DNA from: Nevskia soli
GTDB taxonomy: Bacteria > Pseudomonadota > Gammaproteobacteria > Nevskiales > Nevskiaceae
Length of the DNA: 32,701 nucleotides
Assembly (NCBI GenBank): GCA_026224805.1
Contig: JAMFRN010000005.1
Location: 1-32,701, forward strand
Direction: 5' to 3'
Under the pieces are notes generated by a model. That model made no database searches. It was not told the origin of the DNA and saw nothing but the letters and a program-made list of their open reading frames with translations. The position numbers and the translations under genes were made by a program. Of this stretch, positions 1-32,701 are shown piece after piece (the stretch's first letter is position 1; every line of letters begins with the position of its first letter).

Positions 1-49
1 CATGGACGCGGATCCCAATCTGATGCCGGCACCGGCGCAGGGGCACTGA
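1..49 (+). CDS. C-terminal tail of probable RND periplasmic adaptor (CusB-like), partial
   Basis: The frame open from base 2 ends at TGA (47-49), one base before the ATG of the cusA-type gene. It encodes a tail ending in MPAPAQGH. CusA-family pumps are normally encoded directly after their membrane-fusion adaptor CusB, so this is most likely the end of that gene. Only about 16 codons are visible and no domain can be recognised, so the identity rests on position alone. The one-base gap to the next ATG implies translational coupling. Confidence 0.5.
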
Positions 50-50
50 G

Positions 51-3000
51 ATGATCGCGCGTCTCATCCACTGGTCGATCCACAACCGCTTCCTGGTGCT
101 GATGGCCACGGCCCTGCTCAGCCTCTGGGGCGTGCATGCCGCGCTCAACACGCCGCTCGACGCCATACCCGACCTGTCCGACACCCAGGTCATCATCCGC
201 ACCGAATTCCCCGGCCAGGCGCCACAGGTAGTCGAGGATCAGGTGACCTATCCGCTCACCACCACCATGCTGTCGGTGCCGGGGGCGCGCGTGGTCCGTG
301 GCTATTCCTTCTTCGGCGATTCCTACGTCTACATCATCTTCGACGACAAGACCGACCTGTATTGGGCGCGCTCGCGCGTCCTCGAATACCTCAACCAGGT
401 CACCGCCCGCCTGCCGGCCACCGCGAAACCGACGCTGGGGCCGGACGGCACCGGCGTCGGCTGGATCTACGAATACGCCCTGGTCGACCACAGCGGCCAC
501 TACGACATTTCGCAACTGCGCGCCCTGCAGGACTGGTTCCTCAAGTACGAGCTGAAAAGCGTCCCCGACGTCGCCGAGGTAGCCAGCATCGGCGGCCTGG
601 TCAAGCAATACCAGGTCGTGCTCGATCCGGACCGGATGCGGGCACTGGGCATCCCCATCAACCGTGTCGTACAGGCGCTGAAAGACTCCAACAACGAAAC
701 CGGCGGCTCCGTGCTGGAGCTGGGCGAAGCCGAATACGCGGTGCGGGCCACCGGCTACCTCAAGGGCTTGGACGACTTCCGCGCCGTGCCGGTGGGCCTG
801 GACTCCGCCGGTACGCCGGTGTTGCTGGGCGATGTGGCGCGCATCCAGATCGGCCCCGAGATCCGCCGCGGCATCGCCGAGCTGGACGGCAAGGGTGAAA
901 CGGTCGGCGGCGTCATCGTCATGCGCGCCGGCAAGAACGCGCTCGAAACCATCACCGCAGTCAAGGCCAAGCTCGCCACCCTGCAGCAAGGACTGCCCAA
1001 GGGCGTCGAGATCGTTCCCACCTACGACCGCTCCGAGCTGATCCACCAGTCGGTGAAAACCCTGCGCGACCGCCTGATCGAGGAGTTCATCGTCGTCACC
1101 CTGGTCTGCGCGCTGTTCCTGTTCCACCTGCGCTCGGCCTTCGTCGCCATCGTCAGCCTGCCGCTGGGTGTGCTGGCGGCTTTCTCCGTGATGAACTGGC
1201 AGGGCGTCAACGCCAACATCATGTCGCTGGGCGGCATCGCCATCGCCATCGGCGCCATGGTCGACGCCGCCGTGGTGATGATCGAGAACGCACACAAGCA
1301 TGTCGAAGCCTGGAACCACGCCAACCCGGGGCGCAAGCCAAGCTCCGGCGGGCAGCTGAGCATCATCGGCGCCGCGGCGGCGGAAGTCGGCCCCGCCCTG
1401 TTTTTCAGCCTGCTCATCATCACCCTGAGCTTCCTGCCGGTGTTCACGCTGGAAGCGCAGGAAGGCAAGCTGTTCGGGCCGCTGGCCTTCACCAAGACCT
1501 ACTCCATGGCAGCGGCGGCCGGCCTGTCGGTGACGCTGATCCCGGTGCTGATGTTCTACTTCATTCGCGGCCACATTCCGGACGAGCGCAGCAATCCGAT
1601 CAACCGGATGCTGATCGCCCTCTATCGGCCGCTGCTCGACACGGTACTGCGTTATCCCTGGACGACGCTGGCCGCGGCGGGACTGCTGCTGCTCTTCACC
1701 GTGATTCCCATCGCCAGGCTCGGCAGTGAGTTCATGCCGCCCCTGGTCGAGGGCGACCTGCTGTACATGCCCTCGGCACTGCCCGGCCTGTCGGCGGACA
1801 AGGCCAGCCAACTCCTGCAGCAGACCGACAAGATCCTGATGCAGTTTCCGGAGGTGAAGCAGGTATTCGGCAAGGCGGGACGCGCCGAGAGCGCCACCGA
1901 TCCGGCCGGCCAGGAGATGTTCGAGACGACCATCGAGTTCAAGCCGCAGTCCGAATGGCCTGGGCATCTCAGCCAGGACCAGCTGATCGAAAAGATGAAC
2001 GCCGCCCTCAATATCCCCGGCCTGTCCAACCTCTGGGTCCAGCCCATCCGCAACCGCATCGACATGCTCTCCACCGGCATCAAGAGCCCGGTGGGCGTAA
2101 AGATCGCCGGGCCGGATCTGAAAGTCATCGAGCACATCGGCGAACAGGTCGAAGCCGTATTGAAGACCGTGCCGGGCACCCGCTCCGCCTATGCCGAGCG
2201 CGTGGAGGGCGGCCGCTACATCGAGGTGCACATCGACCGGCTGCGGGCAGCCCGATTCGGCTTGAGCCTGGCCGACGTGCAACAAGTGGTCGCCCTGGCC
2301 ATCGGCGGCGAAGACATCGGCGAGACGGTGGAAGGCCTGCAGCGCTTTCCGATCAACGTCCGCTATCCGCGCGAGCTGCGCGATTCGGTGGACAAGTTGC
2401 ACACCCTGCCCGTCGTCACCGCGGGCGGCACCACCACCACCCTGGGCGCCGTATCCGACCTCGTCGTCACCGACGGGCCGCCGCAGCTGCGCAGCGAAAA
2501 TGCGCGGCTCAACGGTTGGGTCTACGTCGATATCTCCGGCCGCGACCTCGGCTCCTACGTCCGCGATGCGCAGAAGGCAGTGCACGACCGGGTGGAACTG
2601 CCGCCGGGTTATTCCATCGCCTGGTCCGGGCAGTTCGAATACCTGGAACGTGCCGCCAAAAAGCTGGAGCTGGTGATTCCGTTCACCCTGGCCATCATCT
2701 TCGTCCTGCTGTACCTCACCTTCCGCAGCTTCGGCACGGCGGCGCTGATCATGGGCACGCTGCCGTTTGCCCTGGTCGGCGGCCTGTGGCTGCTGTACCT
2801 GCTGGGCTACAACTTCTCCATCGCCACGGCGGTCGGATTCATCGCCCTGGCCGGTGTGGCGGCGGAATTCGGAGTGGTGATGCTGATCTACCTGGACAAC
2901 GCCATTCGCAAGCGCCAGGAGCAAGGGCGCTTCAACTCGGAAAGCGACCTGATCGCAGCAATCGCGGAAGGCGCGGTGCTGCGGGTTCGGCCCAAGGCGA

Positions 3001-3209
3001 TGACCGTGGCGGTGATCGTCGCCGGCCTGCTGCCGATCATGTTTGGCGGCGGCACCGGCTCCGAGGTGATGCGGCGCATCGCCGCGCCGATGGTCGGCGG
3101 CATGATCACCGCCCCGCTGCTGTCGATGATCGTCCTGCCGGTCGCCTACCTGCTGCTCCACCGCAGGACTCTCGCCAAGCGGCGCCAGCGGGAATCATCA
3201 ATCAAATAG
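51..3209 (+). CDS. cusA: CusA-type heavy-metal (Cu+/Ag+) RND efflux pump
   Basis: Inner-membrane, proton-driven RND transporter that exports monovalent copper or silver as part of a CusCBA-like tripartite complex. The 1052 residues match the family length (about 1050). The N-terminal helix is followed by a large periplasmic loop, a TM block (about 340-530), a second loop and a final TM block (about 870-1040). The three metal-relay methionines of E. coli CusA are present at the same numbers: M573 (LLYMP), M623 (QEMFETTI) and M672 ([10 protein letters not shown]). The proton-relay aspartate is D405 ([15 protein letters not shown]). These residues point to Cu/Ag rather than the Co/Zn/Cd specificity of CzcA. 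The ATG lies one base after the upstream stop, so the gene is cotranscribed with the probable adaptor. A strong hairpin follows at 3256-3293. Confidence 0.96.
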
Positions 3210-3255
3210 CTCATGCAGAAATAAAGCGCATTTTTGCCGCACCAGCTAAGGGCGT

Positions 3256-3293
3256 CATGAAGGACGGCACGCCTAGCGGGGCCGTCCTTCATG
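3256..3293. terminator. 13-bp perfect hairpin after cusA
   Basis: Inverted repeat CATGAAGGACGGC / GCCGTCCTTCATG with a 12-nt loop, between cusA and the next promoter. There is no T-tract, so it may be a weak or bidirectional terminator or an RNA-end stabiliser. It separates the pump operon from the arsR-type promoter at 3302. Confidence 0.6.
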
Positions 3294-3301
3294 CATATGC
3301 C

Positions 3302-3339
3302 TTGACACGAATATACTTAAATGGTTATATACTCTATAT
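3302..3339 (+). promoter_or_regulatory. Promoter with operator-like repeats for the ArsR/SRPBCC operon, probably leaderless
   Basis: A perfect -35 TTGACA (3302-3307) is separated by 17 bp from -10 TTATAT (3325-3330). Transcription would begin at about 3337-3338, on the ATG at 3338 itself, and there is no Shine-Dalgarno. The inverted repeat ATATA-CTC-TATAT (3327-3339) overlaps the -10 and the start codon. The heptamer ATATACT occurs twice (3311-3317 and 3327-3333). These repeats are the likely binding site of the ArsR protein itself. Confidence 0.7.
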
Positions 3340-3673
3340 GGAATCAACATTCGCCATCATCGCTGAGCCGAGCCGCCGCGCCATCCTCAGCCTGCTCGCA
3401 GCCTCGGAGCGGTCCGTGGGGGATATCGAAGAAGAACTGAACCTGTCGCAGCCCTCGGTTTCAAAGCACTTGCGCGTGCTGCGAGAGGCAGGCTTCGTGG
3501 AGTCGCGCATTGACGCGCAGCGGCGCCTGTACCGGATCAAGCCGGAGCCGCTGATGGAGATCGACGCCTGGCTTACTCCGTTCCGCCGCTACTGGTCGGC
3601 CCACGTCGACGCTCTCGAACACCACCTTGACCAGATGGATCCTCCCCCACGCCGCAAGGGCAAGAAACGATGA
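3338..3673 (+). CDS. ArsR-family winged-helix repressor (SRPBCC-associated type)
   Basis: 111-residue one-domain winged-helix regulator. It opens with the N-terminus typical of ArsR proteins paired with SRPBCC partners (FAIIAEPSRRAILSLL), and the recognition helix segment is LSQPSVSKHLRVLREAGFV. No cysteine metal site of the ArsR/SmtB kind (CxC) is seen, so a metal signal is unlikely. The stop overlaps the next start as ATGA (3670-3673), so the pair is translationally coupled. The start at 3338 is chosen because it fits the family N-terminus and the promoter. The reading frame is open far upstream through cusA, but that part is a shadow of the pump gene. The protein probably autoregulates through the repeats over its start codon. 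Confidence 0.9.
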   Translation: MESTFAIIAEPSRRAILSLLAASERSVGDIEEELNLSQPSVSKHLRVLREAGFVESRIDAQRRLYRIKPEPLMEIDAWLTPFRRYWSAHVDALEHHLDQMDPPPRRKGKKR

Positions 3674-4197
3674 GCAAGCGCGACGAATACCTGCCGGGCC
3701 CCGCTGCCGGCGCTGACATCCGCAAGGAAGGCGAAAAGTGGACGCTCATTGTCGTCCGCGAGCTGCGCCATTCCCCGGAGAAAGTCTGGAAAGCCCTGAC
3801 CGACCCCGCCAGCCTGCGCGAATGGGCGCCGTTCGATGCCGACCGCAGCCTCGCTGCCGTCGGCCCCGTCACGCTTTCCACGGTCGGAATGCCGACGCCG
3901 CAGATCTCGGAGACGCGGGTGACGCGCGCCGAGGCGCCGCACCTGCTCGAATACCGCTGGGGCGACAATGATCTGCGCTGGCAACTGGAGTCGTTCGGTG
4001 GCGGCACGCGTCTCACGCTCTGGCACAACATCGATCGCGGCTTCATCTCGATGGGCGCGGCCGGCTGGCACATCTGCCTCGATGTGCTCGATCGGCTCGT
4101 TGCCGATGATCCCATCGGGCGCATCGTCGGCGGCGAAGCGATGAAATTCGGCTGGCCGCGCCTGTACGCCGAATATACGAAGCGCTTTGGCCTCTGA
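3670..4197 (+). CDS. SRPBCC (AHSA1/START-like) domain protein
   Basis: 175-residue cytoplasmic protein with the AHSA1-type helix-grip motif: an N-terminal strand WTLIVVRELRHSPEKVWKAL, then DPASLREWAPF, and later LLEYRWGDNDLRWQLE and TRLTLWHN. SRPBCC folds bind hydrophobic ligands. Pairs of ArsR regulator plus SRPBCC protein are widespread, but their ligands are mostly unknown. The gene overlaps the regulator by 4 bp (ATGA), which supports a two-gene operon. No catalytic residues can be assigned from the sequence. Confidence 0.9.
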   Translation: MSKRDEYLPGPAAGADIRKEGEKWTLIVVRELRHSPEKVWKALTDPASLREWAPFDADRSLAAVGPVTLSTVGMPTPQISETRVTRAEAPHLLEYRWGDNDLRWQLESFGGGTRLTLWHNIDRGFISMGAAGWHICLDVLDRLVADDPIGRIVGGEAMKFGWPRLYAEYTKRFGL

Positions 4198-4263
4198 CCC
4201 CCGAAGCGAGGGGAAATGCCTATTCCGAAATCCGCAACAGCCTGGAAGCTTCAGGAGGAGAAC

Positions 4264-4680
4264 ATGAAAAAATCGGGTTCGACCGGGGGCCAGCCGGCAT
4301 CCGAGCTGATCGACAACAGAATCGCCGAACTCGGCGACTGGCGTGGGGAGACCTTGAGCCGGATGCGCCGGCTCATCAAGGAAGCGGATCCGGACGTCCT
4401 GGAGGAGTGGAAGTGGATGGGCACTCCGGTGTGGTCGCACGACGGCATCATCTGCACCGGCGAATCCTACAAGGCGATCGTGAAGCTGACCTTCGCCAAG
4501 GGAGCCGCACTGAAGGATCCGGCCAGACTCTTCAACTCCAGCCTCGAAGGCAACACCAGGCGCGCCATCGACATCCATGAGGGAGAGGAGGTCGACGCGG
4601 GCGCGTTCAAGACGCTCATCTGCGCCGCGATCGCGCTCAATACATCCGGCGGCAAGGCAAAGCCAAGGCGAGCGAAGTAG
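4264..4680 (+). CDS. DUF1801 (YdhG-like) domain protein
   Basis: 138-residue protein with the DUF1801 signature: DNRIAELGDWRGETLSRMR near the N-terminus, EEWKWMGTPVWSHDGIICTG in the middle, then VKLTFAKGAALKDPARLFN. This fold resembles small frataxin-like/YdhG proteins of unknown function. The start at 4264 is preferred over an in-frame ATG at 4216 because AGGAGGAG (4253-4260) lies 3 bases upstream of it. It is probably in the same transcript as the ArsR/SRPBCC pair 66 bases upstream, since genes of these families are often neighbours. The lysine/arginine-rich C-terminus (GGKAKPRRAK) is unremarkable for the family. Confidence 0.88.
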   Translation: MKKSGSTGGQPASELIDNRIAELGDWRGETLSRMRRLIKEADPDVLEEWKWMGTPVWSHDGIICTGESYKAIVKLTFAKGAALKDPARLFNSSLEGNTRRAIDIHEGEEVDAGAFKTLICAAIALNTSGGKAKPRRAK

Positions 4681-4701
4681 GTCGCCGACTTCAACGCCCC
4701 G

Positions 4702-5130
4702 TCAGCGGTGTGAAGCGGCGCGCTGACGCACCAGCAGGGTCAGCTTCTTCATCACCTGCTCGGCGTTTTCCGCACAAGGCAGACCCGATTTCTCCGTCTG
4801 CCTGATCACCTCCAGCAGCCTGGCCCGATTTTGCCGCAAGCGCTTTTGCAGCAATTCAATCTCGGCGACCTTGTGCTTCAGGGTTGCGAGCAACTCTTCC
4901 TTGTTCCACTTCTCCATGCCAGATACCGGCAACAGGTGGCGTATTTGATCCAGGGAAAAACCGCCGGCCTGTGCCGTAACGATGATTTCCAGCACCTGAG
5001 CGGTTTGCGGCAGATACTCGCGGTAGCCATTGGCCTGGCGCTTTACCTGGGAGATCAGCCCCTGCGCCTCGTAGAAACGGATTTTCGAGGGCGCAAGCCC
5101 GGTACGTTCCGCCAGCTCGCCGATCTTCAT
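4702..5130 (-). CDS. MerR-family transcriptional regulator
   Basis: 142-residue MerR protein with an N-terminal winged helix (IGELAERTGLAPSKIRFYEAQGLI, then GYREY) and a long coiled-coil dimerisation helix (about 75-115, ELLATLKHKVAEIELLQKRL). There is one cysteine (PCAEN) near the C-terminus. The classical metal-binding cysteine pattern of MerR/CueR and the SoxR FeS cluster are absent, so an organic or oxidative effector is more likely. It is divergent from the Old Yellow Enzyme-type gene and almost certainly controls the 19-bp-spacer promoter at 5146-5176. An 8-bp stem at 4700-4728 overlaps its 3' end. Confidence 0.93.
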   Translation of the reverse strand: MKIGELAERTGLAPSKIRFYEAQGLISQVKRQANGYREYLPQTAQVLEIIVTAQAGGFSLDQIRHLLPVSGMEKWNKEELLATLKHKVAEIELLQKRLRQNRARLLEVIRQTEKSGLPCAENAEQVMKKLTLLVRQRAASHR

Positions 5131-5145
5131 GGTTCGTCCCCGCGC

Positions 5146-5176
5146 TTGACATTAAAGTTAACTTTAAGGATAGCAT
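5146..5176 (+). promoter_or_regulatory. MerR-type promoter with 19-bp spacer and perfect 16-bp palindrome
   Basis: -35 TTGACA (5146-5151), 19-bp spacer, -10 TAGCAT (5171-5176). The spacer contains the perfect palindrome TTAAAGTTAACTTTAA (5152-5167). Overlong 19-bp spacers with a central dyad are the hallmark of promoters that MerR proteins activate by untwisting DNA. It drives the flavin oxidoreductase gene and lies 16 bases from the start of merR, so the regulator probably also represses itself. Confidence 0.88.
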
Positions 5177-5203
5177 TTGAAGATCCCGGCCGTGGAGCCC
5201 CAG

Positions 5204-6439
5204 ATGACGCTGTTCGCCCCTCTCACCCTGCCTAACGGCAGCATCATTGCCAATCGCCTGGCCAAGGCGTCGATGGAAGAAAACATGGCTGACGCGGACC
5301 AGGCGCCGTCCGCGGCGCTGATTCGCCTGTATCGGAGCTGGGCCGAGGGGCAGACAGGACTGATCCTGACGGGGAATGTCATGGTGGACGGCCGGGCCAT
5401 GACCGGCCCCGGCGGGGTGGTTCTGGAAAATGGCAACCATCTCGAAAAATTCAAACAGTGGGCACAGGCCGCGCGCTCCCACGGGGCGCAGGTATGGATG
5501 CAGATCAATCACCCCGGCAGACAAATGCTCGCCGCACTCGGGCAACAGACCTGGGCGCCGTCGGCGGTGGCGCTGGACCTGGGCGGGTTCTCGAAGAACT
5601 TTTCGGTTCCCAAGGAAATGACCGGAGGCGACATTGCCGAAGTGCAGCGCCGCTTCGTAAGGACGGCCCAGCTGGCGGAACAAAGCAACTTCACCGGCGT
5701 GGAGATTCATGCCGCCCACGGCTATCTGCTGAGCCAGTTCCTCTCTCCCATCTCGAACAAGCGCCAGGATCAATGGGGTGGTTCCATCGAGAACCGCGCG
5801 CGCCTGCTGATCGAGATCGTGAAGGCCGTGCGGGCGGCTGTTTCGCCTGGCTTCGCTGTGGCGGTCAAACTGAATTCTGCGGATTTTCAACGAGGCGGCT
5901 TCAGCGCCGAGGACGCCTCCAGGGTCGTGGAGATGCTCAATGGTCTTGGCCTGGACCTGATCGAGCTATCCGGCGGCAGCTACGAGGCGCCGGCCATGCA
6001 GGGAGAAGCGCGGGATGGCCGCACCCTGGCCAGGGAAGCTTACTTCCTGGAATTCGCCAAGGACATCGCGCAGGTGGCGCGCGTGCCCTTGATGGTGACG
6101 GGAGGCATTCGCCGTCGTGCGGTCGCTGAACTGGTCGTCGACAGCGGCATCGCCATGGCCGGAATCGCGACGGCCCTGGCGATCGAGCCGGGTCTTCCGC
6201 GGCAATGGCAAAGCGGCGCCGAGGTCTCGCCCGTGCTGCGCCCCGTCAATTTCAAGAACAAGGTGGTGGGTGCCGCGGCGGTCATGGCCATGGTGAAAGC
6301 CCAGTTGATTCGTCTAAGCCGGGGCCGCCGGCCTAAACCGGACATTTCCCCTCTCTGGACACTGATTCGTCAGCAGATCAGGGTCAAATTCCGCACCCGC
6401 CAATATCGCCGCTGGGCCACCAAACAAGCAGCGGGGTGA
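5204..6439 (+). CDS. NADH:flavin oxidoreductase, Old Yellow Enzyme family
   Basis: 411-residue FMN-dependent TIM-barrel enzyme of the OYE family, which reduces activated C=C bonds with NAD(P)H. It opens with MTLFAPLTLPNG. The catalytic pair is H169 and H172 in EIHAAHGYLLSQFLSP, followed by the family motif NKRQDQWGGSIENRARL. A late phosphate-binding stretch is MVTGGIRRRAVAE. ATG 5204 is chosen over TTG 5177 because GGAG (5194-5197) precedes it, and because the TTG abuts the -10 box and would lie upstream of the transcript start. The C-terminal extension (about 340-411) is basic. Control by a MerR regulator suggests a role in detoxifying electrophiles such as enones or quinones, as for other stress-induced OYEs; this is an inference. 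Confidence 0.93.
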   Translation: MTLFAPLTLPNGSIIANRLAKASMEENMADADQAPSAALIRLYRSWAEGQTGLILTGNVMVDGRAMTGPGGVVLENGNHLEKFKQWAQAARSHGAQVWMQINHPGRQMLAALGQQTWAPSAVALDLGGFSKNFSVPKEMTGGDIAEVQRRFVRTAQLAEQSNFTGVEIHAAHGYLLSQFLSPISNKRQDQWGGSIENRARLLIEIVKAVRAAVSPGFAVAVKLNSADFQRGGFSAEDASRVVEMLNGLGLDLIELSGGSYEAPAMQGEARDGRTLAREAYFLEFAKDIAQVARVPLMVTGGIRRRAVAELVVDSGIAMAGIATALAIEPGLPRQWQSGAEVSPVLRPVNFKNKVVGAAAVMAMVKAQLIRLSRGRRPKPDISPLWTLIRQQIRVKFRTRQYRRWATKQAAG

Positions 6440-6467
6440 TCTGCTCAGTATCCCTGGCAACAAGTAT

Positions 6468-7220
6468 TCACTTTTCCGCCGCCCCGCGCGTAGTGCCTGC
6501 ACCCTGCCGCTCGCCCAATCCCAGCGTGCTGGTGGTGCCGGAGCGGCCAATGTCTTCCACCGCCGGCGCGGTGCGGAAGAAGCGATCGCCGCTGCCCATC
6601 GATACACCCCACCAGTAGTTCTCGTTGCGGAAGTGATGATACCGATGCTCGCGCACCCGCCTCTGATAGTGGCCGATGTCCGGACACCAGGGAATATGCG
6701 CCAGGTAGTGCACCCACTCGTAGTGCAAGCCCAGCAGCAGATAGGTCACTTCGCCGCTGAGCACCAGCGCCTTCCAGGGCCACAGGGCCCACAACAGCAA
6801 GGCCACGGCGGGCAGCGTCAGCGCGTGTACGTGCCGCGGGATGAACACCCAGCGCAGGTTCCAGGGATCGGCGTGATGACGGCGGTGCGTCACCGGCAGG
6901 TAGAAGTCGACGGTGCGGCCGAACACCCTGCGCGGCCTGTAATGCAGCATGTAGACGTGAATCAGCCACTCGTTGAACGGGAAGTAGGCGATGACCGCCA
7001 GCGCCACCACGGCATCCTTCCAGCCGAATGACGCCATGGCTGCGCGCCAAACACCGAAAACCACGATGAAGACACTGATCAGCAGCGGGCTGGGATGTTT
7101 CCAGAACACTCCAAGCGCCGCCCCGAAGCTGCGCGGCAACGTGTCCGGCGGGCGCATCGGATTGCGCCTGGCGGTTTCCTCCGCGCCGATCATCACCCGG
7201 TCTTCGTTATGTCCGTTCAT
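6468..7220 (-). CDS. Fatty acid hydroxylase/sterol desaturase-family membrane di-iron enzyme
   Basis: 250-residue integral membrane protein with the histidine boxes of the fatty-acid hydroxylase superfamily (PF04116): NEWLIHVYMLH (about 83-93), HRRHH (about 112-116), then HYEWVHYLAH and HRYHH near the C-terminus. These ligate two irons for O2-dependent hydroxylation or desaturation of lipids. Hydrophobic segments lie around residues 46-65 and 68-85, and between the second and third boxes. The start ATG overlaps the stop of the upstream VOC gene (ATGA, 7217-7220), so the two are cotranscribed leftward. It ends 28 bases from the convergent flavin oxidoreductase gene. The lipid substrate cannot be told from sequence. 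Confidence 0.88.
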   Translation of the reverse strand: MNGHNEDRVMIGAEETARRNPMRPPDTLPRSFGAALGVFWKHPSPLLISVFIVVFGVWRAAMASFGWKDAVVALAVIAYFPFNEWLIHVYMLHYRPRRVFGRTVDFYLPVTHRRHHADPWNLRWVFIPRHVHALTLPAVALLLWALWPWKALVLSGEVTYLLLGLHYEWVHYLAHIPWCPDIGHYQRRVREHRYHHFRNENYWWGVSMGSGDRFFRTAPAVEDIGRSGTTSTLGLGERQGAGTTRGAAEK

Positions 7221-7654
7221 GCGGGACGATTTTCCACCAGTTCACGGCCATGAGTGACGAGCGTACTCATTGGCCTTGTGGCGGCTCCCAATAGCTCGAC
7301 CTTGTTTCCCTCCGGATCGATGACCCAGCCAAACTTCCCATACTCGGATTCGTCGATCTTCTCGAGCACATTGCAGCCTTCTTCCTTCAAGGCCTTGACC
7401 AGGGCATGGAGGTCTTCCACCCGGTAGTTGACCATGAAGGAAGCAGAACTCGACACAAAGTGATCGCCTTCCTGCGAACCGATGGACCACGCAGTCGTGC
7501 CTGCAAACGGCTTGCCCTCGGCGTCGGTCCAGCTGAAGGCCGCTCCGCCCCAGACCTGGACATCGATTCCCAGGTGCCGCTTGTACCAGACTCGTAGCGA
7601 TGGAGCGTCTTTGGCCTTGAAGAAGATGCCGCCGATGCCAGTGACTCGTTTCAT
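7217..7654 (-). CDS. VOC (glyoxalase/bleomycin resistance-like) family protein
   Basis: 145-residue protein with the VOC fold: RVTGIGGIFFKAKDAPSLRVWYKRHLGI at the N-terminus and GWVIDPEGNKVELLG at the C-terminus, where the E of VEL is the usual metal ligand. Members are metal-dependent lyases, dioxygenases or binding proteins, and the substrate here is unknown. GGAGGT (7658-7663) precedes the ATG closely. It is the first gene of a two-gene leftward operon with the fatty acid hydroxylase, overlapping it by 4 bp. Confidence 0.88.
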   Translation of the reverse strand: MKRVTGIGGIFFKAKDAPSLRVWYKRHLGIDVQVWGGAAFSWTDAEGKPFAGTTAWSIGSQEGDHFVSSSASFMVNYRVEDLHALVKALKEEGCNVLEKIDESEYGKFGWVIDPEGNKVELLGAATRPMSTLVTHGRELVENRPA

Positions 7655-8107
7655 CTGACCTCCGATGTGTGGTGATGGTGAAAGGGATGTTTCTTCTGCG
7701 GTCTAACGCCTGTTGAACGGATCAATTGCGACAGAGCGCTGCTGCACCTGCGCGGCTCCCCATTCGCCTGACTCGTCAATTATTGTTCCGGCAAAACTCC
7801 ATCAATAGTGCCACCGAATTAACCCGCAAGTTTCTGCGGGCTGCCGTTGAACACCAGCCGGCCTTCGACGCGCACGCGCAGCTCGCGGGCAGCAGAAGAC
7901 CATGGAAAGCCTGTAAATTCTTGACTTTCAGCGGATGGACGCCGGCGCCACCTGAGGTTGGGCGCGCCAAGCTGGCCCTCGCCGCCGCATTGCGCTAGTC
8001 TGGAGAAGCCGCCCTGCCATGCCACTCCGCTGCGCATGTTGCAACCCGAGGTGGCGGAGTTCTGGCATGCGCCGGACGGGCAACCTGTCTGGTCAGGAGG
8101 GCATGTC
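7655..8107. other. Long intergenic region with a leader hairpin before the DUF2383 gene
   Basis: No convincing gene here; small open frames on both strands have no recognisable domain. The region holds the divergent upstream sequences of the VOC gene and of the DUF2383 gene. At 8018-8069 there is a composite hairpin: CATGCCA-CTCCGC pairs with GCGGAG-TTC-TGGCATG (13 bp with a 3-nt bulge, loop about 23 nt). It ends 39 bases before the ATG at 8108 and could be a leader structure. Confidence 0.4.
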
Positions 8108-8563
8108 ATGAACGATTTGGACACCATCACCCTGCTCAATCGCTTGATCGTCACTTCCAGAAACGGCGAAAGCGCACTGCGCGCCGCCGCCTCGGAAGCG
8201 CATCACGCGGAGCTGAAGCAATCGCTGCTGGAGTATTCGCATTTCTTCACCGAGGCGGTGCACGAAATGCAGGACGCCGTGCACAAGCTGGGCGGCCATC
8301 CAAAGGGCCTGGGCACCTTCGACGGCACCGTGCACCGTGCCTTCATGCATCTCAACGCCTTGGTCGAAGGCCGCAACGAAGCCATGATCCTCGACCGCGT
8401 CGAGAGCGATGAGCGCGAGGCCGACCTCCGTTTCGACGATGCCGTGAGCCATTGGGACACGCCGCCGGAGATTCACGCCATGCTCGAACGCCAGCGCGAT
8501 GGCGCGCGGCAGCGCCACGCAGCGATCAGGGCGATGCGCGCACGCCTCGACACCCTGCACTGA
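8108..8563 (+). CDS. DUF2383 / PA2169-family four-helix-bundle protein
   Basis: 151-residue soluble helical protein of the PA2169 (DUF2383) type: an N-terminal LNRLIVTSRNGESALRAAAS, then a ferritin-like pattern of His and Glu (EAHHAEL, YSHFFTEAVHEMQ, KLGGHPKGLGTFDGTVHRAF). The family has a ferritin-like four-helix bundle and is common in stress-associated loci. A metal-binding role is plausible but unproven. AGGAGG (8095-8100) with 7-base spacing fixes the start. It appears monocistronic. Confidence 0.88.
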   Translation: MNDLDTITLLNRLIVTSRNGESALRAAASEAHHAELKQSLLEYSHFFTEAVHEMQDAVHKLGGHPKGLGTFDGTVHRAFMHLNALVEGRNEAMILDRVESDEREADLRFDDAVSHWDTPPEIHAMLERQRDGARQRHAAIRAMRARLDTLH

Positions 8564-8723
8564 TCGCGCCGGGCGAATCGCCGCAGCGATATGGCCGCGG
8601 CACGAGGAACACGTTCTCCGCCCGATGCGGATTCGGCACCTCGAAGCGCGGCGATTCCGGATTGTATTCGTAAGCCAAGGCCGCTCCCCGTAGCCTGCGA
8701 TGGGCCGCAATAGCTTAGCGAAA

Positions 8724-9008
8724 TCAGCCTGCGCCGGATTCAGCCCGCTCCAGCTTCTCGTACCACCACGCCAGCACAATGCCGATCAAGGCCAGCACAG
8801 TCAGCGATACACTCAGGGGGAACGATATTTGCTGTCTCGTAAACGGAGGCGAATGCACACCCCGCTCGATCACCCAGGGAACGACCAGCAAATACCACCA
8901 ACGCGGCCCCCGCGAAAATCTCACCGCCTTGTCGCAATGCGGGCACACCCTAGTGGATGTTGCCGGCATCCGCACCCAGCTGAATTCATGCCATCGCGGC
9001 CCGCGCAT
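8724..9008 (-). CDS. Small membrane protein with a half zinc-ribbon CPHC motif
   Basis: 94 residues at most. A single CPHC motif (residues 22-25) lies just after the N-terminus and is followed by RFSRGPRWWYLLVVPWV, a first hydrophobic stretch. A clear second TM segment runs about 63-82 (PLSVSLTVLALIGIVLAWWYE). The layout resembles small membrane proteins in which a CxxC pair sits in front of two helices. No family is recognised. A shorter start (ATG at 8969) would place CPHC nearer the N-terminus. Neither start has a good ribosome site, so the gene call is moderate. Confidence 0.45.
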   Translation of the reverse strand: MRGPRWHEFSWVRMPATSTRVCPHCDKAVRFSRGPRWWYLLVVPWVIERGVHSPPFTRQQISFPLSVSLTVLALIGIVLAWWYEKLERAESGAG

Positions 9009-9175
9009 TGACGGGCGCCTGCCCAGCCTTGCCGGATAGGCAAGATCGGCATTGCATCAAGGGCATGGTCTCTTACGCCACATCGCACATTCCAGGCACG
9101 GTTTCAGCGGCTGGCGAAGGCCGCCCGCTGAAACAATTGATTGAGCATCGGAGTATTCCTCAGATTGGGCGCTCC

Positions 9176-9919
9176 CTAATCGCCGGCACCTGCATTGCGC
9201 CGACGCTTGCCTACCGCCCCCGTCATCTGCCCTGATGCCTGCATCGCCAACTCCCCCGCAAACATCCGCATGATGAAGCGCTCCGCCTGCTCGCGAATCG
9301 CCTCGCGCTGTTCGGGATGCTCCAGGTAGTCCATCGAGAAGAAGCTCATCTGCCGGATCACCTGGCGCGAAATCTCCAGCAGCGTCGCCGCATCGAGTCC
9401 CGGCAGGCGCAGCACCGTCTGCATGTCCTCGGCCATGTCGACGGCGAACTCCTCCATCAGTCTTTGCAGCGCCTGGCGCATCACCGGCGAGCTGCCGTGC
9501 AGCTCTCGGATGCCGACGATGTAAGCCACGCGATGCTCCCGCACGAATTCCAGCACCAGGGCCACCGACTGGCTGACGATCTCGCGGCCGAGCCGCATCA
9601 CCTCGTCGCGGCCGGCGATCTGCGCCGGCGCGCCGCGCCCCTCACGCCGCCGCAGCCGCCGCTCGCGCAAGCCGCGCCGCAATTCACCGCCGAGCAGATC
9701 CACCGCCGCCAGGCCCAGCTCATCGAAATTTTTGAAGTGGCGGTAAAACGCATTCGGCGCCAGGCCGGCGTAGCGCGTCACCTCGCGCAAGCCCAGCGAA
9801 GCCAGGCTGTGCGTGGACGAGGCCAGATGCAGCGCCGCCTCGATCAGCTTCTGCCGGCCGCCCACGCCGCGACCCATGCCGCTCACCTTGCCTGGCGCCT
9901 TGTCTGAATCGTCTTTCAT
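9176..9919 (-). CDS. TetR-family transcriptional repressor
   Basis: 247 residues from ATG 9919 (an in-frame ATG at 9964 would add 15 residues). The N-terminal TetR helix-turn-helix reads LREVTRYAGLAPNAFYRHFKNFDEL, close to FabR/DesT-like regulators of lipid metabolism. The C-terminal helical domain (about 80-240) binds the ligand. It is divergent from the PF10118-monooxygenase operon and very probably represses it through the dyads at 9977-10017, in the way EthR controls the monooxygenase EthA in mycobacteria. The arginine-rich stretch at about 85-95 (LRERRLRRREGRG) is unusual. The ligand is likely a fatty-acyl or hydrocarbon-derived compound; this is an inference. Confidence 0.9.
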   Translation of the reverse strand: MKDDSDKAPGKVSGMGRGVGGRQKLIEAALHLASSTHSLASLGLREVTRYAGLAPNAFYRHFKNFDELGLAAVDLLGGELRRGLRERRLRRREGRGAPAQIAGRDEVMRLGREIVSQSVALVLEFVREHRVAYIVGIRELHGSSPVMRQALQRLMEEFAVDMAEDMQTVLRLPGLDAATLLEISRQVIRQMSFFSMDYLEHPEQREAIREQAERFIMRMFAGELAMQASGQMTGAVGKRRRNAGAGD

Positions 9920-9965
9920 TTCAAGATGTTGAACCGTCTTTGCGAAAGTCCAGCGTAAATCCATG

Positions 9966-10017
9966 TTGACACTAATGTGGACACTCGTCTACATTCCGTA
10001 AGTGGACAGTTGTACAC
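9966..10017 (+). promoter_or_regulatory. Promoter with two tandem GTGGAC-N4-GTNNAC dyads (candidate TetR operators)
   Basis: -35 TTGACA (9966-9971), 18-bp spacer, -10 TACATT (9990-9995). Two near-perfect dyads: GTGGAC-ACTC-GTCTAC (9977-9992), which covers the spacer and -10, and GTGGAC-AGTT-GTACAC (10002-10017) just downstream. Their centres are exactly 25 bp apart. They lie between the divergent tetR and the PF10118 gene, which is where a TetR repressor would act. Confidence 0.7.
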
Positions 10018-10049
10018 ACAGAGCATCGCAATAGGAGGAAAACAGGACC

Positions 10050-10919
10050 ATGAGCACGCCCAGAACCAGCAAGAAAAACGGCGGCGCCCCCAGCATGCTG
10101 CCGGTACGCCGCAACCTCAAATTCAGGCTGCCGGCCGACCGCATCGTCGACTGGCATGAAGCCGGCGGCCCGCATATCGGTCTGTTCATGAACACCCTGT
10201 CGCTGTTCTTCCCGGTGGGCGAGCGCTTCTTCATGGACAGCGTACGCCACTACCGCGACCGCATCACCGATCCGGAATTGAAGCAGGCCGTCACCGCCTT
10301 CATCGGCCAGGAGGCGATGCACGGCCGCGAGCACCAGGAATACAACGAAGCCCTGTTCGCCGCCATCCCGCAGACCGTCGGCATGGAGCGCACCGTCGCT
10401 CGCTTCCTCGGCTTCCTGCAGCGGCATCTGGCGCCCAGCCTTCAACTCTCCACCACCATCGCCCTGGAGCACTTCACCGCCATCCTGGCCGACGCCCTGC
10501 TCAGCAAGCCCAGCGTACTTGAAGGCACCGAGCCGCACTACGCCGCGCTGTGGCGCTGGCACGCGCTTGAAGAGACCGAGCACAAGTCCGTCGCCTTTGA
10601 CGTGTGGGAAACCGTCATGGGCCGCGGCCCTCGCGCCTACGTGGTGCGCACCGGCACCCTGGTCTTCGCGACCATCATCTTCTGGTCCTTCGCCACGCCC
10701 TACTACCTGCGCGTGCTGCGCGCCGAGCACCGCCTCACCAACCTGGCCGGCTGGCGCTCCTTCATCCGCTACGGCTTCACCCGCGAGCGCACCCTGATCG
10801 GCCTGGTCGGCCCCTGGGCCGACTACTTCCGTCCGCGCTTCCACCCCTGGGACCACGACAACCGCCAGTACCTCGAAGGCATGGACCGCTTTGCCGCTCC
10901 CTACCAGGCGGCAGCCTGA
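10050..10919 (+). CDS. PF10118-family metal-dependent hydrolase-like protein
   Basis: 289-residue protein of the family annotated as predicted metal-dependent hydrolase (PF10118), which has a ferritin-like helical character. Motifs with likely metal ligands: FIGQEAMHGREHQEYN (about 88-103), ALEHFTA (about 141-147) and WHALEETEHKSVAFDVWE (about 170-187). This repeated E..H and ExxH arrangement resembles di-iron carboxylate proteins. It follows the TetR-controlled promoter. AGGAGG (10033-10038) lies 11 bases before the ATG. The gene is 25 bases upstream of the flavin monooxygenase, and such pairs recur in lipid or hydrocarbon-oxidising bacteria. Its exact reaction is not established. Confidence 0.85.
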   Translation: MSTPRTSKKNGGAPSMLPVRRNLKFRLPADRIVDWHEAGGPHIGLFMNTLSLFFPVGERFFMDSVRHYRDRITDPELKQAVTAFIGQEAMHGREHQEYNEALFAAIPQTVGMERTVARFLGFLQRHLAPSLQLSTTIALEHFTAILADALLSKPSVLEGTEPHYAALWRWHALEETEHKSVAFDVWETVMGRGPRAYVVRTGTLVFATIIFWSFATPYYLRVLRAEHRLTNLAGWRSFIRYGFTRERTLIGLVGPWADYFRPRFHPWDHDNRQYLEGMDRFAAPYQAAA

Positions 10920-10944
10920 GCAAACTCATCGGAACACACCCCAC

Positions 10945-12486
10945 ATGCAAGCCGAACACTTCGACGTGCTGATTCTCGGCGCCGGCATCTCCGGCATCGG
11001 CGCCGCCTGTCACCTCACCCGCAAATGCCCCGGCAAGCGTTACGCCATCCTCGAAAGGCGCAATGCCATCGGCGGCACCTGGGACCTGTTCCGCTATCCC
11101 GGCATCCGCTCCGATTCCGATATGTACACCTTCGGCTTCAACTTCCGGCCGTGGACCGAGCCGAAAGTCCTGGCCGACGGTCCCTCGATCCGCAAGTACG
11201 TGCGCGAGACGGCCGAACAGTACGGCGTCGACCGGCACATCCGCTTCGGCATCAAGGTCACCACCGCTGCCTGGTCCAGCGAGGATGGCTACTGGACTCT
11301 CACCGCCCAGCGCGAAGAGGGCGGCGAGCCGCTGCGCTTCACCTGCAACTTCCTGATGGGCTGCACCGGCTACTACAACTACGACGCCGGCTACCAGCCG
11401 GAGTTTCCGGGCCAGAAAGCCTTCAAGGGCCAGCTCATCCATCCGCAGCACTGGCCGGAAAACCTGGAGTACCAGGGCAAGCGCATCGTCGTCATCGGCA
11501 GCGGCGCCACCGCCATCACCCTAGTGCCTTCGATGGCCGGCAAGGCCGCCCACGTCACCATGCTGCAGCGCTCCCCTACCTACATCCTGTCGGTGCCCGC
11601 GATCGACCCGATCTCCTCGCGCCTGCAACGCTTCCTGCCAGACATGCTGGTCTACCGCCTGGCCCGCACCCGCAACATCAACCTGCAGCGCTTTCTTTAC
11701 GCCCTGTCGCGCCGCCGCCCCAAGGTCGTGCGCCGCATGCTGCTCGCCGCCGTGCGCAAGCAGCTCGGCAAGAATGCCGACATGCGCCACTTCACCCCCA
11801 GCTACAACCCCTGGGACGAGCGCCTCTGCGTGGTGCCCAACGGCGACCTGTTCAAGGCCATCCGCCACGGCAAAGCCGAAGTCGTCACCGACCAGATCGA
11901 GACCTTCACCAAGACCGGCATCAAGCTCCAGTCCGGCGCCGAGCTGGACGCCGACATCGTGGTCTCCGCCACCGGCCTCAACGTGCAGCTGCTCGGCGGC
12001 GTTCGCGTCGAGGTCGACGGCAAGCGCTACCTCCCCAGCGACAGCATGACCTACAAGGGCGTGCTGATCGAAGGCGTGCCCAACGCCGCCATCATCATCG
12101 GCTACACCAACGCCTCGTGGACGCTCAAGGCCGACATCGCCAGCGAGTATGTCTGCCGCCTGCTCCAGCACATGGACAAGAAGGGCTACACGGAAGTCAT
12201 CCCCCGCGACCGCGACAACAGCCGCACCGAGGACACCGTCATGGGCGGCCTCAACTCCGGCTACATCCGCCGCGCCATCGACCAGCTGCCCAAGCAGGGC
12301 AGCAAGCGCCCATGGAAAATCGTGCAGGACTACGTGCGCGACGTGCCAATCCTGCGCTACGCCCCAATCGAGGACGGCGTACTCAGCTTCACCCGCAAGC
12401 GGGACAAGCCCGCAGGAGTGCAGCCTGTCCGCATGCAGCAGCCGCACACCAGCAAAGCATTGCGAACCGTCGTCGAAGCTTCATAG
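10945..12486 (+). CDS. FAD/NADPH-dependent Baeyer-Villiger-type monooxygenase
   Basis: 513-residue class B flavoprotein monooxygenase. The FAD Rossmann motif is GAGISGIGAA (about 12-21), followed by GGTWDLFRYPGIRSDSDMYT. The Baeyer-Villiger fingerprint FKGQLIHPQHWP (F160-P171) fits FxGxxxHxxxWP, and the NADPH Rossmann motif is VIGSGATAITL. These enzymes insert oxygen into ketones or oxidise sulfur or nitrogen; this subgroup includes EthA- and AlmA-like proteins acting on long-chain compounds. ATG 10945 places the Rossmann motif near the N-terminus as expected. It is the second gene of the TetR-controlled operon. A 13-bp hairpin at 12497 follows the stop. Confidence 0.92.
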   Translation: MQAEHFDVLILGAGISGIGAACHLTRKCPGKRYAILERRNAIGGTWDLFRYPGIRSDSDMYTFGFNFRPWTEPKVLADGPSIRKYVRETAEQYGVDRHIRFGIKVTTAAWSSEDGYWTLTAQREEGGEPLRFTCNFLMGCTGYYNYDAGYQPEFPGQKAFKGQLIHPQHWPENLEYQGKRIVVIGSGATAITLVPSMAGKAAHVTMLQRSPTYILSVPAIDPISSRLQRFLPDMLVYRLARTRNINLQRFLYALSRRRPKVVRRMLLAAVRKQLGKNADMRHFTPSYNPWDERLCVVPNGDLFKAIRHGKAEVVTDQIETFTKTGIKLQSGAELDADIVVSATGLNVQLLGGVRVEVDGKRYLPSDSMTYKGVLIEGVPNAAIIIGYTNASWTLKADIASEYVCRLLQHMDKKGYTEVIPRDRDNSRTEDTVMGGLNSGYIRRAIDQLPKQGSKRPWKIVQDYVRDVPILRYAPIEDGVLSFTRKRDKPAGVQPVRMQQPHTSKALRTVVEAS

Positions 12487-12496
12487 ACCGCAACAG

Positions 12497-12528
12497 GATG
12501 TCCCGCGCTTCCAATAGCGCGGGACATC
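12497..12528 (+). terminator. 13-bp perfect hairpin after the monooxygenase
   Basis: GATGTCCCGCGCT / AGCGCGGGACATC with a 6-nt loop, 11 bases after the monooxygenase stop. The stem is strong but no T-run follows, so termination would depend on other factors. Confidence 0.65.
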
Positions 12529-12823
12529 GCCTGGATCTGGAACGACAGCGCGAACTCCGTTCGCCCCGAGTGCCGCGCGCAGCGCGGTGTATCGAGGGGC
12601 CAGCCGCGCCGCAAGCGGCTCAATGCGCCACGAACGAACTTCACTTCACGCAGCAAACTTCCAACCCGGAACACCTGCAAGGCGCCAGCCTTCCGACACA
12701 GGCATAGTCCGCAAACAACCGCCTCCCCGCCGCACTGAATCGCGCATTTCCACGCCCACGCCGCGCACATCTCAGCAGGATGGAGGGACTTGACATCGCC
12801 AATACACGTGTCACAGTATGCAT
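12529..12823. other. Non-coding gap with small GC-rich palindromes and the GntR operator/promoter
   Basis: No gene is recognised. Short palindromes include CCGCGC-GCA-GCGCGG (12573-12587) and AGCCGC-N7-GCGGCT (12602-12620), similar to ones elsewhere in the window. At its right edge TTGACA (12790-12795) could be the -35 for the GntR operon. The dyad GTGTCA-N11-TGACAC (12808-12830) runs into the start codon and is a candidate GntR site. Confidence 0.5.
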
Positions 12824-12830
12824 ATGACAC
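12808..12830 (+). promoter_or_regulatory. Candidate GntR operator over the operon start
   Basis: Perfect 6-bp arms GTGTCA and TGACAC spaced by 11 bp, overlapping the ATG at 12824. A TTGACA at 12790-12795 lies upstream; the -10 is not obvious (CAGTAT at 12814 with an 18-bp spacer is weak). YtrA-type GntR regulators typically repress their own ABC operon from such a site. Confidence 0.5.
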
Positions 12831-13225
12831 ATCTGCGCTTCAACCTCCAGCCGGGCCAGTCGATCTTCGACCAGGTGGTGTTCGCGGCAGTGAAAGCCTT
12901 CGTCAGCGGCGAGTTTCAACCGGGCCAGGCGTTTCCCTCGGTGCGCGCGCTGGCGGCGGAGCTGAAGATCCATCCGAACACCGCGCACAAGGTGGTGCAG
13001 TACCTGATCCAGGAGCGCTGGCTGGAATCGCGCCCCGGCATCGGCACGGTGGTGGCGGAGCGGCCCGAGGTGCGCGCCAGCGACCGCAAGCGGCTGCTGC
13101 AGCAGGAAGTGGAGCAACTGGTGGTGGAAGCCAAGCGCGTCGGGGTCGAGCTGCCGGATCTGCTCAAGACCATCGAAGCGCAGTGGAAAGCATTGGACCA
13201 GGCCCCGGAGGCCAGACGGAAATGA
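12824..13225 (+). CDS. GntR-family regulator, YtrA/YhcF subfamily
   Basis: 133-residue regulator with an N-terminal winged helix (SIFDQVVFAAVKAFVSGEFQ, then PSVRALAAELKIHPNTAHKV and GIGTVV) and only a short helical tail. This is the YtrA layout, which regulates ABC transporters. ATG 12824 is preferred over 12818 by the family N-terminus. The stop overlaps the next ATG (ATGA, 13222-13225), coupling it to the ATPase gene, so it most likely autoregulates the whole operon up to 17929. Confidence 0.92.
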   Translation: MTHLRFNLQPGQSIFDQVVFAAVKAFVSGEFQPGQAFPSVRALAAELKIHPNTAHKVVQYLIQERWLESRPGIGTVVAERPEVRASDRKRLLQQEVEQLVVEAKRVGVELPDLLKTIEAQWKALDQAPEARRK

Positions 13226-14133
13226 CAACCGCCTCAGTGGTACAAGCGGACGACGTGTGGAAAAGCTTCGGCCGCATCGATGCCCTGCAGGGCCTCAGCC
13301 TCGCCGTGCCCGAGGGCAGCGCCTACGCCTTCATCGGCGCCAATGGCGCCGGCAAGACCACCACCATCAAGCTGCTCATGAACATGCTCGCGCCCTCGCG
13401 CGGCACTGCCAGCGTCATGGGCGTCGATACGCGGCGCCTGTCGCCCGAGGTGCTGGCGCAGATCGGCTACGTCTCCGAAAACCAGGCCCTGCCCCGCCGC
13501 CTCGGCGTCGGCGACTACCTCGAATACCTGCGGCCGTTCTATCCGGGCTGGGACCGCGCCCTCGAAACCTCGATCTGCAAGCGCCTGCAGCTTCCGCTCA
13601 AGCGCCGTATCGGCGAGCTGTCGCACGGCATGCGCATCAAGGTGGCGCTGGCCTGCGCCCTGCCGTACCGGCCGAAGCTGCTGATCCTCGACGAGCCCTT
13701 CAGCGGCCTCGACCCGCTGGTCCGCGAAGAATTCATGGAAGGCCTGCTGCTCGAAGCCGGCGACGTCACCATGCTGATCTCTTCGCACGAGCTGGGCGAG
13801 ATCGAAAGCCTGTCCACGCATGTCGGCTTCATCGACGCCGGCCGCATGCTGATCGAGGAATCGATGAGCGATCTCGGCGCCCGCCTGCGCGAAGTGCGCA
13901 TCACCCTGGAACACCCCGCCGCCGTGCCGGCGAACCTGCCGAAGGAATGGCTGCAGCCGCGCGCCTTCGGCAACGTCTTCAGCTTCGTCGATACGCGCTA
14001 CTCCGAAAACGATCTGGGTGAACGCATCCGCGCCCTGCTCGGCCCGGTGCGGCACATCGACGCCGAACCGATGCCGCTGCGCACGGTATTCACCACCCTG
14101 GCCCGCGCCGCGCGCGACGGAGCGATCCAATGA
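13222..14133 (+). CDS. ABC transporter ATP-binding protein (YtrB-like)
   Basis: 303-residue ATPase. Walker A GANGAGKTT (about 39-47), Q-loop region ENQALPRRLG, a signature LSHGM in place of LSGGQ, Walker B LLILDEPFSGLDP and switch histidine in SSHELGE. The degenerate signature is common in YtrB-type ATPases linked to GntR regulators. The C-terminal part (about 220-303) is a DrrA/CcmA-like extension. It overlaps both neighbours by 4 bp (ATGA at 13222 and 14130), so GntR, ATPase and permease form one coupled unit. The substrate is unknown; related systems respond to cell-wall antibiotics. Confidence 0.93.
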   Translation: MTTASVVQADDVWKSFGRIDALQGLSLAVPEGSAYAFIGANGAGKTTTIKLLMNMLAPSRGTASVMGVDTRRLSPEVLAQIGYVSENQALPRRLGVGDYLEYLRPFYPGWDRALETSICKRLQLPLKRRIGELSHGMRIKVALACALPYRPKLLILDEPFSGLDPLVREEFMEGLLLEAGDVTMLISSHELGEIESLSTHVGFIDAGRMLIEESMSDLGARLREVRITLEHPAAVPANLPKEWLQPRAFGNVFSFVDTRYSENDLGERIRALLGPVRHIDAEPMPLRTVFTTLARAARDGAIQ

Positions 14134-15860
14134 GCACCAACCCGGCCCCATCGCGCGCCATGGCCTGGCACATCTTCAGGAAGGACTGGAAGCTGCTGTG
14201 GCCGCTGGGCATCGCCAGCATCGCCGGCCAGGTGCTGCTCGCCGCCTTGCGCCACTACTCCGAACCCTTTTCCGCGAGTGAAGGGCTGCAGGCCACGTGC
14301 GCGCTGGTTACGCTGGGCCTGGTCATCGCCATGGTCCTGCTGATCGTGCTTGCGGTGCAGCAAGAAGCGATTCCCGGCGTCGACCAGGACTGGCTGGTGC
14401 GGCCGATCAGGCGCCGCGACCTGCTGCTGGCCAAGGTGCTGATGCTGCTGCTGCTGATCCACGGCCCTATCGTCGCGGCCAACCTGCTGCGCGGCTTCGC
14501 CGACGGCTTTCCCTTCACCCCGATCCTACACGCCGCTCTGCTCAGCAGCTACGCGTGCGCGCTGGTGTTCAGCCTGCCGGTAATGGCCATCGCGGTGCTG
14601 ACCCGGAGCGTGACGGAAGCCATCCTCAGCGCGCTCGCCGTATTTTTCAGCCTGCTGCTGGTGCGCCTGCTGGTTCTGGCGATCCTGTATCCCTTCACCC
14701 ACACCTTCGATTTCGACCACGTTACGGACGACACCGGCGTGGCCTGGATCTGGCAGTCCCTGAGCATGGCGGTACTGCTGCTGGTGACGGTCGCCGTTGT
14801 GCTGCTGCAATACTTCCGGCGCAATACTCGCCAGGCACGCCTGCTGTTCATCGGCGGATTCCTGGTGTTCATGTTCACGCCGGACCTGCCGTGGCGGCCG
14901 GCCTTCGCCATCCAGCAATGGTTTTCGGCCAATCCGGATGCGGCCCGCTCCATCTCGATCGCCTTCGATCCGGCCAGGCACGCCACCGACGCCGCTGCCG
15001 CCCATGCGGATTTCCAACTGCTGACCGAGGACGGGGAGGAGAAGCAACAGAAGAAAGCCGAGAACAGGAAGAAGCACAAGAAGAAGTCGGCGGACGGCGA
15101 GGACGCCCCGGCGATCCTCCTGCCCCTGCGCTTCTCCGGCCTGCCCGCCGGCCTGGTACTGCACGTCGATCACACCGCGCTGCGCCTGGTCGACGCCGTA
15201 GGCAACACGCTCTATCACGGCACCGGCCACGTCTTCGACCTGCCTTTCCCCGGCAACGGCGACGGATCGGCCCTGCCCTACCAGACCCTGCAAATCCCCG
15301 CGGAGGTAGTGCAACAGGCAGCCGATCAAACTCTGCGTCTGGAACTGGAATACTCGCTGACCCTGCTGCGGCCGCATGCGCTGCCGCCCCTGCCCGCGCT
15401 GAGCCGCGAACAGCGTCAGTCCGAGGCCGGTTACTGCGCCAGCAGAATCGACGACGGCGGCGCGGCGCTTGAAGTCAGCTGCCGCGCAGCCGGAAATGTG
15501 CCGCCCTGCATTTCGATGGTTCTTGAGCAAGCGGCCGGCGCCCGGCGCAATCCCGAAAAGTTCGATTGCGCGCTGGAATACACGCCCGCCCCCTTGCAAT
15601 TCTCGGTGGACCCGTTCGAGCACTCTGACACCGAGCTGCCACTGCACGATCCATCCGGTGCGGTGCATTACCCGATCGACAAGACGCAACTGCGCGACGC
15701 GCAAATCCTGATCAGCGTCTACCAGCCCGAAGCCCATTTCTCCAGGCAGCTCGTCATCCCGCAATTCCGCCTGCGCGACTGGCAGGCCACTGCTCCTTCC
15801 ACCGACGGCGGCAGCGACGCAGCGGATGCCACGCCGCCGGCCGGCACCTCGCAGCCCTGA
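14130..15860 (+). CDS. ABC-2 type permease with a large C-terminal soluble domain
   Basis: 576 residues. About seven hydrophobic segments lie between residues 24 and 253 (for example LVTLGLVIAMVLLIVLAV, FFSLLLVRLLVLAILY, LLFIGGFLVFMFTPDL), which is an ABC-2 permease core. The remaining 320 residues are soluble. They begin with a lysine-rich linker (about 302-320, rich in KK and KKHKKK) and continue as a beta-rich domain (LPLRFSGLPAGLVLHVD, and so on). A tail of this size is atypical; most ABC-2 permeases end after their last TM. The domain is not recognised. The gene is coupled to the ATPase by ATGA. Confidence 0.85.
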   Translation: MSTNPAPSRAMAWHIFRKDWKLLWPLGIASIAGQVLLAALRHYSEPFSASEGLQATCALVTLGLVIAMVLLIVLAVQQEAIPGVDQDWLVRPIRRRDLLLAKVLMLLLLIHGPIVAANLLRGFADGFPFTPILHAALLSSYACALVFSLPVMAIAVLTRSVTEAILSALAVFFSLLLVRLLVLAILYPFTHTFDFDHVTDDTGVAWIWQSLSMAVLLLVTVAVVLLQYFRRNTRQARLLFIGGFLVFMFTPDLPWRPAFAIQQWFSANPDAARSISIAFDPARHATDAAAAHADFQLLTEDGEEKQQKKAENRKKHKKKSADGEDAPAILLPLRFSGLPAGLVLHVDHTALRLVDAVGNTLYHGTGHVFDLPFPGNGDGSALPYQTLQIPAEVVQQAADQTLRLELEYSLTLLRPHALPPLPALSREQRQSEAGYCASRIDDGGAALEVSCRAAGNVPPCISMVLEQAAGARRNPEKFDCALEYTPAPLQFSVDPFEHSDTELPLHDPSGAVHYPIDKTQLRDAQILISVYQPEAHFSRQLVIPQFRLRDWQATAPSTDGGSDAADATPPAGTSQP

Positions 15861-15895
15861 GCGCATTCCCGTCGCAAGTCTAGGGGGACCTTGAA

Positions 15896-17149
15896 GTGAC
15901 TCACTACAGCACCGACCTATCGCCGCCGATCAACCAAGAATGGCCCGCCGCCGCAGCGACATCCCGCCGCGGCTCGAAGCTGCTCCCGGCCGGCAACACC
16001 GCCCTCCGCCGGGTAGCCGGCCTCTGGTTCGTAGTGGCCTGCATCGGCCAGTGGCTCATGGTCGTGTACATCGCCACGTTCTACGGCAGCTCCGCCCTGG
16101 CCGGCGACTTCCCCCGCTGGAACCGCCTGCTGTACCACGGCTACATCCCCGGCGACAGCATCGGCAACGCCGCCCTCGCCATCCACATCCTGCTCGCCGC
16201 CGTCATCACCGCCAGCGGCACCCTGCAACTGATCCCGCAGGTTCGCGCCCGCGCACCCTCCTTCCACCGCTGGAATGGCCGCCTCTACATCCTCAGCGCC
16301 TTCACCACCAGCACCGTGGCTCTCTACCTGGTGTGGATCCGCGGCGGTGTCGGCGGCGACCTATCCCAGCATCTGGCGGTCAGCCTCAACGCCGTCCTCA
16401 TCCTGCTCTGCGCCGCCATGGCCCTGCGCTACGCCATCGCCCGCGATTTCAGGACCCATCGCCGCTGGGCCCTGCGCCTGTTCCTGGTGGTCAGCGGCGT
16501 CTGGTTCTTCCGCGTCGGCCTGATGCTGTCGTTCCTCGTCTTCCAGGGTCCCTTTGGCTTCGATCCGATCACCTTCCAGGGCCCGTTCCTCACCTTCCTG
16601 GCTTTCGCCCAAACCCTGCTGCCGCTCGCCATTCTTGAACTCTACCTGCGCACCCAGGATCGGGCCAGCGCATCCAGCCACATCGCCATGGCCGCTGGCC
16701 TGTTCGTACTGACACTGGCCATGGGCGCCGGCGTTGCCGGGGCCGCCATGGGCATGTGGCTGCCCACCATCAAGGTGGCTTTCGATCCGCGTACCTCCAT
16801 CGCCGCAACGCTCACCACCACCATCGCCTCCGGTGGCGCCGACGCCGCCATCCGGCAATACCGCGACCTCAAGACCGCAGCGCCCGCCGCCTACAACTTC
16901 GACGAGAACGAGCTCGACAGCCTCGGCTATCACCTCATCCATGTAGGTCAGTTCGACAATGCCATCCGCATCTTCCAGCTCAACACCGAAGCCTATCCGC
17001 AGTCCGGCAACGTCTACGACAGCCTCGGCGAAGCCTACATGGACGATGGCGACCGGCCGCAGGCCATCGCCAACTACCGCAAGTCCCTGCAACTGAATCC
17101 GAAGAACCGCAATGCCGTGCGGATGCTGCAAAAACTCGAGGCCCCCTGA
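15896..17149 (+). CDS. DUF2306 multi-pass membrane protein fused to C-terminal TPRs
   Basis: 417 residues. The N-terminal half has about eight TM segments with the DUF2306 pattern: HILLAAVITASGTLQLIPQ, FHRWNGRLYILSAF and FRTHRRWALRLFLVVSGVWFFR. The motifs HRWNGR and HRRW contain conserved histidines. The last TM (about 263-285) is followed by a soluble tail with two tetratricopeptide repeats (about 345-415: YHLIHVGQFDNAIRIFQLN, then VYDSLGEAYMDDGDRPQAIA). The GTG start at 15896 has AGGGGGA (15882-15888) 7 bases upstream. It lies 35 bases after the permease gene, so it is probably the fourth gene of the operon. The role is unknown; TPRs suggest a protein partner. Confidence 0.85.
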   Translation: MTHYSTDLSPPINQEWPAAAATSRRGSKLLPAGNTALRRVAGLWFVVACIGQWLMVVYIATFYGSSALAGDFPRWNRLLYHGYIPGDSIGNAALAIHILLAAVITASGTLQLIPQVRARAPSFHRWNGRLYILSAFTTSTVALYLVWIRGGVGGDLSQHLAVSLNAVLILLCAAMALRYAIARDFRTHRRWALRLFLVVSGVWFFRVGLMLSFLVFQGPFGFDPITFQGPFLTFLAFAQTLLPLAILELYLRTQDRASASSHIAMAAGLFVLTLAMGAGVAGAAMGMWLPTIKVAFDPRTSIAATLTTTIASGGADAAIRQYRDLKTAAPAAYNFDENELDSLGYHLIHVGQFDNAIRIFQLNTEAYPQSGNVYDSLGEAYMDDGDRPQAIANYRKSLQLNPKNRNAVRMLQKLEAP

Positions 17150-17188
17150 GCGACGGCCGCTCACCGGGCACTGCACTGGAGCACCACC

Positions 17189-17929
17189 ATGACCAACTCC
17201 CCCCTGCTGGCCTTGCACATCGCCGGCGCCATCACCGGCCTGCTCGCCGGCACGGCGGCCCTGCTCTCCCCCAAGGGCGCACACCTGCATCGCGTGGCCG
17301 GCAACATCTTCTTCATCGCCATGCTCTGCATGTCGGCCAGCGCCGCCTGGCTGGCGCTGCTGAAATCGCAGACCATGAACCTGGTCGTCGGCACCCTGAC
17401 CTTCTACCTGGTCGGCAGCGCCTGGCTGACCATGGTGCGCAAGGCCGGACACACCGGCCTGCTCGAACGCGGCCTCCTGCTGATCGTCCTGGCCGACGCA
17501 GCCGCCGCCCTGATCCTCGGCTGGGAAGCTGCCAACGGCATAGGCATGGCAAAGGACGGAGCGCCCACAGCCGCCTACTTCGTCTTCGGCTCCGTTGCCT
17601 TGCTGGCATCCGCCCTGGACATCCGCGTCCTGATCCGCGGCGGCGTTGCCGGCGCCTCGCGCATTGCACGCCATCTCTGGCGCATGTGCGCCGCCCTGCT
17701 GATCGCCGTGACCTCCCTGTTCCTCGGTAAGCAGAGCCTGCTGCCCGCGGCCATCATCCAGACGCATCTCTACCTGCTGCCGATCCTGACCGTCATCGTA
17801 TTGATGATCTACTGGCTCATTCGCGTGCATTTCACCAGCGCCTACAGGAAAGCCCGCAAGCCGGCGGCACCGGCGTCCCTGGCGCCCGACATATGGCCCA
17901 AGCGGAGCGTGCCCACGCGCCCCATCTAG
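17189..17929 (+). CDS. Multi-pass membrane protein, DUF2306-like
   Basis: 246 residues with about seven TM segments. The N-terminus reads LLALHIAGAITGLLAGTAALLSPKGAHLHRVAGNIFFIAML, a pattern shared with the preceding DUF2306 protein (a histidine motif HLHRVAGN in the place of FHRWNGR). A second conserved-looking region is RIARHLWRMCAALLIA. GGAG (17178-17181) lies 7 bases before the ATG. As the fifth gene of the GntR-ABC operon it may work with the DUF2306-TPR protein, but no function can be assigned. Confidence 0.8.
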   Translation: MTNSPLLALHIAGAITGLLAGTAALLSPKGAHLHRVAGNIFFIAMLCMSASAAWLALLKSQTMNLVVGTLTFYLVGSAWLTMVRKAGHTGLLERGLLLIVLADAAAALILGWEAANGIGMAKDGAPTAAYFVFGSVALLASALDIRVLIRGGVAGASRIARHLWRMCAALLIAVTSLFLGKQSLLPAAIIQTHLYLLPILTVIVLMIYWLIRVHFTSAYRKARKPAAPASLAPDIWPKRSVPTRPI

Positions 17930-18002
17930 AGTCTGACCAGCGAAAGCGTGTGGAAACCCCGATCAGGCTTCAGACAGTTGCCAACCATCCTGAACTCCAG
18001 CT

Positions 18003-18716
18003 TTACTGCACGTCGGACAGCAGGCGCCCCGACTCCCTCCTGACCACGGCGTAACACTCGCAGGCGCGACTTTCCAGGCCATCCCGCTCGATCACCGAAA
18101 TATGGCCGCGCCGGTAGCTGATGACGCCGGCGCGCTGCAGGTTTCCGGCCGCCTCGGTAACGCCTTCCCGGCGCACGCCGAGCGCGCTGGCAACCAGTTC
18201 CTGTGTCATGATCAGCTCGTTCGCAGGCAGGCGATCGAGCGTGGCCAGCAGCCACCGGCTCAATTGCTGTTCGATCGAATGAAAGCGATTGCATGCGGCG
18301 GTCTGCGCCACCTGCGTCACCAGCACCTGCGTATAGCGCAGCAACAGGCGCTGCATCATTCCGGCCCGATTGAATTCCTCCTTCAGCAGCTTGCCCTGAA
18401 GGCGGTAACCGTGACCCGCGGTCTGCACCACCGCCGAACTGGGCGTCGTGTTGCCACCCATGAACAGGGACACGCCAAGCATGCCCTCGTTACCCACCCC
18501 CGCAAGCTCCGCCGATACGCCGGACTCGAGAATATAGAGCAGCGAAACGATGGCCGTGATGGGGAAGTAAGCATGCTGCAACTGGCCGCCGGGATCGTAA
18601 AGCGTGTCGCCGAGCCGCATCGGCACCAGTTCCAGATGGGGCGCCAGGCGCTCGAATTCCGGGGCAGGCAATGCTGCCAGCAGATGATTCTGATAGGGAC
18701 TGTGCGCTGATGCCAT
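18003..18716 (-). CDS. Crp/Fnr-family regulator (paralogue 1)
   Basis: 237 residues. N-terminal cyclic-nucleotide-like beta barrel (about 15-125, with HAYFPITAIVSLL), dimer helix, then HTH (TQELVASALGVRREGVTEAAGNLQ). The phosphate-binding cassette is degenerate (GMLGVSLFMGGNTTPSSAVV, without the Glu and Arg of CRP), so cAMP is unlikely as ligand. The C-terminus carries CECYAVV, shared with the two other Crp-like proteins in this window. ATG 18716 has AAGGG six bases upstream; a TTG at 18731 is an alternative. It is 24 bases downstream of the response regulator gene and so is the third gene of the kinase operon. Confidence 0.92.
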   Translation of the reverse strand: MASAHSPYQNHLLAALPAPEFERLAPHLELVPMRLGDTLYDPGGQLQHAYFPITAIVSLLYILESGVSAELAGVGNEGMLGVSLFMGGNTTPSSAVVQTAGHGYRLQGKLLKEEFNRAGMMQRLLLRYTQVLVTQVAQTAACNRFHSIEQQLSRWLLATLDRLPANELIMTQELVASALGVRREGVTEAAGNLQRAGVISYRRGHISVIERDGLESRACECYAVVRRESGRLLSDVQ

Positions 18717-18740
18717 GGCGGACCCTTGCAATCCTGTGTA

Positions 18741-19565
18741 CTACTGCTTGGCGGTAAGCTCGACGCCGATGCCGCGATAGCCGAGGAAGCGGCAGGACTG
18801 GTTGAACATCGGCTCTCCGCTGACCTGGAATTTCCGGCGCGAGCCATCCGCGCCGGTGCGGCTGAACACGAAGTCCAGGAAAGGCTGCCGCGCCTCGATC
18901 ATGGCCTCCAGCGTGTCCCGCTCCGCCTCATTCCAGCCACTAGCCCGGTCACTGCTTTTCTTTCCGGTAAGGCCGTCGACCTGGACGCCGAGCATTTCCA
19001 GCGCCGGACCGGAAACCTTGGTGAAGTTGCCGCTCTCGTCCTGCTCCCAGTACCAGTCCGAAGCCAGTTCGGTCAGGCTGCGAAAACGCGCTTCGCTCTC
19101 GCGCAGTTCCGCCGTGCGCTCCTGCACCATGTGTTCCAGCGTCTTGCTGTAGTTCTCCAGCATCTTGTACAACAACCGCACCTCCAGCATGTTGTGGATG
19201 CGGGTCCTGACTTCAACCAGATCGAACGGCTTGCTGATGAAGTCCTTGGCACCGGCCTGCAAGGCGCGCAGCTTGTGCCCCGGCTGTGCGGTCAGCACGA
19301 TTACGGGCAGGTAGCCGTCGGCATCATTGGTCTTGAGGCCTTCCATCACCTGGAAACCGTCCATGACCGGCATTTGTAGGTCGAGCAGGATCAGGTCGTA
19401 GCGGTTCTTGCGGTGCAGCGCGCAGACCTCCTGCGGCTTCGTAGTCGAAGCGACGCCGGTATAGCCCGTCTCGCCAAGCAACTGCTCCAGCAAGGCGACG
19501 TTGGACTCCTGGTCGTCGACGATCAGGATATTGGCTTTGAGGATGTCGGCTGCGGCAAGCATCAT
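18741..19565 (-). CDS. Response regulator: receiver plus PAS output
   Basis: 274 residues. Receiver domain at 12-130 with acidic pair D17/D18, phospho-acceptor D62 (LILLDLQMP), T92 and K112 (KPFD). A coiled linker (about 135-165, YSKTLEHMVQERTAELRESE) leads into a PAS domain (about 165-272). There is no DNA-binding, GGDEF or kinase domain, so output is probably by protein contact or sensing via PAS. The ATG overlaps the kinase stop (ATGA, 19562-19565). Together with the Crp gene this makes a three-gene signalling operon. Confidence 0.92.
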   Translation of the reverse strand: MMLAAADILKANILIVDDQESNVALLEQLLGETGYTGVASTTKPQEVCALHRKNRYDLILLDLQMPVMDGFQVMEGLKTNDADGYLPVIVLTAQPGHKLRALQAGAKDFISKPFDLVEVRTRIHNMLEVRLLYKMLENYSKTLEHMVQERTAELRESEARFRSLTELASDWYWEQDESGNFTKVSGPALEMLGVQVDGLTGKKSSDRASGWNEAERDTLEAMIEARQPFLDFVFSRTGADGSRRKFQVSGEPMFNQSCRFLGYRGIGVELTAKQ

Positions 19566-21271
19566 GCTCTTTTCTCTTTGTGCAAACGGATTGCTTCGGT
19601 TTTGGCGAACGCCAGGGTCAGGTCCAGCGTTTCCATGAATTCGTTGACCTTGATCGGCTTGGTCAGGTAGCGGTAGAACCCCGCCTCCATGCCTTTCTCG
19701 ATGTCGCGGGGCATGGCGTTGGCGCTGAGCGCCACCACCGGGATATGTGCGGTGGTCGGGTCGTCGGCAAGGATGCGCAGTGCCCTGATGCCGCTGATGC
19801 CGGGCAGGTTGATGTCCATCAGGATCACGTCCGGTAGGGAAGCGCGCGCGATCTCGATGCCGCTGATGCCGTCCCTGGCACTGAGCAGGCGAATATCCGA
19901 TCGGCGCGCCATCAGATCCTCCACCAGCATCAGATTGGCCGGGTTGTCCTCGACATAGAGCACGCTGCGCAACAGCGCATTGGCCTGGACTTTTACCTGG
20001 GGCACAGTCACCGGTTCGACTACGTCGGCGGCAACGGCTCGTTCGTCGGTCAGATTCAGTTCAAGCCAGAACACGCTGCCCGTGCCGACGGTGCTTTCCA
20101 CGCCGATGGCGCCCCCCATCAATTCGATCAGCCGCTTGCACACCACCAGGCCGATGCCGGTGCCTTCCTCCAGGCTCGCCTCCTGTCCGAGGCGATTGAA
20201 CGGCTGAAACAGTTGCATCAACTGGTCGGTGCTCAGGCCTTCGCCGTTATCCTGCACGGAAATGCGGGTACGCCCCGGGACGTTTTCCACACAGTCCACC
20301 ACCACGGCGCCGCCCACCTTGTTGTATTTGATCGCATTGGTCAGCAGGTTGATCAGAACCTGCTTGACCCGGGTGCGGTCGGCCTTGACGAAGCACGGCA
20401 CTTCAAACCACGGAAAGCGCACGCTGATGCCGCGCTTGTGCGCCTGCGGCTCGATCATGGCGCGGCATTCGTTCAGCACTTCGGCCAGCGAGATCGGTTC
20501 CAGCGACAGCGACAGCTTGCCCGACTCGATCACCGCCAGATCGAGGATCTCGTTGATCAGGTCCAGCAGATACCACCCGGCCTTGAGGATCTGGTCGACA
20601 CTGCGCCTCTGCGACACCGTCGGCGACGGCGAGCCGGATTCGATCAGTTGGGCAAAACCGAGAATGGCGCTGAGCGGCGTGCGCAGTTCATGGCTCATGC
20701 TCGAAAGGAAATCCGACTTGGCCAGGTTGGCTTTTTCCGCCACTGCCATGGCGTCGTGTAGTTCCAGCTCGACCTGCTTGCGTATTGAATTGTCGGCACC
20801 GATCAGCAGGTAGCCGATGATGTCGCCATAGTCATCGCGCAGCGCCGTGATCGAGACGATCGCCGGAAAGCGGCTGCCGTCCTTGCAGATATAGGTCAGC
20901 TCGTAGCTGTCCTCAATGCCGCGCGAAGCCTTGAAGGCTAGTGCCTCGAAGCCCGGCGTAATCGGTGTGGCGAGCTCCAGGCTCAAGGCCTGCGCCCGTG
21001 CAATCACTTCTTGCGGATCATGGATATCGCTAGGGCTGATCTTGTTGACTACCTCGGCGGCCTGATAGCCCAACATCCGCTCGGCGCCGATATTGAACAA
21101 CTGAATGATGCCCTTCTCGTCGGTGGCGATGATCGAAAAATTGGCACTGGTAAGGATTGCGTTCTGCAGCGCGCCGGTTTTGAGCAGGGCTTCCTGGCGG
21201 CGTACTTCACTGATGCCATCCGCCTTGCCGGCATCGTCGGTAACGGCGCTACCGTTTGCTTTTTCGAACAT
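19562..21271 (-). CDS. Hybrid sensor histidine kinase (PAS-HisKA-HATPase-REC)
   Basis: 569 residues with no TM segment, so cytoplasmic. PAS at about 30-150 with a PAC-like ESYKL-type region (EDSYELTYICKDGSRFP). HisKA with H194 (SMSHELRTPL). The HATPase domain has an N box (INLLTNAIKYN), G1 (DNGEG) and G2 (GTGIGLVVCKRLI). The C-terminal receiver has D486 (VILMDINLPG). ATG 21271 with AAGG upstream is chosen. The frame is open to an ATG at 21427, but that lies upstream of the proposed promoter -10 (21384-21389) and the extra residues have no domain. It is the first gene of the kinase-RR-Crp operon, under the Crp-type site at 21411. Confidence 0.93.
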   Translation of the reverse strand: MFEKANGSAVTDDAGKADGISEVRRQEALLKTGALQNAILTSANFSIIATDEKGIIQLFNIGAERMLGYQAAEVVNKISPSDIHDPQEVIARAQALSLELATPITPGFEALAFKASRGIEDSYELTYICKDGSRFPAIVSITALRDDYGDIIGYLLIGADNSIRKQVELELHDAMAVAEKANLAKSDFLSSMSHELRTPLSAILGFAQLIESGSPSPTVSQRRSVDQILKAGWYLLDLINEILDLAVIESGKLSLSLEPISLAEVLNECRAMIEPQAHKRGISVRFPWFEVPCFVKADRTRVKQVLINLLTNAIKYNKVGGAVVVDCVENVPGRTRISVQDNGEGLSTDQLMQLFQPFNRLGQEASLEEGTGIGLVVCKRLIELMGGAIGVESTVGTGSVFWLELNLTDERAVAADVVEPVTVPQVKVQANALLRSVLYVEDNPANLMLVEDLMARRSDIRLLSARDGISGIEIARASLPDVILMDINLPGISGIRALRILADDPTTAHIPVVALSANAMPRDIEKGMEAGFYRYLTKPIKVNEFMETLDLTLAFAKTEAIRLHKEKRA

Positions 21272-21383
21272 GACCAGCCTTGGTGTAAAGCTTGCAGTGA
21301 TATGGAAGCGGGTCTCGCAGCCGGAGGGGCGCAATGAGCACAGGAAAATCGGTTGACTGAGTTCCTGTTCCGGCGCGACAGAA

Positions 21384-21426
21384 ATTATTCCCGCCGCCCG
21401 GCGCGGCGTCTGTACGCTATCGTACA
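21384..21426 (-). promoter_or_regulatory. Crp-type promoter of the kinase operon (site 1)
   Basis: Perfect dyad TGTACG-CTAT-CGTACA (21411-21426), that is half-sites TGTAC/GTACA spaced 6. On the minus strand the -10 is AATAAT (21384-21389), its 5' edge 29.5 bp from the dyad centre. Inferred transcript start is about 21377 (dyad at -41.5). The leader to ATG 21271 is about 106 nt. Confidence 0.75.
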
Positions 21427-21462
21427 TACGGGGGATTGAACATCTCCAGACGCTCTGGCCGC

Positions 21463-21527
21463 ACCAATAAAATTTCGGCCCCTCAGCCCTGCGCCTGTAT
21501 CAAGGCTGAGAGCTGAGGGGCCGAAAT
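21463..21527 (-). terminator. Intrinsic terminator of the PGYW/ENK-repeat gene
   Basis: Perfect 16-bp inverted repeat ATTTCGGCCCCTCAGC (21472-21487) / GCTGAGGGGCCGAAAT (21512-21527). Read leftward it is followed by a TTTTATT tract, 44 bases after the stop of the gene at 21571. The loop contains a second copy of the GGCTGAG arm (21504-21510) that can form an alternative shorter stem with 21482-21488. Confidence 0.85.
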
Positions 21528-21570
21528 CATGCACTACTGAAGCAAGGCCACTACCGGCAAAACTCCGGCG

Positions 21571-22818
21571 CTAGTGATGCTCATGCTCCTGCCCGCCGCC
21601 CTCGTGCTGCGCTGCCGGCTGCGCGCGAGCCTGGGCCGGGACCTGGGCCTGCGGACGCGGCGCAGGCTGGGGACGTGCCTGGGCCTGTGGACGCGGCGCA
21701 GGCTGGGGACGCGCCTGAGCCTGCGGATGCGGTGCGGCGGGCTTGGGCGCGCTGCGCTGAACAGTTCTTGCCGGGGCGGCTGGGGCATGCGACTGGGCCA
21801 CTGCTGCCGGGCGCTTCGCGGCTACCGGAGCTCTGGCCGGCACCTTGTTCTCGGCGGTGGCCTTGTTTTCAGCCGCCGTCTTGTTTTCTGCAGTTGCCCT
21901 GTTCTCTACACCAGCCTTGTTCTCGGCGGTCGCTTTGTTTTCAGCAGTTGCCTTGTTCTCAGCCGCTGCCTTGTTCTCTACGCCCGCCTTGTTCTCAGCG
22001 GTCGCCTTGTTTTCCTCCGCTGCCTTGTTTGCGGCAGTCGCCTTGTTCTCGGTCGCGGCTTTGTTCTCGGCAGCCGCCTTGTTCTCCGCTCCGGCCTTGT
22101 TCTCGGCAGGAGCTTTGGCCTCAGCAGCGGCGGACGCCTTGAAATCAGCGGGCTTCGAGGTGGCAACGACGGCCGGATGGCCGTGGTTGACCGAATCACG
22201 CTGTGCCGGATTGGCGCGGGCGGTTTGCTCGTGCTGGGTCTGCACGGCAGTCGGCGCAACATGATTTTCATGGGCGAAGGTCTGCTGCTCGGCGGTCGGC
22301 CTGGCGCTGACGCCGCCGCTGCCGCCGTTGAAGCTGACGCGATTGACCGTGGTGTTGTTGACCACCTTTTCGTTGTAGGTGTTGTGGATGCTGCTGATAT
22401 TGACGTTGTTCACCGCCCGGTTGTAGGCGAACGAGCCATTGTTCCAGCGTCCACCGGAATAGCCGTCACCGCCGTAGCCGTAGCCATAGTTGACGCCGCC
22501 ATAGAAGCCGATATGCGGGCCCCAGTAACCCTGGTTGAACGCATAGTTGCCGTTCGACCAGCCCCAGTAACCCGGAGTCCACAGGACGCCGACCGAAGGC
22601 GGCTGAACCCAGGTGCCCGGCACCCAGAAGTAGCCGTCGTCACCGTAGGCCCAGTAACCGGGCGTCCACAGGTAACCGTCACCTGGTATCACCGGCTGCT
22701 CATAGACTGGCAGCTCCGGCGGCGCGATGGTAATGGAAATGCCGATCTGCGCGAAAGATGTCGCCGGCACGGCGAACATCGCCAGGGCCAGCGCCAGTGA
22801 ACGGATATAGGATGACAT
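21571..22818 (-). CDS. Secreted PGYW-repeat protein with an ENK hexapeptide repeat tail
   Basis: 415 residues. Signal peptide MSSYIRSLALALAMFAVPATSFA, cut before Q24. The N-terminal domain (about 45-130) has repeated W-x-PG-Y/T-W units (LWTPGYWAY, FWVPGTW, LWTPGYWGW, then NQGYWG), the YXWGxW/PGYW motif of envelope proteins. Then follow a Gly/Asn-rich part, 15 copies of a hexapeptide around AENKAx (about 235-325) and two copies of a QAQARPQPAPRP unit. A His-rich end (QEHEHH) could bind metal. ATG 22818 has GAGGTG (22826-22831) upstream; the in-frame ATG at 22857 lies upstream of the predicted transcript start (22838). The ENK tail is probably an extended, perhaps peptidoglycan-spanning, spacer; this is an inference. 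Confidence 0.85.
   Translation of the reverse strand: MSSYIRSLALALAMFAVPATSFAQIGISITIAPPELPVYEQPVIPGDGYLWTPGYWAYGDDGYFWVPGTWVQPPSVGVLWTPGYWGWSNGNYAFNQGYWGPHIGFYGGVNYGYGYGGDGYSGGRWNNGSFAYNRAVNNVNISSIHNTYNEKVVNNTTVNRVSFNGGSGGVSARPTAEQQTFAHENHVAPTAVQTQHEQTARANPAQRDSVNHGHPAVVATSKPADFKASAAAEAKAPAENKAGAENKAAAENKAATENKATAANKAAEENKATAENKAGVENKAAAENKATAENKATAENKAGVENRATAENKTAAENKATAENKVPARAPVAAKRPAAVAQSHAPAAPARTVQRSAPKPAAPHPQAQARPQPAPRPQAQARPQPAPRPQAQVPAQARAQPAAQHEGGGQEHEHH
21842..22113 (-). repeat. 18-bp minisatellite, 15 copies (ENK hexapeptide coding)
   Basis: Tandem 18-bp units, imperfect in sequence but exact in length, each encoding six residues with the core ENKA. Variants occur at the first and last positions (AENKAG, TENKAT, VENRAT, AANKAA). 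There is no indel inside units, so the reading frame is kept. Copy-number changes by slippage would alter the tail length. Confidence 0.85.
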
Positions 22819-22844
22819 GAGCAGGCACCTCAGTAGGAATGTCG

Positions 22845-22887
22845 AGTAAAGCGCCATTGGCCACGGCTGTCTGTGCGACAGCGTACG
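22845..22887 (-). promoter_or_regulatory. Crp-type promoter of the PGYW/ENK gene (site 2)
   Basis: Dyad TGTGCG-ACAG-CGTACG (22872-22887). On the minus strand the -10 is TTTACT (22845-22850), its 5' edge 29.5 bp from the dyad centre. Inferred start is about 22838, which leaves a 20-nt leader containing the GAGGTG ribosome site for ATG 22818. Confidence 0.65.
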
Positions 22888-22943
22888 CGGCGCCCGCGGC
22901 GTGATTCGCGACTACGCCGCAGGCCATCAGCGTTCAGCAGCAC

Positions 22944-22972
22944 AAAAAAAGGCCGCACTTTGCAGTGCGGCC
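22944..22972 (-). terminator. Intrinsic terminator of the DUF4398-OmpA operon
   Basis: Stem GGCCGCACT (22951-22959) / AGTGCGGCC (22964-22972) with a TTGC loop. Read leftward it is followed by seven T (A7 at 22944-22950). It lies 66 bases after the OmpA-family stop. A classic rho-independent terminator. Confidence 0.93.
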
Positions 22973-23037
22973 CCGATCATCCATGATCCCGACACCGGCC
23001 TTCCATGCCGGCGAATGGCGATGGTCAGCAGGACTGG

Positions 23038-23841
23038 CTACGCCGGCGGATCCTGAATGATCACTTCGACACGGCGATTGGCCTGCCGCCCGGCATCGGT
23101 GTTGTTGTCGGCGACCGGCGAGTTGTAGCCTTCGCCGACCGAGGTGACGCGGTTGCTGGCGATGCCGCGGCCGGTCAGATACAGCGCTACAGAATCGGCG
23201 CGCTTCTGCGACAGCGCCTGGTTCATGTCCTGGCCGCCGCGGTTGTCGGTATGGCCCTCGATACGGACGGTACGGTCCGGGGCCTGGCCCAGGAAAGTAA
23301 CCAGCCGATCGAGGTTCTCGACGCTGCCCGGCTTGAGGTCGGAGCGACCGGTAGAGAACAGCACATCGCCCAGCGTCAGCACCATGCCGCGGTCGGTCTT
23401 TTTCGCCTGCAAGGCCGCGAGCTGCGCCTGCAGATTGTCGTTCTTGAGCTTCTCGGCATTCGCTTCATTGGTGCGCGCGTTGAGCTGGATCTGCCCGTTC
23501 TGCTCGCTCAGCGTCTTACGCTGGTCCTCGTCGTACTTGGTCTGCGCCAGAGCCCGGGCAATCTGCACCCTGCGCTCGGCGATGTAGACCAGATGCGTCT
23601 CCACCACCGGATCGGTCTGCGGCACCTCGGCATCGCGCACCGCCGTGTCGGCGTCATTGATGGCGATCGGAGCGCGTCCGGCCAGGCGCGGATCGGACTG
23701 CAGATCGGTCAGCTCGGCGCGGGCCTTGGCGACGCCCGGATCCTTCACCACATCGGCCGCGCAGGCGGCGAGCAAGATGGCAGCGGCGCCCAACGTCGCA
23801 CCGCATAAACCGGACCGGATGACATTCTTGATCGTGTTCAT
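23038..23841 (-). CDS. OmpA-family lipoprotein with N-terminal DUF4398-like region
   Basis: 267 residues. Lipoprotein signal with lipobox LAAC (C27). The middle part (about 35-150) is helical and DUF4398-like (ARAELTDLQSD, RRVQIARALAQ, KLKNDNLQAQLAALQ). The C-terminal OmpA peptidoglycan-binding domain (about 155-262) contains LGDVLFSTGRSDLKPG, IEGHTDNRGG (the Asp contacts diaminopimelate) and LSQKRADSVALYL. It should tether the outer membrane to peptidoglycan. It is the second gene of an operon, 3 bases after the DUF4398 lipoprotein, under the promoter at 24345-24387. Confidence 0.93.
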   Translation of the reverse strand: MNTIKNVIRSGLCGATLGAAAILLAACAADVVKDPGVAKARAELTDLQSDPRLAGRAPIAINDADTAVRDAEVPQTDPVVETHLVYIAERRVQIARALAQTKYDEDQRKTLSEQNGQIQLNARTNEANAEKLKNDNLQAQLAALQAKKTDRGMVLTLGDVLFSTGRSDLKPGSVENLDRLVTFLGQAPDRTVRIEGHTDNRGGQDMNQALSQKRADSVALYLTGRGIASNRVTSVGEGYNSPVADNNTDAGRQANRRVEVIIQDPPA

Positions 23842-23844
23842 GCC

Positions 23845-24231
23845 TCAACCTCCCGAGCCGCGTTGTATTTCCTGATTCAAGGTGCTGTTGTTCTTCTGCA
23901 GCTCCTGGTTGACCGCCTCGGCCTTGCCCAGGTGCGCCTTGGCCGAAGCCAGATCGGCCTCGACACGCGCCTCGTCGGCTAGCGGCCGCGCCTGCGCCAC
24001 CTGCACCTCGTCGGTCTGCATGGCGTCGGCGCGCGCGGCGCTGATCTTCTCGTGCGCCGTGCGCATCTCCAGCGGCGCATAGTCGGCGGCGTGATCGTTC
24101 TCGGCGTTGGAGATGGCGATATCGGCGGCCTGGAAGGCATCGTTGGGTGGCAGCGGCACCGTGGCACAGGCGCCCAGCGCCAGAGCACCGACGGCGATGA
24201 GGATATAGGTTGAACGACTTGCTGTTTTCAT
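23845..24231 (-). CDS. DUF4398 lipoprotein
   Basis: 128 residues. Signal peptide with lipobox LGAC (C22), then a helical DUF4398 domain (DAFQAADIAISNAENDHAADYAPLEMR, then EARVEADLASAKAHLGKAEAVNQELQ). DUF4398 proteins often precede OmpA-domain lipoproteins in envelope-stress loci. It lies 3 bases upstream of the OmpA-family gene, so the two are cotranscribed. The function is unknown; the coiled helices suggest it pairs with the similar N-terminal region of its partner. Confidence 0.9.
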   Translation of the reverse strand: MKTASRSTYILIAVGALALGACATVPLPPNDAFQAADIAISNAENDHAADYAPLEMRTAHEKISAARADAMQTDEVQVAQARPLADEARVEADLASAKAHLGKAEAVNQELQKNNSTLNQEIQRGSGG

Positions 24232-24344
24232 GATGTGACCTTTGACGTAATCGATGAAACCGGAGCGCGGAAAATCGGTCGCGGAGGCTGCGTGCTTCCG
24301 GAAAACCCAGGCCGAGGCAGGGGCCGATTTCTTCGCGTCGGGAT

Positions 24345-24387
24345 GTTTTACGCGTGATCCCCAGGGCGGTCCGTCTGTAAGCGTACA
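24345..24387 (-). promoter_or_regulatory. Crp-type promoter of the DUF4398-OmpA operon (site 3, one weak half)
   Basis: On the minus strand TGTAC-GCTTAC-AGACG (24372-24387): one perfect half-site and one poor one. -10 TAAAAC (24345-24350) has its 5' edge 29.5 bp from the dyad centre. Inferred start about 24338, leader about 107 nt. I located this site partly by using the spacing seen in the stronger sites, so it is less independent. An everted dyad GTACA-N6-TGTAC (24383-24398) overlaps it. Confidence 0.5.
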
Positions 24388-24424
24388 TAGCGCTGTACGT
24401 GGCCGCGCCGCTAGCCGCTACTGA

Positions 24425-24571
24425 CTAGAGCCTTCTGCCCTGAATTACCCGCACCAGAATCACGATGATCGCCACGACCAGCAGGATGTGGATGAAGCCG
24501 CCCATGGTGTAGGAGGTGAGCAGTCCCAATGCCCAGCAAATCAATAGAATGACCGCGATGGCTTCAAGCAT
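24425..24571 (-). CDS. Lmo0937-family small membrane protein (48 residues)
   Basis: The frame opens MLEAIAVILLICWALGLLTS and ends VRVIQGRRL, with two TM helices (about 3-19 and 24-42) joined by YTMGGFIH. This matches the short Lmo0937/DUF5670 membrane peptides, including the central TMGGFIH and the basic C-terminus. AGGA and GGAG lie upstream of the ATG at 24571. Such genes are regularly found in stress and envelope clusters, and their role is unknown. No good Crp-type site could be placed upstream of this one. At 49 codons it is easily missed by gene callers. Confidence 0.88.
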   Translation of the reverse strand: MLEAIAVILLICWALGLLTSYTMGGFIHILLVVAIIVILVRVIQGRRL

Positions 24572-24832
24572 GGTCCTGATCTCCGGTTGCGTTACTTTCA
24601 CGAACTGCAGATGAGCAGAGTGAACGCTTCAGGCGGGCAAGCACCGTACGGCAGCACACCCATAGCCGGTAATTTCAGCGGCGGCATCAGCAATGCAGGT
24701 GCCGTACACCCAGCGGCCCGCCCGCCATGCAGGGCAACTGTGCGCAGCGAACGGCAACGGGCCAGAGGCGCCGACGCCTCGCTGCCGCACCAGCCGATGC
24801 AGGCTGTGCGGCAGCACGGATGTCGCAAACCG

Positions 24833-25132
24833 CTATCGGATATGAACCGGGAAAAACAGGCTGACGCCCGGCGAAGGCTGCGGCGGGTAGTACACCGGCG
24901 GCGGCGCGTAGACCTCGGCGGGCTCGTAGTAGCCGTTGCCGCGCCAGTCACCCCGGTCATAACCGTGACGCCAATGCCCTCCGCGGTCACCGCCCCGTCC
25001 GCCGTGGCCGCGGTCGCGGGCCAGAGCCGGTGACATCACCATGCCGCCGAACATCGCGGCGAGCGTCAAGGCTACGCCGAACTTGACTGCCGTGGCGCGC
25101 AAATTGCCGCGCCGCTTGGTTGAGAGTGTCAT
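24833..25132 (-). CDS. Small secreted Gly/Arg/His-rich protein
   Basis: 99 residues from ATG 25132. Signal peptide with hydrophobic core VKFGVALTLAAMFGGMVM and cut after ALA. The mature part starts RDRGHGGRGGDRGGHWRHGYD and then is Tyr/Pro-rich (YYEPAEVYAPPPVYYPPQ), ending in PVHIR. This pattern is typical of small periplasmic or surface proteins of unknown function. It lies 75 bases downstream of the LTxxQ gene on the same strand and is probably in its transcript. A palindrome at 25162-25178 sits between them. The start is uncertain; ATG 25147 is an alternative. Confidence 0.65.
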   Translation of the reverse strand: MTLSTKRRGNLRATAVKFGVALTLAAMFGGMVMSPALARDRGHGGRGGDRGGHWRHGYDRGDWRGNGYYEPAEVYAPPPVYYPPQPSPGVSLFFPVHIR

Positions 25133-25207
25133 GTGTAATTCATCCATGTTTGGAGGGATTTCCCGGCGCAGCGCCGGGCTTCGCATCTCGGGACCAGGCA
25201 ATGCCGA

Positions 25208-25747
25208 TCAGCCGGCCTTGGCGGCCATGCGCTTTGCTGCCTTGCGGCCGCTGTCGCGGAAGATGCTATCGGCATTGGCCTTCTGCTCACTCGACATGCT
25301 GTCGTACAACGTGCCGAATACCGGCGCGAACTTCTGGATGCCGTCGGCGTGCGCCTGGGCGATCTGGCCGTAGGATTTGAGATCGTCGACGGCGGTCATG
25401 GTCTTCGCGCCGCCGCTTCTGGCCTCGATCAGCGTGGACATGGTGGCTTCATTGTCGCGCATCACCTGGGCTACCTTGCCCCATGAATCCTCCTGCGTCG
25501 CCGTGATGGCGAGCCGGGTGTGCAGATCCTTGATGCGCGCTTCGACCTTTGCGTCCATGCGAGCCGCGACTGCCGGGGTCCCAGAGGACGCCGGCGCGAT
25601 ATCCGCGGCCGCCAGGACCACGCGAATCTGCGGAGCCTGGCTGTCGGCCGCGGCCACCGGAATGACGGCGGCGATGGCGGCAAGGAAAGCCACGGCGGCG
25701 ATGGCACGCGCGGCGGGGAATGCGGACTGACGGAATATTCTTTGCAT
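25208..25747 (-). CDS. Spy/CpxP-like LTxxQ-motif periplasmic protein
   Basis: 179 residues. Signal peptide (hydrophobic AIAAVAFLAAIAAVIPV, cut near VAAA-D). The mature helical protein contains LHTRLAITATQEDSWGKVAQ and DNEATM, where LAITATQ is the LTxxQ motif, and a second degenerate copy (LYDSMSSEQKANAD). Members such as Spy and CpxP are periplasmic chaperones or stress sensors induced by envelope damage. ATG 25747 has GGAG 8 bases upstream. It is under the divergent Crp-type promoter at 25858-25900, with a leader of about 104 nt. Confidence 0.87.
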   Translation of the reverse strand: MQRIFRQSAFPAARAIAAVAFLAAIAAVIPVAAADSQAPQIRVVLAAADIAPASSGTPAVAARMDAKVEARIKDLHTRLAITATQEDSWGKVAQVMRDNEATMSTLIEARSGGAKTMTAVDDLKSYGQIAQAHADGIQKFAPVFGTLYDSMSSEQKANADSIFRDSGRKAAKRMAAKAG

Positions 25748-25857
25748 GATCTGGACTCCGGATTGGGGAACTGGGGATGCGCCTGCTGTGCGGCGCGACA
25801 GCTGTGGCTTCACGCAACAATCCGTTCGCTGGCACAGCCTGCCGAATCGACCGGCCC

Positions 25858-25900
25858 AACATAGGGGCTCGGGCAAAGGCGGTCAGTTCGCTATCGAACA
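25858..25900 (-). promoter_or_regulatory. Crp-type promoter of the LTxxQ gene (site 4)
   Basis: Dyad AGTTCG-CTAT-CGAACA (25885-25900), perfect over the inner 14 bp. On the minus strand the -10 is TATGTT (25858-25863), its 5' edge 29.5 bp from the centre. Inferred start about 25851. The spacer GCTATC is the same as in site 1. Confidence 0.65.
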
Positions 25901-25951
25901 TAGGCGCGGCGGTTGCGGCGGCCTCGGCTGCACCGGTCGCAGCGGCTGTTC

Positions 25952-25994
25952 GGTACGGAATCGCACAGAGCGGCCGCCCGCCGGCAGGTATATT
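25952..25994 (+). promoter_or_regulatory. Crp-type promoter of the small membrane gene at 26042 (site 5)
   Basis: GGTAC-GGAATC-GCACA (25952-25967) followed at the standard spacing by a near-perfect -10 TATATT (25989-25994). Inferred start about 26001, leader about 41 nt. It is divergent from site 4, with the two centres 67 bp apart. Located partly by the spacing rule. Confidence 0.55.
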
Positions 25995-26041
25995 CAGGCC
26001 GTCGCCGGAGCACCTTCGCTCCGCGCCAATGAGGTAAAGCC

Positions 26042-26308
26042 ATGCCTTTTCTGCTGGTGATCGTGGCACTGATCGCGCCGCGCGTGGTTCTGTTCATGCT
26101 GTGGTTCCTCACTACCTGGCCGCGCGGCATGTTTCACACCCTGCTGTGGCCGATCCTGGGCTTCATCCTGCTGCCTACGACGCTACTCTGCTACATGGTC
26201 GTGCAGCACTGGTTCGGCGGACACTGGACGCTGTGGCCGGTGGTCGCCATCGTCGTCGCCCTGCTGATCGACTTGTCCCCTACCGGTGGCCGCCGCTGGC
26301 AGCGCTGA
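26042..26308 (+). CDS. Small hydrophobic membrane protein (88 residues)
   Basis: Three hydrophobic stretches (about 3-22, 30-52 and 62-77) with motifs LLVIVALIAPRVVLFMLWF, TTWPRGMFHTLLWPILGF and LWPVVAIVVALLIDLSPTGG. I recall similar conserved hypothetical membrane proteins with PR-LLW-F..FHT-LWP in several phyla; function unknown. GAGG (26030-26033) is 8 bases upstream of the ATG. It has its own Crp-type promoter (25952-25994) and sits just before the second crp-like gene. Confidence 0.75.
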   Translation: MPFLLVIVALIAPRVVLFMLWFLTTWPRGMFHTLLWPILGFILLPTTLLCYMVVQHWFGGHWTLWPVVAIVVALLIDLSPTGGRRWQR

Positions 26309-26381
26309 CGCAGCGCCGCAACAGCATACCCATGATGTATCCGGCAGCGCACGCCGGCAGCCTGAATTCCACTGGCGGCAA

Positions 26382-26424
26382 TGTACGCAAGCGTACGGAT
26401 GAAAGACAGGATTTACTGTATAAA
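26382..26424 (+). promoter_or_regulatory. Crp-type promoter of crp-like gene 2 (site 6)
   Basis: Dyad TGTACG-CAAG-CGTACG (26382-26397) and a strong -10 TATAAA (26419-26424), 5' edge 29.5 bp from the dyad centre. Inferred start about 26431, only 11 nt before the GTG at 26442. Implies autoregulation. Confidence 0.75.
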
Positions 26425-26441
26425 TCAGGGTTGGCAGGGTC

Positions 26442-27218
26442 GTGTCCCTCGCCGTCATCGTCGTATCGCACCTGCCGTTGCCGCTCAAGGATCACCTCAT
26501 TCTCCCCGCTCACCAACCCCAGCAAAACCGTCTTCTGGCCGTCCTGCCGGAGGCGGAGCGCGGGCGCCTGTTTCCTCACCTGGAACAGGTACCGATGAAG
26601 CTCGGCCATGTGCTGTACGAGCCCGGTGTCGCCTTGCAGCACGTCTACTTCCCGGCCGACAGCATCGTCTCCCTCCTCTATGTGATGGAAAACGGCGCCT
26701 CGGCCGAAATCGCGGTGGTAGGCAAGGAAGGCATCGTCGGCATCTCCCTGTTCATGGGCGGCGAAACCACGCCGAGCCGTGCGGTGGTGCAAAGCGCCGG
26801 CTACGCCTACCGGCTGCCGGCGCCCCTGTTGAAGGAGGAATTCGGCCGCTCCGGCGCCGTGCAGCATCTGCTGCTGCGTTATACCCAGGCCCTGCTGACG
26901 CAGATGGCGCAGACGGCGGTGTGCAACCGGCATCATTCGGTCGAGCAGCAGCTGTGCCGCTGGCTGCTGCTCAGCCTCGATCGCCTGTCCGACAACAACC
27001 TGACCATGACCCAGGAACTGATCGCCAACATGCTCGGCGTGCGCCGCGAAGGGGTCACCGAAGCAGCGGGCAAGCTGCAGACGGCGGGCCTGATCAGCTA
27101 CAGCCGCGGCAAGATCATCGTGCTGGACCGCCCACGGCTGGAGAAAAAGGCCTGCGAATGCTATGCCGTGGTCAAGACCGAATTCGACCGCCTGCTGCCC
27201 GACATCATGGCGAACTAA
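26442..27218 (+). CDS. Crp/Fnr-family regulator (paralogue 2)
   Basis: 258 residues from GTG 26442 (AGGG 2 bases upstream). The start is uncertain because residues 1-25 have no counterpart in paralogue 1; the shared core begins at QNRLLAVLP. cNMP-like barrel with HVYFPADSIVSLL and cassette GISLFMGGETTPSRAVV, then HTH TQELIANMLGVRREGVTEAAGKLQ. The recognition helix RREGVTEAAG is identical to that of paralogue 1, so both should read the same operator. The C-terminus has CECYAVV. The promoter carries a strong copy of the proposed operator (26382-26397), pointing to autoregulation. Confidence 0.92.
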   Translation: MSLAVIVVSHLPLPLKDHLILPAHQPQQNRLLAVLPEAERGRLFPHLEQVPMKLGHVLYEPGVALQHVYFPADSIVSLLYVMENGASAEIAVVGKEGIVGISLFMGGETTPSRAVVQSAGYAYRLPAPLLKEEFGRSGAVQHLLLRYTQALLTQMAQTAVCNRHHSVEQQLCRWLLLSLDRLSDNNLTMTQELIANMLGVRREGVTEAAGKLQTAGLISYSRGKIIVLDRPRLEKKACECYAVVKTEFDRLLPDIMAN

Positions 27219-27306
27219 GTCCCGCACAAAAACCGACCCCGCACCTCACGGAATCCCCGCGGCACGCAGCACCGAATCGCCGCCAATGCAGCCAGTATTC
27301 GAACTA

Positions 27307-27349
27307 TGCGCGTTAACGCACTGAAAACCCGGCGGTAATCGCATACGCT
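27307..27349 (+). promoter_or_regulatory. Crp-type promoter of crp-like gene 3 (site 7, weaker)
   Basis: TGCGC-GTTAAC-GCACT (27307-27322) contains the perfect palindrome GCGTTAACGC (27310-27319). A -10-like TACGCT (27344-27349) has its 5' edge 29.5 bp from the centre; it keeps only TA...T. Inferred start about 27356, leader about 67 nt with a small hairpin GCACG-GTTCC-CGTGC. Confidence 0.45.
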
Positions 27350-27422
27350 CCGCCATCTGAGTCGCCCCTGGCACGGTTCCCGTGCAGCCGGCTTGGCTCC
27401 TACGCCACGGCGGGAGGGTTGT

Positions 27423-28130
27423 ATGTCTCACGCAACTCCGCGGCCGGTGGTCAATCGACTGCTTGAGGTTTTGCCGCGCTCCATCCGGCAAAGAATGCTG
27501 CAGCGCTGCGAGCCGGTCGAACTCGACTTCGGCGTGGTTCTCAGCGAAGCCGGCGACCCCATCCGCCATGTCTACTTCCCCACCGGCGGCTTCATTTCCC
27601 TGATTGCCGCACTGCAGGACCAGGCCTCCCTGGAAGTCGGCCTGATCGGCAACGAAGGCATGCTCGGGGTGTCGCTGGTGCTGGGGGTCGATACCTCGCC
27701 GATGCGGGCCCTGGTGCAGGGATCAGGCAGCGCACTGCGCATGCCAGCGGCGATCTTCCGCGGCGAACTGGAGCGCAGCCCGGTGCTGCGACGCAACCTC
27801 GACCGCTACGTCTATGTGCTGCTGGCCCAGCTCGCACAAACCGCCGCCTGCACCTGCTTCCATGTCCTGGAAGCGCGCCTGGCGCGCTGGCTGCTGATGA
27901 CCCACGATCGCGCCCACGCCGACCATTTCTTCCTCACCCATGCCCTGCTTTCGAACATGCTGGGGGTGCGCCGCAGCGGCGTCACCCGTGCCGCCGGCGA
28001 GCTGCAGCGCAGGAAACTGATCCACTACAGCCGCGGCGATGTCACCGTGCTCGATCGCAAGGGCCTGGAAAAGGCGTCGTGCGAATGCTACGCGGCAGTG
28101 ATCGCGGATTACGATCGGCTGCTCAACTGA
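27423..28130 (+). CDS. Crp/Fnr-family regulator (paralogue 3)
   Basis: 235 residues from ATG 27423 (GGGAGGG 4 bases upstream). Barrel with HVYFPTGGFISLIAAL and cassette GMLGVSLVLGVDTSPMRALV, HTH THALLSNMLGVRRSGVTRAAGELQ, C-terminus CECYAAV. The recognition helix differs from the other two paralogues at RRSGVTRAAG (Ser for Glu, Arg for Glu), so its operator preference may be altered. This matches the deviating site upstream of its own gene. It ends 98 bases before the Crp-type site of the small RNA. Confidence 0.92.
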   Translation: MSHATPRPVVNRLLEVLPRSIRQRMLQRCEPVELDFGVVLSEAGDPIRHVYFPTGGFISLIAALQDQASLEVGLIGNEGMLGVSLVLGVDTSPMRALVQGSGSALRMPAAIFRGELERSPVLRRNLDRYVYVLLAQLAQTAACTCFHVLEARLARWLLMTHDRAHADHFFLTHALLSNMLGVRRSGVTRAAGELQRRKLIHYSRGDVTVLDRKGLEKASCECYAAVIADYDRLLN

Positions 28131-28227
28131 GTTGCCCGGCCGCTGCGCCTGGCATCCTGCGCCGACGGCCGGCAATGTACGGCCGGTTCGGCACTTGGCC
28201 CAGCGATCGGGCGAATCGCTTTGTCTG

Positions 28228-28270
28228 TGTGCTCTATCGCACAGATTTCGGGCGCCGCCGCGCGCAATAT
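28228..28270 (+). promoter_or_regulatory. Crp-type promoter of the candidate small RNA (site 8)
   Basis: Dyad TGTGC-TCTATC-GCACA (28228-28243), perfect 5-bp half-sites. -10-like CAATAT (28265-28270) with its 5' edge 29.5 bp from the centre; inferred start about 28277. No open frame with a ribosome site follows before the terminator at 28373. Confidence 0.65.
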
Positions 28271-28276
28271 CGCGGC

Positions 28277-28409
28277 TGCATCGACAAGAACTCTGATCCG
28301 CGCATTTCTCCCCCCAAGAGACTTTGGTCTTTATCCCCTTTGGGCCAAAGCTCGGCGCGGATTCGACACTCGCCCGTCCGTAGGTGATCTCCGCGGACGG
28401 GTTCTTTTT
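28277..28409 (+). ncRNA. Candidate small regulatory RNA with C-rich loops
   Basis: About 133 nt between a Crp-type promoter and an intrinsic terminator, without a plausible gene. Folding by eye: an 8-bp closing stem ATCCGCGC (28296-28303) / GCGCGGAT (28355-28362). Inside it is a small hairpin TCTC-CCCCCAA-GAGA (28307-28321) showing a C-rich loop and a hairpin CTTTGG (28322-28327) / CCAAAG (28345-28350) whose loop contains CCCC (28335-28338). Then comes the terminator stem. C4-C6 loops are how sX13-type RNAs of Xanthomonas (from memory) bind G-rich ribosome sites. UCCCCC (28309-28314) could pair with GGGGGA in the ribosome site of the gene at 28597 and of the gene at 15896. Confidence 0.65.
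28373..28409 (+). terminator. Intrinsic terminator of the small RNA
   Basis: Stem CCCGTCCG (28373-28380) / CGGACGGG (28394-28401), 13-nt loop, then TTCTTTTT (28402-28409). It is 243 bases after the crp-like gene 3 stop, too far to be simply that gene's terminator. Confidence 0.92.
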
Positions 28410-28481
28410 GTCCATCGCTCCGGCTTCCACGGTCCGCGCTCACCACCCCAGGCAGTCACCATTCGGCGAGACCGGACTGTT

Positions 28482-28524
28482 TGTGCGGCAGCGAACCGAC
28501 CAGCCAGCCGCCGCCGCCTATCTT
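28482..28524 (+). promoter_or_regulatory. Crp-type promoter of the gene at 28597 (site 9)
   Basis: TGTGC-GGCAGC-GAACC (28482-28497) and -10 TATCTT (28519-28524), 5' edge exactly 29.5 bp from the dyad centre. Inferred start about 28531, leader about 66 nt. Confidence 0.55.
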
Positions 28525-28596
28525 CACCACGTTCGCACGGCCGGGTAATCCCGGCGGCGGTTTGAAGAGGCGTCCTTGCACAGGGGGAATCACAGC

Positions 28597-28950
28597 ATGA
28601 TCCGTCACCACGTCACCCAGGACCTTCTTTCCGCAGAAGCGGCGCCCATGTACTTCGGGTCGGGCATGACTGCGATACCACATGCGGCGCCGCTTCCAGG
28701 CCGTGCGGAAACCCAGGGCAGCAGCCACTACGGCACGACAGCAACACACCCATTCGCATTTTATGCGGCGCCGTTGTCGACGCTGGTGCTGCTGGTGGTA
28801 TCGATCGTCGCCCTGTCGGCACTGCTGAAACTGCATCGGGAAACAGTCGGTCTTCGCCGCATCCGCGATAGATATCGCGCGTTCGTCGGCAGCACCCTGA
28901 TCCCGATCCCGCTGCCGGTGAACTTGAAAGTGCGCAAGCGGCCGCGCTGA
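28597..28950 (+). CDS. Small single-TM protein of unknown function
   Basis: 117 residues. The hydrophilic N-terminus (about 1-50, His-rich: MIRHHVTQ, then HYGTTATHPFAF) is followed by one TM helix (about 58-76, LSTLVLLVVSIVALSALL) and a basic tail (RRIRDRYRAF, ending KVRKRPR). No family is recognised. AGGGGGAA (28582-28589) precedes the ATG at 28597 and is a plausible target for the C-rich loops of the neighbouring RNA. It has its own Crp-type promoter at 28482-28524. Confidence 0.6.
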   Translation: MIRHHVTQDLLSAEAAPMYFGSGMTAIPHAAPLPGRAETQGSSHYGTTATHPFAFYAAPLSTLVLLVVSIVALSALLKLHRETVGLRRIRDRYRAFVGSTLIPIPLPVNLKVRKRPR

Positions 28951-29289
28951 GCGGATCGGAACGGCGCACATCTCCGGCGCCGCCATTCCCGTCTGCCTCC
29001 CTCGACGGCAAATCGCTTCCTATGCAAGCGGCAACTTGTACTGCGGCAGGAAATTGCCGACCCGCCTGCCGGCCTTTTCGCCGCTGACGGCATACCGTCC
29101 CTGCACCAGGCCGATCAATTTTTTGCGTCCGCTGCCGCACAGACCATGGGGGCAGTATCGCCGACGATACCGCGTGTGTTCACAGAACTCGGGGCGGCAT
29201 GTTCACATGAAGACCAGAACGAACCAGCGAAAATCCCGGCCGGGAGTCGCCGGCTGCGCGACAGATATCCACCTGCCGGCAGCCATCGC
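28951..29289. other. Intergenic region with a 16-bp dyad
   Basis: No gene is recognised with confidence. A perfect dyad GTATCG-CCGA-CGATAC lies at 29155-29170, with the same 16-bp geometry as the Crp-type sites but different half-sites and no -10 at the expected position. GTTC-ACA-GAAC also occurs nearby (29182-29192). It may be a binding site for another regulator. Confidence 0.35.
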
Positions 29290-29367
29290 ATGATCATCGG
29301 TTCGTTACAGCATGCCCATGCCGCGACGATCACCGGCAGTGGCGGCGTGAAAACCTACATTGACGAT

Positions 29368-29580
29368 ATGAACCTGATCGGCACCGTCCTGCGCAGTTCG
29401 CCGCAATCCTTCTCCTGGTGGACTGTCGTACTCCTGGTTCTGATCCTGCTGGCATGGTGCGCGGCGCTGACCGCAGCATGGATCTATTTGATGCGCCGCA
29501 TCGGTAGATCGGCAAATCCCGGCGGCGAGTCCATTAGCACTCGACGCGATCGCCCGCTTCTTATAGCCGATGCGCCTTAG
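29368..29580 (+). CDS. Putative small single-TM protein
   Basis: 70 residues from ATG 29368; the frame also allows ATG 29290 or GTG 29347, and no start has a clear ribosome site. One strong TM (about 17-38, WWTVVLLVLILLAWCAALTAAW) then a basic segment YLMRRIGRSANPGG. The hydrophobic helix followed by positive residues looks like a real membrane peptide, and it sits in a cluster rich in such genes. No family is recognised and there is no other support. Confidence 0.4.
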   Translation: MNLIGTVLRSSPQSFSWWTVVLLVLILLAWCAALTAAWIYLMRRIGRSANPGGESISTRRDRPLLIADAP

Positions 29581-29739
29581 ACTGCTGCGAAGAAAAGCCT
29601 GGCGCAGTGAGACCGCACGCCGCTCCGTGTCCTCATCCCTGTGAGGTAGGCAGGGCACCCTCTTCCGATTCGACAATGCAGCCCGGCGACACGCGGCATC
29701 AGCCGCAGTGCGCATGCTTTGCTGGAGGAGCGGAATCCG

Positions 29740-31107
29740 ATGCATCGAGCGATATTCTTCACTGCCGTGGCGCTCGCCCTGGCGGCCGCGGCACCGGCAT
29801 CGGCCCGCGCGCCAGCCGCGCTGGCGGCGCAACTGGACGGCCCGAAGTACACCTGCATGGGCGCCGAGCGCGCGGGTAGCACCGACGGGGTTGCCGCCTA
29901 TAGCGGCAAGTTTCTGGGCACCTGGCCGGCCCTGAAGGCGCCGCAGGGCTACGATCCCGGCCCGTACGCTGGGGAAAAACCGCTGTTCACCATCACCGCG
30001 CAGAACATGGCACAGTACGCCGGGCAGCTCGGCGAAGGCCAGAAGGCGCTACTGCAAAAATATCCGCAATCGTTCCGCATGCCGGTCTATCCCAGCCACC
30101 GCGACTTCCGCTACGCCGACCGGGTCTGCGCCACGGTGAAGGACAACGTCCTCAACGCCGAGCTGCGCGCCGACGGCCTGTCCACCACGCAGGCGCTGGG
30201 CGGCATCCCCTTCCCATTCCCGCAGAGCGGCCTCGAGGCCATCTACAACATCGAGCGCGGCGCCGCCGAGTGGACCGACTCGGTGGTCTACGACATCGCC
30301 GACGTCTACCCCGGCGGCTCGACCGCCTGGGGCCGGACCCGCCTCAAGGTCCTGGTGCCGTCCAACGACCCGCGCCTGGCCGCGCCGATGAAAACGCCGG
30401 CCCAGGCCATTGCCGCCTATTTCTATCACGAACAGATGCTGCCGCAGCGCGACAAGGGCACCATCAGCGTCGGCAACACCAACAACGACTACAAGGACAG
30501 CCAGATCACCGCCTGGGTCTACAACCCCGGTCTGCGCCGCGCCAAGCAAGCCATGGACGTGGGCTCGGACTACCCGGTACCGCCGGGCGGCATGCACACC
30601 GTGGACGACGAGTCCCTGTTCGGCGGCACGCCCCAGCACTTCACCTGGAAGCTGCTGGGCAAGAAAGAGATCTATGTGCCCTACGACAATTTCCGCATCA
30701 ACGACCCCGCGCTGAAATACAGCGAGCTGGTCAGGCCGGATACCCTCAACCCCGACGAGCAGCGCTATGAGCTCCACCGCGTCTGGATCGTGGAGGGAGA
30801 CTTGCGGCCGGGCGAGCGCCACGTCTACAGCAAGCGCGTGCTCTACATCGACGAGGACAGCTGGGCGGCCCTGTGGAGCGACGGCTACGACACGCGCGGC
30901 CAGCTATGGCGCACCAGCTTCGCCGACTACTTCTACTCCCCCGCCTCGCAGGCCTTCGAGCGCGGCGTCATCGTCTACCACGACCTCAGCAGCGGCGCCT
31001 ACGAGGCCGAATACCTGGTCAACGAATCGAGGGACTGGTGGCGCTTCAACGATCCCGGCTACACGCCGATGATGTTCGGGCCCAGCGCGCTGTCCAACGG
31101 CCACTAG
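29740..31107 (+). CDS. DUF1329 family periplasmic/outer-membrane protein
   Basis: 455 residues. Signal peptide MHRAIFFTAVALALAAAAPASA. The mature protein has the DUF1329 (PF07044) features: GEKPLFTITAQNMAQYAGQLGEGQKALLQKYP near the N-terminus (split here into its motifs GEKP, ITAQN and LGEGQKALL), later GGIPFPFPQSGLEAI, and YPVPPGGMHTVDDESLF. The C-terminus has DEDSWAALWSDGYDTRGQLWR. DUF1329 proteins have a LolB-like fold and often accompany outer-membrane DUF1302 proteins in bacteria using hydrophobic substrates. The partner is not in this window. GGAGGAG (29724-29730) lies 9 bases before the ATG. No Crp-type site was found upstream. Confidence 0.9.
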   Translation: MHRAIFFTAVALALAAAAPASARAPAALAAQLDGPKYTCMGAERAGSTDGVAAYSGKFLGTWPALKAPQGYDPGPYAGEKPLFTITAQNMAQYAGQLGEGQKALLQKYPQSFRMPVYPSHRDFRYADRVCATVKDNVLNAELRADGLSTTQALGGIPFPFPQSGLEAIYNIERGAAEWTDSVVYDIADVYPGGSTAWGRTRLKVLVPSNDPRLAAPMKTPAQAIAAYFYHEQMLPQRDKGTISVGNTNNDYKDSQITAWVYNPGLRRAKQAMDVGSDYPVPPGGMHTVDDESLFGGTPQHFTWKLLGKKEIYVPYDNFRINDPALKYSELVRPDTLNPDEQRYELHRVWIVEGDLRPGERHVYSKRVLYIDEDSWAALWSDGYDTRGQLWRTSFADYFYSPASQAFERGVIVYHDLSSGAYEAEYLVNESRDWWRFNDPGYTPMMFGPSALSNGH

Positions 31108-31126
31108 AACTCATCTCACCAATGTC

Positions 31127-31196
31127 CCCTCTCCCTGCGAAGCGGGGAGAGGGCCAGGGCCAGGGGTACCGGCGAAGCCGGCTCACGCGCAGCGTG
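31127..31196. repeat. Cluster of three small hairpins between convergent genes
   Basis: CCCTCTCCC / GGGAGAGGG (31127-31153), then CCGGC-GAA-GCCGG (31169-31181), then CACGC-GCA-GCGTG (31184-31196). They lie just after the DUF1329 gene, with the convergent flavin-reductase gene ending at 31251, so they may serve as a two-way terminator. The three-nucleotide loops resemble the palindromes at 12573 and 25162, suggesting a dispersed REP-like element. Confidence 0.55.
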
Positions 31197-31250
31197 TCCG
31201 GTCGCACCGCTAAGCCCGGCCGCTCTGCATCTCCGGACCCGCCGCCCGCC

Positions 31251-31880
31251 TCAGCCGGCAGGCCGGTGCATGTCGAAGCGGCTCTCAGGCAACACCTCCG
31301 CATAGGCCGAAGGCCCACCGCCGCGGAGAATAATGCCGGCGCCGAAGGTATCGAACACGCCGTCGCTGAGCAGCGCCTTGCGGATGTGCACGCCGATCAC
31401 CTCGCCCAGCACCAGCCAGGTCGGCACCGGGGCGTGATGCCGGTCCCTGAGCTGGATGATCTCCGTCACCTTGCACTCGAAATTCACCGGACTTTCGGCG
31501 ACGCGCGGCACCGCCACCAGCCGCGAAGGCGCCGCTGTCAGCCCGGCCAAACCGAACTCGTCGATCTCATAGGCAACCGGCGCACTCGTCGCATTCATCC
31601 GTTCGGCCAGATCGCGCGTGGCCAGGTTCCACACGAATTCGCCTGTCTCCCGCGCGTTCCTCAGGCTGTCCTTGGCGCCGACGCTGGAAAACCCGATGAT
31701 CGGCGGATGGTAGTTGAAGGCGTTGAAGAAACTGTACGGCGCCAGGTTCAAGGCGCCGCTGCTCCCGCGCGTGGAGATCCAGCCGATCGGTCGCGGCGCG
31801 ACGATCGCATTCAGCGGATCGTGCGCAAGGCGATGCCCCTGCGCCGGCTCATAGAAATGCAGATCGTCTTCCTTGGACAT
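31251..31880 (-). CDS. Flavin reductase-like domain (FMN-binding split barrel) protein
   Basis: 209 residues from ATG 31880 (GGAG 4 bases upstream; the frame extends to 31943 without support). Contains the flavin reductase-like pattern: IVAPRPIGWISTRGSSGALNLAPYSFFNAF (residues about 25-55, quoted in parts: APRPIGWIST, NLAPYSFFNAF), PPIIGFSS, FVWNLAT, and NFECKVTEIIQL near the centre. Members of this subgroup (DIM6/NTAB-like) bind FMN and may reduce flavin for a monooxygenase or act directly on a substrate. It is convergent with the DUF1329 gene. Confidence 0.88.
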   Translation of the reverse strand: MSKEDDLHFYEPAQGHRLAHDPLNAIVAPRPIGWISTRGSSGALNLAPYSFFNAFNYHPPIIGFSSVGAKDSLRNARETGEFVWNLATRDLAERMNATSAPVAYEIDEFGLAGLTAAPSRLVAVPRVAESPVNFECKVTEIIQLRDRHHAPVPTWLVLGEVIGVHIRKALLSDGVFDTFGAGIILRGGGPSAYAEVLPESRFDMHRPAG

Positions 31881-32183
31881 TTGCTCCGGCCTCTCCCGGG
31901 AATATTCACCAGCCCCGTCCGACGATCCCTGCCGATCAGGCACCGCGGGCAGCTATATCGTGATGGGCGGACCCGACGGTTTCAACAGCAGGACAGAAAG
32001 GAATCGCCGTGAAAAGAACGCGAACGCATGCGCCGGCTCATCCCTTTCCGGCCGTTCCTGGCCGTACGGTGACAAACGGAATATTCTGCAAAGCGTCCCC
32101 GCAACCGCCGCAACGATGGAACGACAGAACGAGCAACGCCGCCCCGGCATCCGCCGCAAGCAGCCCATCGAAACAATGACCCG
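31881..32183. other. Intergenic region, nothing recognised
   Basis: Divergent upstream region of the flavin-reductase-like gene and the cytochrome gene. No gene, clear promoter or repeat could be supported here. Short frames on both strands lack ribosome sites and domains. Confidence 0.3.
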
Positions 32184-32701
32184 ATGAACAAAGTGCTCGC
32201 CGCAGCCCTGCTCGCGGCATCGCTGGCGCTGTCTCTCGACGGTTACGCCGCGCCTGCCCCGCCACCCGGCGCCACCGACACCGCGCCGGACTTCCAGCCG
32301 CCCGACGAAGCCAGCCTGCCCGACGACGAATTCGGCCGCATGGTGCGCCGGGGCAAGGAGATATTCGTCCACACCGACAGCGCCGTGCCGCAGTTCGCCG
32401 GCAATCACCTGCAATGCCAGAACTGCCACCTCGACGCCGGCCGCAAGGCCGACGCCTCACCGCTATGGGCCGCCTACGGCCTGTATCCGGCTTATCGCAA
32501 GAAGAATCACCATGTGAACACCTTCAGCGAGCGCCTGCAGGAGTGTTTCCTCTACAGCATGAACGGCCGCAAGCCGCCGCCCGGCGATCCCGCCCTGGTG
32601 GCCCTGGAAAGCTATGCCTACTGGCTGTCCAGGGGCGCACCCCTCGGCGTCAAGCTCAAGGGCCAGGGCTATCCCTGGCTGGCGCCACCCGCCCTGCCCG
32701 C
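32184..32701 (+). CDS. TsdA-like c-type cytochrome, truncated by the window end
   Basis: 172 codons visible, no stop. Signal peptide (hydrophobic LAAALLAASLALSL, cut near GYA-A). The first heme site is C78-Q-N-C81-H82 (LQCQNCHLDAGRK). Further on LQECFLYSMNGRKPPP contains C121, in the position where thiosulfate dehydrogenase TsdA has the cysteine that serves as the axial ligand of heme 1 (family knowledge, numbering approximate). This and the sequence LDAGRK..PLWAAY..YPAYR support a TsdA or closely related diheme cytochrome. The second heme motif would lie beyond the window. There is no clear ribosome site at ATG 32184. Confidence 0.8.
   Translation, partial: MNKVLAAALLAASLALSLDGYAAPAPPPGATDTAPDFQPPDEASLPDDEFGRMVRRGKEIFVHTDSAVPQFAGNHLQCQNCHLDAGRKADASPLWAAYGLYPAYRKKNHHVNTFSERLQECFLYSMNGRKPPPGDPALVALESYAYWLSRGAPLGVKLKGQGYPWLAPPALP

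Follow-up and report, generated by a model that had tools for sequence, protein, structure and literature searches.

The window (the whole stretch of DNA analysed, 32.7 kb) contains three genes for Crp/Fnr-family regulators, P1, P2 and P3, among genes for signalling proteins, domain-bearing envelope-type proteins and small proteins that are membrane-like by sequence. The features, including a predicted small RNA, are as follows.

18003 to 18718, minus strand: P3, Crp/Fnr-family regulator, third gene downstream of site 1
18741 to 19565, minus strand: response regulator with a PAS domain (by domains)
19562 to 21271, minus strand: PAS-histidine kinase-receiver protein (by domains); its start codon is set at an in-frame ATG that lies 3' of the predicted transcript start
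21571 to 22818, minus strand: WXXGXW-repeat protein (by domain; start read from the sequence)
23038 to 23841, minus strand: OmpA-domain protein with DUF4398 (by domains)
23845 to 24231, minus strand: DUF4398 protein (by domain)
25208 to 25747, minus strand: LTXXQ (Spy/CpxP-like) protein (by domain)
26042 to 26308, plus strand: 88-aa membrane-like protein, without Pfam or NCBIfam family
26442 to 27218, plus strand: P1, Crp/Fnr-family regulator (HTH_Crp_2, cNMP_binding)
27423 to 28130, plus strand: P2, Crp/Fnr-family regulator (by family profile)
28277 to 28410 (end approximate), plus strand: predicted small RNA with a closing stem, terminator arms from 28372 and 28394, then a T-run
28597 to 28950, plus strand: 117-aa membrane-like protein, without Pfam or NCBIfam family
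29290 to 29580, plus strand: 96-aa membrane-like protein, without Pfam family and with an NCBIfam match below cut-off only

All three regulators exceeded the gathering score of 27 for HTH_Crp_2 (P1 57.5, P2 56.3, P3 43.3), while for cNMP_binding P1 (31.4) was above the cut-off of 27.5 and P2 (23.6) and P3 (23.1) were below it. The predicted structure of P1 (AlphaFold2, pLDDT 85) matched those of CRP and FNR, the best PDB match being CRP of M. tuberculosis, and by this model the regulators have the Crp/Fnr fold. The best PDB matches by sequence were a Eubacterium protein (3.7e-7) and NtcA (4.2e-6). Invariant residues include C161, H165 and C238-E-C240-Y. The N-terminal cysteine cluster of FNR is absent from P1, in which C161 is the first cysteine. 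No operator, signal or regulon for such Crp/Fnr paralogues was found in the open-access literature.

The original prediction had placed nine Crp-type dyads of 16 bp at promoters in the window, and all nine were found at its coordinates. Their operator is better described by the 20-bp consensus TNTGTNCGNYRNCGNACANA than by the motif first given. The dyads are listed below with their predicted promoters and their scores in a matrix combining dyad and -10.

Site 1, 21411 to 21426, minus strand: -10 AATAAT (21389-21384), predicted start 21377, score 35.2; upstream of the histidine kinase, response regulator and third crp-like gene
Site 2, 22872 to 22887, minus strand: -10 TTTACT, predicted start 22838, score 20.7; upstream of the WXXGXW protein gene
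Site 3, 24372 to 24387, minus strand: -10 TAAAAC, predicted start 24338, score 17.0; upstream of the DUF4398 gene and then the OmpA/DUF4398 gene
Site 4, 25885 to 25900, minus strand: -10 TATGTT, predicted start 25851, score 28.5; upstream of the LTXXQ (Spy-like) gene
Site 5, 25952 to 25967, plus strand: -10 TATATT, predicted start 26001, score 26.6; upstream of the 88-aa protein
Site 6, 26382 to 26397, plus strand: -10 TATAAA, predicted start 26431, score 24.8; upstream of P1
Site 7, 27307 to 27322, plus strand: -10 TACGCT, predicted start 27356, score 19.9; upstream of P2
Site 8, 28228 to 28243, plus strand: -10 CAATAT, predicted start 28277, score 23.6; upstream of the small RNA
Site 9, 28482 to 28497, plus strand: -10 TATCTT, predicted start 28531, score 27.3; upstream of the 117-aa protein
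Site 10 (new, likely), 29126 to 29141, plus strand: weak -10 GACGAT, predicted start 29175, score 23.8; upstream of the 96-aa protein

A dyad-only matrix was built exclusively from other genomes (80 loci, 74 perfect dyads) and ranked sites 1 to 9 at positions 1, 8, 11, 2, 4, 6, 9, 3 and 5 of the whole window, site 3 being the weakest (dyad-only score 4.9). The two other places within the top 11 were 29126 (rank 7) and 1279 (rank 10). When the matrix was oriented by inclusion of the -10 (trained on 61 sites), the ten best places were the nine predicted ones and 29126, with scores from 35.2 to 17.0, compared to a top score of 6.9 in the reversed window. We consider 29126 a likely tenth site by its sequence. 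Rebuilding the matrices after removal of four loci belonging to the window's own family (leaving 72 dyads and 53 oriented sites) changed neither the ranks nor the top ten, which rules out a leak from close relatives. In 100 dinucleotide shuffles of the window there was a mean of 0.01 matches at the level of the ten sites, with a maximum of 1. In the 80 loci of other genomes TGTNCGN4CGNACA had 74 perfect copies, whereas the next best of the 30 half-site arrangements compared had 10 and the median, with the target arrangement included, was 1.5. A chance origin is ruled out by the shuffles, by the permuted half-sites and by the reversed sequence. The half-site is TGTNCG, with CG steps inside it, and so differs, as had been proposed, from the TGTGA of CRP and the TTGAT of FNR.

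At all nine sites the -10 begins on the 30th base past the dyad centre (29.5 bp), as predicted, and it does so at 29126 too. Over the ten sites there were 40 matches to TATAAT at offset 30, 21 at the second best offset and a mean of 11.2 (sd 3.5) at the remaining tested offsets, a count that is partly circular because three sites had been placed with the help of the spacing. Dyads of relatives, picked without regard to the -10 (74 dyads, each read both ways), gave 18 matches at offset 30, with 6 at the next and a mean of 1.5 over 81 offsets. The spacing in relatives was mostly 30 and sometimes 29 or 31; the lowest-scoring class of dyads had no peak at offset 30 (4 there, 5 at offset 31, up to 4 elsewhere). 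Because the dyad is symmetrical, orientation rests on the -10 and the flanks. At sequence level the dyads thus lie at about -41.5 from the predicted starts and in fixed relation to the -10, the class II arrangement claimed for nine promoters and now seen at ten. The regulators might instead repress, the dyad over the -35 blocking the polymerase until the protein leaves and the genes come on. Both modes are possible for a dyad at this position, and sites upstream of regulator genes are compatible with negative autoregulation. Class II activation, however, requires fixed spacing, while repression tolerates many positions, and the one main spacing of 30, with fewer of 29 or 31, suits activation; we regard repression as unlikely.

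The motif occurs in both Beta- and Gammaproteobacteria, and plasmids carry it too, pKLC102 among them. In loci of other genomes the oriented matrix had 335 matches scoring at least 14, compared to 1 for the reversed sequence, its 61 training sites having been drawn from the same loci. An exact pattern, TGTNCGNYRNCGNACA, matched in 81 of 100 genomes, including genomes without the regulator; it is too permissive in high-GC DNA, and a pattern with the -10 was used instead. With this pattern the 35 genomes in which a P1-type protein was matched at E 1e-40 or better, the own genome among them, had 97 matches against 8 in the control, and the 65 without it 30 against 27 (with versus without, p 1.7e-7). 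Within the family, 33 genomes with the regulator had 88 matches (control 5) and 25 without had 8 (control 7; p 2e-5). Fewer than two matches were found in 14 of the 35 genomes with the regulator. Of all oriented sites, 146/360 were inside a called ORF, perhaps an effect of overcalling by the simple gene caller where GC content is high.

These data bear on the proposal that the dyads belong to the host's ordinary CRP/Vfr or FNR/ANR, the linked crp-like genes being mere targets. The half-site is that of neither protein, and in the genomes lacking a P1-type protein, several with only weak matches to P1, the motif is at control level; on half-site and presence test together, canonical CRP or FNR is rejected as the protein of the operator. 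A 16-bp Crp/Fnr-type dyad at the classical class II position would fit ordinary CRP or FNR, and an ANR-like protein has been proposed as oxygen-sensing regulator in Burkholderia cenocepacia (PMC3759415, PMC9104464, PMC6127331), yet we hold this explanation to be very improbable.

The regulon was called local and autoregulated in the original prediction. Local it is not, as sites were present on further contigs of the genome and across both proteobacterial classes. In the own genome 28 oriented places had at most 2 mismatches, compared to 5 with the pattern reversed; allowing 3 mismatches brought the count near the control (133 vs 117), and 2 was therefore adopted. Autoregulation is supported by sites before P1 and P2 directly and before the kinase, response regulator and P3 group. 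The fourth crp paralogue of the genome (C136) also has a site directly upstream. After removal of duplicates, 164 distinct Crp-like genes had 200 bp or more of upstream sequence, and 67 of these had a site scoring at least 14 there (65 of 162 when those of the window are left out; reversed 0). By type these were 35/110 for P1, 31/45 for P2 and 1/9 for P3, again with 0 reversed. The remaining 75 of 110 distinct P1-type genes, with no upstream site at this level, include some with the -10 shifted by one, and on two of three plasmids examined the crp gene had no preceding site.

Genomes with one paralogue type only had 5 matches in 10 genomes, which is background level, and P1 alone may therefore not suffice. 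It is possible, though we would not favour it, that the acting form is a P1-P2 pair, either as heterodimer or by division of labour: the 25 genomes with both types had 92 matches (p 1.6e-4 against the single-type genomes), and the 36 loci with a P2-type gene carried a mean of 4.6 dyads compared to 2.7 in the 44 without (p 2e-4). The grouping of genomes by paralogue type is, however, a reading of a match table and a lead rather than a result, copy number and kinship confound the comparison, and the invariant residues of the recognition helix are identical across P1, P2 and P3 types.

Site 28228 has no called gene downstream. Instead, it is by sequence the predicted promoter of an unlisted small RNA of about 130 nt, which the original prediction overlooked. 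The RNA contains a C-rich UUCUCCCCCC at 28306, unpaired in the predicted fold. Ten more copies or likenesses of it were seen, and a dyad promoter stands at the 5' end of every one. Of 26 hits of an RNA model that were examined, 11 had a dyad scoring at least 13.7 with the predicted start from -20 to +14 relative to the RNA start; the other 15 had no dyad (best score -0.2) and were removed from the family. Three of the 11 copies equal them in weakness of RNA score. Base pairs changed on both sides were 18 of 32 (shuffled mean 7.2; 0/500 shuffles), in an alignment that had been fitted to its model, and helix 2 was poorly kept (62% of cells paired). Rfam gave nothing for the RNA region, either at E 5 in the window (positions 17000-32701) or at E 0.5 in five relatives. 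In betaproteobacterial loci, a search for terminators 3' of 311 oriented sites yielded 27, compared to 14 in the upstream control, with only three similar pairs, one of them being the RNA described here; the RNA is therefore claimed only for the window's family and order.

The 117-aa gene begins about 190 bp downstream of the RNA in the window, so 28277-28410 might be its leader or an attenuator. The terminator closing the RNA, the separate dyad promoter of the 117-aa gene (28482) and the copies at several further loci (e.g. three in genome G008 and a second in the own genome at C86) speak against this, and we find it quite improbable beside an independent small RNA. The predicted duplex of the RNA with the 117-aa leader was -15.1, with 0 of 89 background leaders as good, and that with the P2 leader -13.4, the two being the best among twelve window leaders. 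The C-rich stretch would probably pair with Shine-Dalgarno regions, and the neighbouring P2 and 117-aa genes are perhaps its targets.

Target families include BON, CsbD, YSC84, DUF4398, DUF3309, phasin and PAS kinases. Among 256 downstream proteins, clustered and profiled by one representative per cluster, 52 were Crp-like (a cluster that includes P1 and P2), 11 BON, 10 CsbD, 8 PAS kinase, 7 YSC84, 7 DUF4398, 6 DUF3309 and 6 PAS-GGDEF; one cluster read as PAS kinases proved to be PAS-GGDEF in a domain scan. The regulon presumably has a role in stress.

The motif, its fixed spacing, its co-occurrence with the regulator, the autoregulatory sites, and the structure and recurrent dyad promoter of the RNA were all computed. 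Our main reading, to which we give a probability of about 0.86, is that the sites form an autoregulated regulon under class II activators from a little-studied Crp/Fnr subfamily comprising P1, P2, P3 and further paralogues. We infer that a dimer of P1, P2 or P3 would bind the operator, centred at about -41.5 and over the -35 position, and would activate rather than repress, recruiting RNA polymerase at the predicted starts of promoters that have a -10 yet rely on an activator. Its targets would be the regulator genes, the PAS kinase-response regulator group, small proteins of membrane-like sequence, envelope and stress proteins, and the small RNA, with its intrinsic terminator and exposed C-rich stretch. 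More speculatively, and in our view rather doubtfully, the whole may be an undescribed mobile stress circuit, in which a P1-P2 pair senses redox or metal via the invariant cysteines and the histidine given above and drives envelope-protection genes and a small RNA feeding back on P2.

Such paralogues are common in the Beta- and Gammaproteobacteria examined and occur also on plasmids, and with a specific operator at a fixed spacing their regulons can be read from any genome. The regulon provides a likely regulatory setting for envelope proteins of unknown function (DUF3309, DUF4398, YSC84, CsbD and BON). It also brings in a small RNA family whose function can be tested.

Compared to known systems, the regulons of E. 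coli CRP and of Vfr type are alike in Crp fold, 16-bp dyad and class II promoters and differ in half-site, and there is no close sequence relation to E. coli CRP. FNR/ANR regulons also use class II promoters and include FNR-controlled small RNAs such as FnrS; they differ in operator and in the cysteine cluster of FNR. Among named NCBIfam models, that of cyanobacterial NtcA comes nearest to P1 and P2, and the NtcA operator, GTAN8TAC near -41.5, resembles TGTA-containing versions of the present dyad. However, P1 (27.3) and P2 (21.8) are both far below the cut-off of 244.95 for the NtcA equivalog TIGR03697, the half-site here contains CG steps, and the targets differ. The lxa locus of B. cenocepacia is a low-oxygen-activated stress locus, and the three papers searched for it (PMC3759415, PMC9104464, PMC6127331) do not contain the word 'motif'. 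Compared by these descriptions, lxa resembles the present system in its clustered stress genes and in having a proposed Crp/Fnr-type regulator, which is the ANR-like BCAM0049, unlike the P1/P2 subfamily described here.

All nine 16-bp dyads of the original prediction, each followed by a -10 hexamer at one fixed spacing, were recovered, and in all nine the -10 begins at the 30th base counted from the dyad centre (offset 30). The features concerned are:

21411, 22872, 24372, 25885, 25952, 26382, 27307, 28228 and 28482: the nine dyads
29126-29141: a tenth site, before the gene of a 96-aa protein, absent from the original finding
26442-27218, plus strand: P1, Crp/Fnr-family regulator
27423-28130, plus strand: P2, Crp/Fnr-family regulator
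18003-18718, minus strand: P3, Crp/Fnr-family regulator
28277 to about 28410, plus strand: predicted small RNA behind dyad 28228
28597-28950, plus strand: gene of a 117-aa protein

Matrices were built from other genomes only, to avoid circularity. The 80 training loci around P1 relatives, the best 80 of 582 candidates, contained 74 perfect copies of TGTNCGN4CGNACA; over the 30 half-site arrangements tested, this one included, the median was 1.5 perfect copies and the runner-up had 10. With the dyad matrix from these 74, the nine sites were all among the top 11 in the 32.7 kb, and with a further matrix, oriented and trained on 61 sites having a -10, places 1 to 10 were the nine sites and the tenth. 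Ranks and top ten were unchanged when both matrices were rebuilt after four loci from the family of the window had been removed. In 100 dinucleotide shuffles of the window, the mean was 0.01 hits at the level of the ten best. The observation of nine dyads at fixed spacing is sound.

The 74 dyads had been picked without regard to a -10. Read in both directions, they carried a TATAAT-like hexamer at offset 30 in 18 cases, the next-highest count being 6. In a larger set of 275 sites, split into three score classes, offset 30 was found 24 times in the class of 93 and 34 times in the class of 125 (means elsewhere 1.5 and 2.1), and the lowest class (57 sites) had no peak there, with 4 against 5 at offset 31. 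Some of the classes also had an elevated count at offset 31, and the highest class had one at offset 29. Such a geometry is that of class II, established for CRP and FNR, and the peak in dyads chosen blind to the -10 supports the predicted class II reading. The flanks differ on the two sides, TA before and GA after, and the dyad site therefore has a direction.

Presence of the motif followed presence of the regulator. Among 100 genomes, 35 have a P1-type match with an E value no worse than 1e-40. These contained 97 hits for a dyad combined with a -10 (control 8), with at least two hits in 21 of the genomes, and the 65 lacking such a match contained 30 (control 27). Within the family the figures were 88 hits (control 5) in 33 genomes with a P1-type protein and 8 (control 7) in 25 without. 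P1 and P2 may be important as a pair, since 92 hits fall in the 25 genomes that have both types and 5 in the 10 that have a single type, as grouped by reading the match table.

The Crp helix-turn-helix of P1, P2 and P3 scored above the Pfam cut-off. In an alignment of 42 sequences, chosen from the 80 loci, relatives and the window, R201, R202, G204 and T206 of the recognition helix were invariant, as were C161, H165 and C238-E-C240-Y in all three paralogue types (P1 numbering). The C-E-C-Y motif (P1 residues 238-241) sits near the C-terminus. An AlphaFold2 model of P1 has the Crp fold (pLDDT 85), and the closest among the 50 structures listed were mycobacterial CRP, GlxR and FNR, at 15-21% identity. 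P1, P2 and P3 are putative binders of the dyads. The predicted autoregulation is supported at the level of sequence: an upstream site with a score of at least 14 preceded 67 of 164 distinct Crp-like genes (73 of 174 with duplicates kept) having at least 200 bp upstream in 110 loci, and none when reversed.

The promoter at 28228, with no gene called on the same strand within 450 bases downstream, belongs to the predicted small RNA. This strand has a favourable fold (z -3.5, equalled by no shuffle) with a terminator at its end, and its sequence also occurs in two related genomes directly behind a dyad promoter. A first RNA model from these three sequences had 14 matches, spread over 11 of 100 genomes, and a second from eight had 24, over 19 of 61. 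A dyad promoter with its predicted start no more than 20 bases from that of the RNA was present at 11 of 26 examined hits, including contig C86 of the own genome and two further named loci, and absent at the other 15. Three of these 11 copies had been used to train the first model, and the second was trained on five more; the remaining three (C86, L047, L044) score weakly as RNA. The 61 sites behind the promoter matrix also included the dyads of L016 (genome G005) and L044. Changes on both sides were seen in 18 of 32 base pairs (shuffled mean 7.2, 0 of 500); helix 2 is poorly kept. Rfam had no match in the region. Shine-Dalgarno regions may be pairing partners of a C-rich unpaired stretch; in an exploratory comparison of twelve window leaders, the best predicted pairings were with those of the 117-aa gene and P2. 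The C86 copy, a second and weaker likeness in the own genome with a weaker dyad before it, lies at 2798-2935 of locus L216.

Elsewhere in the window, a strong hairpin at 21473-21526, noticed via weak Rfam matches, resembles a bidirectional terminator separating the promoter region of site 1 from the gene of a WXXGXW protein (21571-22818), which has about fifteen TAENKA-like repeats in a long run and then a proline/glutamine-rich tail. On the strand of site 4, the third gene encodes a 46-aa DUF5670 protein (24434-24571).

The regulon had been called local, which was wrong. The own genome has 28 oriented places at no more than two mismatches (control 5), and sites outside the window precede genes for a fourth Crp paralogue (C136), a YSC84 protein (C228), an OmpA protein (C116) and a lipase-like lipoprotein (C130). 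A good site (25.4) at about 4726 of locus L219 (own genome, C5) precedes a short DciA-family gene, an unusual target and perhaps a chance hit. Of 72,556 plasmid records, 59 had a relative at E 1e-40; the three read in detail all carry sites. On pKLC102, a conjugative Pseudomonas aeruginosa plasmid, four class II sites (predicted starts 8216, 10216, 14271 and 14411) stand before a gene group ending in crp, a fatty acid desaturase gene and two hypothetical genes; therefore the regulon travels. A Cupriavidus pauculus plasmid has sites before phaP and before a divergent gene, and a Paraburkholderia plasmid has them before genes of the DUF3309 and YSC84 families and genes for a metal transporter and an alcohol dehydrogenase; on these two, crp itself has no preceding site.

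The 80 loci, ten stretches of the own genome and the window gave 360 oriented sites, of which 271 have an ORF downstream (256 distinct proteins) and 146 lie inside a called ORF. Clusters of the downstream proteins, named by scanning one representative each (the Crp-like cluster via P1 and P2), were Crp-like 52, BON 11, CsbD 10, PAS kinase 8, YSC84 7, DUF4398 7, DUF3309 6, PAS-GGDEF 6, one of 5 proteins without a Pfam family, glycine zipper 4, OmpA 4 and phasin 3. Many of the 104 singletons are perhaps false ORFs.

Among the papers listed in literature searches, none had a title or displayed abstract describing the operator, which is weak evidence of absence because it covers open-access papers only. 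We could find neither the operator nor the RNA family described, and we regard this as a new regulon of a familiar type.
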